Made by a program: the position numbers and the translations under genes. Below are positions 1-64,000 of a DNA stretch of 64,000 bases, piece after piece. The DNA lies in the NCBI GenBank assembly GCA_913055565.1, contig CAJXKP010000002.1:1-64000 (forward strand), written 5' to 3'. The DNA is from an uncultured Ectothiorhodospiraceae bacterium (GTDB taxonomy: Bacteria; Pseudomonadota; Gammaproteobacteria; Nitrococcales; Nitrococcaceae). The notes beneath the pieces were generated by a model. That model saw only the letters and a program-made list of their open reading frames with translations, was not told the origin of the DNA and made no database searches. Every line of letters starts with the position of its first letter. The stretch's first letter is position 1.

Positions 1-103
1 AGTTGAACCACGGACCCAAGGGTGGGTGGCTGCTCGGCCCTTCCGTGGGCCTCGCCCGTTGGGCTCGCTTCGCTCGCTCGGATTCGCTGTCCTTGCGAAT
101 CCG

Positions 104-125
104 TCGAGTCCACTCGCGCCTACCA
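104..125 (+). other. tRNA-Val 3' end remnant
   Basis: The 22 bases read as the T-loop and acceptor 3' strand of a gammaproteobacterial tRNA-Val, ending CTCGCGCCTACCA with an encoded CCA. The matching 5' acceptor strand (AGGCGCG) is not found in the preceding 100 bases. Instead an 8-bp hairpin (80-87 with 95-102) and GC-rich palindromic sequence come directly before it. It therefore looks like a tRNA tail cut off by an insertion or rearrangement, or the end of a tRNA whose body lies left of the window. The tRNA identity is from memory of the family, not from a search. Confidence 0.45.
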
Positions 126-136
126 AGTATTGGAAG

Positions 137-165
137 AGGCACCGCTTTGGCGGTGCCTTTTTGTT
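137..165 (+). terminator. Rho-independent terminator before thrS
   Basis: A 9-bp perfect stem (AGGCACCGC, 137-145, with GCGGTGCCT, 150-158) with a TTTG loop is followed by a T-rich run. It would stop transcription arriving from the tRNA side before thrS. A second hairpin without a T-run (169-175 with 182-188) lies in the thrS leader and could be part of translational control, which is speculative. Confidence 0.85.
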
Positions 166-234
166 TGGGGCCCGCTCGGTGGCGGGCCGACATGCATGTG
201 GCCCCTCGTATCGGTCACCACTGGGGAGCAGACG

Positions 235-2160
235 ATGCCCACGATTACCCTCCCGGACGGCAGTCAACGCGCCTACAACGATGCGCCCTCCATTATGGCG
301 GTCGCCCAGGACATCGGCTCGGGTCTGGCCAAGGCCACGCTCGCCGGCCGTGTCAATGGCGAGCTCAGGGATGCCTGCGACCGCATTACCGAGGATGCGG
401 AGCTGGCGATCATTACGCCTAAGGATGAGGCGGGCCTGGAGATCATCCGCCACTCCTGCGCGCACATGCTCGGTCAGGCGGTGAAGCAATTGTATCCCGA
501 GGCCCAGATGGCTATCGGGCCGGTGATCCAGGATGGCTTCTACTATGACATCCGCTATGACCCGGGCTTCACGCCGGACGACCGTGAGGCCATCGAGCAG
601 CGCATGGATGAGCTCATCGACCAGGCGTACGACGTTATCAAGGAGGTGAAAACGCGCGATGAGGCGCGTGAGATCTTCCGGGAGCGCGGTGAGGACTACA
701 AGGTCGAGCTCATCGACGCCATGCCCGAGGTCGGTGAGATGGCGCTGTATTTCCACCAAGAGTACGTGGATATGTGCCTGGGCCCGCACGTGCCGAACGT
801 GCGTTTCTGCAAGGCGTTCAAGCTGACCGCGCTGGCGGGCGCCTACTGGCGCGGCGATTCCAGCCGGGAGCAGCTCCAGCGCGTCTACGGCACGGCCTGG
901 GGCGAGAAGAAGGCGCTCAAGCAGTACCTCCACAACCTGGAGGAGGCGCGCAAGCGCGATCATCGCCGCATCGCGCGCAATCAGGACCTGTTCCATATCC
1001 AGGAGGAGGCGCCGGGGATGGTGTTCTGGCACCCGGCGGGCTGGACGATCTACACCGTCCTCCAGGATTACCTGAGGGAGCGCTTGCGCGGTCACAACTA
1101 CCAGGAGATCCGCACCCCGGAGCTGGTGGACCGCAGTCTCTGGGAGCGCTCGGGCCACTGGGCTAAGTTCCGGGACGATATGTTCGTCACCGAGTCCGAG
1201 AACCGGGACTACGCGGTTAAGCCCATGAACTGCCCGTGCCATGTGCAGGTGTTCAATCAGGGCCTGAAGAGCTATCGGGACCTGCCGCTGCGGCTGTCCG
1301 AGTTTGGCAACTGCCATCGCAACGAGGCCTCGGGCACGCTCCACGGGCTGATGCGCGTGCGCAACTTCACCCAAGACGATGCCCATATCTTTTGCGAGGA
1401 GCGCAGCGTCCAGCAGGAGGTCTCGGATTTTCTCGATCTGGCTTTCGAGGTGTACTCGGACTTCGGCTTCGATGACATCGTCGTGGCCCTGTCGACCCGG
1501 CCCGAGGAGCGCGTCGGTTCGGATGCCGCCTGGGACCGTGCCGAGGCGGCGCTGGCCGAGGCCCTGGACGCTAAGGGCTATGACTACACCACCAACCCGG
1601 GCGAGGGCGCGTTCTACGGGCCGAAGGTTGAGCTGGCGATGCGCGACTGCCTGAATCGGGTCTGGCAGTGCGGGACGATGCAGGTCGATTTTGCGATGCC
1701 GGAGCGTCTGGGCGCGGAGTACGTGGGCGAGGATGGCGACCGCCATACGCCGGTGATGCTCCACCGGGCGGTGTACGGCTCATTCGAGCGTTTCTTCGGC
1801 GTGCTCACTGAGCACTACGGTGGTAACTGGCCGCCGTGGCTGGCGCCGACGCAGGCCGTGGTGGCCAATATCACGGATAATCAGGCGGATTACGCCCGCG
1901 AGGTGCAAAACCACCTGACGCGGCAGGGGTTTCGCGCCGAGGCCGACTTGAGGAACGAGAAGATCGGCTTTAAAATCCGCGAGCACACGTTGCGCCGCGT
2001 CCCGTACATGATCGTTGTGGGGGACCAAGAGCGCGAATCCAGCGCCGTGGCCGTGCGGACTCGGGACGGGGATGATCTCGGGTCGATGCCGTTCGAGGCG
2101 TTCGTCGAGCGTCTCAACGAAGATATCGCACGGCTGGGCCGAACCGCGTCGGAGGGTTGA
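235..2160 (+). CDS. thrS: Threonyl-tRNA synthetase
   Basis: Charges tRNA-Thr with threonine in the cytoplasm. The 641-residue product matches the usual length. An N-terminal TGS domain (about residues 1-62) is followed by the editing domain with HSCAHMLGQ (HxxxH). The class II catalytic core carries the zinc-ligand region MNCPCHVQ, motif 2 with [15 protein letters not shown], and the motif 3 arginine in [10 protein letters not shown]-terminal anticodon-binding domain closes the protein. The ATG at 235 was chosen because it has GGGGAG at the right distance and starts exactly at the TGS domain; the upstream reading frame crosses the terminator. It heads the conserved thrS-infC-rpmI-rplT-pheST-ihfA operon. 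Confidence 0.97.
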
Positions 2161-2164
2161 AAGC

Positions 2165-2716
2165 ATCGCTGCACGTAAGAAGCCAGGCGCCCAGCGCCAG
2201 AAGGGCGATCAGCGCTCGATTAATGAGGATATCGATTCATCTAACGTCCGGTTAATCGACTCGCAGGGCGAGCAGGTCGGCATCGTTGGTCGCGACGATG
2301 CGCTCGAACGCGCGGGCCAGGAGGACATGGATCTCGTTGAGCTCGACGGTAATGCCGATCCGCCCGTGGCGCGGATCATGGATTACGGCAAGTGGAAGTT
2401 CGAGCAGCAGAAAAAGCAGCAGGCCGCTCGTAAGAAGCAGAAGCAGATCGAGGTCAAGGAGGTTAAGTTCCGCCCCGGGACGGACGCGGGCGACTACCAG
2501 ACCAAGTTGCGTAACGTGCGGCGCTTCCTCGACGACGGCGACAAGGTGAAGTGTACGCTGCGTTTCCGCGGGCGCGAGATGGCCCATCAGGATCTGGGCA
2601 TGGATCTGCTGCAGCGCGTGGAACAAGACGTCGAAGACGTGGCGACGGTGGATCAGCGCCCGCGCATGGAAGGGCGGTTGATGGTGATGATGCTGTCGCC
2701 GCGTAAGAGCAAGTAA
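2165..2716 (+). CDS. infC: Translation initiation factor IF-3, predicted ATC start
   Basis: IF-3 binds the 30S subunit, keeps 50S away and checks the start codon-anticodon pair. The 183-residue product has the N-domain ([14 protein letters not shown]), a Lys/Arg-rich linker (about residues 75-90) and the C-domain ([17 protein letters not shown]). No ATG, GTG or TTG fits the expected N-terminus. ATC at 2165 sits 9 bases after GGAGGG, which lies in the end of thrS, and gives the normal length. Known infC genes use AUU-type starts so that IF-3 represses its own translation; the same is inferred here. The gene starts 4 bases after the thrS stop. Confidence 0.93.
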
Positions 2717-2734
2717 CGCGAGGCGGCCGGCGCC

Positions 2735-2762
2735 AACGCTCGGCGCGCCGGGCGTTTGTTTT
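2735..2762 (+). terminator. Hairpin with T-run between infC and rpmI (attenuator)
   Basis: A 9-bp stem with one G-T pair (2735-2743 with 2748-2756), loop CGCG, is followed by TTTGTTTT. It has terminator form inside an operon. In relatives the rpmI-rplT leader is controlled by ribosomal protein L20, so this may be a read-through attenuator rather than a true end. That role is inferred from position. Confidence 0.6.
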
Positions 2763-2781
2763 GCGGTATCGGAGAGAATCA

Positions 2782-2979
2782 ATGCCAAAGATCAAGACCA
2801 ATCGGGGCGCGGCGAAGCGCTTCAGCAAGACGGGCAAGGGCCACTTCAAGCGCGCCCACGCCTATAAGAGCCATATCCTGACGAAGAAGGAATCCAAGCG
2901 TAAGCGCCGACTTCGGCATGCAACGCTCGTTCACAAGAAGGACGAGCACAGCATCCAGCGCTTGGTGCCTCACATCTAA
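2782..2979 (+). CDS. rpmI: 50S ribosomal protein L35
   Basis: A 65-residue basic protein of the large ribosomal subunit. The family signature [14 protein letters not shown] at the N-terminus and the Lys/Arg-rich body ending RLVPHI are clear. The ATG at 2782 follows GGAGAG with correct spacing; a longer frame reading from 2761 would add residues not seen in the family. It lies between infC and rplT, as in nearly all proteobacteria, and is expected to be co-regulated with rplT. Confidence 0.97.
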
Positions 2980-3005
2980 ACCCACCCTCCTCAGGAGCAA
3001 CGACG

Positions 3006-3362
3006 ATGAGCCGAGTCAAGCGCGGCGTTACCAAGCGTCGCCGCCATAAGGAGGTCTTGAAAAAGGCGAAGGGCTACTATGGCGCCCGCCGCAAGACCTA
3101 CAAAGTGGCCAATCAGGCCGTCACCAAAGCGGGGCAATACGCCTACCGTGACCGGCGGCAACGCAAACGCCAATTTCGGGCGCTGTGGATCCAGCGCATC
3201 AACGCGGCTGCCCGAGCCAACGGGCTGTCGTACAGCCGGCTGATTAATGGCCTGCACAAGGCCGAGGTTGAGGTGGATCGCAAGCTCCTCGCCGATCTAG
3301 CCGTGCACGACGAGGCCGGCTTCGCCAAGCTGGCCGAGCAGGCGCGCGCCAACCTCGACTGA
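3006..3362 (+). CDS. rplT: 50S ribosomal protein L20
   Basis: A 118-residue 23S rRNA-binding assembly protein, normal length. It begins [26 protein letters not shown], with a basic N-terminal extension followed by the globular domain ([19 protein letters not shown]). AGGAG lies seven bases before the ATG. In E. coli, L20 represses rpmI-rplT translation; the same feedback is likely here but not shown by the sequence. Confidence 0.97.
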
Positions 3363-3405
3363 GGCGGCGGGCCGCGGCGTGGTCGCCACGCCGTGTCGGT
3401 TTGCT

Positions 3406-3440
3406 AAAGGGAAGGGGCCTCGGGATCCTTCCCTTTTTTT
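3406..3440 (+). terminator. Rho-independent terminator or attenuator before pheS
   Basis: A 10-bp perfect stem (3406-3415 with 3427-3436), 11-base loop, and seven consecutive Ts. A second hairpin (3376-3382 with 3386-3392) comes just before. In E. coli pheST is attenuated by a Phe-rich leader peptide; I see no Phe-rich leader here, so it may be a plain partial terminator separating the ribosomal and synthetase genes. Confidence 0.85.
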
Positions 3441-3455
3441 ATCGGTTAACGGTAG

Positions 3456-4481
<1,026 letters not shown>

Positions 4482-4508
4482 TCGGGCTGGCGGGATAAGG
4501 ACGAAGGC

Positions 4509-6887
4509 ATGCGAATTAGTGAACAATGGTTGCGCGACTGGGTGGCGGAGCCGGGCAGTACGGCGGAACTCAGCCACCGGCTGACGATGGCCGGGCTGGA
4601 GGTGGACGCCATCGAGCCGGCCGCGCCCGGGTTCAGCGGCGTGGTCGTTGGCGAGATCACTGCCTGCGAGCCCCATCCCGAGGCCGAGCGGTTGAGCGTT
4701 TGCCAGGTTGCCGGCGCCGGTAGTCAGGACGTTCAGGTGGTCTGTGGCGCGGCTAATGCGGCCGTTGGTCTGAGGGCACCACTGGCGACCGTGGGCGCGG
4801 CGCTGCCGGATGACACGATCGTCACGCACACGGAGCTGCGTGGCGTGGCGTCCGCGGGGATGCTCTGCTCGGCCCGTGAGCTGGGCCTGAGCGAGGATGC
4901 CTCGGGTCTGATGGCGCTTCCGTCGGACGCACCCGTCGCCGAGGATCTATGGCAGTACCTGGATCTGGACGACAACGTCCTAGAGGTGGATCTCACCCCC
5001 AATCGCAGTGACTGCCTGGGGATGGCGGGCGTGGCCCGTGAGGTTGGCGTGCTGGCAAGGCAGCCGGTCACCGGCCCTGAGGCGGAGCCGATTGCCGCGG
5101 AACACGGTGATGAACTAAACGTTACCGTGAGCGACGTCGCTGCCTGCCCGCGCTACCTTGGTCGCATCGTGCGCGGAATCGACGCCACGGCCGCGTCCCC
5201 GCTGTGGTTGCGCGAGCGTTTGCGCCGCGCGGGCGTGCGCCCGCTCAACGTCGCTGCGGACGTCACCAATTACGTCATGCTGGAGTCGGGTCAGCCGATG
5301 CACGCCTTTGATCTCGCCACGCTGGCGGGCGGGATCGAGGTGCGGCGGGCGCGCTCGGGCGAGGAGCTCACCCTGCTCAGCGGCGACTCCGTCTCGCTCG
5401 ATGGTGACACGCTAGTGATCGCCGACCATGCCAAGCCGGTCGCCATGGCCGGGATCATGGGCGGATCGGCGACGGCGGTCGGCGAGCACACCAACGATGT
5501 CTTCCTGGAATCGGCGTTCTTCGCGCCCAGCGCCATCGCCGGTCGCGCCCGAGCGTACGGGCTGCACACGGATTCCTCCCATCGCTTCGAACGCGGCGTC
5601 GATCCGGAGGGTCAGCGTTGGGCCATGGAGCGCGCCACCGCGCTGCTGGTTCAGATCGCCGGCGGGGAAGCTGGTCCCGTCACGGAGGTCTGCTACAGCG
5701 AGGCCTTGCCCGAGCGTGGGGCGGTGCATCTGCGCGCGAGCCGCTTGGCGTCGGTGCTCGGGGTCGAGCTCGCGGCCGATGAGGTGCGCGGCATCCTGGA
5801 GCGCCTCGGTATGGGCGTTGAAGCGGCGGACGATGGCTGGCGGGTGGCGGTGCCGAGCTGGCGCTTCGATATTGAGCGTGAGGTGGATCTCATCGAGGAG
5901 ATCGCGCGCATCCATGGCTATGAGGCGCTGCCGGTCAGCCGGGCGGCCGTGCCAATGGCCATGGCGGCATCGCCCGAAGGGCATCTGCCGCGCCGGCGGC
6001 TGCGGCGCGCGCTGGTGGACCGTGGCTATCAGGAGGCGATCACCTACAGCTTCGTCTCGGCCGCGTTGAACGAGTCGCTGGATCCGGACCAGCGGCCACT
6101 GGCGCTGGCCAACCCGCTCTCGGAGGAGCTGGGCGTGATGCGCAGCACGCTTTGGCCGGGGCTAGTGGGGGCGCTGCAGTACAACCGTAACCGCCAGCAA
6201 CAGCGCGTACGTCTGTTCGAGACGGGGTTACGTTTCCGCGGCGAGCTGGGCACGTTGGAACAAACGCCCATGCTCGCGGGCATTGTCGCGGGCCGCGCGC
6301 AGCCCGAACACTGGGACGCGGGCGCCCGGGCGGTGGATTTCTTCGACGTCAAGGCCGATGTGGAGGCGCTGCTCGCCTTGGGCGGTGGCGTTGACGCCTA
6401 TCGCTTCGAGGCCGCGGCGCATCCGGCGCTGCATCCGGGCCAGAGCGCGCGCATCGAGCGCGACGGCGAGGTCGCCGGGTGGTTGGGCGCATTGCATCCA
6501 GGTTTGGTCCAGCGGCTGGAGCTGGAGGGGCCGGTCTACGTCTTCGAGCTGGCGCTACCGGTGCTCCAGCGCGCCAAGCGACCGTCGTTCCAGGCACTGT
6601 CACGCTACCCGGCGATTCGGCGCGATCTGGCCCTGGTGGTCGATGAGGCCGTCAGCGCTGGCGAGATCGCGCGCCTGGCCGTCGAGGCGGCTGGCGAGCG
6701 CGTGCGCGATTGGATGGTGTTCGATGTCTATCGGGGCCAGGGGGTCCCGGCGGGCTGCAAGAGTGTGGCTATGGGATTGATTTTGCAGGATGTCTCCCGC
6801 ACGCTGACGGAATCTGACATTGAGGCTACGGTGACGGGAGTGGTCTCGCGCCTGAAGCAGGAACTCAACGCCGAGCTGAGGGAGTAA
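4509..6887 (+). CDS. pheT: Phenylalanyl-tRNA synthetase beta subunit
   Basis: A 792-residue partner of PheS. Domains in order: the N-terminal EMAP-type tRNA-binding OB fold (about 39-150), the B3/B4 editing domain (about 210-385), the B5 domain (about 400-475), the catalytic-like core, and the C-terminal ferredoxin-fold anticodon-binding domain (about 700-792, beginning near [20 protein letters not shown]). Length and order are those of proteobacterial PheT. It lies directly before ihfA with 7 bases between. Confidence 0.97.
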
Positions 6888-6894
6888 CAAGGGT

Positions 6895-7194
6895 ATGGCA
6901 CTGACCAAGGCCGATATGGCGGAGCGGCTTTTCGAGGAGGTCGGGCTGAATAAGCGCGAGGCCAAGGAGCTGGTGGAGTGTTTCTTCGAGGAGATCCGGC
7001 AGGCCCTAGAGGATGGGCGACCGGTTAAGCTGTCGGGGTTCGGTAACTTTGACCTCCGCGACAAGAACCAGCGCCCGGGCCGTAATCCCAAGACGGGGGA
7101 GGAGATCCCCATCTCGGCGAGGCGTGTAGTTACCTTCCGCCCGGGGCAAAAACTGAAGTCGCGGGTCGAGGCCTATGCTGGAAACGTCGAATAA
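6895..7194 (+). CDS. ihfA: Integration host factor alpha subunit
   Basis: A 99-residue nucleoid protein that bends DNA as a heterodimer with IhfB. The start [24 protein letters not shown] and the DNA-intercalating arm with RNPKTGE are diagnostic. IHF commonly bends DNA between an upstream activator and a sigma-54 promoter, which is relevant to the many sigma-54 promoters in this window. It overlaps the next gene by 20 bases. Confidence 0.96.
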
Positions 7195-7531
7195 CGACGA
7201 GCTACCGCCCATACCGGCGAAGCGTTACTTCGCCATCGGCGAGGTCAGCGAACTCTGCGGGGTGAAGCCGCACGTGCTGCGCTACTGGGAGCAGGAGTTC
7301 CCGCAGCTCAACCCGGTCAAGCGTCGCGGTAACCGGCGCTACTACCAGCGCCATGACGTCATCCTGATCCGCCAGATCCGGGCGCTGCTCTACCATGAGG
7401 GCTACACCATCGGCGGGGCGCGTCAGAAGCTCGAGGGCGAAGAGGCCAGCGAGGACGTCAGCCAGCGCCAGCAGGTGATTCGCCAGGTACGCACCGAGCT
7501 CGAGGAGGTGCTGAGCGAACTCAAGCGCTGA
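7175..7531 (+). CDS. MerR-family transcriptional regulator downstream of ihfA
   Basis: A 118-residue protein with one MerR winged helix (about residues 17-85: [26 protein letters not shown]) followed by a short coiled coil. Only one Cys is present and no metal-binding loop, so it is not a MercR-type metal sensor. This small regulator lies after ihfA in many gammaproteobacteria and its target is unknown to me. It overlaps ihfA, which implies translational coupling. Confidence 0.9.
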
Positions 7532-7576
7532 CGGGTTTAAATGGCCGAGCCGCTGCGGCATAATAGCGGTTGTTAA

Positions 7577-7653
<77 letters not shown>

Positions 7654-7669
7654 ATTATCAAGTAGTTAC

Positions 7670-7691
7670 GGCCCGCCAAAGCGCGGGCCTT
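7670..7691 (+). terminator. Hairpin after tRNA-Pro
   Basis: A 7-bp stem (GGCCCGC, 7670-7676, with GCGGGCC, 7683-7689), 6-base loop, then TTCTACATT. The T-run is poor, so this is a probable but not certain terminator of the tRNA transcript. Confidence 0.6.
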
Positions 7692-8241
7692 CTACATTGT
7701 GGGCCGTCTTCGACAATGAGTCTGTCTCGCCCCCGCTGTTGGGGTCGACTGGCTGGATACAGATGGCGGATAGCATGGCGACGCCCGCCGCCGTGGCCGT
7801 CGCCTGCGCCCGCGGACCTACTTATCTTTCGTGAACCGACCGGTTTCACGCTTCCCACCACGAGGCTTGCGCTCTTTTGCCTGGATTCAGCCCCCGCTGG
7901 CCCTTTGCCCGCACCGGCTCACGGGACGCGGAGGCCTATGGCTAGAGGTACGCTCTGATGCCGTATCGGCGTAGGCTGACCGTGGTTGCTCTGCCCCTGG
8001 GTCGGCGCTCGATCGGGAAACGAGTGTAGGTACTGGATCCGCTGGGTGTAGCCTGCCTTAACGCCCTTTGACGTCCTCCGCGTTGTCTTCCGGGCGGGGA
8101 ATACGCCCGTCATCTGGTCTTGGGTGCCGAAGCCGTTGCGGTGCGAACTCACGACCGGGTGTCGGTATTCTTAACAGTTGCCTCGCGCTGGTTGCCCCTG
8201 TGAACCTCTGGTGATCAGCAGTGCTCCCACATTTTTCGTCG
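7692..8241. other. Intergenic stretch, no gene recognised
   Basis: About 550 bases between the tRNA terminator and the next sigma-54 promoter. Short open frames exist on both strands, but none has a ribosome-binding site, a recognisable protein or normal codon pattern. I see no RNA gene or repeat in it. Confidence 0.6.
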
Positions 8242-8257
8242 TGGCATCAATTTTGCT
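8242..8257 (+). promoter_or_regulatory. Sigma-54 promoter of the PEP-CTERM-like gene
   Basis: TGGCATCAATTTTGCT fits the -24/-12 consensus TGGCAC-N5-TTGCW: GG and GC are 10 bases apart and TTGC is intact. It ends 38 bases before the start codon. PEP-CTERM genes are known to be driven by RpoN with the PrsR activator, which agrees with the product. It lacks the GAAAC-N3-GTTTC element of the methylamine promoters. Confidence 0.65.
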
Positions 8258-8295
8258 CGCTCACAGGTGGGGCATAGACGAAAAGTGAGGGGGCA

Positions 8296-9123
8296 ATGGT
8301 CCACCATCGGTTCGTAGCAAGGGCGGCGATCCCCGGTCTACTGGTAGTAACGGCAGCGGCATTCGCGCCGACCGCCGGGCCGGATCGTGGGGCGCCAGCG
8401 AAGGATCCGGCTGCCTTGCCGTCACAGGGGGACACGTTCGATCAGCCGCGGCGATCAGGCCGAAGCGTTAGTTCCAGTCGTCCCGGGGCGCTCGACAGTG
8501 GGAGTCAGCTCGATGGCTTTCGGGAGAGGGGCGCGTCTCAAGCGGTGGGAAGCAGCGCAACGCCGGCGCTAGGCACCCAGGTTACGGGCAATGACGCGTT
8601 TAGCCTCGGCCTCGAGCGCTTGGGTCCGTATCCGAGTAGCGCTTCCATCCTGGACGGTGTCTCCCGGGGATTCTCCGGCGGTCCCAATAATGACGACGGT
8701 AACGCGGACTCAGTGTTCGCAGGCGTGCAGACGCCGGCCGATGCGGACAGTGGTTTGGCGGTGAGCGATTACGTCGACAACACACCGCTTGGTACTGAGG
8801 CGCTGTTACAGCTCGCCACGGCCAGCGACGGCCTCAGCGAGGCAGGCTCCCGGGTCGCCGACCGGTCAGCGAACGTTGCCGGGGCCATTAATGATGCTAG
8901 CGATTCCCCGATCGACGTCGTATCACTGCCAGTCGAACCGTCCGAGTCCGGTGTAGATGGCCAGCAGCCGTTCCGGGCGGCTGGCCATCGCTTTACCGAA
9001 GCGCGTTCCGAGGTCCCGGCCCCTGGAATGCTCTGGCTCATGGCGCTAGGGCTTATGCTGCTAGCGGGGATTGGTTGGCGCCGATGTTCGCCGCTTGTCA
9101 TGGCGCGAGCTGACATCGCCTAA
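8296..9123 (+). CDS. Secreted protein with PEP-CTERM-like C-terminus
   Basis: A 275-residue protein without a recognisable enzymatic domain. It begins with a signal-peptide-like segment (residues 1-29: MVHHRFVARAAIPGLLVVTA and following), continues as a low-complexity Ser, Gly, Asp and Ala-rich region, and ends with VPAPG, a hydrophobic helix (MLWLMALGLMLLAGIG) and WRRC. That tripartite end is the PEP-CTERM sorting-signal form, in which exosortase cuts the motif and transfers the protein to the cell surface or matrix. The upstream sigma-54 promoter supports this. A further 11 residues after the Arg pair are unusual. No exosortase lies in the window. Its function beyond surface or matrix location is unknown. 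Confidence 0.65.
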   Translation: MVHHRFVARAAIPGLLVVTAAAFAPTAGPDRGAPAKDPAALPSQGDTFDQPRRSGRSVSSSRPGALDSGSQLDGFRERGASQAVGSSATPALGTQVTGNDAFSLGLERLGPYPSSASILDGVSRGFSGGPNNDDGNADSVFAGVQTPADADSGLAVSDYVDNTPLGTEALLQLATASDGLSEAGSRVADRSANVAGAINDASDSPIDVVSLPVEPSESGVDGQQPFRAAGHRFTEARSEVPAPGMLWLMALGLMLLAGIGWRRCSPLVMARADIA

Positions 9124-9417
9124 CGTCAGCCCGTTTATCGGCGTTTGATCGGCACCGCCCTTAAACGGTGTGGCCTGCGGGCGTGCCGACGGTGACGGTG
9201 CCCTCAAGCAATTACCCAGGTTGTTACCACCGCTGCGATTGACCTGACGACGTGTCAGCTTGCCCGGTGCCCGCGCTGATCTCAGGTGCTAGCGGGGGCA
9301 TGTTGTGTCGAGTGGTTCGTTTGAGTAACATAAGTTGCACAATAAGAATTAAAGCAGGAGGCCCGCACCCCCCTGGGACGGGCTCAAACGAAATCGACCA
9401 GCCGAATGGAGTAACCC

Positions 9418-10194
9418 ATGATTTGGATGAAGCGACAGCTACTTGGCCTCACAGCAGCCGTTGGCCTGTTGGCCATGACGACACCGCTGGCTACGGCGGC
9501 AGCCGCTTGTGATGATCTACCCGGCGACGCGGCCCTAACAGACGCCCTCAGGGATGCCATCGCACCAACCGGTGGCCCTACGAATGGCGGTCTGGAGACC
9601 CATATGTGGGCCACGCTCGTGGATCGCAGCGGCACGGTTTGTGCGGTGACCCGGTCCGGGGATTCGCCGGGTGATCAATGGCCGGGCAGCCGTGCCATCT
9701 CCGCCCAGAAGGCCAATACGGCCAACTCCTTTAGCCTGCCGACGCTGGCCTTGTCGACGGCCAATCTTTGGGCGGCGACACAGCCTGGCGGTAGCCTCTA
9801 TGGGCTGCAGCACAGCAATCCGGTCAATACGGAGGCCGCCTACAAGGGATCCTTCAAGACCTATGGTACGGCTGAGGATCCGCTCGTCGGCAGCAAGATC
9901 GGTGGCGTGAACGTGTTCGGTGGCGGCTTGGCACTCTATACCGACGAGGGCGACCTGATCGGGGCGCTCGGGGTTAGCGGTAATACCTCCTGCGCCGATC
10001 ACAATATCGCTTGGCGTGTGCGCTCCGCGCTTGGCCTGGCGAATGTTCCGGCGGGCGTGAGCCCGGACAATAACGACGCCGTGATCTACGACGTCAATGA
10101 GGACGACGACAGCGCCAGCGGGTTCGGTCATCCTCAGTGCGGTAATTCCGAGCACGAGGTCGCCTCGCAGATCGGCGCGGGCGTTAACCCCTAA
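9418..10194 (+). CDS. Secreted HbpS/GlcG-family haem-degrading-like protein
   Basis: A 258-residue protein with a signal peptide (MKRQLLGLTAAVGLLAMTTPLATAA within residues 4-28) and a single GlcG/HbpS domain. The family features visible are SAQKANTANSF, GGLALYTDEGDLIGALGVSG and CADHNIAWRVR near the C-terminal part. Members of the family bind haem or corrinoid-like ligands or are of unknown role. GGAG lies 7 bases before the ATG; a second ATG nine bases later would also fit. No operon partner is clear; the copper amine oxidase starts 245 bases downstream with its own promoter. Confidence 0.75.
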   Translation: MIWMKRQLLGLTAAVGLLAMTTPLATAAAACDDLPGDAALTDALRDAIAPTGGPTNGGLETHMWATLVDRSGTVCAVTRSGDSPGDQWPGSRAISAQKANTANSFSLPTLALSTANLWAATQPGGSLYGLQHSNPVNTEAAYKGSFKTYGTAEDPLVGSKIGGVNVFGGGLALYTDEGDLIGALGVSGNTSCADHNIAWRVRSALGLANVPAGVSPDNNDAVIYDVNEDDDSASGFGHPQCGNSEHEVASQIGAGVNP

Positions 10195-10357
10195 CGGGGG
10201 ATGGCGCAAGTCGGGGCCGGCTGGGTGCGGGGTCGGGCTCTCACCGCGAGCCTGGCCCCAATCCATGCTGGGCCCCGGCTACCGGCATGCCCCACCAGCC
10301 CTCTCCCGGCGCCTTCTCGTTGCGCCTTACCCCGTTGTCTCCCCTATGCCTCTCGAT

Positions 10358-10373
10358 TGGTGCATTTCTTGCA
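10358..10373 (+). promoter_or_regulatory. Sigma-54-like promoter of the copper amine oxidase
   Basis: TGGTGCATTTCTTGCA has the invariant GG and GC at the right distance and a perfect TTGCA; the bases between GG and the spacer (TGCA) depart from CACG. It ends 66 bases before the start codon. Confidence 0.55.
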
Positions 10374-10383
10374 ACTTTGTTTA
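10371..10383 (+). promoter_or_regulatory. Degenerate GAAAC-N3-GTTTC element
   Basis: GCAACTTTGTTTA matches the inverted repeat seen at the other methylamine promoters except for one base in each arm. It overlaps the -12 box, whereas the other copies lie after the predicted transcription start, so this is the weakest member of the set. Confidence 0.35.
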
Positions 10384-10439
10384 GTCACTGACGCGGCCGA
10401 TGCCGATTCAGACCAGCACCGCGTGGGAGGGGCAAGACC

Positions 10440-12383
10440 ATGGCGAACGTTGATATTGCCGAGCCCGAAACGGGCCTCAGTCATCCCCTGACGCCGTTAA
10501 CGGCGGCGGAATTGGAGGATGTGGTACGCATCGTCAGCACGGACGACCGATTCGACGACGATACGATCTTTCATACCGTCACCCTCAAAGAACCGCCCAA
10601 AGAAGATGTTATCGCGTGGCGCAGTGAGCGACCGCTGGCGCGCGAGGCGTTCTGCGTGTTGATGGTGCAGGCTCGCACCTGGGAGGCCGTGGTATCGCTG
10701 GATACCGGAGCGATCCGCTGGCTTGAGGAAAAGCCAGGCGTCCAGCCCGCCATCCTGCTCGAGGAGTTCGTTAACTGTGAGCAGGCCGTCAAGGCCGATC
10801 CCCAGTGGCGGGCGGCGCTGCATGAGCGCGGTATCGAGGATGTCGATCGCGCCATCGTCGATCCCTGGTCGGCGGGGTGTTACGGCGATGAGCGCTGGCC
10901 CGACCGGCGGCTGGCGCGGGCCTACACCTGGCTACGTGGCAGTGACGCCGATGTTGGCTACGGCCGGCCCGTGGATGGGGTTCACGCCATTGTGGATCTG
11001 GAGCGCATGGAGGTGTTGCGCGTCGAGGACTACGGCGAGGTGCCCCTGCCGCCGCTCACGGGCTACTACACCCCGGACAGCGTGGGGCCCGTTCGGCCGG
11101 ATCTAAAACCGTTGGAGATCGTCCAGCCGGAGGGGCCCAGCTTTAGCGTCGAGGGCAATCGTGTGGATTGGCAGGGGTGGGCCTTTCGGGTGGGTTTCAC
11201 CCCGCGGGAGGGCCTGGTCCTCCATCAGATCAGTTACCGGGATAAGGGGCGTGAGCGACCGGTGCTGTATCGCGCGGCCCTGTCCGAGATGGTGGTGCCT
11301 TACGGCGATCCGGGGCCGGTCCATAACCGTAAGAACGCCTTTGATGTCGGCGAGTACGGCGTCGGGCGCTTGGCCAACTCGCTGACCTTGGGCTGCGACT
11401 GCCTGGGGACGATCCAGTACTTCGACGTCGATCAGGTCACGGCGGCCGGCGAGGTCATGCGGATGCCCCGGGTGATCTGCCTGCACGAGGAGGATGCCGG
11501 TACCCTGTGGAAGCATACGGATTGGCGCAGCGAGCATTGCGAGGTGCGGCGCTCGCGGCGCCTCGTTATCTCGTTCTTTGCCACAGTGGGCAACTACGAC
11601 TACGGCTTCTACTGGAACTTCTACCAGGACGGGAGCATGGACACCGAGATCAAGCTCACCGGGTGCCTGTCGGTGGGGGCGCTACCGCCCGGTGAGCAGC
11701 CGCAGTATGGGACGCTCGTCTCGGAGCAGCTCTACGCGCCGATCCATCAGCACTTCTTCAACTTCCGCCTAGACCCTATGATCGATGGCCGCGCGAATAC
11801 GGTCTATGAGCAGGATACCGTGGCTGAGGCCCCGGACCCGTCGGTGAATCCGCATCTTAACGCCTACTACCCGGTGAGCCGCGCCATCCGTAACGAGCGT
11901 GAGGCAGCGCGGGATGCCGACCCGCTGCGCGCGCGGACGTGGCAGATCACCAACCCGTCGGTGACCAATGCGATGGGGCAGCCAGTCTCGTATAAACTCG
12001 TCCCTGGTGAGACCGTGCAGCCATTCGCGCATGACAACGCGCCGCTCATGCAGCGGGCGGCGTTCATCGGCAAGCCCTTCTGGGTGACGGCTCATGACGA
12101 GCGTGAGCAGTTCGCCGCGGGCGACTACATCAATCAACATCCAGGCGGCGACGGCCTCCCCGCCTACCAGGCTCACGAGCGCGACCTGGAGGATACCGAT
12201 GTGGTGGTGTGGTATACCGTCGGGCACCATCATATCCCGCGGCCGGAGGACTGGCCGGTGATGCCGGTCCTCAAGGCGGGCTTCGCCTTGCGCCCGGTGG
12301 GCTTCTTCGATGGCAATCCCGCCATGGATGTACCGCCGCCGGGCTCGAAGCAGAGCTGCGAGGCGGGCTGCTCGGGTAGCTGA
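10440..12383 (+). CDS. Copper amine oxidase (topaquinone-dependent), candidate methylamine oxidase
   Basis: Oxidises a primary amine to an aldehyde, ammonia and hydrogen peroxide. The 647-residue protein has the catalytic domain with the TPQ precursor Tyr386 in TVGNYDYGF, copper ligands His436 and His438 in HQHFF, and a third His region near the C-terminus (HHHIPRPEDW). The N-terminus MANVDIAEPE has no signal peptide, as in cytoplasmic bacterial enzymes. Some family members, for example in Arthrobacter P1, oxidise methylamine; others prefer tyramine, histamine or phenethylamine. The neighbouring methylamine genes and a similar promoter favour methylamine or a related amine, but substrate cannot be read from sequence. 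GGGAGGGG precedes the ATG. Confidence 0.9.
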   Translation: MANVDIAEPETGLSHPLTPLTAAELEDVVRIVSTDDRFDDDTIFHTVTLKEPPKEDVIAWRSERPLAREAFCVLMVQARTWEAVVSLDTGAIRWLEEKPGVQPAILLEEFVNCEQAVKADPQWRAALHERGIEDVDRAIVDPWSAGCYGDERWPDRRLARAYTWLRGSDADVGYGRPVDGVHAIVDLERMEVLRVEDYGEVPLPPLTGYYTPDSVGPVRPDLKPLEIVQPEGPSFSVEGNRVDWQGWAFRVGFTPREGLVLHQISYRDKGRERPVLYRAALSEMVVPYGDPGPVHNRKNAFDVGEYGVGRLANSLTLGCDCLGTIQYFDVDQVTAAGEVMRMPRVICLHEEDAGTLWKHTDWRSEHCEVRRSRRLVISFFATVGNYDYGFYWNFYQDGSMDTEIKLTGCLSVGALPPGEQPQYGTLVSEQLYAPIHQHFFNFRLDPMIDGRANTVYEQDTVAEAPDPSVNPHLNAYYPVSRAIRNEREAARDADPLRARTWQITNPSVTNAMGQPVSYKLVPGETVQPFAHDNAPLMQRAAFIGKPFWVTAHDEREQFAAGDYINQHPGGDGLPAYQAHERDLEDTDVVVWYTVGHHHIPRPEDWPVMPVLKAGFALRPVGFFDGNPAMDVPPPGSKQSCEAGCSGS

Positions 12384-12400
12384 TCGGCAGGCCTGGCGTC

Positions 12401-12422
12401 CGGCCCCGCGGCCGCGGGGCCG
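12401..12422. terminator. GC-rich palindrome between convergent genes
   Basis: A perfect 22-base palindrome of G and C centred at 12411/12412 lies between the stops of the amine oxidase (+) and tdm (-). It could form a stable hairpin in both transcripts. There is no T-run, so a bidirectional terminator function is probable rather than certain. Confidence 0.45.
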
Positions 12423-12437
12423 GGCGGTACCGGCGGG

Positions 12438-14795
12438 CTACATCTTCAATCGCTCTTTTTTGGGGTCGAAATGGGGGAAGGGGACGACGGTTGCCGGTAG
12501 GCGCTTCTGCTGGCCGTCGAGCTTGCCGACCTCCAGGCGAGTGCCGGATGCGGTGTATTCAACCGAGGCCCGGCAGAGGGCGATATTCTTGCTCAGAATC
12601 GGGGAGCGCACGCCGCTGGTGACGACGCCGACCTTTTGCCGGCCGACATAGACGCAGTCGCCATGATCCACGGGCTCGTCGGCGTCGATCTCGAGCCCGA
12701 CGAGTTGGCGCTGCGGCGCCATCCGACGGCGGGCGAGGGCGTCCGATCCGATGAAGGCATCCGTCTTGTTCTTGGGCACGACGAAGCCGATGCCCGCCTC
12801 GAAGGGGTCGGTTTGATCATCGAATTCGTGGTCCGCGGCCACCAGGCCGGCCTCGATGCGCAGCATGTCCATGGCAGCGGTTCCCATGGGCGTCACACCG
12901 AGATCGGCGCCCGCCTGCTCGATCTCGCGCCAAATCGTGTCGGCGTCGTCGGGATGGCAGAACACCTCGTAGCCGAGCTCGCCGGTGTAGCCGGTGCGCG
13001 AGACGATCATCGGCCGCCCATCCTCATGGTGTAGCCGGGCGATAGCGAAACGCATGAGGCCCATCTCCGTTACGGTGGGCTGATCGGGGCGGGTCCAGAC
13101 GATGCGCTCGAGGATCTCGCGGCTCCGTGGGCCTTGGACCGAGACGTTGTGCAGCTGATCGGTGGCGGTCTTGATGATGACGTTAAAGCCGCCCTCGTTC
13201 GCCTGCTCCCGCAACCAGTCCCCGCAGTAGTCACTGCCGCTGACCCAGCGGAAGTTATCGCGCCCGAGCCGGAAGAGGGTGCCGTCATCGATGATGGTGC
13301 CATTGGTGTAGCTCAGAACGGCGTAGCTGATCTGCCCGGTACCCAGGCGCCGGACATCGCGGGTAAAGCAATACTGACACAATACCTCGGCGTCGGGCCC
13401 CATGATCTCGAACTTGCGGAGGGCGGAGAGGTCGATCATGGCGGCCTGCTCGCGGCACGCCCAGTATTCCGTGGTGGCGCCGTACTGTGGGAAATCGACA
13501 GGCAGCCAATAACCGTTGACCTCGCCGAAGTTTCGGGTCAGTTGCGATGTGCGGGCATGGAAGCCGGTCTCCCGGGTCATGACTACCTCCGAGTCGGGGC
13601 GCGGGCGAAAGCCGATGGCGCGGCGCGCCGCCAGGTTGGATTCGTAAACGCGGACATGGATGTCCGTTGGGCGCCAGCCGTTGGCCGGGTCGATGTCATC
13701 CGGACACGCCGATGACACGCAGACGAGGTCGGTCAGGGCCCGCAGCAGGACGTAATCCCCCGGCCGGGACCACGGCTCGTCCAGCGCCAGGACGTTGTTG
13801 TCGAGCTCAGTGTTGTAGAAGAAATTCATGGACGCCCAGCCGCGCCGCGGCGCCACGTCGTAGGGATCGAGTTCGGCATTGAAGTTATCGGTGCAATTGC
13901 GGTGCCCGAAGTAGCCCATCTCCTCGTAGTACTTGGGATTGCAGGCGAGGGCGAAGGCATCATGGCGGTTGCAGGTGTCCTGCACCGTCTCGACCAGCGG
14001 CTGGAAGTCGGCGTCGTAATACTTGGCGTGCAGCCCCGGCTGCGGCGAGCTCATGCCCATCAGCGTTCGCGTGGTCGTGACATCGAGGCAACGCTCGATC
14101 CCACTCTCTAGTGGCTGGGTTCGGAATGCCTGAAAGTCCGAGCACTGCCGGCCGGCTACATCGATGATCTGGATCCATTGGCCCGCCTTAACCTCGTAGG
14201 CGCGAGCCGTAGCACTGTCGACGCGGATATCCTGTATCGGTTCGGCGAGCGGCTCGGGCAGTGCCTGTTGATCGGCCTCGCCGCGTGCGGGGTCCGCCCG
14301 CTCGACGAAAACGGCCAGATCCGTGGGTGGATTCTGCGCGTCCACCGCCATGGGGCCGCCCACGGCTACCACGACGCACACACCATCAGCCGATGCCGTC
14401 AGTGATGCCTGACCGCCCGCCCGTGTACCGGCGCCCAGGAGACGGCTCGCGCTTGCGCCGTTAGTTGCGAGGCCACGCGCGTGGAGGCGTTCGCGCAACC
14501 GTTTAGCGTCCGGACCGGTCCCGGCCATCAGGCCGTGCAGACCGTCGGCGCTACTATTGGGTTGCTGCTCGAACACGCCGGGATCGGCCCGGCCATTCAC
14601 GAAACCGATGACCTCGGCTGTTTGCTCGCCTTCGATATCGACGATCCGGATTCGATCGCCGGCGAAGATCGCAAAGACCGTCGCCGCGCCGCCCGTCACC
14701 GGGTAGCGCTCAGTGCCCGGCGGTAACACGGGCTCGCCGGGTCGTTGCGTGCGCTCCAGTGGCGTGGCGGCGGGCGACGTTAAAACGCTCGCCAT
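12438..14795 (-). CDS. tdm: Trimethylamine N-oxide demethylase (DUF1989-GcvT fusion)
   Basis: Splits trimethylamine N-oxide into dimethylamine and formaldehyde, with tetrahydrofolate able to take up the formaldehyde. The 785-residue chain has two DUF1989-like segments in its N-terminal half (about 25-170 and 185-400, with Cys in RQCSDFQ, QDTCNRHDAF and VSSACPDD as possible zinc ligands) and a GcvT-type folate-binding domain in the C-terminal half (about 410-770, with SRTGYTGELGYEVF). Length and domain order are those of the Tdm family. GGAG lies before the ATG. It is the last gene of the cupin-dmmA-reductase-demethylase-tmm-tdm operon, next to the tmm that makes its substrate. Confidence 0.9.
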   Translation of the reverse strand: MASVLTSPAATPLERTQRPGEPVLPPGTERYPVTGGAATVFAIFAGDRIRIVDIEGEQTAEVIGFVNGRADPGVFEQQPNSSADGLHGLMAGTGPDAKRLRERLHARGLATNGASASRLLGAGTRAGGQASLTASADGVCVVVAVGGPMAVDAQNPPTDLAVFVERADPARGEADQQALPEPLAEPIQDIRVDSATARAYEVKAGQWIQIIDVAGRQCSDFQAFRTQPLESGIERCLDVTTTRTLMGMSSPQPGLHAKYYDADFQPLVETVQDTCNRHDAFALACNPKYYEEMGYFGHRNCTDNFNAELDPYDVAPRRGWASMNFFYNTELDNNVLALDEPWSRPGDYVLLRALTDLVCVSSACPDDIDPANGWRPTDIHVRVYESNLAARRAIGFRPRPDSEVVMTRETGFHARTSQLTRNFGEVNGYWLPVDFPQYGATTEYWACREQAAMIDLSALRKFEIMGPDAEVLCQYCFTRDVRRLGTGQISYAVLSYTNGTIIDDGTLFRLGRDNFRWVSGSDYCGDWLREQANEGGFNVIIKTATDQLHNVSVQGPRSREILERIVWTRPDQPTVTEMGLMRFAIARLHHEDGRPMIVSRTGYTGELGYEVFCHPDDADTIWREIEQAGADLGVTPMGTAAMDMLRIEAGLVAADHEFDDQTDPFEAGIGFVVPKNKTDAFIGSDALARRRMAPQRQLVGLEIDADEPVDHGDCVYVGRQKVGVVTSGVRSPILSKNIALCRASVEYTASGTRLEVGKLDGQQKRLPATVVPFPHFDPKKERLKM

Positions 14796-14862
14796 AGGAA
14801 ATCTCCGTTGAAGGCGGCTCGACGCGTCGGCACCGTCCGCCGACGCGTCGCCGCTGGTGGGT

Positions 14863-16230
14863 TCAGGCGGACTGGGTCTTCTGCATGCCGTCCCCGATGT
14901 AGGTGGTCATGCGGTCGTCGAGTGCATACCACCAGTCGGTGTGGTGCGGTGTCGACGTTGTCCCGGTGACCGGCGACTTGAATTGGTAGTGGTCGCGATA
15001 GGTCACGATGTTCTCGTCCTTGTGCTCCTCCCACTGCTTGAACATCTCGCGCGTGAGATCGATATCGAAGGCCGGATAATCGGTCAACTGGGTCATGTCG
15101 GCGATGTGATCGGCCTGGAAGTCGATATCATCGAACGCCCCGTCGAGCTGCGTCTCATACTCGCGCCACTTGCGGTAATCCTGCTCCCGCTCGGTATAGC
15201 CCGGCATCGCAAAACGGCCAATGATGTAGTCCCGCGCCAGCCAGGCCTCGGCATCGAACATGGTGAAGGTGTAGTACTGGTCCTGCATGCCGAGATACAT
15301 CACGTTCGGGTCATCGAGCCAGAACACGCCCTTATAGAGGTTGTCCGGATACAGCCGGTTGCTGGTGGTGAGCTTGAGATCCTCGGCCATGAACGGGAAG
15401 CTGTGTTGGTAGCCGGTGCACAGAATAATGGCGTCGATCTCGCGCGTTGAGCCGTCGCGGAAGTAGGCCGTGGAACCACTCATCTGAGTCAGTTGCGGCA
15501 CCTCCTCGATACCGTCGGGCCAATCGAAGCCCATCGGGCTGGTACGATAGCTGATCGTAATCGGCCCCGAGCCGTACTTCTTGCACTGCAAGGCGATGTC
15601 CTCGGCGGAATAGCTGCTGCCCATAACGAGTAGGCGCTTGCCGACGAACTCGTTGGCATCCCGGAAGTCGTGGGAGTGGAGAATCCGGCCCGGGAAACGG
15701 TCGAAGCCGGGGTATTCCGGGACATTCGGAATGGAGAAATGCCCCGTGCCAACGATGACGTAATCGAAGTACTCCGTCCGGCTGTTGCCGGTATTGAGCT
15801 CCTCGATCGTTACCTCGTAGCCGCTCCCGCTGGTGTCGTTGTCCACCCAGCGCACCGCGGTGTTGTACTGGATGAAGCGACCGACATCGTTCTTCTGGGC
15901 GCGGCCGCTGATGTAGTCATAGAGGACCTCGCGCGGGGGGAACGACGGTATGGCCCGACCGAAGTGGTAATCGAAGCTGTAATCGGCGAATTCCAGCAGT
16001 TCCTTCGGGGCGTTGGACCAGAGATAGCGGTACATGCTGCCGTGCACCGGCTCGCCGAACTCGTCCAGGCCGGTGCGCCAGGTGTAGTTCCACAGGCCAC
16101 CCCAGTAGCTCTGCTTCTCAAAGCATTCCACCTCGGGCGTGGTAGCCCCCTGTTTACGCGCCTCTTCAAAGGCGTGTAGCTGCGCCAGGCCACAAGGCCC
16201 GGCGCCGATGATGGCTACTCGTTCGGTCAT
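14863..16230 (-). CDS. tmm: Trimethylamine monooxygenase (flavin-containing)
   Basis: An FAD and NADPH-dependent monooxygenase converting trimethylamine to trimethylamine N-oxide. The 455-residue protein shows the FAD motif GAGPCG at residues 8-13, the FMO signature FPGRILHSHDF, and the NADPH motif GSSYSAE. MYRYLWSNAPKELLEF and FPPREVLYDY are typical of bacterial Tmm rather than of other FMOs. TGGAGG lies 9 bases before the ATG at 16230; the longer frame upstream has no homologous residues and crosses the previous gene. Its position between the dimethylamine enzyme and tdm supports the assignment. Confidence 0.92.
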   Translation of the reverse strand: MTERVAIIGAGPCGLAQLHAFEEARKQGATTPEVECFEKQSYWGGLWNYTWRTGLDEFGEPVHGSMYRYLWSNAPKELLEFADYSFDYHFGRAIPSFPPREVLYDYISGRAQKNDVGRFIQYNTAVRWVDNDTSGSGYEVTIEELNTGNSRTEYFDYVIVGTGHFSIPNVPEYPGFDRFPGRILHSHDFRDANEFVGKRLLVMGSSYSAEDIALQCKKYGSGPITISYRTSPMGFDWPDGIEEVPQLTQMSGSTAYFRDGSTREIDAIILCTGYQHSFPFMAEDLKLTTSNRLYPDNLYKGVFWLDDPNVMYLGMQDQYYTFTMFDAEAWLARDYIIGRFAMPGYTEREQDYRKWREYETQLDGAFDDIDFQADHIADMTQLTDYPAFDIDLTREMFKQWEEHKDENIVTYRDHYQFKSPVTGTTSTPHHTDWWYALDDRMTTYIGDGMQKTQSA

Positions 16231-16343
16231 GACTGCTAACCTCCACTGCACTGTCGGTCGTTGTTGAGTAGTTCGAGTAACCGGCGATACCAGCAAACGG
16301 CGCGCCAACCGTGCTGGTGCGCCGCAGCTAGTAGCGTTCGCCG

Positions 16344-17408
16344 TTATTCCGGGGCTGCCCCCGGCGTGAGCTCGGCGCCGTCGTCGAACGGCGCTAGGTA
16401 GTCGACGACCATGGGCCGATAGCCGATAAAGCCCTTGTAGTCGGCAAGGTCTTCCGGGAGCGTCTTGATGACGCGGTGCATGCGCTTGGCCCACTTCGGG
16501 ATCGTGACGAGCTCGTTGAGGCTGATCAGATAGCAGCGGATGCTGAATAGGACGGCGTTGCTCCGCGGCAGGCGATAAAGGCTCTGGAGCTCGACGCGTA
16601 GATGGGCGTAATCGCCCACGTTTTCGGGCGTGACGGTGGCGCGGTCGATGCCCCACTTGTGGTAGTTCTCGGGCGAGGTGTCCATGCGCGGATGCACCGT
16701 CATGGTCCAATTCAGCCGGCGTACGGGCTCACCCACGCGAAGATTGAGCAGATATTTCAGCGCGCGCTCGAACACCCCCATCTCATGGGCGCGCGGGACG
16801 GGGCCATGCCACTCATAGAAGTTCATGCCGAGATCGAACTGCAGCGACCAGTCCGCCTGGCACGTGAGCATGCCGCCATCCATGTAGAGCATGTTGTCGC
16901 GCTGGTCATGAAGGGTGAAATCACCCTGGACCTGGCGCGTGATGTACTCGAACGGCTCGTAGGGCAGGGTATCGGGATCGCCGAAGGTGAACGTGTCCTT
17001 AATCCCCAGCAGACGATTCTCCCAGGTCCACTGGTCGCCATCGCGCGTGAGCACGAAGTAGTCCGGATAGTCGGTGGATAGCGACTCCATGAGGAGCTCA
17101 AGCGTGTCCCACTGGGCCGGCATCATGTGCTCGAGTACGGTGCAGCGGCTGGGGTCCTCCGCGAGGACCTTACGGCGCTCCTCAACCTCTGATAGGTAAT
17201 GCTCGTCGATATCGAACGCGGGGGCGTAGGGCGACCCCGCTGGTCCGCCGTTGTGGGGCTCGATGTTCACCGAGTACATGTACGAGTCCTCGGTGAAGGG
17301 GAACGGGAAGCGACGGATCGCTTTCGGACTATTGGCGAATGTGAAGTCGTCCCGGAAGGTCTCAACGGGCTTGACCTCCGGAACCGCAACGCTGGCTTCG
17401 TTACCCAT
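16344..17408 (-). CDS. Haem-dependent oxidative N-demethylase alpha subunit (DUF3445), dimethylamine monooxygenase
   Basis: Catalytic subunit for oxidative demethylation of dimethylamine to methylamine and formaldehyde. The 354-residue protein is a full DUF3445 (HODM alpha, PAS-like haem fold): it has the FPFTEDSYMYSVNI start, the central WTWENRLLGI region, and the RLNWTMTVHPRMDTSPENYHKW stretch split by conserved aromatic residues. GAGGAGG lies 5 bases before the ATG. It follows its probable reductase by 39 bases and precedes tmm. The gene is part of the dmm set known from Ruegeria and Pseudomonas mendocina; I leave the letter open because naming of these subunits differs. Confidence 0.85.
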   Translation of the reverse strand: MGNEASVAVPEVKPVETFRDDFTFANSPKAIRRFPFPFTEDSYMYSVNIEPHNGGPAGSPYAPAFDIDEHYLSEVEERRKVLAEDPSRCTVLEHMMPAQWDTLELLMESLSTDYPDYFVLTRDGDQWTWENRLLGIKDTFTFGDPDTLPYEPFEYITRQVQGDFTLHDQRDNMLYMDGGMLTCQADWSLQFDLGMNFYEWHGPVPRAHEMGVFERALKYLLNLRVGEPVRRLNWTMTVHPRMDTSPENYHKWGIDRATVTPENVGDYAHLRVELQSLYRLPRSNAVLFSIRCYLISLNELVTIPKWAKRMHRVIKTLPEDLADYKGFIGYRPMVVDYLAPFDDGAELTPGAAPE

Positions 17409-17447
17409 AAGTGCCTCCTCGCCGGTTGGCTGATGGCGTTGCTGTAC

Positions 17448-18413
17448 CTATAGATCCAGAACGACGCGATCCGAGCGCGCCCGGGAGACGCAGATCATCA
17501 TGCTACTGTTCCGGGCCTTGGCCTCGTCGGATAGGAAGTGGTCGTTGTGGTCGATGTCGCCTTCCAGCACGGTCTGCTCACACTGGCCACAGGAGCCACC
17601 ACGGCAGGAGCACGACGGCTGGATGCCGGCTTCCTCGATGGCCTCGAGCGCACTGGCGTTCGCCGGTACTTCCACCTCGCGCTGACTTCGCTCAAGGACA
17701 ACCTTGAAGGGTTTACCCGGCGGTGGGGCAGCGAATTCCTCGGAATGGACGTTGCGTGCCGGCCAGCCGAGCTCGGCTGCGGCCTCGTGGACCGCTTGCG
17801 TGAGTCCCGCGGGGCCGCAGACGTAGGCGTGCGTGCCAAGCGGCTGATCGGCCAGGATCGCGGTGGGATCGACATACTGATCGCGCCCACTCTCGTAGAA
17901 GCGGGTCTGATCGCCGAAGCGCGCGGCGAGGCGGTCACGGAACGCGGCCCCCTCGGCGTCGCGATACTGATAATGCAGCTCGTAAGCGAGGCCGCGCTGG
18001 CGTAGCTCGTGGAGCTGGGCCAGGAAGGGGGTGATACCGATGCCACCGGCGATGAGCACGTGGCGGGGTGCTGTGACCGTGAGCGGGAACAGGTTGGCCG
18101 GGCCCGAGATGGTCATCTCGTCGCCCTCGCGTACCCGCTCGTGCATGTACTGCGCCCCGCCACGGCCCTGATCATCACACCGCACCGATATCTGGTAGGC
18201 GCTGGGGTAGTCCTCAGGCGGCGACATGAGCGAGTAGGGATTGCGATAGGTCCGCTCACCGCCGCGCATCTCGACGACGATGTGGCTACCGCCCGAGAAG
18301 GAGGGTAGGGGGGCACTATCCTCGCGCTCGAACGTGAAGGTCTTGATCGACGGCGTTACCCGCTCGACGCCGGTGACCCGCACCGGGATCTTGGCTTGCT
18401 GTGACAGGATCAT
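17448..18413 (-). CDS. Ferredoxin-NAD(P)H reductase subunit of the N-demethylase
   Basis: Carries electrons from NAD(P)H to the haem demethylase. The 321-residue protein has a FAD-binding ferredoxin-reductase domain (about 1-105), an NAD-binding domain (about 110-220, GGIGITPFLAQLHEL), and a C-terminal plant-type [2Fe-2S] domain with CRGGSCGQC and a later Cys in MMICVSRAR. This is the phthalate-dioxygenase-reductase order. The start codon overlaps the stop of dmmA (ATGA), so the two are translationally coupled. The family also serves other oxygenases; the partner is inferred from the operon. Confidence 0.87.
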   Translation of the reverse strand: MILSQQAKIPVRVTGVERVTPSIKTFTFEREDSAPLPSFSGGSHIVVEMRGGERTYRNPYSLMSPPEDYPSAYQISVRCDDQGRGGAQYMHERVREGDEMTISGPANLFPLTVTAPRHVLIAGGIGITPFLAQLHELRQRGLAYELHYQYRDAEGAAFRDRLAARFGDQTRFYESGRDQYVDPTAILADQPLGTHAYVCGPAGLTQAVHEAAAELGWPARNVHSEEFAAPPPGKPFKVVLERSQREVEVPANASALEAIEEAGIQPSCSCRGGSCGQCEQTVLEGDIDHNDHFLSDEAKARNSSMMICVSRARSDRVVLDL

Positions 18414-19012
18414 GGCTCTAGCTCCTCAGGTTCCGGGACTTCCCCCGGTGCCTCGGCATCCACACACACGCCCTGATAAACGCCCCAGCGGCGTGAGAAG
18501 TGATCGCGAACGAAAAGATGCAGCTCGCAGCCCGGGCACTGGTAGATCGTGGTACTAACGCGCCAGGCCGTCGTCTTGCAGTGGACGCAGATCACCGATC
18601 GGCCCATGAGGCCGCACCGCTCGCGCTGGATGGCGGCCTCTGCCATGCCCAGCTCGCGCGCGGCCCGGATGACCGCCCAGATGAACGGCTCACTGCCGGC
18701 CACGTACATCCGTGTGCCCATGCGGGCGTCACGCAGTACGCCCTGCATGGCTGTAATCACGTCTTCGAGTTGGGCGCTTATGGTTGGGGTCGGGTAGCGG
18801 GCCGCCGTTAGCGTGCTTGAGTGGTCGCTCCCGTCGCCCGGCGTATAGAGCACCGTTATGGTGTCCTCATTTGCCGTGCCGATCAGGCCATCCAGCGTGC
18901 GAGCCAATGACCCCGCCCCGTCAGCCTCACCGATCAGCAAGTGCTGACGTGCTGAGGTGTCCGGCTCAAGACCCGGGTAGTTCGGTTTGCTTTTAATGCC
19001 AGGTTCTGACAT
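18410..19012 (-). CDS. dmmA: Dimethylamine monooxygenase subunit, DmmA family
   Basis: A 200-residue accessory subunit of dimethylamine monooxygenase. The N-terminal part has no motif I can name. The C-terminal part has a zinc-ribbon-like pair of knuckles, CVHCK and CPGC, about 15 residues apart (near residues 143-162), as in the DmmA family. I place the start at 19012 because GAGG lies 9 bases upstream; another ATG 21 bases earlier has no ribosome-binding site. It overlaps the reductase by four bases. Exact biochemical role is not known to me. Confidence 0.78.
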   Translation of the reverse strand: MSEPGIKSKPNYPGLEPDTSARQHLLIGEADGAGSLARTLDGLIGTANEDTITVLYTPGDGSDHSSTLTAARYPTPTISAQLEDVITAMQGVLRDARMGTRMYVAGSEPFIWAVIRAARELGMAEAAIQRERCGLMGRSVICVHCKTTAWRVSTTIYQCPGCELHLFVRDHFSRRWGVYQGVCVDAEAPGEVPEPEELEP

Positions 19013-19087
19013 AGCGGCTGTCCTCACATGCATGGCTTCCGGGATCGCGGTGTCTACGACCGCGAATCCGCATGGGGAGGGAGGGCC

Positions 19088-19444
19088 TTAGCCCTCGCCC
19101 TCCCTGCGTTGACCGCAGAAGAATCCGATACCGTAGTCATCGGTCTCGAAGGTGATGCGGGTGCCGGCCGGGAAGTAGAAGACATCACCTCGCTTGGCGC
19201 TCACGCTGTTACCGCTCTCGTCGGTGATGGTGAAGGCGCCATCGACGATGCACTTCATCTCGTCGTAGGTGTAATCGTAGACGAGCGGCTCGTCGGACTT
19301 CTTCATATGGAAAAAGCCGCTTACGATCGTCTTGTCGGGGTCATTGGAGACCGCGACGTCACCCAACCAGGCGTTGCAGCCCTCCGGGCCCATGCTCGGG
19401 AAATCGCCGTTTATGGCGTTGGGATAATGTTTCATCGTCTGCAT
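19088..19444 (-). CDS. EutQ-like single-domain cupin heading the dmm-tmm-tdm operon
   Basis: A 118-residue cupin of the ethanolamine-utilisation EutQ-like type, with YDEMKCIVDGAFTI and GDVFYFPAGTRITFE as the two cupin motifs. The metal-binding His residues of classical cupins are largely absent. Its function is unknown; similar cupins accompany methylated-amine genes in other bacteria, and a role in formaldehyde or amine handling or in sensing is only a guess. GGGAGG lies 7 bases before the ATG. It is first in the operon, just after the sigma-54 promoter, so it should be strongly expressed with the demethylases. Confidence 0.75.
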   Translation of the reverse strand: MQTMKHYPNAINGDFPSMGPEGCNAWLGDVAVSNDPDKTIVSGFFHMKKSDEPLVYDYTYDEMKCIVDGAFTITDESGNSVSAKRGDVFYFPAGTRITFETDDYGIGFFCGQRREGEG

Positions 19445-19469
19445 CGTGCTGCCTCCCTTTTCGTGTGAA

Positions 19470-19483
19470 GAAACAAACTTTCG
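19470..19483 (-). promoter_or_regulatory. GAAAC-N3-GTTTC type element before the cupin operon
   Basis: On the minus strand the bases read CGAAAGTTTGTTTC, one mismatch from the perfect repeat CGAAAC-N3-GTTTCG. It is centred about 7 bases after the predicted sigma-54 transcription start. Confidence 0.5.
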
Positions 19484-19492
19484 ATATAAGAA

Positions 19493-19508
19493 TGCAAGTA
19501 CTCTGCCA
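19493..19508 (-). promoter_or_regulatory. Sigma-54 promoter of the cupin-dmm-tmm-tdm operon
   Basis: On the minus strand TGGCAGAGTACTTGCA has a perfect GG-N10-GC pair, TGGCA and TTGCA. The predicted start is near 19482, giving a leader of about 38 bases before the cupin. Confidence 0.8.
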
Positions 19509-20084
19509 AGCCGGCTCCTCCCTAGCGATGCGAGGTTCGGGAGACGCCCTTAGCGGGTTATAGGTCGTTGATTTTTAGGTACTAAACGGAACGATCCGGG
19601 TCTTGATGCGTTAGCTCGGCCCCCACCGCATGAGCGACGGCCATAGCAAGCGAGGCGACTTACGCTGGTGCAGGTGCACCACGCCTTTCTGCAGTGCGGC
19701 CCGACGGCAGTGACATAGGTCCTCGGCCACTAGGCGGGGGTGGGGCAGAGCTTTGACTGGAAAACGCGGCGCTGCGATGGCACGGCTGGTCTCATCCGAG
19801 CGAGGCAGGTCCCTTCTATAGGCTGTCTAGCGCGTCTAGACACGCCTTGGTATCGGCGCTGACGGGGCGTCCGGTCGTTGCGGCCAGCCTGCCGATGACC
19901 TTATTACCTCGTGACACCCGTCACTAAGGCGGGGGCGGTGCATGTTGCGCTGCCATAGTGCAGCGATACTGCGCGCTGCGTGCGACGCCGGTTAGTCCCT
20001 ATGGCGTTCGGCGCGCTCTGAGCCCCGCTCATCCGGGCCGATCATCCAGTCGATGAGGCACTGACCCCTAAGCTGACGCTGGCG
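19509..20084. other. Divergent intergenic region between the dmm operon and amt1
   Basis: A control region of about 580 bases between two diverging sigma-54 promoters. Apart from the GGTGCA palindrome listed separately I see no gene, tRNA or repeat. Its length suits an enhancer with an IHF bend serving both sides. Confidence 0.55.
19666..19681. promoter_or_regulatory. NtrC-like palindrome
   Basis: TGGTGCA-GG-TGCACCA is a perfect 7-bp inverted repeat. Its half-site GGTGCA/TGCACC is that of NtrC operators, though the order of half-sites is reversed from the usual TGCACC-N5-GGTGCA. It lies about 160 bases upstream of the dmm promoter and about 400 from the amt1 promoter, a typical enhancer distance for the former. 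Confidence 0.4.
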
Positions 20085-20100
20085 TGGCATGGGGGTTGCA
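20085..20100 (+). promoter_or_regulatory. Sigma-54 promoter of amt1
   Basis: TGGCATGGGGGTTGCA is a near-perfect -24/-12 promoter. The predicted start is about 20111. Confidence 0.8.
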
Positions 20101-20103
20101 TAC

Positions 20104-20129
20104 ATGTTTCATGGCGAAACTATGTTTCG
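20104..20129 (+). promoter_or_regulatory. GAAAC-N3-GTTTC operator of amt1
   Basis: CGAAACTATGTTTCG (20115-20129) is a perfect inverted repeat centred near +12. A further half-site ATGTTTC (20104-20110) precedes it, so two dimers could bind side by side. Confidence 0.65.
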
Positions 20130-20171
20130 TTGAAAGAAATGCCGCTATCGAAGCCTTGCAGGAGAGGTCCG

Positions 20172-21470
20172 ATGGAAGCTGAGTTGAACGAACTGCAGTC
20201 GACGGTCCAGCTGATGAGCTCCATCAGCATGGAGATGTTCTATTGGTGGTGTACCGCTTTGATGATCATCATCCACGCGGGATTTCTGGCCTACGAAATG
20301 GGCGCTTCGCGCGTCAAAAACTCACTCGCCGCCGGCGTTAAGAACATCCTGGCGCTTGCCTACCTGATTCCCGCCTTCTATTTCTTCGGGTGGTGGATCT
20401 ACAGCGCGTTCCCGGGCGGTTTCACGATCGCCGAGGGGGCCTCGGCGGCGGCGCCATGGAGCGCGAGCATGGGCCCCAACCTCGAGAGTAAGGGCACCGG
20501 TATCTTCTGGGCCGCGTTTACCCTGTTCGGGGCTACCACGGCATCGATCTTCTCGGGCGCTGTGATCGAACGGATTCGGCTGAGTGCCTTCGTCATCCTG
20601 GCGGTCTTGCTAGGTGGCGCCGTCTGGATCCTAGGCGGCGCCTGGGGATGGCACCCGGATGGCTGGATGCTGAATCAGCTGGGCTACCACGATATCGGTG
20701 CCGCCGGCGTCGTCCACACCGTAGCCGGGTTCTTCGCCCTCGGCGTGCTGTTCAACCTGGGGCCGCGTGTCGGCAAGTACGGTGCGGGCGGCAAGATTAA
20801 TGATATCCCGCCTCATAACCTGCCCATGGCCATCATCGGCCTGATGCTGATCATCGTCGGCTTCTTCGGCTTCCTGGGTGGCTGCATTATCTACAACGTG
20901 GGCAGCGACTGGACGACAATCTACGGCAACCCGTCCAATCTGTCGGCCTTCGGCTTTAACACCCTTATGGGCTTTGCGGGCGGTGTCATCGGTGCGTATG
21001 CCATTACCCGTGAGCCGTTCTGGATGATGTCCGGCGCTCTGGCCGGGATCATCTCGGCGGCGGCCGGTCTCGATGTCTACTACCCGCCGGTCGCGTTCGT
21101 GGTGGCGTTCCTTGGCGGTCTCATCGTTCCCGCCTCGGGCCGGCTTATCGAGCGTTGGGGTATCGACGATGCCGTCGGCGCGGTCGCCGTACACGGTGTT
21201 GCCGGGTTCTGGAGCCTGGTTGCCTCGGGGATCTTCCTCCATGGCTACCCCAACGTTGGGGGTGCCCCGGATATCACCTTCTGGGGTCAAACGATCGGTG
21301 GCGTGGTGATGGTGCTGCTAGGGCTTATTCCGGGGTACTTCGCGTCCCTGGGTCTTAAGGCCTGCGGCATCCTGCGTGTGCCGTATGAGGTGGAAGAGGC
21401 GGGTCTCGATCAGGTTGAGATCCCCTCGGAGCCCTATCCGGAGACCGTTCCGCGGGCATCGAGCCAGTAA
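20172..21470 (+). CDS. Ammonium/methylammonium transporter, Amt family (copy 1)
   Basis: An inner-membrane channel of 432 residues with eleven expected membrane segments. The twin-histidine pore motifs are present as HTVAGFFAL and HGVAGFWSL, and the first membrane helix region is MEMFYWWCTALMIIIHAGF. There is no separate signal peptide. The C-terminal tail (PYEVEEAGLDQVEIPSEPYPET) is acidic and unlike that of E. coli AmtB. Start at 20172 follows GGAGAGG; an upstream ATG in frame lies before the binding site. Position in the methylamine island and its promoter suggest methylammonium uptake, but ammonium cannot be excluded. No glnK accompanies it. Confidence 0.9.
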   Translation: MEAELNELQSTVQLMSSISMEMFYWWCTALMIIIHAGFLAYEMGASRVKNSLAAGVKNILALAYLIPAFYFFGWWIYSAFPGGFTIAEGASAAAPWSASMGPNLESKGTGIFWAAFTLFGATTASIFSGAVIERIRLSAFVILAVLLGGAVWILGGAWGWHPDGWMLNQLGYHDIGAAGVVHTVAGFFALGVLFNLGPRVGKYGAGGKINDIPPHNLPMAIIGLMLIIVGFFGFLGGCIIYNVGSDWTTIYGNPSNLSAFGFNTLMGFAGGVIGAYAITREPFWMMSGALAGIISAAAGLDVYYPPVAFVVAFLGGLIVPASGRLIERWGIDDAVGAVAVHGVAGFWSLVASGIFLHGYPNVGGAPDITFWGQTIGGVVMVLLGLIPGYFASLGLKACGILRVPYEVEEAGLDQVEIPSEPYPETVPRASSQ

Positions 21471-21559
21471 TCGGCGTTAGCAAGACCGAGGTCGTCGCCT
21501 GCTTGAGGCAGCGGCGGCCTCGCCAGTGAGCAACCGTGAGCGTTGAAAGGAGTGTAACG

Positions 21560-21763
21560 ATGAGTCCAATCAGTGACTGGGAAGGGGCGAGTGTTGTCTT
21601 CACCTTTGGTGCCGACTCCGTGGGCATGTGGCTCTCGCTGGCCGTGGCCCTAGGGATCGGGGTCGGCGTAATCGCTCGCATGATCCGTGACGAGAACCGA
21701 ACCTTCGCCTCGCAGTCTCCCAATCTCACCCAGCGTGGTGCCCTGGAGGGGGCCAACATCTAA
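21560..21763 (+). CDS. 67-residue membrane protein paired with Amt (copy 1)
   Basis: A small protein with one clear membrane helix (about residues 20-39: VGMWLSLAVALGIGVGVIAR) and a polar tail ending NLTQRGALEGANI. GGAG lies 8 bases before the ATG. It is too long and too well kept to be chance: a near-identical copy follows amt2 with substitutions that are mostly synonymous or conservative (for example SQSPN to SHSPN, VGMW to VGVW). I do not recognise a family. A role as a small subunit or regulator of the transporter is an inference from position. Confidence 0.82.
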   Translation: MSPISDWEGASVVFTFGADSVGMWLSLAVALGIGVGVIARMIRDENRTFASQSPNLTQRGALEGANI

Positions 21764-21787
21764 TCCTTCCGGTTGAAGGATCAGCTC

Positions 21788-21820
21788 GACAGCTCCGCCT
21801 TGTGCGGAGCTGTCTTCGTT
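21788..21820 (+). terminator. Terminator after amt1 unit
   Basis: An 11-bp perfect stem (GACAGCTCCGC, 21788-21798, with GCGGAGCTGTC, 21804-21814), 5-base loop, then TTCGTT. The T-run is short, but an equivalent hairpin ends the second unit. Confidence 0.75.
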
Positions 21821-22099
21821 TGGGGTCGGGCAGCCAGGGAACCGCTCAGCGCTGGCGCGCTGCCACGATCATCTCGTCAGTTGACATGCTGCCCCGCGAG
21901 GCAGCCCGTTACCTTCACTGGTGCCTGTTGGGCCATCAGGGTGCACAGCCCTCCCGTGAGTTCGCTCAGAACTCGGCGTAACACCCCGCTAACGAGTCAC
22001 AAGCCGAGCAGCTGCTCGGCTCCTAGTTGTGGCGAAAACCCCGATGGCTGGGGACTTACTCCCGCCTTGTGACGTCTTTGCCTGGCAAGGGCGGGGGCG
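21821..22099. other. Spacer between amt1 and amt2 units
   Basis: No gene is seen. One GGTGCA half-site (21940-21945), about 155 bases before the amt2 -24 box, could be part of an NtrC enhancer; a single half-site is weak evidence. Confidence 0.4.
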
Positions 22100-22115
22100 T
22101 GGCACGCTGTTTGCT
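22100..22115 (+). promoter_or_regulatory. Sigma-54 promoter of amt2
   Basis: TGGCACGCTGTTTGCT matches the full consensus TGGCACG-N4-TTGCW. The predicted start is about 22126. Confidence 0.88.
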
Positions 22116-22127
22116 TAGTATCGCCTT

Positions 22128-22144
22128 ACGAAACTATGTTTCGT
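22128..22144 (+). promoter_or_regulatory. GAAAC-N3-GTTTC operator of amt2
   Basis: ACGAAACTATGTTTCGT is a perfect inverted repeat with 7-bp arms, centred near +11. It is the best copy of the motif in the window. Confidence 0.68.
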
Positions 22145-22186
22145 GAAAATAATTAACGCATTTGAGCTTTGCTACGGGGGTGTCCC

Positions 22187-23485
22187 ATGGAAGCCGAGTT
22201 GAACGAGCTGCAGTCGACGGTCCAGCTGATGAGCTCCATCAGCATGGAGATGTTCTATTGGTGGTGTACCGCCTTAATGGTATTAATCCACGCCGGGTTC
22301 CTTGCTTATGAGATGGGTGCCTCGCGCGTTAAGAACTCGCTGGCCGCTGGCGTTAAGAATATCCTCGCGCTGGCGTACATCATCCCGGCCTTCTACTTCT
22401 TCGGGTGGTGGATCTACAGCGCGTTCCCTGGCGGTTTTACGATCGCCGAGGGGGCCTCAGCGGCGGCGCCATGGAGTGCGAGCATGGGCCCCAACCTCGA
22501 GAGTAAGGGGACCGGTATCTTCTGGGCCGCGTTTACCCTGTTCGGGGCCACCACGGCATCGATCCTCTCGGGTGCCGTTATCGAGCGCATCCGGCTGAGT
22601 GCCTTCATCATCCTGGCGGTGCTACTAGGCGGCGCCGTCTGGATCCTCGGTGGCGCCTGGGGTTGGCACCCGGATGGCTGGATGCTGAATCAGCTGGGCT
22701 ACCACGATATCGGTGCCGCTGGCGTTGTCCACGCCGTGGCCGGGTTCTTCGCCCTCGGCGTGCTGTTCAACCTGGGCCCGCGTGTCGGCAAATACGGTGC
22801 GGGCGGCAAGATTAACGATATCCCACCTCATAACCTGCCCATGGCGGTCATCGGCCTGATGCTGATCATCGTCGGCTTCTTCGGCTTCCTAGGTGGCTGC
22901 ATTATCTACAACGTGGGCAGCGACTGGACAACCATCTACGGCAACCCGTCCAATCTGTCGGCCTTCGGCTTTAACACCCTTATGGGCTTTGCGGGCGGTG
23001 TCATCGGGGCATACACCATGGCCCGTGAGCCGTTTTGGATGGTCTCAGGGGGCCTCGCCGGCATTATCTCGGTGGCCGCCGGTCTCGACGTCTACTACCC
23101 ACCGATCGCGTTCGCCGTGGCGTTTGCGGGCGGCCTGCTGGTCCCGGCCTCGGGGTGGTTGCTCGAGCGCGTTGGTATCGATGATGCGGTTGGTGCCGTT
23201 CCGGTCCACGGCTTCGCCGGATTCTGGAGCCTGATTGCCTCGGGGATCTTCCTTCATGGCTACCCCAACGTCGGTGGCGCCCCGGATGTGACCTTCTGGG
23301 GCCAGGCCATTGGTGCTCTGGTGATGGCAGCGCTGGGGCTTATTCCCGGCTATTTGGTGTCCCTGGTCTTAAAGAGCCTCGGCGTTCTACGCGTGCCCTA
23401 TGAGGTCGAAGAGGCCGGTATCGATCAGATCGAGATCCCCTCGGAGCCCTATCCGGAGACCATGCCGCGGGGTTCGAGCCAGTAA
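22187..23485 (+). CDS. Ammonium/methylammonium transporter, Amt family (copy 2)
   Basis: A 432-residue paralogue of the copy 2 kb upstream, identical in length and nearly identical in sequence through residue 300. The pore histidines are kept (HAVAGFFAL, HGFAGFWSL). Differences gather in the last third, for example IAFAVAFAGGLLVPASGWLLERVG against VAFVVAFLGGLIVPASGRLI. The ATG follows a weak binding site (GGGGGTGTCCC). Two co-regulated carriers may differ in affinity or in ammonium versus methylammonium preference. Confidence 0.9.
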   Translation: MEAELNELQSTVQLMSSISMEMFYWWCTALMVLIHAGFLAYEMGASRVKNSLAAGVKNILALAYIIPAFYFFGWWIYSAFPGGFTIAEGASAAAPWSASMGPNLESKGTGIFWAAFTLFGATTASILSGAVIERIRLSAFIILAVLLGGAVWILGGAWGWHPDGWMLNQLGYHDIGAAGVVHAVAGFFALGVLFNLGPRVGKYGAGGKINDIPPHNLPMAVIGLMLIIVGFFGFLGGCIIYNVGSDWTTIYGNPSNLSAFGFNTLMGFAGGVIGAYTMAREPFWMVSGGLAGIISVAAGLDVYYPPIAFAVAFAGGLLVPASGWLLERVGIDDAVGAVPVHGFAGFWSLIASGIFLHGYPNVGGAPDVTFWGQAIGALVMAALGLIPGYLVSLVLKSLGVLRVPYEVEEAGIDQIEIPSEPYPETMPRGSSQ

Positions 23486-23574
23486 TCGGCGTTGGTAGAC
23501 GTTAGGCCGTCGGCTGCCTACGGCAGCGGCGGCCTAGCCAGTGAGCAACCGTCAGCGACGACAGGAGTGTAACG

Positions 23575-23778
23575 ATGAGTCCAATCAGTGACTGGGAAGG
23601 TGCGAGCGTTGTCTTCACCTTTGGTGCCGATTCTGTGGGTGTCTGGCTGTCATTGGCCGTGGCCCTGGGGATCGGCGTGGGCGTGATCGCTCGCATGATC
23701 CGTGACGAGAACCGAACCTTTGCCTCGCATTCGCCCAATCTCACGCAGCGGGGTGCCCTGGAGGGGGCCAATATCTAA
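23575..23778 (+). CDS. 67-residue membrane protein paired with Amt (copy 2)
   Basis: A near-identical copy of the small protein that follows amt1, at the same 89-base distance from its Amt gene and with the same AGGAGTGTAACG leader before ATG. One membrane helix and the tail ending RGALEGANI are kept. Conservation of both length and end in two diverging copies argues for selection at protein level. Confidence 0.82.
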   Translation: MSPISDWEGASVVFTFGADSVGVWLSLAVALGIGVGVIARMIRDENRTFASHSPNLTQRGALEGANI

Positions 23779-23800
23779 TCGTTCCAATCTAGGGTCGGCC

Positions 23801-23835
23801 CGACAGCTCCGCCCGGCGCGGAGCTGTCGTCGTTT
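23801..23835 (+). terminator. Terminator after amt2 unit
   Basis: A 12-bp perfect stem (CGACAGCTCCGC with GCGGAGCTGTCG, ending at 23829), 5-base loop, then TCGTTT. It parallels the hairpin after the first unit. Confidence 0.75.
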
Positions 23836-23988
23836 GGGGCCCGGCCTGATGGCGGTTGGTGCGTACGGCTTTGGCCGTGAACCCGCTTGTTGATGCCCAT
23901 CGGCGGTGACCCTTGCCTCGCGGCGCTTGGGGCGCGGCTGACTAAGCCCAGATAGAGGCGCCGCGATGGCCGCTGGTGTGGATGAATT

Positions 23989-24005
23989 TGCACCTAATGG
24001 TTGCA
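23989..24005 (+). promoter_or_regulatory. NtrC-like site upstream of mgdA
   Basis: TGCACCTAATGGTTGCA resembles the NtrC site TGCACC-N5-GGTGCA with one extra T. It lies about 195 bases before the -24 box, and a GGTGCA half-site follows at 24044-24049. Nitrogen control of the mgd operon would fit. Confidence 0.42.
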
Positions 24006-24129
24006 CCAACAAGGCCGCCCTCTGTCAGTGAACGTTCCAGCTCGGTGCAAAAGCGGCTTGGCTAGGACGAGCCCAGGGCTCGACTGGCCGCCCAGTCTAC
24101 GATGACTGCCGCTATCTTTTACTTTCTGT

Positions 24130-24143
24130 TTGATTTAAATCAG
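24130..24143 (+). promoter_or_regulatory. FNR/ANR-like box upstream of mgdA
   Basis: TTGATTTAAATCAG differs from TTGAT-N4-ATCAA only at the last base. It is centred about 90 bases before the predicted transcription start. It may be chance in an AT-rich patch. Confidence 0.35.
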
Positions 24144-24199
24144 TGGGTTAGCAGTTTTTTGTCGAGCCCGGTGCATCCATCCCGAGACACGCGGGGTGT

Positions 24200-24215
24200 T
24201 GGCAGGCCTCTTGCA
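24200..24215 (+). promoter_or_regulatory. Sigma-54 promoter of the mgd-gmaS-mgs operon
   Basis: TGGCAGGCCTCTTGCA has perfect GG and GC placement and TTGCA. The predicted start is about 24226, 245 bases before mgdA. Confidence 0.8.
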
Positions 24216-24227
24216 TTCTCTTAAAGT

Positions 24228-24240
24228 GAAACAAAGTTGC
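24228..24240 (+). promoter_or_regulatory. GAAAC-N3-GTTTC type operator of the mgd operon
   Basis: GAAACAAAGTTGC has one mismatch in the second arm and is centred near +9. Another half-site, GAAAC, follows at 24248-24252. Confidence 0.5.
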
Positions 24241-24470
24241 GTTGGATGAAACTTCTGGCGAAGGCAGCTGATCAAAGGCCGATAAGGTGGCCGGCGCTTA
24301 TGCCCTGGACCGGGACCCTCAGCGCTTCGACGTCCGGCTAGCTCGCTGTGGTCGGTGGGGCCGGGATCGATCAGCCGCAGGAACCGATGGGTGATGCCCA
24401 TCGAACCGCTCCTGGCTAGCCGTCGCCGCCGGTTATTACGACATCCTGATATGAGCTGCATAGGTGATTC
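24241..24470 (+). other. Long 5' leader of the mgd operon
   Basis: About 230 bases of untranslated leader if the sigma-54 start is right. It contains a 7-bp hairpin with 5-base loop (24385-24391 with 24397-24403) and other GC-rich inverted repeats, and no T-run. No known riboswitch is recognised. The other sigma-54 leaders in the island are only about 40-60 bases long. Confidence 0.4.
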
Positions 24471-25712
24471 ATGCCGTTACGATTAATCAAACTGGGATTG
24501 AAGGGGACCAAGGATGAGCCACGCTTCTTTCCGCCCAGTAAGGAACTGGAGTCGCATTACGACGTCGTCATCATCGGTGGGGGCGGTCACGGGTTGGCCT
24601 GCGCGTATTACCTTGCGCGGGATCATGGCATCCGCAATGTGGCCGTACTGGAACAGGGGTACCTCGGGGGCGGTAATACGGGCCGCAACACCACGATCGT
24701 CCGCTCCAATTACCTGACCCCGGAAGGCGTTAAGTTCTACGACGCCAGCCTCCGACTGTTCCAAGACCTATCCACCGATCTCGACATCAATCTGTTCTAC
24801 TCGACCCGAGGGCACTTCACGCTCGCCCACTCGGACGATGCCATGCGGACGATGCGCTGGCGTGCCGAGGTCAATAAGCATTACGGCGTGGATAGTGCCG
24901 TGGTGGACCGCCAGGCGGTCGCCGACGCCGTACCGGGTATCGATCTGGAGTGCGGCGGCTCGCCATCGGTGATGGGCGCCCTTTATCACGCCCCGGGAGC
25001 GGTAGCCCGACACGACGCCGTGGCATGGGGCTACGGGCGCGCGGCGGCCCAGCGGGGTGTGGAATTGCACCAAAAGACCCGGGTTACCGGGATCCAGCAG
25101 CAGGGCGGCCGCGTGGTGGGTGTCGACACCGACCGCGGATCGATCAGTTGCGGTGCGGTCGTCTCCATGGTTGCCGGATCGACGCCTCGCATCGCGGATA
25201 TGGTCGGCCTGCCGACACCCATCGAGGTCTTCCCGCTCCAGGCCTGTGTAACGGAGCCGGTCAAGCCGTTCCTCAACACGATCGTCGTCTCCGGCAGCCT
25301 CCATGTCTACGTCAGCCAGTCCTCGCGTGGCGAGTTGGTTATGGGATCGGCCGTCGATCCCATGGTGCTGCATTCGACGCGCTCGACGTTCGAGTTCGTT
25401 GAGGGGCTGGCCGATCACATGGTCGACCTACTGCCGTTTACGGCGCGCATGCGGGTCAACCGTCAGTGGGCAGGGATGAGCGATATGACCCCGGACTTCG
25501 CACCGATTATGGGCACGACGCCGCTCGACGGCTTCTACCTTGATGCCGGCTGGGGGACTTGGGGCTTCAAGGCAACGCCTATTAGCGGCAAGACCATGGC
25601 GGCGACGGTGGCCAACGGCGTCAACGACGAGCTGATCGAGCCGTTCCGCTACAGCCGGTTCGCCGATTTCCAAATGGTGGCGGAGAAAGGCGCCGCCTCA
25701 GTGGGGCATTAA
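24471..25712 (+). CDS. mgdA: N-methylglutamate dehydrogenase subunit A (SoxB-like)
   Basis: FAD-binding subunit of the enzyme that oxidises N-methylglutamate to glutamate and formaldehyde or methylene-folate. The 413-residue protein has the dinucleotide motif VVIIGGGGHGLACAYYLA (residues 31-48) and the SoxB-type region GGGNTGRNTTIVRSNY, in which the flavin is attached in sarcosine oxidases. The C-terminal motif GWGTWGFKATPISGK is typical. It is first of eight genes in one direction with short gaps or overlaps. On its own it could be called sarcosine oxidase beta; gmaS and mgsABC downstream decide for N-methylglutamate. Confidence 0.92.
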   Translation: MPLRLIKLGLKGTKDEPRFFPPSKELESHYDVVIIGGGGHGLACAYYLARDHGIRNVAVLEQGYLGGGNTGRNTTIVRSNYLTPEGVKFYDASLRLFQDLSTDLDINLFYSTRGHFTLAHSDDAMRTMRWRAEVNKHYGVDSAVVDRQAVADAVPGIDLECGGSPSVMGALYHAPGAVARHDAVAWGYGRAAAQRGVELHQKTRVTGIQQQGGRVVGVDTDRGSISCGAVVSMVAGSTPRIADMVGLPTPIEVFPLQACVTEPVKPFLNTIVVSGSLHVYVSQSSRGELVMGSAVDPMVLHSTRSTFEFVEGLADHMVDLLPFTARMRVNRQWAGMSDMTPDFAPIMGTTPLDGFYLDAGWGTWGFKATPISGKTMAATVANGVNDELIEPFRYSRFADFQMVAEKGAASVGH

Positions 25713-25716
25713 GGCT

Positions 25717-25989
25717 ATGAAACATATCGACTGTCCGGGCATTGGCCCGCGACCCATCGTTGAATTTATCTACGACGGCGAGGTGCGACCGCCGGCGCCG
25801 GAAGACGCTTCCCTGGAGGTCCTGGCCGACCGGGTATTCAACCGTTCTGGCGCACCGGGTGTGCTGCGCGAGTGGTGGTACCACCGGCCCACGGGGAGTT
25901 GGTACGTGCTCGAGCGCGACACCGTTACCAACGAGATCCAGCGCGCCGTCGATCCCGAGGAGGTGGCCTATGCCATTCCGATGCTCTGA
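25717..25989 (+). CDS. mgdB: N-methylglutamate dehydrogenase subunit B (SoxD-like)
   Basis: A 90-residue delta-like subunit. It keeps the family pattern CPGIGPRPIVEF at the start and REWWYHRPTGSWYVLERDT, WYHRxxGxxxWF-type, in the middle. Sarcosine oxidase delta normally has several zinc-ligand Cys residues; only one Cys remains here, so it probably lacks the zinc site. It begins 4 bases after mgdA and overlaps mgdC by 20 bases. Confidence 0.88.
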   Translation: MKHIDCPGIGPRPIVEFIYDGEVRPPAPEDASLEVLADRVFNRSGAPGVLREWWYHRPTGSWYVLERDTVTNEIQRAVDPEEVAYAIPML

Positions 25990-28867
25990 CGCGGGTTCGC
26001 GCGAATGGATCGACCGCTCGCGTCGAATCGAGTTTAGCTTTGAGGGCCGGCGCTACAGCGCGCATCCGGGCGACACCATCACATCGGCGTTGCTCGCCAA
26101 TGGGGTAGTGGTGCTTGGGCGGAGCTTTAAGTATCACCGCCCGCGCGGTGCGTTCTCGCTGGCCAATCACGACATTAACGCTCTGTTCAGCACCGCCGAG
26201 GATACGAATATTCGCGGTGACGTGACGCCGGTGGAAGACGGCATGGCGCTGGAGGCCGTCAACGTCCGCGGCACTGCGGCCCGTGATAAGGATCGCTACC
26301 TCGATTGGTTCGGGCGTTTCATGCCGGTGGGCTTCTACTACAAGGCCTTCCATCGCCCCAAGGCGCTGTTCCCGTGGTTCGAGAAGGCGATCCGGCAGCG
26401 TGCCGGACTTGGAACCGTGGACACCTATTGGCGCCCGCGCCGCCGGCCCAAACGCTACGCGCATTGCGATGTGCTCGTCATCGGGGCTGGGCCGTCGGGG
26501 ATGACAGCGGCCCTCGAGGCGGCCGAGGCCGGTCTTGAGGTGCTGCTGGTCGACGAGAATCCGCACATCGGTGGAAGCCTCGATTACCAGTGGCCGCTGG
26601 ATACCGCTGAGGCGGCCTGCCCATCGCTCGCGGAACGGGTGGCGGCGCATAGCGGCATAACGGTGCAAACCAAGGCGCTTGCGGTGGCGTATTACGCCGG
26701 CCAGTGGGTCCCGGTGGCGACGGATGAGGGCATTATTAAGGTGTGTGCCCGCGGGATTGTCGTTGCGACCGGGCTGCTGGAGCAGCCGCCCATTTGCCGC
26801 AACAACGATCGTCCGGGCGTGCTGCTGGCCTCCGGGGCGCAGCGCTTGCTGCGTCGTTTTGGGGTGGCGCCGTGCCAGCGGGCCGTTGTCCTGACGGCAA
26901 ACGCCGAGGGCTATCAGGCGGCGCTCGATCTGCAGTATGCCGGTGTTGAGGTGGCCGCGGTGGCAGCACTTACCGAGGCGGGAGCGGATTCGGAGGCCGC
27001 CGCCGCGCTGACGGAGGCCGGTGTGCCTCGTCTCGCGCATCACGCGCTCTACCAGGTGCACGGCGACAACACGGTCACGGGCGCCAGGCTCGGGCCGATC
27101 GACGGCAGTGACGCTGATGCGCAGGACTACGATTGCGATGGCGTCATCGTGAGCACCGGGTGGGCACCGGCGGCCCATCTGTTGCACGAGGCCGGCGGTA
27201 AGGTTCGCTACGACACCGAGCTTGCCATGCACGTGCCGTCCTCCTGGCCGGCATCCGTTGTCCCGGCTGGTCGCGTTAATGGCGCGTTCACCCTTGCCCA
27301 ACAGACCGCCGACGCCGTTAACGCGGCCCGACGACTGGTAGCGGCCCTGACTGGCGCGACGGTGCCGGCGGTCGAGGATTGGCGGGACCATCAGCCGCAT
27401 AGCGCGGAATGGCCGATCGTGCGGCATTCACGGGCGCGGGAATTCGTGGATCTGGACGAGGATCTCCAGCTCAAGGACCTGGAGCAGGCCGCCCGAGAGG
27501 GCTTCGACAATATCGAGTTGATGAAGCGCTTCTCGACGGTGGGCATGGGGCCGAGCCAGGGCAAGCACTCGAACATCAACGCCATCCGTATCCTGGCGGC
27601 GAGTAACGGTCAGGGCATGGATGCGACCGGTAGTACAACGGCGCGTCCGATGTACCACCCGGTGCGCATGGAGGATCTGGCGGGCCGCCGATTCCGCCCG
27701 CAGCGCTATACGCCGATCCACGACCGGCACGTTGCGCTATCCGGTTGCCTCTTCGAGGCGGGGCCATGGCTTCGCGTGGGCCATTACGGTGATGAGGCCA
27801 GCGCTGACGACTGCGTTGCCGCGGAGGTGAATACCGTGCGCAACGGTGTGGGTCTGATCGATGTATCCACGCTCGGCAAGATTGAGGTGGTAGGCCCCGA
27901 TGCGGCCCGGCTGCTGGAGGGCACGTATACCGCCCGGATGGCGAACGCCAAGGTCGGTGCCACCCGCTACGCGCTCATGGTCGACGACACCGGCGTGATC
28001 ATCGATGACGGCGTTGTGGGTCGGCTGGCCGAGGACCACTACTACCTCACTGCGGGCAGCGGTCACGCCGCCGCGACGGCGCGCACCCTCAAGCGGCATG
28101 CCGTGGAATGGGGTCTGGACGCCCATGTCGTGGATCGCACCGGGCAGCTGGGCGCGCTCAACCTGGCTGGCCCCTTGAGTCGGTCGGTGCTGGCCCGGGT
28201 CAGTGATATGCCCCTCGATGAGGCGTCTTTCCCCTACCTGAATATCCGCGAGACGCGGCTTTGTGGCTATCCGGTACGCCTGTTGCGGGCCGGATTCGTG
28301 GGCGAACTGGCCTTCGAGATCCACATGCCCGCCGCCGGCATGGGCGCCGTCTGGGATGCCCTGATGAGGGCCGGCGCTGACGCCGGTATTGCGCCGTTCG
28401 GTGTCGATGCCCAACGCATCCTCAGGCTCGAGAAGGGACACATCATCGTCGGCCAGGACACCGACGGCCTGACGACGCCGTTCGATGCCGGGATGTCATG
28501 GGCGGTTCATCTCAAGAAGCCGTTCTTCAAGGGTCGCGGTGCATTGGCGCACCTCAAAGGCAAGTCGCCCAAACGACTCGTGGCGTTCGCGCTACCCACG
28601 GGCTATGAGGGGCCGCTGCCACGTGAATGCCACCTAGCCATCCGGGACGGCGACATCGTCGGCCGCGTGACCAGTATTGCCCGTAGCCCGACGCTCGGGC
28701 GGCCCATTGGCCTGGCCATGATCGAGCGCGGCCTGGTCGAGGACGACGCGTTGCTAACGCTGCGCGTCGATAACGGGCAATACATCACAGCGGAGCGGGT
28801 CCGCGCCCCATTCTACGATCCGGACGGTGAACGTCAGCGGGTCGCTAGCGAGGAGGTCAATTCATGA
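25970..28867 (+). CDS. mgdC: N-methylglutamate dehydrogenase subunit C (SoxA-like)
   Basis: The large 965-residue subunit. An N-terminal 2Fe-2S-like fold without the cysteine set (about 15-100) leads to an FAD/NAD-binding region with VLVIGAGPSGMTAALEAAEAG (about 165) and GRVNGAFTLAQQTADAVNAAR (about 430). The last 400 residues form a GcvT-type folate-binding domain with GFVGELAFEIHMP. That domain probably passes the methyl-derived carbon to tetrahydrofolate. ATG at 25970 was chosen because GAGGAGG lies just upstream and the length fits SoxA; the longer frame reads through mgdB out of frame. Confidence 0.93.
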   Translation: MPFRCSDAGSREWIDRSRRIEFSFEGRRYSAHPGDTITSALLANGVVVLGRSFKYHRPRGAFSLANHDINALFSTAEDTNIRGDVTPVEDGMALEAVNVRGTAARDKDRYLDWFGRFMPVGFYYKAFHRPKALFPWFEKAIRQRAGLGTVDTYWRPRRRPKRYAHCDVLVIGAGPSGMTAALEAAEAGLEVLLVDENPHIGGSLDYQWPLDTAEAACPSLAERVAAHSGITVQTKALAVAYYAGQWVPVATDEGIIKVCARGIVVATGLLEQPPICRNNDRPGVLLASGAQRLLRRFGVAPCQRAVVLTANAEGYQAALDLQYAGVEVAAVAALTEAGADSEAAAALTEAGVPRLAHHALYQVHGDNTVTGARLGPIDGSDADAQDYDCDGVIVSTGWAPAAHLLHEAGGKVRYDTELAMHVPSSWPASVVPAGRVNGAFTLAQQTADAVNAARRLVAALTGATVPAVEDWRDHQPHSAEWPIVRHSRAREFVDLDEDLQLKDLEQAAREGFDNIELMKRFSTVGMGPSQGKHSNINAIRILAASNGQGMDATGSTTARPMYHPVRMEDLAGRRFRPQRYTPIHDRHVALSGCLFEAGPWLRVGHYGDEASADDCVAAEVNTVRNGVGLIDVSTLGKIEVVGPDAARLLEGTYTARMANAKVGATRYALMVDDTGVIIDDGVVGRLAEDHYYLTAGSGHAAATARTLKRHAVEWGLDAHVVDRTGQLGALNLAGPLSRSVLARVSDMPLDEASFPYLNIRETRLCGYPVRLLRAGFVGELAFEIHMPAAGMGAVWDALMRAGADAGIAPFGVDAQRILRLEKGHIIVGQDTDGLTTPFDAGMSWAVHLKKPFFKGRGALAHLKGKSPKRLVAFALPTGYEGPLPRECHLAIRDGDIVGRVTSIARSPTLGRPIGLAMIERGLVEDDALLTLRVDNGQYITAERVRAPFYDPDGERQRVASEEVNS

Positions 28868-29340
28868 ATGTGAGTGTGTCGAGCCGTGGGGGCCTTGATC
28901 TCCGACAGCTCGTGGGAGCGGGGGCCGCGGCTTGTCTGCAGGGCGCCGGGTATCCGATCCCAGAGGTTGTCCTGTCGGCGGTGCCGTGCAGCGGCGGCTT
29001 CGTTGCCCGCACAGGCCACGACGAGTTCCTGGTGGCCGCCGATGAAGCGCCCCAGCTATCGGCGGCGTCCCCGCCCTGGTGCTTTCAGCGCTCGGATCAT
29101 CTGATCGAGCTGACCGGGCCGGATTGGGCGCAGGCGCTGACTGCTGTTTGCCCTCACGACCTGCGGGCCCTGGGTGGCGACGCTTGGCTCATGGCCACCG
29201 TGGCCGGTGTCGATGTCTGGCTGCGAACCGGCCCCGACTCCTCGGGCGGTTTGCTGATCGGTTGCGACCCCTCGTATGGCCATTACCTCGAGACGACGTT
29301 ACGCGAGGTCGTCTCCGAGACCGAATCCCTTAAGCAGTAA
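28864..29340 (+). CDS. mgdD: N-methylglutamate dehydrogenase subunit D (SoxG-like)
   Basis: A 158-residue gamma-like subunit that overlaps mgdC by ATGA. Visible family features are the FQRSDHLIELTGPDWAQALT region and the C-terminal GCDPSYGHYLETTLREV. SoxG proteins share the aminomethyltransferase fold and are structural partners. The length is shorter than SoxG of sarcosine oxidase (about 190-200), as often in Mgd. Confidence 0.88.
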   Translation: MNVSVSSRGGLDLRQLVGAGAAACLQGAGYPIPEVVLSAVPCSGGFVARTGHDEFLVAADEAPQLSAASPPWCFQRSDHLIELTGPDWAQALTAVCPHDLRALGGDAWLMATVAGVDVWLRTGPDSSGGLLIGCDPSYGHYLETTLREVVSETESLKQ

Positions 29341-29360
29341 TCCTTTAAAGGAGCCTTGTC

Positions 29361-30695
29361 ATGGTATCGAGTGACGTAAAACAAGTAATTGAGGATAACG
29401 AGGTTCGTTTCGTCCTCGCCCAGTTCGTTGATATCCACGGTGTCGCCAAGACGAAATCCGTGCCCGCCGATTGCGTCGATAACATCGTTGAGGATGGTGC
29501 CGGCTTCGCAGGCTTTGCCGTCTGGGGCATGGGCATCGAGCCTCATGGCCCGGATTTCATGGCGCGGGGCGATACCCGAACGCTGACCCCTATCCCTTGG
29601 CAGCCGGGCTACGCGCGCATGGCGTGTACGGGCTATGTCAACGACGAGCCCCATCCCTACGACTCGCGCTACGTCCTGCAGCGCCAAATGGCACGCCTGA
29701 CGGAGCGCGGCTGGACCTTCAATACGGGCGTCGAGCCCGAGTTCTCGCTGTTCGTTCGCGACTGCAACGGCCAGCTCCAGCTCGTCGATGAGAGCGATGA
29801 CCTGGAGAAGCCTTGCTACGACTACAAGGGGCTTTCTCGGGCGCGGCACTTCCTCGAGGATCTGGTCTCAAGCCTCCAGCAGATCGGCTACGGCGTCTAC
29901 CAGATCGATCATGAGGACGCTAACGGGCAGTTCGAGATCAATTACACCTATAGCGAGGCGCTGACGTCCGCGGATCGATTCGTCCTGCTGCGCATGGCGG
30001 CCGGTGAGATCGCGAATAACCACGGCATGATCTGCTCGTTCATGCCTAAGCCCGCGTCGAACCGTACCGGTAATGGCATGCACTTCCATATGTCCATTAC
30101 CGATGAACAAGGCCGTAACGTCTTCGGCGACGATAGCGATCCGCAGGGTATGGGCCTGTCCCAGACCGCGTATCAGTTTCTCGGCGGTTTGCTGGAACAC
30201 GCGCCGGCGCTTTGCGCCTTTGCGTGCCCGACCGTGAATTCCTACAAGCGCCTCGTTGTCGGCGGGTCGAATTCTGGATCCACCTGGGCGCCCGTCTATA
30301 TTACGTACGGCGACAATAATCGCTCGGCGATGGTGCGCGTACCCTATGGGCGGCTTGAGTTCCGGCTGCCGGACGCCGGTTGTAATCCCTACTTGGTTAC
30401 CGCAGCGCTGATCGCGGCCGGTCTGGACGGGGTGGATCGGCAACTCGATCCCGGCCCGGCGCAGAACATCAATCTCTACGATCTCTCCGAGGCCGAGCGT
30501 CGTGATACGGGCATCGGGCTCCTGCCTCAGAACATCAACGAGGCGGTGGATGCCTTGGAGGCCGATGGCCTATTCCGAGATGCATTGGGCAAAGAGATCG
30601 TGGACGAATTCGTGCGAATCAAGCGTGATGAATGGATCGAGTACAGTCGCCATGTCTCCGACTGGGAAGTCCAGAACTACGCCGAGTTCTTCTGA
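29361..30695 (+). CDS. gmaS: Gamma-glutamylmethylamide synthetase (glutamine synthetase family)
   Basis: Joins glutamate and methylamine using ATP, the first committed step of the pathway. The 444-residue protein has the N-terminal beta-grasp (about 1-100, with [14 protein letters not shown]) and the catalytic domain with [31 protein letters not shown] and [13 protein letters not shown]. These place it in the GlnA-type III group rather than in nitrogen-assimilating GlnA. AAAGGAGCC lies before the ATG. Its place between mgdABCD and mgsABC makes the substrate assignment firm. Confidence 0.93.
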
Positions 30696-30728
30696 ATCTC
30701 GATACGGCACGGAGCGGGAGTTAAAGCG

Positions 30729-31655
30729 ATGTGTGGCATTGTTGGTCTATATCTGAAAGACCCGGCGCAAGCGTCTCAGCTGGGTGCATTATTCGAGCCT
30801 ATGCTGCTGGCGATGGGTGATCGTGGCCCAGATAGCGCGGGCTGGGGCGTCTACGGCGACGAGGTCCCCGACGGCATGCTCAAGCTCACCTTGCAGAGTG
30901 AGGATCCGTCGACCCCTTGGGACGAGCTCATGGACGCCTTTCGACGGGATCTCGATGGCGACGTTGACTGGTTCCGCAACGCCACCGCGGTGGTCATCAA
31001 GACGCGCGCCGAGGAGGCGGCGGTGCGAGCCTGGTTGGCGACGAATGCGCCAGCTATCAGCCTCATGAGCGTTGGCAGCAGCATCGAGATCCTCAAAGGT
31101 GTCGGCCATCCGCGCCTGGTGGCGGATCGGTTCTCGCTCAACCAGATGCGGGGCTCGCACATTATCGGCCATACGCGCATGGCCACTGAGAGTGCCGTCA
31201 ACATGGAGGGCAGCCATCCGTTTTCTACCGGATTGGATCTGTGCCTGGTCCATAACGGGTCGTTGTCGAATCACAACCGGCTGCGGCGTCAGCTCGAGCA
31301 TGAGGGCATGAGCTTCGAGACGGACAACGACTCGGAGGTGGCGGCTGCCTACCTGACCTGGCGTCTGCGCCAGGGCGAGACCCTTACTCAGGCCCTTGAA
31401 GCAGCGCTGGACGATCTCGACGGCTTCTATACCTTCACCATCGGTACACGGGATGGCTTCGCCGTGCTGCGTGACCCGATCGCGTGTAAGCCGGCCGTTA
31501 TGGCGGAGACGGCATCGTATGTCGCGATGGCCTCCGAGTACCGGGCGCTGGCCCGTCTTCCGGGGATCTCTCAGGCCCGGGTCTGGGAGCCGGAGCCGGG
31601 CCGTGTCTATGTCTGGGAGCACGCGCAACAGGGTGTAGAGGAGACCGGTACATGA
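30729..31655 (+). CDS. mgsA: N-methylglutamate synthase subunit A (class II glutamine amidotransferase)
   Basis: Supplies the nucleophilic half-reaction of N-methylglutamate synthase: it releases methylamine from gamma-glutamylmethylamide. The 308-residue Ntn-type domain begins MCGIVGLYL with catalytic Cys2 after Met removal. HTRMATES and VHNGSLSNHNRLR are the substrate-site motifs. GGGAG precedes the ATG. It overlaps mgsB by four bases. Confidence 0.93.
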   Translation: MCGIVGLYLKDPAQASQLGALFEPMLLAMGDRGPDSAGWGVYGDEVPDGMLKLTLQSEDPSTPWDELMDAFRRDLDGDVDWFRNATAVVIKTRAEEAAVRAWLATNAPAISLMSVGSSIEILKGVGHPRLVADRFSLNQMRGSHIIGHTRMATESAVNMEGSHPFSTGLDLCLVHNGSLSNHNRLRRQLEHEGMSFETDNDSEVAAAYLTWRLRQGETLTQALEAALDDLDGFYTFTIGTRDGFAVLRDPIACKPAVMAETASYVAMASEYRALARLPGISQARVWEPEPGRVYVWEHAQQGVEETGT

Positions 31656-32353
31656 GCAGCTTCAGCTTGGCCGAGGGCAGCGTTAGGGAGCTCAACGCCA
31701 GTCTCCATGCGGGCGGCGGGCAGGTGGGCGATAACGAGTGGCTCATCACGGAGCCCGACGGTCGCCACGCGCTGGCCTGCGGCCTGAATGAGCCCATGGA
31801 AGTGGTTATCGACGGTAACGCCGGCTATTACTGCGCCGGCAAGAATCAGCACGCCAACGTGACGATTAACGGCACCGTCGGCGTCGGTGTGGCCGAGAAC
31901 ATGATGTCGGGGCGTGTGCGCGTCCGTGGTAACGCCTCGCAGTCGGCGGGCGCGACGGGCCATGGCGGGCTGTTGATCATCGACGGCGACGCGTCGGCCC
32001 GTTGTGGCATCTCGATGAAGGGCATCGACATCGTCGTCGGCGGCAGCGTGGGTCATATGAGCGCTTTCATGGGCCAGGCCGGGCGCCTCGTTGTATGCGG
32101 CGATGCGGGCGAGTCACTGGGTGACTCGCTCTACGAGGCGCGGCTCTATGTGCGTGGCGACGTGAAATCGCTGGGCTCGGATTGTGTCGAGAAGCCCATG
32201 CGTGATGAACACCGCGCCGAGTTGCGGGAGCTGCTCGATCAGGCGGGTTACGACGCCCAGCCCGACGAATTCAAGCGCTATGGTTCCGCGCGACGGCTGT
32301 ACAACATGCACGTGGATAACGCCCGACTCGATGGAGGTGGCGGCAATGAGTGA
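31652..32353 (+). CDS. mgsB: N-methylglutamate synthase subunit B (GXGXG domain)
   Basis: A 233-residue protein made mainly of the right-handed beta-helix found at the end of glutamate synthase large subunits. Repeated glycine turns are seen in VTINGTVGVGVAENMMSG, GNASQSAGATGHGG and GGSVGHMSAFMGQAG. It is the structural subunit of N-methylglutamate synthase and overlaps mgsC by eight bases. Confidence 0.92.
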   Translation: MSSFSLAEGSVRELNASLHAGGGQVGDNEWLITEPDGRHALACGLNEPMEVVIDGNAGYYCAGKNQHANVTINGTVGVGVAENMMSGRVRVRGNASQSAGATGHGGLLIIDGDASARCGISMKGIDIVVGGSVGHMSAFMGQAGRLVVCGDAGESLGDSLYEARLYVRGDVKSLGSDCVEKPMRDEHRAELRELLDQAGYDAQPDEFKRYGSARRLYNMHVDNARLDGGGGNE

Positions 32354-33671
32354 GTCTAACGGCAATTGGGGGCTGCAGGAGTCGGCCACCTTCGATCGGG
32401 GCGTGATTAGTGAGATCCACCGCGCGGCCGAAACGGGTGTCTACGATATCCGCGGTTTTGGCGCCAAACGCAGCATGCCCCATTTCGATGATCTGCTCTT
32501 TCTCGGGGCGAGCATGTCTCGCTACCCGTTGGAGGGGTATCGCGAGAAGTGCGATACCGATGTTGTTCTCGGCGATCTCAACGCCAGCAGGCCGCTCCAT
32601 CTGTCGATTCCGGTGGCTATTGCCGGCATGAGCTTTGGCGCCCTGTCGGCCCAGGCCAAGGAAGCGCTCGGGCGGGGGGCGTCGGTCATGGGCACGAGCA
32701 CGACGACCGGCGATGGCGGCATGACCGACGAGGAGCGTGGTCAGTCGAGCCAGCTGGTGTACCAGTATCTGCCGTCGCGCTACGGCATGAACCCGGATCA
32801 TCTGCGGATGGCGGACGCCATTGAGGTGGTCCTGGGGCAGGGCGCCAAGCCGGGCGGTGGTGGCATGCTCATGGGGCAAAAGATCAGTGAGCGCGTCGCT
32901 GAGATGCGGACGCTGCCGGCCGGCGTGGATCAGCGTAGCGCCTGCCGTCACCCCGATTGGACGGGGCCGGATGATCTGGCGATTAAGATCGAGGAGCTGC
33001 GCGAGATCACCGACTGGGAGAAGCCGATCTACATCAAGATCGGAGCGAGCCGGACCTACTATGACGTCAAGCTTGCGGTTAAGTCGGGGGCGGACGTGGT
33101 CGTCCTGGACGGCATGCAGGGCGGCACCGCTGCGACCCAGGAGGTGTTCATCGAGCATGTCGGGATCCCGATCCTGGCGGCGATCCCGCAGGCCGTGCAG
33201 GCCCTGCAGGAGATGGGGATGCACCGTCGCGTTAAGCTGATCGTCTCGGGCGGTATCCGTAGCGGCGCTGACGTTGCCAAGGCGATGGCGTTGGGTGCGG
33301 ACGCCGTTGGTATCGGTACGGCGGCCATGATTGCCCTGGGGTGCAACCACCCACGCTGGGACGAGGACTACAAGCAGATCGGCTCGGCCGCTGGCTTCTA
33401 CGATGATTACCAGGCGGGTAATGACCCGGCGGGTATCTCGACCCAGGATCCGGAACTCGCAGCGCGACTGGACCCGGAGTTCGCGGGGCGACGCCTGGCC
33501 AACTACCTCAAGGTCCTGACTCTGGAGGCCCAGACCATTGCTCGGGCCTGTGGCAAGGCCCATTTGCACAATCTCGAGCCCGAGGATCTGGTAGCGCTTA
33601 ACGTTGAGGCGGCCTCCATGGCGCGCGTGCCCCTGGCGGGGACGAGCTGGGTGCCTGGCTGGGAGGGCTGA
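32346..33671 (+). CDS. mgsC: N-methylglutamate synthase subunit C (FMN glutamate-synthase domain)
   Basis: FMN barrel that forms N-methylglutamate from methylamine and 2-oxoglutarate. The 441-residue protein shows IAGMSFGALSAQAK, STTTGDGGMTDEER, YIKIGASRTYYDVKLAVKSG and the FMN phosphate site SGGIRSGADVAKAMALGADAVGIGTAA. The ATG at 32346 fits the family start and overlaps mgsB. The region that carries three [3Fe-4S] cysteines in GltB reads ALGCNHPRWDEDYKQ and then PAGISTQDPEL, with only one Cys, so the cluster is very likely missing. Confidence 0.93.
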   Translation: MSESNGNWGLQESATFDRGVISEIHRAAETGVYDIRGFGAKRSMPHFDDLLFLGASMSRYPLEGYREKCDTDVVLGDLNASRPLHLSIPVAIAGMSFGALSAQAKEALGRGASVMGTSTTTGDGGMTDEERGQSSQLVYQYLPSRYGMNPDHLRMADAIEVVLGQGAKPGGGGMLMGQKISERVAEMRTLPAGVDQRSACRHPDWTGPDDLAIKIEELREITDWEKPIYIKIGASRTYYDVKLAVKSGADVVVLDGMQGGTAATQEVFIEHVGIPILAAIPQAVQALQEMGMHRRVKLIVSGGIRSGADVAKAMALGADAVGIGTAAMIALGCNHPRWDEDYKQIGSAAGFYDDYQAGNDPAGISTQDPELAARLDPEFAGRRLANYLKVLTLEAQTIARACGKAHLHNLEPEDLVALNVEAASMARVPLAGTSWVPGWEG

Positions 33672-33782
33672 CCCTCCCCGCTGGGCAGCGCGGCCTGTAG
33701 GGCCGTTGTTGCGGCAGTGCTAGACTACAGCCGGAGGGCCCTTGGGGGCGTGTACTGCGTGACGTATGGAAGGAGGCGATAC

Positions 33783-34421
33783 GTGCCAAACGCCGATCAT
33801 TGGCCGCGGACGTTGGCGACCCAAAGCACCGAGATGGATCGGCGCATGGGCCTGGAGCGCTATATCGGCGCGGTCCTGCGCCAGACGCGCATCAAGCAGG
33901 ACCTGACGATCGCCGATGTGGCCGAGCGGGCCGAGTTGAGTCGAGGCATGGTAAGCAAGATCGAGAACGGTCAAGTGGCGACCAGTCTCGACTCGTTGGC
34001 GCGGCTCACGGAGGTCCTCGGTCTGACGCTGTCGCAGCTGTTTCGCGACTACGACTCCCCGGAGGGCGGTGCCCAGCATATCAAGGCAGGAGATGGCCTG
34101 GAGGTGGTGCGCCGTGGCACCAAGCAAGGGCATACCTATCACCTGCTGGCGTACAACCGTGGCTATCAACGGAATTTTGAGCCCTTCCTGATCTCGATGG
34201 ATGATCGAAGCGAGGCCTTCCCGACGTTTCAGCACGAAGGCATGCAGTTTATCCATATGCTTCAGGGCGTTATCGATTATCGCCATGGTCAGCATGTGTA
34301 TCGCCTCGAGGCCGGTGATTCCTTCACCTTCGATGCTCAGGTTCCGCACGGCCCCGAGCAGTTGGTCGAGGTGCCAATACGCTTTCTGGCGATAACGATA
34401 TTCGACACGGACGGCAATTAG
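33783..34421 (+). CDS. XRE-cupin transcriptional regulator of the methylamine island
   Basis: A 212-residue protein with an N-terminal HTH_3 domain (about 24-80: VLRQTRIKQDLTIADVAERA, then SRGMVSKIENGQVATSLDSLARL) and a C-terminal cupin_2 domain (about 130-205: GMQFIHMLQGVIDYRHGQHVYRLEAGDSF). This is the PuuR-like arrangement in which the cupin senses a small metabolite. GTG at 33783 was chosen because AGGAGG lies six bases upstream. It follows mgsC in the same direction, and no GAAAC motif is seen before it. It is the only specific regulator in the island and the likeliest binder of the GAAAC-N3-GTTTC elements; that link is inference. Confidence 0.88.
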   Translation: MPNADHWPRTLATQSTEMDRRMGLERYIGAVLRQTRIKQDLTIADVAERAELSRGMVSKIENGQVATSLDSLARLTEVLGLTLSQLFRDYDSPEGGAQHIKAGDGLEVVRRGTKQGHTYHLLAYNRGYQRNFEPFLISMDDRSEAFPTFQHEGMQFIHMLQGVIDYRHGQHVYRLEAGDSFTFDAQVPHGPEQLVEVPIRFLAITIFDTDGN

Positions 34422-34438
34422 GCGCTCGCGCCAGCGAT

Positions 34439-34454
34439 TGGCTCGCGATTTGCT
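34439..34454 (+). promoter_or_regulatory. Sigma-54 promoter of eutBC
   Basis: TGGCTCGCGATTTGCT has GG and GC at the right distance and TTGCT. It ends 51 bases before eutB. The GAAAC-N3-GTTTC element is absent here, so ethanolamine use seems under nitrogen control without the methylamine operator. Confidence 0.68.
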
Positions 34455-34505
34455 TGGTTAGGGGTGTGCGAAGCACCTATCGGGCGGCACTAAATCGGAG
34501 CCAAC

Positions 34506-35906
34506 ATGGGCACATACTCGGTCAACCTCGGGCCTAACCGCTACTCATTCCCGGATCTGCGGAGGCTTCTGGCCTGCGCTAGCCCGCCTCGCTCCGGTGA
34601 TGAGCTCGCGGGTCTGGCGGCTGAAAGCGCCGAACAGCGTGTGGCGGCCCGCTTGGCGTTAGCGGAGGTGCCGCTGCAGCGTTTCCTCGAGGAGCCGGCG
34701 ATAGCCTATGAGCAAGACGAGGTGACCCGGCTCATCCTAGATGGGCACGATGAAGCGGCCTTCGCGCCGGTGGCCTCGATGACCGTCGGCGGGTTCCGCG
34801 ATTGGTTGCTCAGTTATGCCGCTGATGGCGCGAGTATCGCCGCGCTAGCGCCCGGGCTTACCCCTGAGATGGTCGCGGCGGTCTCCAAGATCATGCGTAA
34901 TCAGGACCTAATCCTGGTGGCTAGCAAGATTCGGGTGACGACGGCCTTCCGGAACACCATCGGCGCGCCGGGCACGCTGAGCGTTCGGCTCCAGCCCAAT
35001 CACCCGACCGATGATCCCCGCGGCATCGCCGCCTCCATACTCGACGGTCTGCTCCACGGTGCGGGCGATGCCACCGTTGGTGTAAATCCAGCGACGGATA
35101 ATGTCCACGCCTACGTGGCGATCGCCAGCCTGATCGATGAGCTCCGGCAGAGCTACAGCATACCGCTGCAATCCTGCGTCCTGGCGCATGTCACGACGGC
35201 CATTGAGGCCATCAACCGCGACGCGCCGGTCGATCTGGTTTTCCAGTCCATCGCTGGGACGGAGTCGGCGAACAGCGCCTTCGGCGTCAACCTGGCGCTG
35301 CTGGAAGAGGCCCACGACGCTGCACAGAGCCTTGCGCGCGGAACGGTCGGGGGGAACCGAATGTACTTCGAGACGGGTCAGGGTAGTGCGCTCTCGGCGG
35401 ACGCCCATCACGGCGTGGATCAACAGACGTGTGAGGCCCGCGCCTATGCCGTGGCCCGGGCCTATGACCCCTTGCTCGTTAACACCGTCGTCGGATTCAT
35501 CGGCCCGGAGTACCTGGTAGACGGCAAGCAGATTACCCGTGCCGGCCTCGAGGATCACTTTTGCGGCAAGCTCATGGGCCTGCCGATGGGATGCGATGTC
35601 TGCTATACCAATCATGCCGAGGCCGACCAAGACGATATGGATGGCCTCCTGACGCTGCTGGCAACGGCGGGTTGCCAGTTCGTCATGGGCGTGCCCGGGG
35701 CCGACGACATCATGCTCGGTTACCAGAGCACGTCATTCCATGACGCTAACTACGTTCGGCGACTGCTGGGGAAGCAGCCGGCCCCCGAATTCGCGGATTG
35801 GTTGCGGGCCATGGGGATCTATGACAGGTCCGACCAGCTTGCCATGCCGGCCGCCGGTAACGGGCTGCTGGCCCGTGCCTCCGAGCTAATCGGTGATGAG
35901 GGCTAG
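34506..35906 (+). CDS. eutB: Ethanolamine ammonia-lyase large subunit
   Basis: Adenosylcobalamin enzyme that splits ethanolamine to acetaldehyde and ammonia. The 466-residue protein is full length with the barrel motifs DLILVASKIRVTTAFRNTIG, LQPNHPTDDP, IAGTESANSAFGVNLALL, YFETGQGSALSADAHHG and CYTNHAEADQDD. CGGAGCC lies before the ATG. The light subunit begins four bases after its stop. No reactivase (eutA) or microcompartment gene lies nearby, so the enzyme probably serves nitrogen supply rather than growth in a compartment. Confidence 0.96.
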   Translation: MGTYSVNLGPNRYSFPDLRRLLACASPPRSGDELAGLAAESAEQRVAARLALAEVPLQRFLEEPAIAYEQDEVTRLILDGHDEAAFAPVASMTVGGFRDWLLSYAADGASIAALAPGLTPEMVAAVSKIMRNQDLILVASKIRVTTAFRNTIGAPGTLSVRLQPNHPTDDPRGIAASILDGLLHGAGDATVGVNPATDNVHAYVAIASLIDELRQSYSIPLQSCVLAHVTTAIEAINRDAPVDLVFQSIAGTESANSAFGVNLALLEEAHDAAQSLARGTVGGNRMYFETGQGSALSADAHHGVDQQTCEARAYAVARAYDPLLVNTVVGFIGPEYLVDGKQITRAGLEDHFCGKLMGLPMGCDVCYTNHAEADQDDMDGLLTLLATAGCQFVMGVPGADDIMLGYQSTSFHDANYVRRLLGKQPAPEFADWLRAMGIYDRSDQLAMPAAGNGLLARASELIGDEG

Positions 35907-35910
35907 CCCA

Positions 35911-36663
35911 ATGACGGATGCGATGCCGAGCGTCTATCGACGACTTCGGGAGCTCACCCAGGCCCGATTGGCCCTGGGCACGAGCGGCAGCAGCTTGGCC
36001 ACCTCGGAGTGGCTGGCGTTTCAGTACGACTGGGCTCGGGCCCGCGATGCCGTGTATTACGCGCTCGATTTCGATGACTTGGCAGCGCGTATCGAAGGGC
36101 TTGGATTGGAGACCGTGCGCGTCGCCAGTGCCGCACCGTCGCGCGAGGTCTATTTGCGTCGCCCCGATCTTGGTCGGCAGTTGTCGGACGAGTCCGCCGA
36201 GCGGCTTGGACAGAGCGCTCCCACGAAGCCGGACGTGGCCGTGGTCGTTGCCGACGGGTTGTCGGGGTGGGCCGTCGATCAGAATGCTGCGCCGCTGATT
36301 GAGGCGCTGAGGGAGCGCGCCGGGCGTGGTGGTTGGCGTTTGGGGTCGATCGTGCTGGTCTCGCAGGGCCGCGTCGCTGTGGGTGATCCCATTGGCGCGC
36401 TCTTGGGTGCTCGTCTCACGCTATTGCTTATTGGCGAGCGGCCGGGCCTGTCGGCGGCGGATAGCCTGGGGGCGTATCTGACCTATGAGCCTTGCTCCGG
36501 GCGCACGGACGCCGAACGCAACTGCGTTTCGAATATACGTGAGGGCGGTCAACCGCCGGCCAGCGCGGCCGATACGATCGGCTATATCATCGATCGGGCG
36601 TTCGCGGCGGGCCAGACGGGCGTGGCGCTCAAAGACGAGACGGCGTTGTTGCAGCACGAGTGA
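35911..36663 (+). CDS. eutC: Ethanolamine ammonia-lyase light subunit
   Basis: A 250-residue partner of EutB that helps bind cobalamin. It has the features LTQARLALGTSGSS, LEFQYDWARARDAV-like (here LAFQYDWARARDAVYYAL), PDVAVVVADGLSGWAV, and LIGERPGLSAADSLGAYL with RNCVSNIREGG. It is about 45 residues shorter at the N-terminus than E. coli EutC, as in other proteobacteria without the microcompartment. I prefer ATG at 35911 over GTG at 35893, which would overlap eutB. Confidence 0.95.
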   Translation: MTDAMPSVYRRLRELTQARLALGTSGSSLATSEWLAFQYDWARARDAVYYALDFDDLAARIEGLGLETVRVASAAPSREVYLRRPDLGRQLSDESAERLGQSAPTKPDVAVVVADGLSGWAVDQNAAPLIEALRERAGRGGWRLGSIVLVSQGRVAVGDPIGALLGARLTLLLIGERPGLSAADSLGAYLTYEPCSGRTDAERNCVSNIREGGQPPASAADTIGYIIDRAFAAGQTGVALKDETALLQHE

Positions 36664-36861
36664 GGCGGCGTCTGTGTGCGAAATCCTAAGTAGCTCGTCA
36701 TTTAGCAAGCCACAGATCGCCATCGGGGAGTGGGTTGTGGGCTCGGCGATGGCTCCCTAGGCGCTGACGCCGATCCGTTACGGCCCTTATTGGCGTGGCC
36801 GCGCTAAAGCGCGCACACTCGTGGGCGAACTGGTCGTTGCATCATCAACCGGAGCCTATTT

Positions 36862-37914
36862 ATGACCCAGGCACGTGCCTACGCCGCTTACGAGCCCCAT
36901 TCCGAACTGCGTCCCATGGACCTCGAGCGGCGTGAGCCGCGGCCCGACGACGTCGCTATCGAGATCGACTATTGCGGGGTCTGTCATACCGATATTCACT
37001 TCGCCAACAATGACTGGGGGGTGACTGTTTACCCGTTGGTGCCGGGCCACGAGATCGTCGGGCACGTCACGGCTGTCGGCAACGAGGTTGGCGAGTTTCA
37101 GGTCGGCGATGTCGTGGGCGTGGGCTGCATGGTGGATTCCTGTCGCCAGTGCGGTGCCTGTGAGGACGGCCTGGAGCAGTACTGCACCGAGGGGCCGGTA
37201 TTGACCTATAATGCTCAGGATCGCCATGACGGCTCCAGGACCTACGGCGGCTACTCGGACAAGGTCGTGGTCAGCGAGCGTTTCGTGGTTCGCGTGCCCA
37301 AGCAGCTCGACCCGGCTAGTGCGGCGCCGCTGCTCTGTGCGGGTATTACGACCTATTCGCCGCTGCGCCACTACGGTGTCGAGGCCGGTCACAAGGTCGG
37401 CGTTGTCGGCATGGGTGGGCTTGGCCACATGGGCATTAAGCTCGCCAAGGCGCTAGGCGCGGAGGTCACGGTGTTCACGCGCTCCAATGCCAAGGTCGAG
37501 GAGGCCAAGCGCCAGGGGGCCCATCGGGTTGTGGTGTCCTCGGACGAGGACCAGATGGCCGCGATGGCGGGCCAGCTCGATTACATCCTCGATACTGTGC
37601 CGGTTCAGCACGATCTCAATCCCTATATCGCCACGCTGCGCTACGACGGCATCCATATGCTTGTGGGCCTGTTGGAGCCCAACGAGCCGCCGCTAGATGC
37701 GGGCGGCATCGTCACGCAGCGTAAGGTCCTCGCGGGCTCGCTGATCGGCGGCATGCCCGAGACCCAAGAGGTTCTGGACTTCTGTGCCGAGCACGGCATC
37801 AGTTGCGACACGGAGATGCTGGATATCCGCAGCATCAACGAGGCCTACGAGCGCGTCAAAAAGGGCGACGTGAAGTATCGCTTCGTCATCGATATGGCTA
37901 CGCTGAAGGGATAA
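36862..37914 (+). CDS. Zinc-dependent alcohol dehydrogenase, YahK/CAD type
   Basis: A 350-residue medium-chain dehydrogenase. The catalytic zinc ligands are in CGVCHTD and GHEIVG, the structural-zinc Cys in MVDSCRQCGACEDGLEQYC, and the NAD(P) motif is VGMGGLGHMGIKLAK (about residues 178-192). It resembles YahK and cinnamyl-alcohol dehydrogenases that reduce aldehydes with NADPH. It lies 198 bases after eutC and could reduce acetaldehyde, but the family is broad and the gap leaves this open. CGGAG lies upstream of the ATG. Confidence 0.9.
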   Translation: MTQARAYAAYEPHSELRPMDLERREPRPDDVAIEIDYCGVCHTDIHFANNDWGVTVYPLVPGHEIVGHVTAVGNEVGEFQVGDVVGVGCMVDSCRQCGACEDGLEQYCTEGPVLTYNAQDRHDGSRTYGGYSDKVVVSERFVVRVPKQLDPASAAPLLCAGITTYSPLRHYGVEAGHKVGVVGMGGLGHMGIKLAKALGAEVTVFTRSNAKVEEAKRQGAHRVVVSSDEDQMAAMAGQLDYILDTVPVQHDLNPYIATLRYDGIHMLVGLLEPNEPPLDAGGIVTQRKVLAGSLIGGMPETQEVLDFCAEHGISCDTEMLDIRSINEAYERVKKGDVKYRFVIDMATLKG

Positions 37915-38030
37915 CCAGCTCGGATTAACCTGCCCCGCGCTCCTGGTCGCTGCCGACGCTCGCTGTTACTAGGCGCCGCTGCTGAGCGGGCAACCGCTCC
38001 GGGGCAGCCCGATTTCCCCATCCGGTGCTA

Positions 38031-39149
38031 TTAGCGCCCCCGGGCGTCCTCCCAGTGGGGATAGTCGCGTCGTTGCTTACGAAGGCCGAAATGCGCCTCG
38101 ATCCAGTCGATGAGTCGGGGGGTGAGGTTGAGATCTCGCGGCTCATCGGGGGCGCTGAGGTTGAACCGCCGCGTCGCCCCGTCAGGGGCGGTCAGTCGCA
38201 GCGTGCGAGGCAGTGGCAGGGCGGCCATGTCGATGGCTTGGCCCGTGTAATGAGTGGAACGGCGCGCCCCGCGGCGCGTTGCATAGACGACGTTGTAGGC
38301 CTCGGCCATGGCACGCGCTTGCTCGACCGTGGCCCGCCACCCCTTCCGATGCTGCCAGCGGATGGGGATATGTAGGCCCCACTCGCGGTTCAGCCGTTCC
38401 AGGCTGTTGACTCGGCGCCTGACGGTTGTTGCCTCGGCGGCGCGACTGAGGATGAAGGCCCCGTACATCAAATACCCCCGTTCGCGCCGACGCAGCGTGG
38501 ACATGACGTGAACGCCGACCCCCTGCTCGCGTAGTTGTCGGAGCAGGTCCTCAAGGCGTTGGCGGAAGTCGTTGCGACCGGCCTCGGTGAGCGCGGCCAT
38601 GCGCGCGTCCTCGTCCGCCGGATTGGGGTAGCGCGCACTCCAGCGGGGGCCTAGCGGCGCGCCATCCGGGGCGGGCTCGAGGTTCGGCGGTCTCGGAGGC
38701 CGCTCGATGGCCAGCGGGCCGCCGCCGTAGTGCCGGAGCCGGTCGGCGAAGACGCCGTCCGGGTGCAGCAGGATGCCGGCACGCCGGGCCCGGCCGGAGT
38801 GAACGCGAACCAACGTGGGTCGGGCGCGGGCGAGGTCATCGAGGAAGAGCAGGAAGTCGCGGCGGTCGATGGCCTGACCGAGCCGCTCGCGCAATCGCCG
38901 TGTTAAGACTTCCGAGCTCGGGGTGTTAGCCAGCTCGGCTAGCATGGCGCGCGTGATGGCCTCGCCCGCCAGCTGGATATCGATAGGCCCCAGGCTGTCG
39001 GCCGCCGCCGCCAGGGTTCGGCGTCCCTCGCTCTGCGCGGGGGCGGGCAGGGCCTCCCACTGCCGGTTAGTGCGCAGCGGCCCAGCGGCGTTCGCAGTCG
39101 CCGAGGCGCCGATAAGCACGAACAGTAATATTGCCATCGCCCATCGCAT
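38031..39149 (-). CDS. Secreted M15-type peptidase domain protein
   Basis: A 372-residue protein with a signal peptide (MRWAMAILLFVLIGASATANAAG). The C-terminal part has STHYTGQAIDMA, the SxHxxGxAxD zinc motif of D-Ala-D-Ala carboxypeptidases of the VanY/M15 kind, and a later DYPHWE that gives the third ligand. The first 200 residues have no named domain. The likely role is trimming of peptidoglycan in the periplasm. Neighbours give no extra clue; it is transcribed away from the alcohol dehydrogenase. Confidence 0.75.
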   Translation of the reverse strand: MRWAMAILLFVLIGASATANAAGPLRTNRQWEALPAPAQSEGRRTLAAAADSLGPIDIQLAGEAITRAMLAELANTPSSEVLTRRLRERLGQAIDRRDFLLFLDDLARARPTLVRVHSGRARRAGILLHPDGVFADRLRHYGGGPLAIERPPRPPNLEPAPDGAPLGPRWSARYPNPADEDARMAALTEAGRNDFRQRLEDLLRQLREQGVGVHVMSTLRRRERGYLMYGAFILSRAAEATTVRRRVNSLERLNREWGLHIPIRWQHRKGWRATVEQARAMAEAYNVVYATRRGARRSTHYTGQAIDMAALPLPRTLRLTAPDGATRRFNLSAPDEPRDLNLTPRLIDWIEAHFGLRKQRRDYPHWEDARGR

Positions 39150-39231
39150 GGCTGTCGAGCCTAGCTCGTTGGCGCATCCCTAGCCTAGGGCGGGTGAGGG
39201 CATCGGGCCGGTGCTGGCCGAACCGGTCCTG

Positions 39232-39438
39232 TCAGCACTCGGAGATGGGCCCGCCCTCCAGGATGATGCGCAGCGCGCGGATCTCCTCCGGCGAATCCTT
39301 GGGGTAGTGGATACCGCTGGCGTGCAGGGTGCGCCGGGCCTGGCGGATGCGCTCGGTCTCGGCGGTTGGCTCGGAGCGCGCGATAAGGCCGGCGATGGCG
39401 GCGATGACGGCGACGATAATGGCAGTGAATCCGAACAT
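39232..39438 (-). CDS. Small membrane-anchored hypothetical protein
   Basis: A 68-residue protein with one N-terminal membrane helix (MFGFTAIIVAVIAAIAGLIA) and a charged C-terminal part (RIRQARRTLHASGIHYPKDSPEEIRAL). An AGAGGTAGG site lies just before the ATG. I do not recognise the family. The stop is 83 bases before the start of the M15 peptidase, so it might be co-transcribed. Confidence 0.6.
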   Translation of the reverse strand: MFGFTAIIVAVIAAIAGLIARSEPTAETERIRQARRTLHASGIHYPKDSPEEIRALRIILEGGPISEC

Positions 39439-39582
39439 GGTTGCCTACCTCTGTCAGGTGAATAACGTGTCACCCGATCAGACAGGTTGGGCATGTTGCA
39501 GTGCCGCAATGGGTCGATCCGTTCAGGCCAACCGCTTGTGCTTGGGAGGAATAAGGGGGGCGTGTCACCAGCCGCTAGCGCT

Positions 39583-40818
39583 TCAGACGCGCCGTTTGCC
39601 CCCGATCCAGGTTCCCTGTGGGCGGGTCTCGAGCTCGGCCGCGGTGCCGCTGACGAGCTCGTTCAACCAGGCCTCGGCGGTATCGGCAGGCGCTGGACCG
39701 GGCATGAGTACGAAGTCAGCGCGATGGCCCGGCGCTAGCCGGCCGGCTCGGCCGCCGCGGCCCAAGCATTGGGCGCCGGCGGCGGTGGCCCGATACAGTG
39801 CCTCCGTAGCGGTTACCGCCTCGCCGGCGATGCGGTGTTGATGGAGGAAGCGCTGCATGACGTGGAGCATGCTGTGGCTCGGCCCGGCGGCGACGTCTGA
39901 GCCCAGGGCGAAGGGGATGCCGTGGCGGCGCACGGCCGCCAGGTCCATGCGGCCGCTGTCCAGGGCCTCGTTGCTGCTGGGGCAATGCGCGATCCAGCTG
40001 CCGCGACGAGCGAGGCAGCGATACTCGCGCTCGCTGAGATGGATGCAGTGACCCAGGACGCTCCGCGGGGTGAGCAGGCCGGCGCGGTCGTAGACATCGG
40101 TGTAGTCTTGGGCTTGCGGGAAGGCCTCGGCGACAGCCTCGATCTCGCGGGCTGACTCGGCCAGATGGGTCTGGACCCACGCGCCGTACGCCTGGGCGAG
40201 GCGTCCGAGCTCGTCGAGCAGCCCGGTATCGCAGTTCAGGGCGAAGCGTGGTGTGATCGGGTAATGGCTGATGCCGTAGCGCTCGATCAGGGCAGCAACC
40301 TCGTCCGATGTTGCCACGCTTGCCCGGCAGAGCTCGTCGGGCCCGCCCGTGGGCATGATGACGTTACCGATGAGCCAATCGCCGATGGCGGCCTCGAAGG
40401 CGGGCTGCAAGGCGGCCGTGTGGGCGCTGGAGTAGGCCATGCCGAGGGTGGTGCCGGCCGTAACCGTGTCGGCGAAGAATCTCCGGGCGTGGGCTACGGC
40501 GGTCTCGTGGCAGCCCAGTGCCCGCTCCTCGGGCCAGATGTGGTTCTGGAGCCAGTCGAGCAGGTCGCTGCGGAATTGGCCGCGGACGTGGTGCTGAACC
40601 CAGTGGCAATGGACATCGACGAGGCCGGGGGTAAGGATGCCGTCCAGCTCGACCAGATCGTCGTCGCCGCGATAGCGCTCGATGGGCACGAGATCCGTGA
40701 TCTGCTCGCCGGCAACACGGACGACGGCATCCCGGATGTAGTGCAGCTCACCCGGACCTACCGGATCCGCCACGCTGACGCGGTAGCTCACGCTGGCGGG
40801 CGACGCTGTCTCGGCCAT
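39583..40818 (-). CDS. guaD: Guanine deaminase
   Basis: Converts guanine to xanthine and ammonia. The 411-residue amidohydrolase has the metal motif PGLVDVHCHW (HxH), LLDWLQNHIWPEE, the substrate loop THLAES, LGHCIHLSERE, IAHCPSSN and the metal Asp in LGSDVAAG. These match GuaD rather than cytosine or chlorohydrolase groups. ATG at 40818 has GGAG 7 bases upstream; a longer frame starting 66 bases earlier lacks one. With eutBC and the methylamine genes it adds another source of ammonia. Confidence 0.87.
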   Translation of the reverse strand: MAETASPASVSYRVSVADPVGPGELHYIRDAVVRVAGEQITDLVPIERYRGDDDLVELDGILTPGLVDVHCHWVQHHVRGQFRSDLLDWLQNHIWPEERALGCHETAVAHARRFFADTVTAGTTLGMAYSSAHTAALQPAFEAAIGDWLIGNVIMPTGGPDELCRASVATSDEVAALIERYGISHYPITPRFALNCDTGLLDELGRLAQAYGAWVQTHLAESAREIEAVAEAFPQAQDYTDVYDRAGLLTPRSVLGHCIHLSEREYRCLARRGSWIAHCPSSNEALDSGRMDLAAVRRHGIPFALGSDVAAGPSHSMLHVMQRFLHQHRIAGEAVTATEALYRATAAGAQCLGRGGRAGRLAPGHRADFVLMPGPAPADTAEAWLNELVSGTAAELETRPQGTWIGGKRRV

Positions 40819-40927
40819 GGCATGTCTCCGGATAGCGCGACGGCCGAGCGTCACGGTCGCTGGGGCGTTAGTTCGGTTGGGCATAAACGCCCGGCGTGCT
40901 GGCCCCGAGGCGCCGTGGCGCTAGCAT

Positions 40928-40958
40928 GGCGCGGGCCCCAGGGGTCGAGGCCCGCGCC
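40928..40958 (-). terminator. Hairpin downstream of phaB
   Basis: A perfect 10-bp GC stem (40928-40937 with 40949-40958) with an 11-base loop lies 50 bases after the phaB stop. No T-run follows on the minus strand, so termination is uncertain. Confidence 0.45.
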
Positions 40959-41009
40959 CGATCGACAGAGGGCGCTAGGCCCTCCTCGTGACCGCGCGGT
41001 AGGGCGGTT

Positions 41010-41732
41010 CTAGATCATGTACTGGCCGCCGTTGGCGCTGAGCGTCGAGCCCGTGATGAAGCTGGATTCCTCGCTGGCCAGGAAGGCCACGCAGCGGGCG
41101 ATTTCGTCGGGCTCACCCAGCCGGCCGACCGGGATCTGGCCGACGATCTTGTCCAGCACGTCCTCCGGGACCGCGCGCACCATCTCGGTGCCGATGTAGC
41201 CCGGCGCCACCACGTTGGCAGTGATGCCCTTCTTGGCGTTTTCCTGGGCCAGCGACTTGGTAAAGCCAATGAGGCCCGCCTTGGCGGCGGCGTAGTTGGC
41301 CTGGCCGAGCTGGCCCTTCTGGCCGTTAATCGAGGAGATGTTGATCACCCGGCCGAAGCCGCGCGAGCGCATGCCCTCGATGACGGCGCGCGTGCAGAAG
41401 AAGGCGGAGTTGAGGTTAGTCTCGATGACCTGCGTCCACTGCTCCGGGGTCATCTTGTGCAGGGTGCCGTCCTTCGTGATACCCGCGTTATTGACCAGGA
41501 TATCGACGGCGCCGAGCTCGGCCTCGATGTTGCTAACGCCTTGACTGACAGCGTCGTAACTACTGACGTCAAACTTGAACACCGGAATGCCGGTTTCATC
41601 CTTAAACTTCTGGGCCGCTTCATCGTTACCGCCGTAATTCGCTGCGACGGTGTAGCCTGCATCCCTGAGGCCGATGGAGATGGCGTGCCCGATGCCTCGG
41701 GTCCCACCGGTTACGAGTGCCACACGTGCCAT
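41010..41732 (-). CDS. phaB: Acetoacetyl-CoA reductase
   Basis: An NADPH-dependent short-chain dehydrogenase giving (R)-3-hydroxybutyryl-CoA for polyhydroxybutyrate. The 240 residues match PhaB length. TGGTRGIG binds the cofactor (residues 8-15), NNAG is at 81-84, and the catalytic triad is Ser134, Tyr147 and Lys151 (SINGQKGQLGQANYAAAK). GFIGFTKS-like and GYIGTEMV complete the pattern. AGGAGGAG precedes the ATG. No phaC or phaA is in the window. Confidence 0.93.
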   Translation of the reverse strand: MARVALVTGGTRGIGHAISIGLRDAGYTVAANYGGNDEAAQKFKDETGIPVFKFDVSSYDAVSQGVSNIEAELGAVDILVNNAGITKDGTLHKMTPEQWTQVIETNLNSAFFCTRAVIEGMRSRGFGRVINISSINGQKGQLGQANYAAAKAGLIGFTKSLAQENAKKGITANVVAPGYIGTEMVRAVPEDVLDKIVGQIPVGRLGEPDEIARCVAFLASEESSFITGSTLSANGGQYMI

Positions 41733-41847
41733 GAGCTGCTCCTCCTAGCTGTTCGGTTATTATGGGTGCCAGGATTGATCCCGGTCATCGTCGCGGCTCA
41801 AGGGTGTCAATGGCGGCGTCGCGGTTCAAGCGTGACGGCTTGCGACC

Positions 41848-42012
41848 AGCAATTCTAATTAGGTACTCCCCAGAAGGGAGCGTGGTCGCGCTACCCCCTG
41901 CCGAGGGACGCCATCAACCGTCCCTGGCGGCTCGACGGCGGCCTTCCCTGGCCGCCGACGCCCTCGGCAGGGGCTAACGCGACCACCTCGAAAGGCCAAA
42001 ATGAGAATTGCT
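41848..42012. mobile_element. MITE-like hairpin element, copy 1
   Basis: A 165-bp element with terminal inverted repeats AGCAATTCT and AGAATTGCT. Inner inverted repeats (TGGTCGCG with CGCGACCA; CCCTGCCGAGGG with CCCTCGGCAGGG) make it one long hairpin. It contains no gene. The 10-base sequence GGCTTGCGAC is found on both sides (41837-41846 and 42013-42022), as a target duplication would be. It sits between phaB and the FNR box of the APH-kinase gene. Confidence 0.8.
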
Positions 42013-42076
42013 GGCTTGCGACAGTCCATACCGCCTGTGGTCCGCGACGGTCCGGCGACCCCCGAGCCGTTGAGAT

Positions 42077-42090
42077 TTGATCCAGGTCAA
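42077..42090 (+). promoter_or_regulatory. FNR/ANR box upstream of the APH-kinase gene
   Basis: TTGATCCAGGTCAA differs from TTGAT-N4-ATCAA at one base. It lies 58 bases before the start codon, so it would be near the -40 position of a promoter starting around 42125. It suggests induction at low oxygen, in keeping with the downstream cytochrome bd genes. Confidence 0.6.
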
Positions 42091-42147
42091 GACTTGTAAT
42101 CACGTTAACCGGTACACTCTCCCTGTACTCAATAAGCCGTGGTGCGA

Positions 42148-43671
42148 ATGGCGCGAGACAGCGACGAACTAGCGGGTCACCATCGGCGGGTTGCCGCCCT
42201 TCGGAATCCGGGGCTCTACCCCCATCCGGTTAGTGATGTGGTAGTGCACGAGACCCATATCTCCAGCGTGGTCTTGGCTGGCGATTTCGCGTACAAGCTC
42301 AAGAAGCCGTTGGATCTGGGGTTCCTGGACTTTCGCAGCCTGGCCTCGCGCAAGCACTACTGTGCCGAGGAGCTGCGAGTGAATGCCCGCCTGGCACCGG
42401 CGGTGTACCGGCGCGTGGCGGCCATTACCGAGGATGACGCGGGTATCCAGTTAGACGGCAGCGGTGAGGTGGTCGATTACGCCGTTTGCATGGTGCGCTT
42501 CGATCAGTCGGAACTGCTTGGTCGCATCGTCGAGGACGGTGGCCTCACTGACGCGATAATTAATCAGCTCGCCGATGTGCTCGCGCGATTCCACCAGGAG
42601 GCGGCGGTTGCCAGCGGTGACTATGGCCATGCTGCCGGTATCCAGCAGGTCGCGCTGGTGAATCTCGACGCGCTGACGGCAATGACCCTACCGCAGCGCC
42701 TGCGCGACGGGGTGGATCGGGTTGAACCCCAGCTTCGCGAGCGCGCCCAGCAGATGGCGCCCGCGCTGGAGCAGCGCCAGCGCCAGGGGGCCATCCGGGA
42801 GTGCCACGGCGATCTGCATCTGGAAAACGTACTGTACCGCGACGGCGAGGTCATGGCCTTTGACGCCATTGAGTTCGCCCCGGAGCTGCGCTGGATCGAT
42901 ACGGCGAGCGATATTGCCTTTCCGATCATGGATCTGTTTCGCCGCGGCGAGGTGGCCGCGGCGCGGCGTCTGCGCAATCGCTATCTCGAGATGGGGGGTG
43001 ATTACGAGGCGTTGCGGGTGTTGCCTTTCTATGTCGCCCACCGCGCGCTAATCCGCGCGAAGGTTACCGCGATCCAGCAGGCGGAATCAGGAGGCATGCC
43101 GGAGGAGGCGTCACTGGCGCCGTATATTAGCCTCGCCCAGGGCGCGTTAACGGCCGACACGCCTCGGCTACTGATCACGCACGGCCTTTCCGGTTCCGGT
43201 AAGAGTACCGTGGCCCAGGACTGGGTTGAGCAGGCGGGGGTGATCCGCTTGCGCTCGGATGTCGAGCGCAAGCGTTTGTTCGGGCTGGCCCCGGACGCCG
43301 ACAGCGCCAGTGGCCTGGACGGCGGCATCTACACCACCGCGGCCACGGAGCAGACCTATGAGCGCCTGGCGGAGCTGGCCCGGCTGGTTCTGGGCGCGGG
43401 CTATACGGCGTTGGTCGATGCCACGTTCCTGCGCCAAGGTGAGCGCGAGCAATTCCATGAGGTGGCCCGCAGCGCCGGCGCCGATTTCGGGATTCTTGCC
43501 CTCACGGCGGACGAGGCGACGCTGCGGCAGCGCCTGAGGCAGCGGGCGGCAGATGCCGGTGAGGCCTCGGAGGCGGATGAGCGCGTGCTCGACCAACAGC
43601 TAGAGCATGTCGAGGCGCTGACAGCGACGGAACGTGAGCATTGCGTGGCACCGGAGCCGGCGCGCCAATGA
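42148..43671 (+). CDS. APH-fold kinase fused to a P-loop ATP-binding domain
   Basis: A 507-residue two-domain protein. The N-terminal part (about 1-330) is an aminoglycoside-phosphotransferase-like kinase with the catalytic loop HGDLHLENV and FDAIEFA. The C-terminal part (about 340-505) is a P-loop kinase with GLSGSGKST and the Walker-B-like ALVDATFL. This fusion is widespread and its substrate is unknown; it is not evidence of antibiotic resistance. I chose the ATG at 42148; GTG at 42139 is also possible. The FNR box upstream and cydABDC downstream suggest a role at low oxygen. Confidence 0.85.
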   Translation: MARDSDELAGHHRRVAALRNPGLYPHPVSDVVVHETHISSVVLAGDFAYKLKKPLDLGFLDFRSLASRKHYCAEELRVNARLAPAVYRRVAAITEDDAGIQLDGSGEVVDYAVCMVRFDQSELLGRIVEDGGLTDAIINQLADVLARFHQEAAVASGDYGHAAGIQQVALVNLDALTAMTLPQRLRDGVDRVEPQLRERAQQMAPALEQRQRQGAIRECHGDLHLENVLYRDGEVMAFDAIEFAPELRWIDTASDIAFPIMDLFRRGEVAAARRLRNRYLEMGGDYEALRVLPFYVAHRALIRAKVTAIQQAESGGMPEEASLAPYISLAQGALTADTPRLLITHGLSGSGKSTVAQDWVEQAGVIRLRSDVERKRLFGLAPDADSASGLDGGIYTTAATEQTYERLAELARLVLGAGYTALVDATFLRQGEREQFHEVARSAGADFGILALTADEATLRQRLRQRAADAGEASEADERVLDQQLEHVEALTATEREHCVAPEPARQ

Positions 43672-43919
43672 TGATGAGGGCAACGATCCGGGCACGCACG
43701 CCTTGGCCCCTGGGCCATGGTCCGGTCGTGAGCTTTGCAGGCCTGTTGGTGATTGCCGGTATGGCTGACTGGCCGCTGATGGTGCGCTGCGCAACACGAC
43801 GGCGCGTTTGTGGAATCTTAGGCCCGGTTTGTGGTCGTACGGGGCAGTGATAGTGGGCGGCTCGGAAGGACGCTGGGCTCGCAACCAAACAGGTTTTTTC
43901 GTTTAAAGAGGTCGTTACT

Positions 43920-45332
43920 ATGGAGCTCGACCCGGTACTACTCTCGCGAATGCAGTTCGCCTTCGTGGTGTCCTTTCACGCCATCTTCCCGGTGTTCACC
44001 ATCGGGCTGGCGTCCTATATCGCGGTGCTGGAAGGCATCTTCTATCGGACGGCCAACCCCGAGTGGGAGCGCCTGTCCATGTTCTGGACCAAGGTTTTCG
44101 CCGTGGTCTTCGGCATGGGCGTGGTCTCCGGCATCGTGATGTCGTTCCAGTTTGGAACCAACTGGAGTAGCTTCTCCCAGGCGGCGGCCAACTTTATGGG
44201 GCCGGTACTGAGCTATGAGGTGATCACCGCCTTCTTCCTGGAGGCGGCGTTCCTGGGCGTGCTGCTGTTCGGGCGCGACAAGGTGGCACCGGGCGTCCAC
44301 CTCTTCGCGGCCCTCATGGTGGCGCTGGGAACCTTCGTGTCGTCGTTCTGGATCCTGGCGACCAACAGCTGGATGCATACCCCGGACGGGGTGATGTACT
44401 TCAGCGGGATGTATCAGGTGACTTCCTGGACCGAGGCGATCTTCAATCCTTCGTTCCCGTACCGCTTCGCCCACTTCGCGCTGGCGTCGTTCCTTACCGG
44501 TGGCTTCGTCGTGGCGGGTGTCAGTGCCTATTATCTGATCAATAATCGCGCGGTGAGTGCCAATAAGAAGGCGCTGTCGATGTGCATGTGGATGCTCCTC
44601 ATCGCCACGCCCGCCCAGTTGGTCATCGGCGATATGCACGGGCTGAATACGCTTGAGCATCAGCCGACCAAGGTGGCCGCCATGGAAGGTAACTGGGAGC
44701 GCCAGTCCGGTGCGCCGCTGCTGCTGTTCGCCATCCCGGACCAGGCCAACCAGACCAATCACTACGAGCTAGGTATCCCCGGGCTGGCGAGCTATCTGCT
44801 CAAGCACGACGTCGAGGGTGAGGTGCCCGGCGTGAGCGAGGTACCTCGGGCGGAGCAGCCCCCGGTTGCCATCGTCTTCTGGTCGTTCCGCATCATGGTG
44901 GGGCTGGGCGTGCTAATGATCGGCTTTGCCGCCGCGGGGCTGTTACTGCGTCTGCGCGGTACCCTGTATAGCAATCGCTACTTCTTGCACGGTCTGCGTG
45001 CCATGGCCGTTGCGCCGTTCTTGGCGGTACTGGCTGGCTGGATTACCACGGAGGTGGGGCGTGCGCCTTGGCTGATCTATGGCGAAATGACCCACGCTGA
45101 GGGTGTGACGCCATCGTTAACAGGCGGTATGGCGCTGTTTACGCTGATTGGCTACATCCTGGTCTACGCGGTTATCTTCGTGTCGGGCCTGTACTATATT
45201 ACGCAGATCGTGCGCGCCGGCCTGGAGGGCGAGGTCACCGCAGACGTCGAGGACGATGCCGACCGGCCCATGCGGCCGTTGTCGGCCGCGCATACCGCAT
45301 TCGACGGTGATGGACCAGAGGTGAGGAGTTGA
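43920..45332 (+). CDS. cydA: Cytochrome bd quinol oxidase subunit I (CioA type)
   Basis: The haem-bearing subunit of the terminal quinol oxidase in the inner membrane. The 470 residues include nine expected membrane helices, the haem ligand His19 in SFHAIFP, the second His in RFAHFAL, and the quinol loop GLNTLEHQPTKVAAMEGNWE. The Q-loop is short, as in cyanide-insensitive CioA rather than E. coli CydA. AAAGAGGT lies before the ATG. cydB starts two bases after its stop. Confidence 0.95.
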   Translation: MELDPVLLSRMQFAFVVSFHAIFPVFTIGLASYIAVLEGIFYRTANPEWERLSMFWTKVFAVVFGMGVVSGIVMSFQFGTNWSSFSQAAANFMGPVLSYEVITAFFLEAAFLGVLLFGRDKVAPGVHLFAALMVALGTFVSSFWILATNSWMHTPDGVMYFSGMYQVTSWTEAIFNPSFPYRFAHFALASFLTGGFVVAGVSAYYLINNRAVSANKKALSMCMWMLLIATPAQLVIGDMHGLNTLEHQPTKVAAMEGNWERQSGAPLLLFAIPDQANQTNHYELGIPGLASYLLKHDVEGEVPGVSEVPRAEQPPVAIVFWSFRIMVGLGVLMIGFAAAGLLLRLRGTLYSNRYFLHGLRAMAVAPFLAVLAGWITTEVGRAPWLIYGEMTHAEGVTPSLTGGMALFTLIGYILVYAVIFVSGLYYITQIVRAGLEGEVTADVEDDADRPMRPLSAAHTAFDGDGPEVRS

Positions 45333-45333
45333 T

Positions 45334-46338
45334 ATGGCACTCAATATCGATCTCACGATGATCTGGGCCGTCATCATCGCCTTCGGCGTGGTGATGTACG
45401 TGCTCCTGGATGGTTTCGATCTCGGGGTGGGTATCCTCTTCCCGTTTGCGCCATCCGAGACCAGTCGCGACGAGATGATGAACTCCGTGGCGCCGGTTTG
45501 GGATGGCAACGAGACCTGGCTGGTACTGGGGGGCGCCGGCCTACTCGGCGCCTTCCCGCTCGTCTACACCATTTTGCTACCAGCGCTCTACATCGGTGTC
45601 TTCCTCCTGCTTGCCGGTCTAATCTTCCGCGGCGTGGCGTTCGAGTTCCGCTTTAAGGCCAATAAGTCGCGGTACCTGTGGAACTGGTCGTTCGCCGGTG
45701 GCTCGACGGTGGCGGCGTTCGCTCAGGGCGCCGTCGTCGGGGCCTATATCGAGGGCTTCGAGACCGCGTCCAAGGTCTACATCGGGGGGCCGTTGGACTG
45801 GTTGACGCCGTTTAGCGTGATGACGGGTTTCGGTCTGCTCGCCGGTTACGCCCTGCTCGGCGCGACCTGGATCATCCTCAAGACGGAGGGTCGTACCCAG
45901 GAGTGGGCCTACCGCTTGGTGACGCCGCTGCTCGCTGTCGTTCTGACGGTATTCGCGGTTATCGGGATTTGGACGCCCTACGTTGATCCGTTCGTCTATG
46001 ATCGCTGGTTCGATAATATGTCGACGATCTGGCTCCTTCCGACGCTTACGCTGTTCTGTGCCTGGCGGCTCTGGGTGTCGGCGCGCCTGCGTTACGAAGG
46101 CCAGCCCTTTGTCTGGACCGTGGCCGTGTTCGTGTTTACCTATCTGAGTCTGCTGGCGGCTAAATGGCCCTACGTCGTGCCGCCCACCTACACCCTCTGG
46201 GAGGCGGCGTCGCATCCGGGGTCGCAGCTATTCCTACTGATCGGGGTGCTGTTCGTGACGCCCATCGTCCTGGCCTACACGACCTGGACCTACTGGGTCT
46301 TTCGGGGCAAGGTCGGCGCCGATGCGGGTTATCACTAG
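45334..46338 (+). CDS. cydB: Cytochrome bd quinol oxidase subunit II
   Basis: A 334-residue polytopic partner of CydA. It begins with the typical IWAVIIAFGVVMYVLLDGFDLGVG and has NSVAPVWDGNETWLVLGG, both hallmarks of CydB. The length suits CioB. It lies two bases after cydA and three bases before cydD, so the four cyd genes form one operon. Confidence 0.95.
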   Translation: MALNIDLTMIWAVIIAFGVVMYVLLDGFDLGVGILFPFAPSETSRDEMMNSVAPVWDGNETWLVLGGAGLLGAFPLVYTILLPALYIGVFLLLAGLIFRGVAFEFRFKANKSRYLWNWSFAGGSTVAAFAQGAVVGAYIEGFETASKVYIGGPLDWLTPFSVMTGFGLLAGYALLGATWIILKTEGRTQEWAYRLVTPLLAVVLTVFAVIGIWTPYVDPFVYDRWFDNMSTIWLLPTLTLFCAWRLWVSARLRYEGQPFVWTVAVFVFTYLSLLAAKWPYVVPPTYTLWEAASHPGSQLFLLIGVLFVTPIVLAYTTWTYWVFRGKVGADAGYH

Positions 46339-46341
46339 GCG

Positions 46342-47991
46342 TTGGCCGACGCGTCGGGCTCGGAGCGCTCATGGCTGCGTGACCAGGGCAGCAAGGTAGC
46401 TCGCTATCACGGGGTGGCGGTGGCCGCGGGCACTGTCCAGGGGCCGCTACTAGTGGTTCAGGCCAGCGTCGTCGCCTGGGTCGTGGATCGCCTGATCGCT
46501 GGGCAGTCGGTCTCGCTGGTGGCGCTTGCCGCCGTCCTAGCGACGGTGATCGCGGCTCGGGCGTCACTACAGGCCACCGCCCAGTGGGCCGGGGCGAATG
46601 CGGGTCAGGCTGTCGTCGAGGATGTTCGTGAGCGTCTGCTCGCGCGCATGGCGGCCATCGGGCCGCCCGGGCTGGCTGGCGAGCACTCGGCGGCCCTGGC
46701 TAGCCGAGCGGTGGAGCAGGTCGACGCCCTGGAGGGTTATTACGCGCGGTTTCGACCCCAGCTCGTCATCGCGACGGCGGTGCCGGCGATCATACTGGCC
46801 GCAGTGTTCTGGTTGGATTGGTTGGCCGGCGCGCTGCTGTTGGCAGCGGCGCCCTTGATCCCGCTGTTCATGGCGCTGGTCGGTATGGGCGCTGAGCAGA
46901 TCAACCGGCGCCAGTTCGAGGCACTGGGTCGCCTGGCCGGCCATTTCCTGGATCGCGTGCGGCTGCTGCCGACGCTGCAGTTATTCGGTTACGCTCAACG
47001 CAGCATCGATGAGGTTGCCAGCGCGGCTGATGGGTATCGGCGCCGCAGTATGCGCACGTTGCGGGTGGCCTTCTTGTCCTCGGCCGTTCTGGAATTCTTC
47101 GCCTCGGTTGCTATTGCCACGGTGGCAATCTATATCGGCTTCGCGCTGCTCGGTTACATTGCGTTCGGGCCGGCGCCCTCGGTAACGGTCTTCAGTGGCG
47201 TACTGATCCTGTTACTTGCCCCGGAGTTCTTTCAGCCGCTGCGCACGCTGTCCCAGCACTACCACGACCGAGCCTCGGCGCTGGGCGCGGTCGGCCCTAT
47301 CCGCGAGCTCCTGGACCAGCCCACCCTAGATGCTCGCGTCATGACGCCCGAGCTAACGCCGGGCCATATCGAGGCCAACGAGGTCGGCGTTGAGGATACC
47401 GAGCGAGGGCGACTGGTTGGGCCGGTGTCGTTTCAGGTCCAACCCGGTGAGTGCCTGGTGCTCTGGGGTCCCTCGGGCACCGGCAAGACGACGTTGCTGC
47501 GGCTTGTGGCGGGCTTACAGGCGCCGACGACGGGGAGGGTCCGCGTCGGTGGCGATGGCGGTGTGGCCTGGCTCGGGCAGCGTCCGTTCCTGGTGGCCGG
47601 TAGCATCGCCGATAACATACGCCTGGGCTCGCCAGTGGATGCCGACGATAGAGCCATTCGTGCTGCCGCCGAGTCGGCTGGGGTGACCGCCTTTAGCGAT
47701 GCCATGGCTGACGGCCTCGATAGCGATATCGGTGAGCGAGGTCAGAGCCTGTCGGGTGGCCAGGCTCAGCGTGTAGCCCTGGCGCGGGTCTTCCTCTCGC
47801 AGGCGGCGGTGGTCGTGATGGATGAGCCCACGGCCTCGCTGGACGGGCCGTCGGCCGAGCCGGTGCTGGCGGCGTTGTCGCGGTTGGCGGCCTCGGGTCG
47901 CACCCTGCTCGTCGCGACCCATCATCAGGCGGTGCGGGCTATCGGCTCGGGGGTTATAGAGCTCGACGCGACGCTTGAGGCTGAGGGGTGA
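46342..47991 (+). CDS. cydD: Thiol-exporting ABC transporter subunit CydD
   Basis: Half-transporter that with CydC exports glutathione or cysteine, needed for assembly of cytochrome bd. The 549 residues comprise six membrane helices (about 25-300) and an ATPase domain with WGPSGTGKTT, the signature LSGGQAQRVALA and MDEPTASLDG. The start is a TTG three bases after cydB; no ATG fits the N-terminus and no clear ribosome-binding site is seen, which points to coupling with cydB. Confidence 0.9.
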   Translation: MADASGSERSWLRDQGSKVARYHGVAVAAGTVQGPLLVVQASVVAWVVDRLIAGQSVSLVALAAVLATVIAARASLQATAQWAGANAGQAVVEDVRERLLARMAAIGPPGLAGEHSAALASRAVEQVDALEGYYARFRPQLVIATAVPAIILAAVFWLDWLAGALLLAAAPLIPLFMALVGMGAEQINRRQFEALGRLAGHFLDRVRLLPTLQLFGYAQRSIDEVASAADGYRRRSMRTLRVAFLSSAVLEFFASVAIATVAIYIGFALLGYIAFGPAPSVTVFSGVLILLLAPEFFQPLRTLSQHYHDRASALGAVGPIRELLDQPTLDARVMTPELTPGHIEANEVGVEDTERGRLVGPVSFQVQPGECLVLWGPSGTGKTTLLRLVAGLQAPTTGRVRVGGDGGVAWLGQRPFLVAGSIADNIRLGSPVDADDRAIRAAAESAGVTAFSDAMADGLDSDIGERGQSLSGGQAQRVALARVFLSQAAVVVMDEPTASLDGPSAEPVLAALSRLAASGRTLLVATHHQAVRAIGSGVIELDATLEAEG

Positions 47992-48000
47992 TGCCGGCGT

Positions 48001-49674
48001 ATGGATGAGCTTCGCCCCTACCTTCGTCTGCTACGCGCCCGATGGGCGCGGTTGGTACTAGGCGGCGGCCTCATGCTGGCGACGACCCTGGCGGGCGCGG
48101 GCCTGCTGGCCCTGTCCGGTTGGTTTATTACTGCGGCAGGGGCGGCGGCGGCTCTGTCAGCCGCCAGCGTGGTGGCCTTCGAAGTGTACACGCCCGGGGG
48201 CGCTATTCGTGCCTTCGCCCTGGGCCGTACCGCGGCGCGCTACGGCGAACGTATCCATAACCACGATGCCGTTCTGCGCATCCTTGCGGACCTGCGAACG
48301 GCCGTTTTCGCACGGCTGACCCGACTGGATGCCCTGACCCTGGCGCGGTTCCGCTCGGCGGATCTGCTGAGCCGGCTTACCGGCGATATCGATGCCCTGG
48401 ATGCCCTATACCTGCGGGCGCTGGCGCCACCCCTGGTTGCTCTGCTCGGGATCGCCGCTATAGCGGCCCTGGTTGGGATTTTCGCACCCGCTCTGGCGTT
48501 GGGCTTAGGCATCGTGCTGGCGACCCTCTGGCTGGTGCTGGTGGTTGGGGGGTGGCGCGCCGGCACCGTGCCCTCGGAGCGTTTAGTCGCCCGCACCGAA
48601 GTCCTGCGCCACCGGATCCTGGAGCAGGTCGAGGGACTGCCCGAGCTTTTGAGTTTCGGGACGTTGGAGCGGCACGCTGAGATTACTAATCAGGAGCGCC
48701 GGGCCCGCGCCCGCGAGCAGCGCCGTTTGGCGCTCCGGCATGCGCTGGGCGAGGCCGGTGCCAACGCCGGCGTTCAGACGGCGAGTGCGGTGGCCTTGAT
48801 CGGCGGCGTGGCGCTCCATCGCTCCGGCGATATGGCGGTAGCGGTGATCGTTCTTATGGCGCTGGCGCCCCTCGGTCTCGGGGAGTTGCTTGGCGCTCTG
48901 CCGGGGGGCTTTATCCAGCTCGGTCGCTCGCGGGCCGCGGGGCGGCGGCTGAATGCCCAGCTTGCTGCCAGGACCGCCGTCTCGGACCCCCCATCGCCGC
49001 GACCTATGCCCGTGGGCTCGGCGCTCGCGTTCGAGGCCGTTACCTACGCCTATCGGCCGTTGGCGACGCCGGTGCTAACCGACCTGGATCTAACGGTGGC
49101 TGACGGCGAGCACGTGGCTGTTGTCGGCCGCTCCGGGTCCGGCAAGTCGACCCTGGCCGCGCTTGCCCTGCGCCTCATCGATCCGGGCTCGGGGACGGTC
49201 CGGCTGGGGGACACCCCAGTTAACGAGCTCGGCCTGACGGGGCTGCGTGCTCGGATCGGGTACCTGACCCAGGGTACCGAGCTCCTGGATGCCAGCGTGG
49301 CCACTAACCTCCGCATCGCCCAGCCCGAGGCCGCCGATGAGGCGCTCTACGCGGCGCTGGGGATTGCCGAGCTCGCTGACTTCGTCCAAGGCCTCCCCCA
49401 GGGGCTCGAGACGGGCGTGGGCCAGGCCGGGGCGCGGTTGTCGGGCGGCCAGGCGCGCCGCTTGAGCCTGGCGCGTGTGGTGCTGCGGGACCCCGCCGTG
49501 GTGGTGCTGGATGAGCCGCTGGCGGGGCTCGATGCCGCTACCGCGGATGCCGTGGGTCGCAACCTTGAGGCTTGGCTGGCTGGGCGCACGGTGCTCATGC
49601 TCGCGCACGCGCGCACGGCGCTACCGCCGGCATCACGCGTGCTAAGGCTCAGCGGTGGCGCGCTGAGCGCCTGA
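48001..49674 (+). CDS. cydC: Thiol-exporting ABC transporter subunit CydC
   Basis: The second half-transporter, 557 residues. Six membrane helices are followed by an ATPase domain with GRSGSGKST, LSGGQARRLSLARV and LDEPLAGLDA. The N-terminus MDELRPYLRLLRARWARLVLGG is typical of CydC. It starts ten bases after cydD. A MITE-like repeat follows the gene. Confidence 0.92.
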   Translation: MDELRPYLRLLRARWARLVLGGGLMLATTLAGAGLLALSGWFITAAGAAAALSAASVVAFEVYTPGGAIRAFALGRTAARYGERIHNHDAVLRILADLRTAVFARLTRLDALTLARFRSADLLSRLTGDIDALDALYLRALAPPLVALLGIAAIAALVGIFAPALALGLGIVLATLWLVLVVGGWRAGTVPSERLVARTEVLRHRILEQVEGLPELLSFGTLERHAEITNQERRARAREQRRLALRHALGEAGANAGVQTASAVALIGGVALHRSGDMAVAVIVLMALAPLGLGELLGALPGGFIQLGRSRAAGRRLNAQLAARTAVSDPPSPRPMPVGSALAFEAVTYAYRPLATPVLTDLDLTVADGEHVAVVGRSGSGKSTLAALALRLIDPGSGTVRLGDTPVNELGLTGLRARIGYLTQGTELLDASVATNLRIAQPEAADEALYAALGIAELADFVQGLPQGLETGVGQAGARLSGGQARRLSLARVVLRDPAVVVLDEPLAGLDAATADAVGRNLEAWLAGRTVLMLAHARTALPPASRVLRLSGGALSA

Positions 49675-49699
49675 ATGAGGGTACGGCGGGGACGGGGGC

Positions 49700-49863
49700 A
49701 GCAATTCTAATCATGTGATCCCCAGGAGTGCCCGTGGTCGCGTTCCCCCCTGCCGAGGGACGCCATAAACCGTCCCTGGAGGCTCGACTGCGGCCTTCCC
49801 TGGCCGCAGACGCCCTCAGCAGCGGGGAACGCGACCACCCCGAAAGCCGAAATGAGAATTACT
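49700..49863. mobile_element. MITE-like hairpin element, copy 2
   Basis: A 164-bp relative of the element at 41848, with terminal repeats AGCAATTCT and AGAATTACT and the same long-hairpin plan. The outer arm has one changed base and the inner arms some mismatches. No clear target duplication is visible, so it is probably older. It may also act as a terminator for cydC by its stem; no T-run is present. Confidence 0.75.
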
Positions 49864-50007
49864 GAAGGCCGGGGCCTCTCCTCGCCTCAAAGCCCTCGGT
49901 TGTTTTAGACTCTCCGCTAGCAGGGCATCACGGCCTTACCCGACCGCAGGGCCGTATCAGGTGCCACCGGTAACGCGGCGTGGCGAGCCGTCTCTAGGGG
50001 AGGTCGC

Positions 50008-51426
50008 ATGAGCGCTAAGACACTCTACGACAAATTGTGGGACGAGCACGTTGTTCGCGAGAACGACGATGGCACCGTTTTGCTGTACATCGACCGGCAG
50101 CTGGTCCACGAGGTCACCTCCCCCCAAGCGTTCGAGGGACTGCGACTAGCCGGCCGGGCGCCCTGGCGCAGCAATGCCAACCTGGCGGTCGCTGATCATA
50201 ACGTTCCCACCACCGATCGCCAGCAGGGCATCGAGGATCCGGTCTCGGCGCTGCAGGTGTCCACGTTAGCCGATAACACCCGGCAATACGGCATCACCTC
50301 GTTCGGTATGACGGATGCGCGTCAGGGCATCGTCCATGTCATCGGACCGGAGCAGGGCGCTACCCAGCCCGGTATGACGGTAGTGTGTGGCGACTCGCAT
50401 ACCTCGACCCAGGGCGCGCTAGGGTGCCTGGCGTTCGGTATCGGTACCTCTGAGGTGGAGCACGTCCTGGCGACTCAGACACTGATCCAAGCCAAGGCCA
50501 AGTCGCTGCTTATTAGCGTGGATAATCAGCTGCCACCCGGGGTGACCGCTAAGGACATCATCCTGCACATTATCGCGACCATCGGCACCGCCGGCGGGAC
50601 AGGCTATGCCATCGAGTACGGCGGCGAGGCCATCCATGCGTTGTCCATGGAGGGCCGGATGACCATCTGCAATATGTCCATCGAGGCAGGCGCGCGGTGC
50701 GGCATGGTCGCCGTCGATGACACCACCGTCGAGTACATGCGCGATCGGCCCTATAGCCCCAAGGGTGAGTACTGGGATCAGGCGGTCGAGTACTGGCGGA
50801 CCCTGGTCAGCGATGATGATGCCGAGTTCGATCGAGTCGTGGCCCTGGATGCCCGCAATATCGAACCCCAGGTCAGCTGGGGGACGTCCCCGGAGATGGT
50901 GGTACCCGTTAGCGACCAGGTGCCCGATCCGGCCGACGAGACCGATCCGGTCAGGCGCGACGGCATGGAGCGCGCCCTGGCGTACATGGATTTGCAGCCG
51001 GGTACGCGCATGCGTGATATCCGTCCGGATAAGGTCTTCATCGGATCCTGCACCAATGCGCGCATTGAGGATCTGCGCGAGGCGGCCCGTATCGTCGATG
51101 GCCAACGCGTGGCCGACGGCATCAAGCTGGCCATGATCGTGCCCGGATCGGGCTTAGTAAAACGCCAGGCCGAGCGCGAGGGGCTCGATCAGATCTTTAA
51201 GAACGCCGGCTTCGAATGGCGCGAGGCGGGCTGCTCGATGTGTCTGGCGATGAACTCGGATCGCCTTGAGCCGGGTGAGCGCTGCGCCTCGACCTCCAAT
51301 CGCAATTTCGAGGGCCGCCAGGGCCAGGGCGGCCGCACGCATCTGGTCAGTCCGGCCATGGCGGCAGCGGCGGCCGTGGCCGGCCATTTCGTCGACGTCA
51401 GGGAGCTTGGGCATGCAGCCGCTTGA
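50008..51426 (+). CDS. leuC: 3-isopropylmalate dehydratase large subunit
   Basis: Aconitase-family enzyme of leucine synthesis that isomerises 2- to 3-isopropylmalate. The 472 residues match LeuC. The [4Fe-4S] cysteines are in [13 protein letters not shown] and [23 protein letters not shown] and HNVPTTDR-like motifs (DHNVPTTDR) complete the active site. GGGGAGG lies before the ATG. It overlaps leuD by 14 bases. Confidence 0.97.
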
Positions 51427-52060
51427 GCATATCGATGGGCTGGTGGCGCCGCTGGATCGCGCCAACGTTGATACGGATGCCATCATCCCCAAGCAGTTTC
51501 TGAAGTCGATCAAGCGAACGGGATTTGGGCCTAACCTGTTCGACGAATGGCGCTATCTCGATCACGGCGAGCCCGATAAGGACAATAGCGAGCGGCCGCT
51601 CAATCCCGATTTCGTGCTCAACCAGTCACGCTATCAGGGAGCGAGCGTCCTACTCGCTCGACGCAATTTCGGCTGTGGCTCGTCGCGCGAGCATGCCCCC
51701 TGGGCGCTACTCGATGATGGCTTTCGGGTCATTATCGCCCCGAGCTTTGCCGATATCTTCTACAACAACTGCACCAAGAACGGCATCCTGCCGGTCGAGC
51801 TTGCGGAGGAGCAGGTCGAGCGACTGTTCCAGCAGACGTATGCCAATGAGGGCTACCGGCTGACTGTCGATCTGCCCGAGCAGACGGTCACCCTGCCCGA
51901 CGGCGAGGTGATGCGTTTCGATATCGATGAGTTCCGGAAGTACGCGCTGATCCGTGGGCTCGACGAGATCGGGCTGACCCTGGAGCAGGCCGATGAGATC
52001 CGTGCCTACGAGGCACGGCGTCGGCAAGACAAGCCCTGGATCTTCGATGCCGTTGACTAG
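51413..52060 (+). CDS. leuD: 3-isopropylmalate dehydratase small subunit
   Basis: A 215-residue swivelling subunit that pairs with LeuC. It shows [41 protein letters not shown] and [14 protein letters not shown]. The ATG at 51413 matches the family start; the frame upstream is within leuC. GGGAG lies 7 bases upstream. Confidence 0.97.
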
Positions 52061-52090
52061 CCCTGCCGCCGCGAGTCGGAGTAATCGGTT

Positions 52091-53173
52091 ATGAGCCGTC
52101 GTGTCCTGCTGTTACCCGGGGATGGCATTGGCCCCGATATCGTGGCGGAGGCACGCAAGCTGCTGACGGCCTTGGCCGATGACCATGGCCTGGATCTCAG
52201 CCTCGACGAAGGATTGATGGGCGGTGCGGCCGTGGATGCCACGGGGGTGCCGCTGCCCGACGAGACATTGGCTCAGGCGCGCGCTAGTGACGGCGTGCTA
52301 ATGGGTGCCGTGGGTGGGCCCGCCTGGGACGGTCTGGAGCGCGCTCAGCGCCCCGAGACGGGTCTGCTGAATATCCGTCGCGAGCTCGGGCTCTTCGGCA
52401 ATCTGCGCCCGGCGATGTTGTATCCCCAGCTCGCTGAGGCCTCCGCGCTGCGTCCCGATGTCGTCGCGGGTCTGGATCTGATGATCGTACGCGAGCTCAC
52501 GGGGGGTCTGTATTTCGGCGAGCCGCGAGGCGTTGAGACACTACCCGATGGCCGCCAGCGCGGCTGGAACACCATGGCCTACGACAGCGCGGAGATCGAG
52601 CGCATCGGCCGCCTCGCGTTCGAGGCGTCGCAGCGGCGCAACGGTCAGCTTTGCTCGGTGGACAAGGCCAATGTCCTGGAGGTTAGCGCCCTGTGGCGGG
52701 AGGTTATGAACGGCCTCGCCACCGAGTACTCGGATGTCACCCTGTCGCACATGTACGTCGATAACGCCGCCATGCAGCTCGTGCGTGCCCCGCGGCAGTT
52801 CGATGTCATGGTTACCACGAATCTGTTCGGGGATATCCTGTCGGACTGCGCGGCGATGCTCACGGGCTCCATCGGGATGCTCCCGTCGGCCGCTCTGGAT
52901 GAGTCGGGCCGGGGGCTGTACGAGCCGGTCCACGGCTCGGCCCCCGATATCGCGGGTCAGGACAAGGCCAATCCCCTGGCCACGATGCTGTCGGTCGCCA
53001 TGATGTTGCGTTACAGCCTTGACGCCGGTGAGCTCGCGGATCGTGTCGAGGCGGCTGTGGGCAGCGTCCTGGCGTCGGGCCAGCGAACAGCGGATATACA
53101 TACCGAAGACACTCGCCTTGTGGGCACGGCGGCCATGGGGGATGCCGTAGTGGCCGCTTTGGGCGCGACGTAA
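52091..53173 (+). CDS. leuB: 3-isopropylmalate dehydrogenase
   Basis: NAD-dependent oxidative decarboxylation in leucine synthesis. The 360-residue protein has [19 protein letters not shown], the substrate arginines in [27 protein letters not shown], and the metal site [32 protein letters not shown] is the cofactor region. It is 30 bases after leuD. Confidence 0.97.
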
Positions 53174-53218
53174 CCGAATGGCCGCAGGCGAACCAACTAT
53201 CGACATGGAGCAGTAGTA

Positions 53219-54334
53219 ATGCAGCGTATTGGGTTTGTTGGCTGGCGCGGCATGGTGGGCTCAGTGCTCATGCAGCGCATGCTGGCTGAGGATGATTTCC
53301 GCGATATCGAGCCGGTGTTCTTCTCGACGTCCCAGACGGGGCAGCCTGGGCCTGATATCGGCCGCGAGGTGCCGCCGCTCAAGGATGCCACCGATGTCGA
53401 CGAGCTCCGTGCCATGGATGCCATTGTCACCACCCAGGGTGGTGATTACACGGAAAAGATCTACGGTCCGCTGCGCGATGCCGGCTGGGATGGCTATTGG
53501 ATCGACGCCGCGTCGACGCTGCGCATGGGCGACGACAGCGTCATCGTGCTGGATCCGGTCAATCGCAGCGTGATCGACGACGCTGTTCGCGACGGCGCGC
53601 GTGTATTCGTCGGCGGTAATTGTACCGTCAGCCTGATGTTGCTCGCTATGGACGGGCTCATCGGTGAGGGGCTGGTGGATTGGGTGGCTCCCATGACCTA
53701 TCAGGCCGCCTCCGGCTCGGGCGCACAGCACATGCGCGAGCTGGTCGCGCAAATGGGGTATCTGCGGGATGCGGCGGGCTCCGAGCTCGATGATGCCTCA
53801 TCGTCGATCTTGGACGTGGATCGCAAGGTTAATGACGCGCTGCAGTCCAGCGATTATCCGGCCGACAACTTCGGTGTGCCGTTGGCGGGCAGTCTCATCC
53901 CCTGGATCGATAAGCTCATGGAGTCGGGGCAGAGCAAGGAAGAATGGAAGGCCGGGGCTGAGAGCAATAAGATCCTCGGGCGCACGGAGAACCCGATCCC
54001 AATCGATGGCATCTGTGTGCGCGTTGGCGCCATGCGCTCGCATGCCCAGGCGCTGACGGTGAAATTGAGCAAGGATGTGCCGATCAGGGATATCGAGGCC
54101 ATGCTCGCTGAGGCGAATCAGTGGGTATCCGTGCTGCCCAATGAGCCGGCCGCAAGCCAGCGCGGACTGACCCCGGCCGCCGTCAGTGGGACCATGGATA
54201 TCCCGGTTGGGCGGCTGCGCAAGCTGGCCATGGGGCCCGAGTATTTATCGCTGTTCACGGTGGGCGATCAGCTGCTCTGGGGTGCGGCTGAGCCGTTACG
54301 GCGCGTGCTGCGCATCCTTCGCGGAACCCTCTAG
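53219..54334 (+). CDS. asd: Aspartate-semialdehyde dehydrogenase
   Basis: Reduces aspartyl phosphate for lysine, threonine, methionine and diaminopimelate. The 371-residue protein has [10 protein letters not shown] for NADP binding and the catalytic Cys135 in [10 protein letters not shown]. Length and the insert between residues 170-230 match the gram-negative type. GAGCAG lies before the ATG. The usg paralogue follows 15 bases later. Confidence 0.97.
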
Positions 54335-54349
54335 GGCGGAGGCTCGACG

Positions 54350-55225
54350 GTGACGAACCGTATTGGTGTGCTAGACCCAGCGAACCTGACAGGCGAGGCG
54401 TTGCTGGAACAATTAGCGAGCATGGGCTTCGCTAGCGATAGCGTGGTCGCCTTAGACGAGGATCCCGACCCGGCTACCCGAGTTAGCTACGGCTCTACCC
54501 GCCTGGTAGTGATCGATTTCACAGATTTTGACTTCGCTGGTGTTGACCATGTGCTTATAGCGGACGCGGGCTGGCGTTATAGCTCAGTCGTCCAGCGGGC
54601 CGTGGAGGCGGGGTGCAGCGTGGCGGCGCTGGAACCGATGGGCGAAGACATCCCGGCGTCAGTCCGGTCTGCCGTAACGGTCGTCCCCGATAGCGCCACA
54701 CTAATCGCGGAGCGCGTCATTAACGCGGGCGCCCGTATCGGCTCGGTAACGCGTGCGGACGTGGTGGCCTTGGAACCGGCGTCTGCTAGGGGGCAGGAGG
54801 CGCTGCAGCGGCTCGCGCAAGAGAGCGCCGAGGTGCTTAATGCCCGCAGCCCCAAGGCGGCCGACGGCGATGCGGTGCGGGCCTTTAATGCACTTGCCGC
54901 CGGCGGGGTCGGGCGTGACGTTGGTGGCGTCTTCGTCGCCATAACCCGCGTCGAGGTTCCGGTTTTCTTCGGTGATGGGCTCGTTTGCCACATCGGTTTC
55001 GAGGCGCCGGTGGCGCCGGCGGAACTTGAGCGAGCCTTGCAAGATGAGGACGGTGTTCGAGGCCGGCAGCCCGGGGCGCCGAGCAGTGTTCGGGATGGCA
55101 TCGACGCTGCGGCCTTCGAGGCGCAAGTTGTTACCGAGGCCCCGCAGGCGGTGCAACAGCTCTGGCTGACGGGCGACAGCCTCCAGTTGCAGGCGGCGTC
55201 GTTAAGAGGTGGTCTCGGCGTTTAG
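54350..55225 (+). CDS. usg: Asd-like protein Usg
   Basis: A 291-residue relative of aspartate-semialdehyde dehydrogenase that lacks the active-site Cys region, so it is probably not an enzyme of that step. The dimerisation half with ARSPKAADGDAVRAFNALA and RVEVPVFFGDG is kept. Such usg genes lie between asd and truA or fimV in many gammaproteobacteria. Its function is unknown. The start codon is GTG with GGCGGAGG upstream. Confidence 0.82.
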   Translation: MTNRIGVLDPANLTGEALLEQLASMGFASDSVVALDEDPDPATRVSYGSTRLVVIDFTDFDFAGVDHVLIADAGWRYSSVVQRAVEAGCSVAALEPMGEDIPASVRSAVTVVPDSATLIAERVINAGARIGSVTRADVVALEPASARGQEALQRLAQESAEVLNARSPKAADGDAVRAFNALAAGGVGRDVGGVFVAITRVEVPVFFGDGLVCHIGFEAPVAPAELERALQDEDGVRGRQPGAPSSVRDGIDAAAFEAQVVTEAPQAVQQLWLTGDSLQLQAASLRGGLGV

Positions 55226-55523
55226 GCACGGCATTGGCAAAATGGATATTGCTCAGGGAGTCAGGCGCGTTAATGCGCTTATTACTTGAACTTTCGTGGC
55301 ACGCGTTACAGTATCGGGCGCAACGTCGACGTGGCGTTGGCTGTAGATTGGTTGGACGGGCGTAGCGATATCAGCTGGGTGAGGCTTAGGACAGCGGTTG
55401 CTGACAGGCTGTAACGACCTCTGTTTCCTGATCATGGAAGGACTGTAAGCGGCTGAGTGCTACGGTAATAGTCGGTGGGTTCGGCCGTTGAGCTGGCTCA
55501 TGGGGACGTTGAAAGGAAAAACA

Positions 55524-58500
55524 ATGAGACGGCAACTGGTTGGGGCCTCGATTCTGGCCGCCTTGGGTTGGACATCGCCTGCCTTCGGGCTGGGTATGGG
55601 TGATATTGATTCGGGCTCAGCTCTGAACGAGCGCTTCAGTGCCCGGATTCCGTTGCGATCCGCCGAGGGCACCGATCCGCGCAATATCAATGTGTCCCTG
55701 GCCTCGCAGGAGGCGTTCGAGCGTGCCGGCATACAGCGCTCCGCCTATCTCGCAAGGCTGGACTTCGAGGTGCGCAAGGCCGATAACGGTGATCTCTATG
55801 TCGAGATCACCAGTGAAGAGGCCATCCAAGAGCCGTTCCTCAATTTCCTCTTGCGCCTGCGCTGGCCCGAGGGTCAGCTCATGCGTGAGTACACCGTGCT
55901 ATTGGATCCGCCGACGTACACCGATGAGCCGGAGCGGCAGGTTGCCGGGGAGCCGTCGGATGGTGAGCAGGCTGCCGACACCACTCGCGGCACATCGCGA
56001 GCCGACGACGGCGGTGGCGCCTCGCGCTCGGCGAGCCGCGGGGACAGTGCCCGTAGCGGCGGTGAGACCGGGGCGTCGCCGGGGAGTTATGGGCCGGTGG
56101 CCGCTAACGAGACGCTGTACGGCATCGCTAACGATGTTCGCCCTGAGGGGGTTACCGCCAACCAGGCGATGATCGCGATGCTGCGCGCTAACCCGCAGGC
56201 GTTCATTGACGGCAATATCAATCGACTGCGCGAGGGGGCGGAGCTGGAGGTCCCGGAGCGTGGGGCAATGACCGAGGTCAGCGCGCGGCAGGCGACGCAG
56301 CGTGTCAAGGAGCAGATCGCCGCCTGGCGTGAGCAACGCGGCGACCAAGTGGCCTCAGCCTCGGATACTCAGGACGGTGGCAGTGCCGCCGCCGGTGAGG
56401 CCGATGCCGATACTAGCGACGCCGAGTCGAGTACCGGCTCGGGCGAAGGCGATGTGGCCCAGGGTCAGTTGGATGTCCAAGGCGTCGAGGAGGGCGCCGA
56501 TACGGACGCTCAAACCTCACTGCTGGACCAGTCGCTCGCGGCCAATCAGCAGAATGTTCAGCGCTTGCAGGAGCGGGTCCGAGAGGTGGAAACGGACAAC
56601 GAGAGCCTGCAGTCGCAAAACGAGGATCTGAAGCAGACCGTGGAGCAGCTCAAGGAGGAGCTCGCGCGCGCCGAGGCCCAGAACACGGGTAGTGGTAGTG
56701 CGGTCCAGCTGGAGACGGAGTCGCCAACGGGGACCGGCCAGTCCGAGTCGGAAAGCCCGGGCAGCTCCAATGGTGAGGCCAACGACTCGTCGCCCGCGAG
56801 CTCGTCCGCTGAGGAAGGCGCTGCCGGCCCGGCGCAGCAGGACGCTGGCGCGAGCGCCGATGGCTCGCAAGAGGAAACGGATCAGGGCGGCTCGGCTACC
56901 GAATCGACGGCTACGGCGGAACCGACAGACGAGACCCAGCAGACGGCGGCCGCCGACGAGGGCAGCGTCACCTTTAAAGGGGATGACAGTGCCGGTGGCG
57001 AAAGCGGCGACGATAGCGCTGAACAGGAGAGCGCGCCGCAAGACAACGCCCAGACCCAGGCCGCCAGCCAAGGCGATGGTGGCGATGCCTCCCCGGATCA
57101 ACAGAGCCAGAGCCAACCCGATGAAGGCGGCGGCATAATGGCTTGGCTGATGGGTAACCTGATGGCCTTGGCTGCTATGGGCGGCGGTGTTCTGGTGCTC
57201 TTGTTGGCTGGCATCCTGTGGCTACGTCGACGCGGCGAGGCGACAGCGGAAGACGAGGAGCTCGCCGCGCCGACACGGGTGCCGTCGCTGGACGAAGCAC
57301 CCGCCGCTGAGGGTGGCGCTGGTGACATGGCGACGGCTGGTGCCCAGGGCTCGGAGATGCTGGACGATGCAGCCTCTGGGAGCGCGGCAGGCGGATCCAG
57401 CGATATGTTGGCTCAAGCGGACGCCTACATCCAGGCGGGTGATCTGGGCGAGGCGCAGGACGTCCTGGATGCGGCCCTGGGAGCCGATCCCGAGGATAAG
57501 GAGTTGCGTTATAGGCTCCTCGATGTACTAGCCAAGCGGGGTGATCGGGGCGGCTTTGAGGCCGAGGCGCAGGTCTTGCATACCCAGCTGGATAGCGAAT
57601 CGGATCCGCTGTGGCAGTCGACGGTGGCCCTGGGGCGCGAGATCGCGCCTGAGCATCCGTTGTTCGCCGGCGGCGAGGACTCGGCGTCTGAGTCGGTCAC
57701 GGATCAACCGGCGGCCTCTGGCGGCGGTGAGGCCGTACCGGGCGGGGAGCCCGATAGTGACACCGATTTCGACCTCAGCTTCGATCTCGACGAGCCCGCG
57801 GGTGCGAGTGAGGAGACTGAGCAGTCGGGACCCGCTACGACGGCCGCGGACTCATCGAGCGGTGACGGCGATTTTGATCTCGACTTCGATCTGGATGACG
57901 AGGGGTCCGAGCCGGCGGCACCGGACCAGGGCACGCCGGCCGAGCCCGCCGGCGCCGAAACGGACGATTTAGCGTTTGATCTCGACACCAGCGACCTGGG
58001 AGGCGGCGACGCCGGTACGTCGGAGCCGGACGGCGAGGCATCGGCCGGTGGCGAGAAGCCGGTTTCTGAGCCCGACTCCGGCGGTCTCGATTTCGACCTG
58101 GAGTTCGGAGACGGCAGCAAGGAGACTGAGACCTCGTCGGCGTCGTCAGGCACGGCGGCGGAGAATAGCGATGACACCAGCCTCGATTTCGATCTCCCCG
58201 ACGACCTGGATCTGTCCTTTGGGGATGACGATGCGAGCGAGGCGGGTGCGGACTCGTCAGCCTCGGGTTCGGACCAGCCCGATCTGGGCGGTGAGGCGTT
58301 GAGTCTCGGTGACGTGTCCGATGAGGCCGATAGCGATGCGCCAACGGCCACTCCGGATGGCGGCACGGGCCAGGATGGTGGCTCGGAGGTTGGCGGCGAC
58401 GACTTCGATAGCATGGATGAGGTCGCAACCAAGCTGGACCTGGCCCAGGCCTATCTGGATATGGGCGACCCGGAGGGAGCGAAAGGGCTTCTCAGTGAGG

Positions 58501-58565
58501 TCGTCAACGAGGGTGACGCGAGTCAGAAACAACAGGCCGAGGAACTCCTGGAGAAGGCCGGCTGA
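55524..58565 (+). CDS. fimV: FimV/HubP polar landmark protein
   Basis: A 1013-residue inner-membrane protein that binds peptidoglycan and organises the cell pole. It has a signal peptide (MRRQLVGASILAALGWTSPAFG), the FimV N-terminal domain (about 23-130), a LysM-like segment (about 190-245), a coiled coil (about 330-380), a membrane helix (LMALAAMGGGVLVLLLAGILWLRRR, near 550 and shown in part), a TPR-like piece, and the FimV C-terminal motif ATKLDLAQAYLDMGDPEGAK. The cytoplasmic tail repeats a DFDLDFDLD-type motif about five times and is extremely acidic. ATG at 55524 follows AAGGA. Confidence 0.93.
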   Translation: MRRQLVGASILAALGWTSPAFGLGMGDIDSGSALNERFSARIPLRSAEGTDPRNINVSLASQEAFERAGIQRSAYLARLDFEVRKADNGDLYVEITSEEAIQEPFLNFLLRLRWPEGQLMREYTVLLDPPTYTDEPERQVAGEPSDGEQAADTTRGTSRADDGGGASRSASRGDSARSGGETGASPGSYGPVAANETLYGIANDVRPEGVTANQAMIAMLRANPQAFIDGNINRLREGAELEVPERGAMTEVSARQATQRVKEQIAAWREQRGDQVASASDTQDGGSAAAGEADADTSDAESSTGSGEGDVAQGQLDVQGVEEGADTDAQTSLLDQSLAANQQNVQRLQERVREVETDNESLQSQNEDLKQTVEQLKEELARAEAQNTGSGSAVQLETESPTGTGQSESESPGSSNGEANDSSPASSSAEEGAAGPAQQDAGASADGSQEETDQGGSATESTATAEPTDETQQTAAADEGSVTFKGDDSAGGESGDDSAEQESAPQDNAQTQAASQGDGGDASPDQQSQSQPDEGGGIMAWLMGNLMALAAMGGGVLVLLLAGILWLRRRGEATAEDEELAAPTRVPSLDEAPAAEGGAGDMATAGAQGSEMLDDAASGSAAGGSSDMLAQADAYIQAGDLGEAQDVLDAALGADPEDKELRYRLLDVLAKRGDRGGFEAEAQVLHTQLDSESDPLWQSTVALGREIAPEHPLFAGGEDSASESVTDQPAASGGGEAVPGGEPDSDTDFDLSFDLDEPAGASEETEQSGPATTAADSSSGDGDFDLDFDLDDEGSEPAAPDQGTPAEPAGAETDDLAFDLDTSDLGGGDAGTSEPDGEASAGGEKPVSEPDSGGLDFDLEFGDGSKETETSSASSGTAAENSDDTSLDFDLPDDLDLSFGDDDASEAGADSSASGSDQPDLGGEALSLGDVSDEADSDAPTATPDGGTGQDGGSEVGGDDFDSMDEVATKLDLAQAYLDMGDPEGAKGLLSEVVNEGDASQKQQAEELLEKAG

Positions 58566-58706
58566 CCGCAGCACGCCGAGGCGAGCCGTGCGTCGGCAGG
58601 GCCCACCCCGCCGATGGCTCGGCCGTCACCACGCGTTGGGCATTCATCCTACCAAGCGCGGCTGCCCTGGCGCCCGCGCCTGCAGCGACAGGGCAATCGG
58701 CGTATC

Positions 58707-59492
58707 GTGACGCGGCGTATCGTTCTCGGACTCGAATACGATGGGAGTCGCTATGCCGGCTGGCAGCGCCAGCGGCATGCGCGCTCGGTCCAGGCCGAGG
58801 TTGAGGCCGCCGCCAGTGCGGTTGCCGATGAGACACTCGGGGTAACGGCCGCCGGACGCACCGATTCCGGTGTCCATGCCACCCACCAGGTGGTACATTT
58901 CGATACCTGTGCTCAGCGGCCGGAGCGCGCCTGGATTCGGGGCGTGACGACTAATCTGCCCGAGGATATCGGGGTCCTGTGGGCGCGCGAGGCGGATGAG
59001 GCGTTCCATGCGCGCTACCAGGCCCTGAGCCGGCTATACCGTTATGTCTTGCTCTCCGACTCGCGGCGCCCGGTTCTCAATCGCCATCGCGTCGCTTGGA
59101 CCTGGAAATCCCTGGCACTCGCGCCGATGCAGCAGGCGGCTAATTACCTGATCGGCGAGCACGACTTCAGCTCCTTCCGGGCGGTTGCCTGTCAGGCGCG
59201 TCATCCGGTGCGCCGAATCGAGCGTATCGAGCTAGGTCAGCAAGGCCGCTATATCACCATCGATGTCGAGGCCAACGCCTTCCTCCATCACATGGTGCGG
59301 AATATCGTGGGCTCATTGCTCGCCGTCGGTGCTAATGATCGTCCCGTCGAATGGCTGGGTGATGTCCTGGAGGCGCGTGATCGAACCAAGGCGGGTATAA
59401 CGGCGCCGGCGGCTGGTCTCTACATGACGGGCGTGCGTTACCCGGACGGCTATGACATGCCCGCTGTGGGATGGCTGCCGCGCTTTGCGTAA
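58707..59492 (+). CDS. truA: tRNA pseudouridine38-40 synthase
   Basis: Modifies uridines 38-40 of tRNA anticodon arms. The 261-residue protein has YDGSRYAGWQRQ, the catalytic Asp in AAGRTDSGVHA, and FLHHMVRNIVGSLL. The GTG at 58707 is chosen by alignment of MTRRIVLGLEYDG with the family; the longer frame from 58614 adds 31 unrelated residues. The ribosome-binding site is poor, so the start has some doubt. Confidence 0.92.
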   Translation: MTRRIVLGLEYDGSRYAGWQRQRHARSVQAEVEAAASAVADETLGVTAAGRTDSGVHATHQVVHFDTCAQRPERAWIRGVTTNLPEDIGVLWAREADEAFHARYQALSRLYRYVLLSDSRRPVLNRHRVAWTWKSLALAPMQQAANYLIGEHDFSSFRAVACQARHPVRRIERIELGQQGRYITIDVEANAFLHHMVRNIVGSLLAVGANDRPVEWLGDVLEARDRTKAGITAPAAGLYMTGVRYPDGYDMPAVGWLPRFA

Positions 59493-59548
59493 TGCCACGA
59501 GCCTGTTTACTATGCTCTATGGCGGTGTAAGGCAGGTTTTATTCCGGC

Positions 59549-60187
59549 ATGGGGGCGGAGGTGCGAACACGGGTCAAGATGTGCGGCGTGACGTCGCCCG
59601 AGGATGCCAGTCTGGCGAGCCGCCATGGTGCCGATGCGGTCGGCATCGTGTTCCATCCCGGCAGTCGCCGTTGTGTGGGTGTCGAGGAAGCTCGAGCGAT
59701 CATCGCCGCACTGGGGCCGTTCGTGACGGTTGTGGGGCTGTTCCTGGATGCCGATCCCGATGAGGTGCGCCGGGTGCTGGCGGCTGTGCCTATCGATTGT
59801 CTCCAGTTCCACGGCAATGAGGCCGCGACGTATTGCACGAGCTTTGGGCGCCCCTACATCAAGGCGGCGGGCATGGCCGGGGTAACGGACTTGCATCGAT
59901 TCGCGGCGGCGCATCCGGGCGCGAGCGGCCTGCTGGTGGATAGCCACCGGCCCGGCGACGCGGGCGGAACCGGGGAGAGCTTTGAGTGGTCTCGTCTGCC
60001 AGGGGATTTGGCCAAGCCATTGATCCTCGCCGGCGGCCTGACACCCGCCAATGTCGCCGAGGCTGTTCGTGGCGTCCGGCCTTGGGGTGTCGACGTGAGT
60101 ACGGGGGTCGAACAGGCGCCGGGGACCAAGGACGGCGACAAACTCGCAGCATTCATGCAAGGGGTTCAAAGTGGCCAAAGTGATTGA
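59549..60187 (+). CDS. trpF: Phosphoribosylanthranilate isomerase
   Basis: Third step of tryptophan synthesis as a single-domain TIM barrel, 212 residues. The catalytic Cys is in [12 protein letters not shown] and the Asp in [31 protein letters not shown] and [16 protein letters not shown] form the phosphate site. The ATG at 59549 has no strong binding site; GTG at 59561 is an alternative. It overlaps trpB by 17 bases. Confidence 0.94.
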
Positions 60188-61400
60188 ATCGGGCGAAGCG
60201 TTGGACTTCACCCAGTTTCCGGACGACCGGGGTCATTTCGGCGCGTTTGGCGGGCGGTTCGTGCCCGAGCTGCTCATGGCGCCGCTTGAGGAGCTGGCCC
60301 AGGCGTATGCCCGTTATCGCGACGACGAGGCATTCCAGGCCGAGCTCTATGCCGACCTGGAGCACTACGTCGGGCGCCCGACGCCGCTCTACCACGCGCA
60401 GCGCTGGTCCGGAAAAATCGGCGGTGCCCAGATTCATCTCAAGCGCGAGGATCTGGACCACACCGGCGCCCACAAGATCAATAACACCATGGGGCAGGCG
60501 TTGCTTGCCTCGCGTATGGGCAAGACGCGCATCGTTGGGGAAACCGGCGCCGGGCAGCACGGTGTGGCCACGGCCAGCGTGGCGGCGCGTCTGGGACTGG
60601 AGTGCGTCATCTACATGGGCGCTGATGACGTTGATCGCCAGGCGGTTAACGTCTACCGGATGCGGCTGCTGGGTGCCCATGTGGTACCGGTGGAGTCAGG
60701 CTCACGGACACTCAAGGATGCCCTCAACGAGGCCTTCCGCGACTGGGCCTCCAATGTCGATAACACCTTCTACATCATCGGTACCGTTTCGGGGCCGCAC
60801 CCCTATCCCCTGCTGGTAAGGGACTTCCAGGCTGTCATCGGCCGCGAGACGCGGCAACAGATGTTGGCTAGCCATGGTTGTCTCCCGGATGCCCTGGTCG
60901 CCTGCGTCGGCGGCGGCTCGAACGCCATCGGCCTGTTCCATCCCTTCCTCGGCGATGAATCGGTGGCCATCTACGGCGTCGAGGCGGGCGGCGACGGCGT
61001 GGCATCGGGGCGCCATGCGGCGCCGCTGGCCGCCGGGCGCCCCGGGGTGCTGCACGGCAATCGGACCTACCTCATGGAGAGTGACGACGGCCAGATCACC
61101 GGCACCCATTCGGTGTCCGCCGGCCTTGATTACCCCGGGGTGGGGCCGGAGCACGCCTGGCTCAAGGATATCGGCCGCGCCCAATACGTCTCGGTAACCG
61201 ACGACGAGGCGGTGGCTGCGTTCCATGAGGTAACCCGTACCGAGGGTATCATCCCGGCGCTGGAGACCGCGCACGGGTTGGCCTACGCGGCACAACTGGC
61301 CGCACGGATGCGCCCGGATCAGACGATTGTGGTCAATCTATCGGGCCGCGGTGATAAGGATATCGATACCGTGGCCAGGCTGGAGGGCATGGCCTTATGA
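60171..61400 (+). CDS. trpB: Tryptophan synthase beta chain
   Basis: Pyridoxal-phosphate enzyme joining indole and serine. The 409-residue chain has the cofactor lysine Lys102 in [26 protein letters not shown], and the phosphate loop [10 protein letters not shown]. The N-terminus is about 15 residues longer than in E. coli. The start codon is GTG with AAGGGG six bases before it. TrpB overlaps trpA by four bases, consistent with the alpha-beta complex. Confidence 0.97.
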
Positions 61401-62230
61401 GCCGCATACCCCGACGTTTCGAGCAGCTTCGCGAGCAGGGCCGTAAGGCCCTGATCCCGTATATCACCGGTGGCGACCCCGAGCCAGCAGCTACCGTCGG
61501 ACTGATGCAGCGACTGGTCAGCTCAGGCGCTGACATCGTCGAGGTCGGCATCCCCTTCTCCGACCCCATGGCCGATGGGCCGACGATCCAGCGGGCCTGC
61601 GAGCGGGCTCTCGCGCACGGCACATCGACCCGCGATATCTTGGGCATGATTCGCGAGTTCCGGCGTGGTGACAGCGATACGCCGGTGGTGCTGATGGGCT
61701 ATCTCAACCCCATGGAGCAGATGGGCTACGAGGTCTTCGCCCGTGAGGCGGCCGCAGCCGGTGTAGACGCCGTGCTAACCGTGGATCTGCCCCCCGAGGA
61801 GGGCCATGAGCTTGTCACGGCGCTAACCGAATACGACCTGGATCCCATCTGGCTGGTGGCGCCGACGACGCGGCAGGAGCGCATCGAGGCGATCTGTTCG
61901 GTGGCGCGCGGCTTCGTCTATTACGTGTCGCTGAAAGGCGTTACCGGCGCGGCAACGCTTGACTTCGATGATGTCGCTCGCCACGTCGATCAGATCGCTC
62001 GGGCCACGCAGCTGCCGGTCGGGGTCGGTTTCGGCATCCGCGATGCCGAAACCGCGGCACGGATCGCGGGCGTCGCCGACGGCGTCGTGGTGGGTAGTGC
62101 CATTGTGCAGTTGATAGGCGACAACGCTGGCGACGCGGCGGCCCGCGAGACGGCCGTCGGCGACCTGGCGGCCGGTATGCGTCGGGCCATGGATCAAACC
62201 GAAAACTACCATCGCCCCGAGGCGTCATGA
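61397..62230 (+). CDS. trpA: Tryptophan synthase alpha chain
   Basis: Cleaves indole-glycerol phosphate and passes indole to TrpB. The 277 residues show [13 protein letters not shown], the catalytic Glu and Asp in [17 protein letters not shown], and [12 protein letters not shown] at the phosphate site. It overlaps accD by four bases. Confidence 0.97.
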
Positions 62231-63120
62231 GCTGGTTCGAGAAACTGATGCCCTCGCGCATCCGCACGGAGGCGCGCACCGGACGTAATCGAGGAGTGCC
62301 GGAGGGGCTCTGGACCAAATGCGAGCCCTGTTCCAGTGTGCTGTACCGCCCTGAGCTGGAGCGTAATCTGGAGGTGTGCCCGAAGTGCTCGGCTCATCGA
62401 CGCATCGGGGCCCGGTATCGCCTTGAGATCTTCCTCGATGACGCGACCCAAGGCGAGATCGGCGAGGATATCCAGCCCGCGGATCCGCTCCGCTTCCGCG
62501 ACACCAAGAAGTATCGGGATCGGCTGGCGCAGGCCCAGAAGCAGACGGGCGAGAACGACGCGCTGGTTGCCATACACGGGTCGGTGATGGGCGTGCCGGC
62601 GATTGTTTGTGCCTTTGAGTTTCCCTTCATGGGCGGCTCCATGGGCTCGGTGGTCGGTGAGCGGTTCGCTCGTGCCGCCAACCAGGCGGTGGAAGAGGGG
62701 ATACCGTTGATCTGCTTCCCCGCCTCCGGGGGTGCCCGGATGCAGGAGGGGCTGCTGTCCCTGATGCAGATGGCCAAGACAAGCGCCGCGCTGTCGCGCC
62801 TATCGGAGAGCGGGCTGCCGTACGTGTCGATTATGACCGACCCGACAATGGGTGGTGTCTCAGCCAGTCTGGCGACGCTTGGCGACGTCAATGTCGCGGA
62901 GCCCGGGGCGCTAATCGGCTTCGCTGGTCCGCGCGTTATCGAGCAGACCGTGCGCGAGACCTTGCCGGAGGGGTTTCAGCGCGCCGAGTTCCTGGTTGAG
63001 CACGGCGCCATCGATATGATCGTCGATCGCCGCGAGATGCGTGAGCGTATCGCCAGCCTCCTGGCGATGCTGACGCAACAGCCATCGCCGCGCCTCAACC
63101 GTCTCGGCGCGGATAGCTGA
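62227..63120 (+). CDS. accD: Acetyl-CoA carboxylase carboxyltransferase beta subunit
   Basis: With AccA transfers the carboxyl group from biotin to acetyl-CoA. The 297-residue protein has the N-terminal four-Cys zinc finger ([10 protein letters not shown] and CPKC, about 34-61) and the crotonase-type core with [19 protein letters not shown] and [16 protein letters not shown]. The order trpA-accD-folC is conserved in gammaproteobacteria. Confidence 0.97.
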
Positions 63121-63131
63121 GAGCGCGCTGG

Positions 63132-64000
63132 ATGCGCTTTACGCGCGTGGCCGATTGGCTGCAGTGGCAGCAGCAGCTCCATCCGCGGGAGATCGATCCC
63201 GGTCTTGATCGCGTACTGGCCGTGGGTGACGTGCTGGGTGTTCTGGAGCCGAGCGCTACCGTTATTAGCGTGGCCGGCACCAACGGCAAGGGCACTACGG
63301 TCGCCTTCCTCGAAGGGCTGGCCACCGAGCTTGGCTATCGGCCCGGATGTTACACGTCGCCGCATATCCTGGCTTATAACGAGCGCATCCGCGTGGCCGG
63401 ATCCCCCGTGTCCGATGAGGTGCTGCTCACGGCGTTCGATGCCGTGGACCGAGCTCGTGGGGATACCACGCTGTCGTTTTTCGAATTCGGCACCCTGGCA
63501 GCGCTGTGGTGCCTGATGCAGGCCGGCGCTGACCCCTGGCTCCTGGAGGTCGGTCTCGGCGGACGCCTTGATGCCGTTAACGCGCTGTCCGCTGATGTCG
63601 CCGTGGTCACGAGTATTGCGCTTGATCATGCCGAGTGGCTGGGCGATGACCTGGATTCAATCGGGCGCGAGAAGGCCGGCATTATGCGGCCCGAGCACCC
63701 GGCGATCTGCGGTACGAGTACGCCGCCGGCAGGGCTCCTCGCCGCCGCGGCGGATCACGGGGCGCAGCTCTCCCGGCGGGGTGTGGATTTCGATGTCGAG
63801 CCCGGTCCGGAGCAATGGCGGTGGTGGGGCGTGCGCGAGACACTCGGTGGGCTACCGGTGCCGGCGTGGACGGGCGGTTTCGTCGATAATGCAGCGACTG
63901 CCCTGGCGGCCTGGGAGGCGGCACCGGGGCTGGCGTTTCCGGACCGAGGGCAGGCGCAACGGGCGCTCGGCGCTGCCCGACTTAGCGGCCGATTGCAGTG
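63132..64000 (+). CDS. folC: Folylpolyglutamate/dihydrofolate synthase, cut by the window end
   Basis: Adds glutamate to folates. Only the first 289 codons are present and the frame stays open to the last base. ATP-binding GTNGKGTTVAFLEG, TSPHILAYNERIRV and LEVGLGGRLDAVNA are clear, and ALDHAEWLGDDLDSIGREKAGI follows. The start ATG is 11 bases after accD. Folate polyglutamates are cofactors for the GcvT-type domains of Tdm and MgdC. Confidence 0.95.
   Translation, partial: MRFTRVADWLQWQQQLHPREIDPGLDRVLAVGDVLGVLEPSATVISVAGTNGKGTTVAFLEGLATELGYRPGCYTSPHILAYNERIRVAGSPVSDEVLLTAFDAVDRARGDTTLSFFEFGTLAALWCLMQAGADPWLLEVGLGGRLDAVNALSADVAVVTSIALDHAEWLGDDLDSIGREKAGIMRPEHPAICGTSTPPAGLLAAAADHGAQLSRRGVDFDVEPGPEQWRWWGVRETLGGLPVPAWTGGFVDNAATALAAWEAAPGLAFPDRGQAQRALGAARLSGRLQ

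Follow-up and report, generated by a model that had tools for sequence, protein, structure and literature searches.

Two tandem Amt genes from an uncultured Ectothiorhodospiraceae bacterium belong to a clade in which every Amt is paired with a small membrane protein and the NH4+-binding sites carry invariant or near-invariant changes. We consider it fairly probable that the Amt and its partner form a two-component transporter for small organic amines, in which a divergent Amt is joined by an obligate single-helix subunit. The small protein is real, conserved, and unnamed in the databases searched, and its partnership with Amt is strongly supported. The window that we analyzed is a stretch of 64,000 nucleotides (contig CAJXKP010000002.1), and its relevant features are collected in Table 1.

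Table 1. Features of the window surrounding the tandem Amt units, with the basis for each assignment
Feature	Position	Strand	Basis
Tdm, trimethylamine N-oxide demethylase	12438-14795	-	NF053776, 1143 bits, above cut-off
Tmm, trimethylamine monooxygenase	14863-16236	-	NF058570, 746 bits, above cut-off
dmmC, dmmB, dmmA, dimethylamine monooxygenase	16344-19033	-	PF11927, NF041259, PF22290; dmmB by homology and gene order
Palindromic putative operator GAAACTATGTTTC upstream of Amt1	20116-20128		Motif count in window and relatives
Amt copy 1, divergent Amt of the small-partner clade	20172-21470	+	432 aa; PF00909 E 2e-59; pore residues; tree
Small single-TM partner, copy 1	21560-21763	+	67 aa; conserved family; dN/dS; AlphaFold2
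Terminator-like hairpin, unit 1	21788-21814	+	Hairpin scan
Palindromic putative operator GAAACTATGTTTC upstream of Amt2	22130-22142		Motif count in window
Amt copy 2	22187-23485	+	432 aa; PF00909 E 3e-61; 91% identical to copy 1
Small single-TM partner, copy 2	23575-23778	+	67 aa; dN/dS
Terminator-like hairpin, unit 2	23802-23828	+	Stem same as unit 1; sequence read directly
N-methylglutamate dehydrogenase-type cluster, soxB/D/A/G-like	24471-29340	+	soxB family; homology across loci
gmaS-type glutamine synthetase III and mgsABC	29361-33671	+	TIGR03105, PF00120, PF13522, PF01493, PF01645

The coordinates confirm the initial annotation of tandem Amts, each trailed by a 67-codon single-helix gene and a hairpin, with exactly 89 nt between the Amt stop and the ATG of the small ORF in both units. 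The hairpin of unit 1 consists of an 11-bp stem (GACAGCTCCGC..GCGGAGCTGTC) followed by TTCGTTT; that of unit 2 has an identical 11-bp stem and a T run too short for the hairpin scanner. As initially described, the small copies diverge by silent or conservative changes, differing at two residues (M23V and Q52H) with a dN of 0.017, a dS of 0.46, and a ratio ω of 0.037 (NG86); a ratio near one had been named beforehand as evidence against the proposal, and the value found is 0.04. The corresponding values for the Amt genes are 0.053, 0.50, and 0.106 (NG86). Both genes are under purifying selection, and since dS of the small genes is close to that of the Amts, the pair was probably duplicated as one unit. 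The reported lack of GlnK at the locus also holds, as the only P-II gene of this genome lies on a different contig.

A search based on the Amt retrieved 80 loci, and all 80 Amt homologues carry a small ORF (profile-confirmed) of 54 to 69 residues, usually 2 to 90 nt after the Amt. These ORFs share the pattern SPITSWEGAxAYFTFADxP, a hydrophobic helix, and HENxAF; in two members (L050 and L079), the N-terminal motif is divergent and the architecture unchanged. AlphaFold2 models copy 1 of the small protein as a helix spanning residues 7 to 16 and a long helix spanning residues 21 to 65 (mean pLDDT of 81). Lys and Arg residues number 0.25 per protein on the N-terminal side versus 2.6 on the C-terminal side, a distribution of positive charge that makes an N-out/C-in topology likely. 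Searches against Pfam and NCBIfam at curated cut-offs, with 53 members and the sister type described below, returned no match, and the PDB yielded neither a sequence nor a fold match, which bears out the initial statement that no family was recognized. Weak matches to DUF3185, CoaP_CTERM, and NdhQ were dismissed, either for scores under the cut-off or because they reflected helix composition. The family came to light through the Amt search and not through its own sequence. A close-relative search of 84,980 species genomes with the small protein as query returned nothing, and related genomes were also without it. Public plasmid records list the small protein as "hypothetical protein" and the adjoining gene as "ammonium transporter"; a plasmid search with the Gammaproteobacterial type of small protein gave no match, and annotated examples from Rhodobacterales and Pseudomonas were retrieved with the sister type and the Amt as queries.

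Scans with a profile of the small protein, in which the Amt was not used, identified six further genomes of 370 in the class and 11 of 397 in the phylum; only the best candidates in each genome were scored, so these frequencies are lower bounds, and sampling covered the Pseudomonadota. Every one of the 17 matches from these unbiased scans lies directly after an amt. A simple ORF rule for a small gene after the Amt is satisfied at 123 of 127 loci, and there is no true absence: the four loci outside the rule are two at contig ends (L006 and L070) and two at which the small gene was found by profile (L161 and L163). Homologues residing mainly away from amt genes had been specified in advance as contrary to a partnership; the scans and the locus survey gave the opposite distribution. 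Exclusive linkage to amt and the lack of a match to any known family thus support the earlier suggestion of a new small subunit or regulator of Amt. In each of the 17 genomes, the partner-type Amt scores lower against PF00909 (184 to 226 bits) than any full-length canonical Amt present (≈290 to 404 bits). A small membrane ORF is found downstream of none of the 29 canonical Amts from genomes with a partner-type Amt.

An Amt-profile search of 387 Alphaproteobacteria added more partner-type Amts and a sister branch. All new alphaproteobacterial members have the small gene, and some come from genomes of 1.2 to 1.4 Mb that appear, judging by size and gene content, to be SAR11-like. The sister-branch small protein occupies the same place and reads SWAVDL..IGAIYPFQG, a helix, and H..Q.RAEN; in a single hhalign comparison, it aligns to the main type with 91% probability (E of 1e-6). 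Partner-bearing Amts of both branches fall on one side of a split from canonical Amts with support of 100/100, at a point in the tree where long branches meet. That the whole Pseudomonadota superclade, including small streamlined SAR11-like marine alphaproteobacteria, consists of two-subunit organic-amine carriers with an unnamed small-subunit family is a broader proposition that we regard as evenly balanced. The scope is much wider than first described, reaching a whole Amt clade across Pseudomonadota and a second, ethanolamine-linked branch.

Both Amt copies match PF00909 over their full length (201.8 and 208 bits; gathering score of 23.2) and score 194.5 and 203.3 bits against TIGR00836, below the cut-off of 343.3. 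Assignment to the marine-type Amt family TIGR03644 was rejected (171 and 182 bits versus a cut-off of 514), and the sister branch (155) and a Thioclava member (186) likewise score below that cut-off. The likeness to AmtB and AfAmt1 (Amt/Mep/Rh, PF00909) lies in the full-length match and in the twin-His pair, Asp160, Trp148, and the Phe gate (F107/F215), kept in 129 of 129 partner-bearing Amts; the partner clade differs from them in its sub-TIGR00836 score, its changed S1 and S2 sites, the lack of GlnK, the obligate small partner, and its placement in a separate clade. The S1 site is composed of S219, W148, and F107 and the S2 site of F215, W212, and H168, and an S219A substitution in AmtB raises methylammonium uptake (PMC10433425). 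With AmtB residue numbers assigned by offset from AfAmt1, S219 is replaced by Cys, Q104 by Phe, and F103 by Ala in all 129 sequences, W212 by Phe (with one Leu among the 129), and N216 by Leu or Tyr in the partner-bearing clade. These changes could reflect a shift of substrate from NH4+ to R-NH3+.

Judged from its gene assignments, the window encodes a route from trimethylamine through methylamine to N-methylglutamate; an assignment of 12438-14795 as DmmD was rejected, the NF053776 match identifying it as Tdm. Genes for methylamine or ethanolamine metabolism occur within 5 to 8 kb at 87 of 97 loci: 61 have methylamine-type genes (trimethylamine, dimethylamine, or methylamine catabolism), 24 have the ethanolamine ammonia-lyase EutBC (often with EutR), two have both, and 10 have neither (three of these being short contigs). 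Methylamine genes lie within 1.5 kb of 35 of 80 partner-bearing Amts versus two of 29 canonical Amts, and EutBC within the same distance of 24 of 80 versus none of 29. Ethanolamine-linked Amts fall mostly in one sub-branch, and the tree requires about three context switches; a published small ethanolamine protein, BPSL3393, was set aside in view of its description as a CoA-binding protein of 11 kDa. At one locus (L008), the Amt neighbor is urease. Retention of the small gene across tmm/dmm/gmaS, eutBC, and urease contexts indicates a fixed pairing with the Amt rather than with any of the enzymes. The small protein does sit within amine-degradation clusters, as expected if it anchored the degrading enzymes at the membrane and its adjacency to amt were incidental, but it follows the Amt whatever the enzymes, even at loci without any nearby, and this reading is largely refuted and very improbable.

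If the two proteins form a two-component transporter, the altered Amt pore would most likely pass small organic ammonium ions, the cargo being methylammonium in clusters like that of the window and, in the branch linked to EutBC, ethanolammonium or a related amine. The term "methylammonium carrier" in the initial annotation is supported to this extent by gene context and substrate-site changes, and the substrate itself is a prediction. The main rival on the question of substrate holds that the pair exports or recaptures the NH4+ liberated when methylamine or ethanolamine is degraded, the small protein again being a subunit. Methylamine and ethanolamine catabolism and urease all release ammonium, so the catabolic context could arise without amine transport, and retention of the twin-His pair, Asp160, Trp148, and the Phe gate means that NH4+ could still be the cargo. 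This genome (≈94% complete) has, moreover, yielded no PF00909 gene other than the two Amts, and methylamine degraders are reported to supply ammonium to diatoms (PMC7574528). Against this, the substitutions are concentrated at the S1/S2 sites, where they are invariant or nearly so, and all 17 other surveyed genomes with a partner-type Amt hold one to five additional PF00909 genes. We regard this NH4+ reading as unlikely, albeit one that deserves serious consideration.

As for the role of the small protein in an organic-amine transporter, it is predicted to insert N-out/C-in; the conserved aromatic motif near the N-terminus (SW-E-G..Y-F-T-F-A-D) would then face the periplasm and the basic H-E-N tail the cytoplasm. 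It probably packs on the Amt trimer and would complete, stabilize, or tune it, with a substrate entrance, a trimer stabilizer, and a gate as alternatives. Covariation between Amt and small protein is no more than suggestive and is not taken as a sign of contact: the top score is 2.04, shuffled controls reach at most 1.67, and the signal, obtained at an Neff of 69 with phylogeny not removed, outlines no coherent surface. GlnK lies within 1.5 kb of 16 of 29 canonical Amts versus none of 80 partner-bearing Amts, and GlnK control is not built into partner-type operons. The same comparison invites the alternative that, in place of GlnK, the small protein regulates the Amt by gating or inhibition and is not a structural subunit; the Amt C-terminal tail, unlike that of canonical Amts although GLD is retained, and the predicted cytoplasmic tail after the small-protein helix are in keeping with this. 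Much of the conservation of the small protein is, however, in its short N-terminal segment and not in the tail, which can be only a few residues long or as long as ≈40 and has no recognizable sensor domain, and we consider a purely regulatory role doubtful. Less probable still is an assembly or membrane-insertion factor that acts on Amt and stays outside the mature transporter: the strict downstream position, with the start codon 2 nt past the Amt stop in many Methylophaga and Marinomonas genomes, fits cotranslational assembly, but canonical Amts in the same genomes manage without the small protein.

Amt/Mep/Rh proteins are among the best-studied transporter families. We found no report of a membrane subunit of Amt/Mep/Rh, and none of a small Amt partner, in the open-access literature searched. 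Named single-helix accessory subunits of bacterial transporters and oxidases include AcrZ, KdpF, CydX, and CcmD (PMC10903887). The small protein resembles these in being short, in having one helix, and in being encoded in or near the operon of its partner, a functional analogy only; it has no sequence or fold match, and none of the four is known for an Amt. Of the features that define such subunits, it has one TM helix and an obligate linkage to a transporter gene, and its association with the transporter is predicted. Like GlnK, it is encoded next to its Amt, but GlnK/P-II is a soluble T-loop protein of ≈112 residues and the small partner a membrane helix. A cluster figure of marine methylated-amine genes in the dmmDABC paper includes an amtB called "ammonia transporter" (PMC5520151), and in a Ruegeria relative, a sister-branch Amt is found beside dmm genes. 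If the two-component reading is true, it would supply a missing carrier for methylamines and ethanolamine in marine bacteria, correct the label "ammonium transporter" for many genes in amine-degrading clusters, and offer a natural system in which to study how Amt selectivity is set.

Finally, an identical palindrome, GAAAC-TAT-GTTTC, precedes both units (20116 and 22130). The motif GAAACNNNGTTTC is exact at both Amt promoters, and single-mismatch copies lie near the promoters of dmm (19470) and mgd (24228); sites with at most one mismatch number five in the window versus 0.55 expected. Exact copies of the palindrome number four across 0.84 Mb of related loci, each in one of the four closest relatives and 56 to 75 nt ahead of the Amt. 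The palindrome probably serves a methylamine regulator as its operator, and a candidate for that regulator is encoded by the XRE-cupin gene at 33717-34421.

The palindrome GAAACNNNGTTTC lies at the promoters of both Amt copies in the window, recurs with one mismatch near the promoters of the dimethylamine monooxygenase (dmm) genes and of the N-methylglutamate dehydrogenase-type (mgd) cluster, and, in exact form, precedes the Amt gene of each of the four closest relatives (loci L003 to L006); it is likely the operator of a methylamine regulon. No dmmD, an aminomethyltransferase-family gene that usually adjoins dmmABC, was seen with dmmABC in the window, and its role may be filled elsewhere. A 647-aa ORF that appears to resemble a copper amine oxidase may encode a further amine-degrading enzyme. 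An EutQ-like cupin gene adjoins dmmA here and Amt at two further loci (L071 and L072).

In the whole host genome (≈94% complete), only two PF00909 genes were found, both partner-bearing Amts, and a single P-II gene lies on a different contig; a canonical Amt thus appears to be missing from this organism. The small protein is found in 0 of 58 related genomes, and the closest Amts belong to Halovibrio, Vreelandella, and Salinisphaera. The Amt and small gene unit was probably gained by horizontal transfer between halophiles.

Window coordinates of the features discussed
Feature	Position
647-aa ORF	10440-12383
dmmABC	within 12438-19033
EutQ-like cupin gene	19088-19444
Palindrome, dmm	19470
Palindrome, Amt1	20116
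Amt and small gene unit	20172-23778 (both copies)
Palindrome, Amt2	22130
Palindrome, mgd	24228

Because Amt and the small gene adjoin EutR-EutBC (ethanolamine ammonia-lyase) in L039, L040, L041, L009, and other loci, the arrangement suggests that the pair is an ethanolamine carrier there, different from both EutH and the Eat permease. Urease genes (UreC and UreF) near a partner-bearing Amt in L008 (1288-4144) provide a third nitrogen-compound context.
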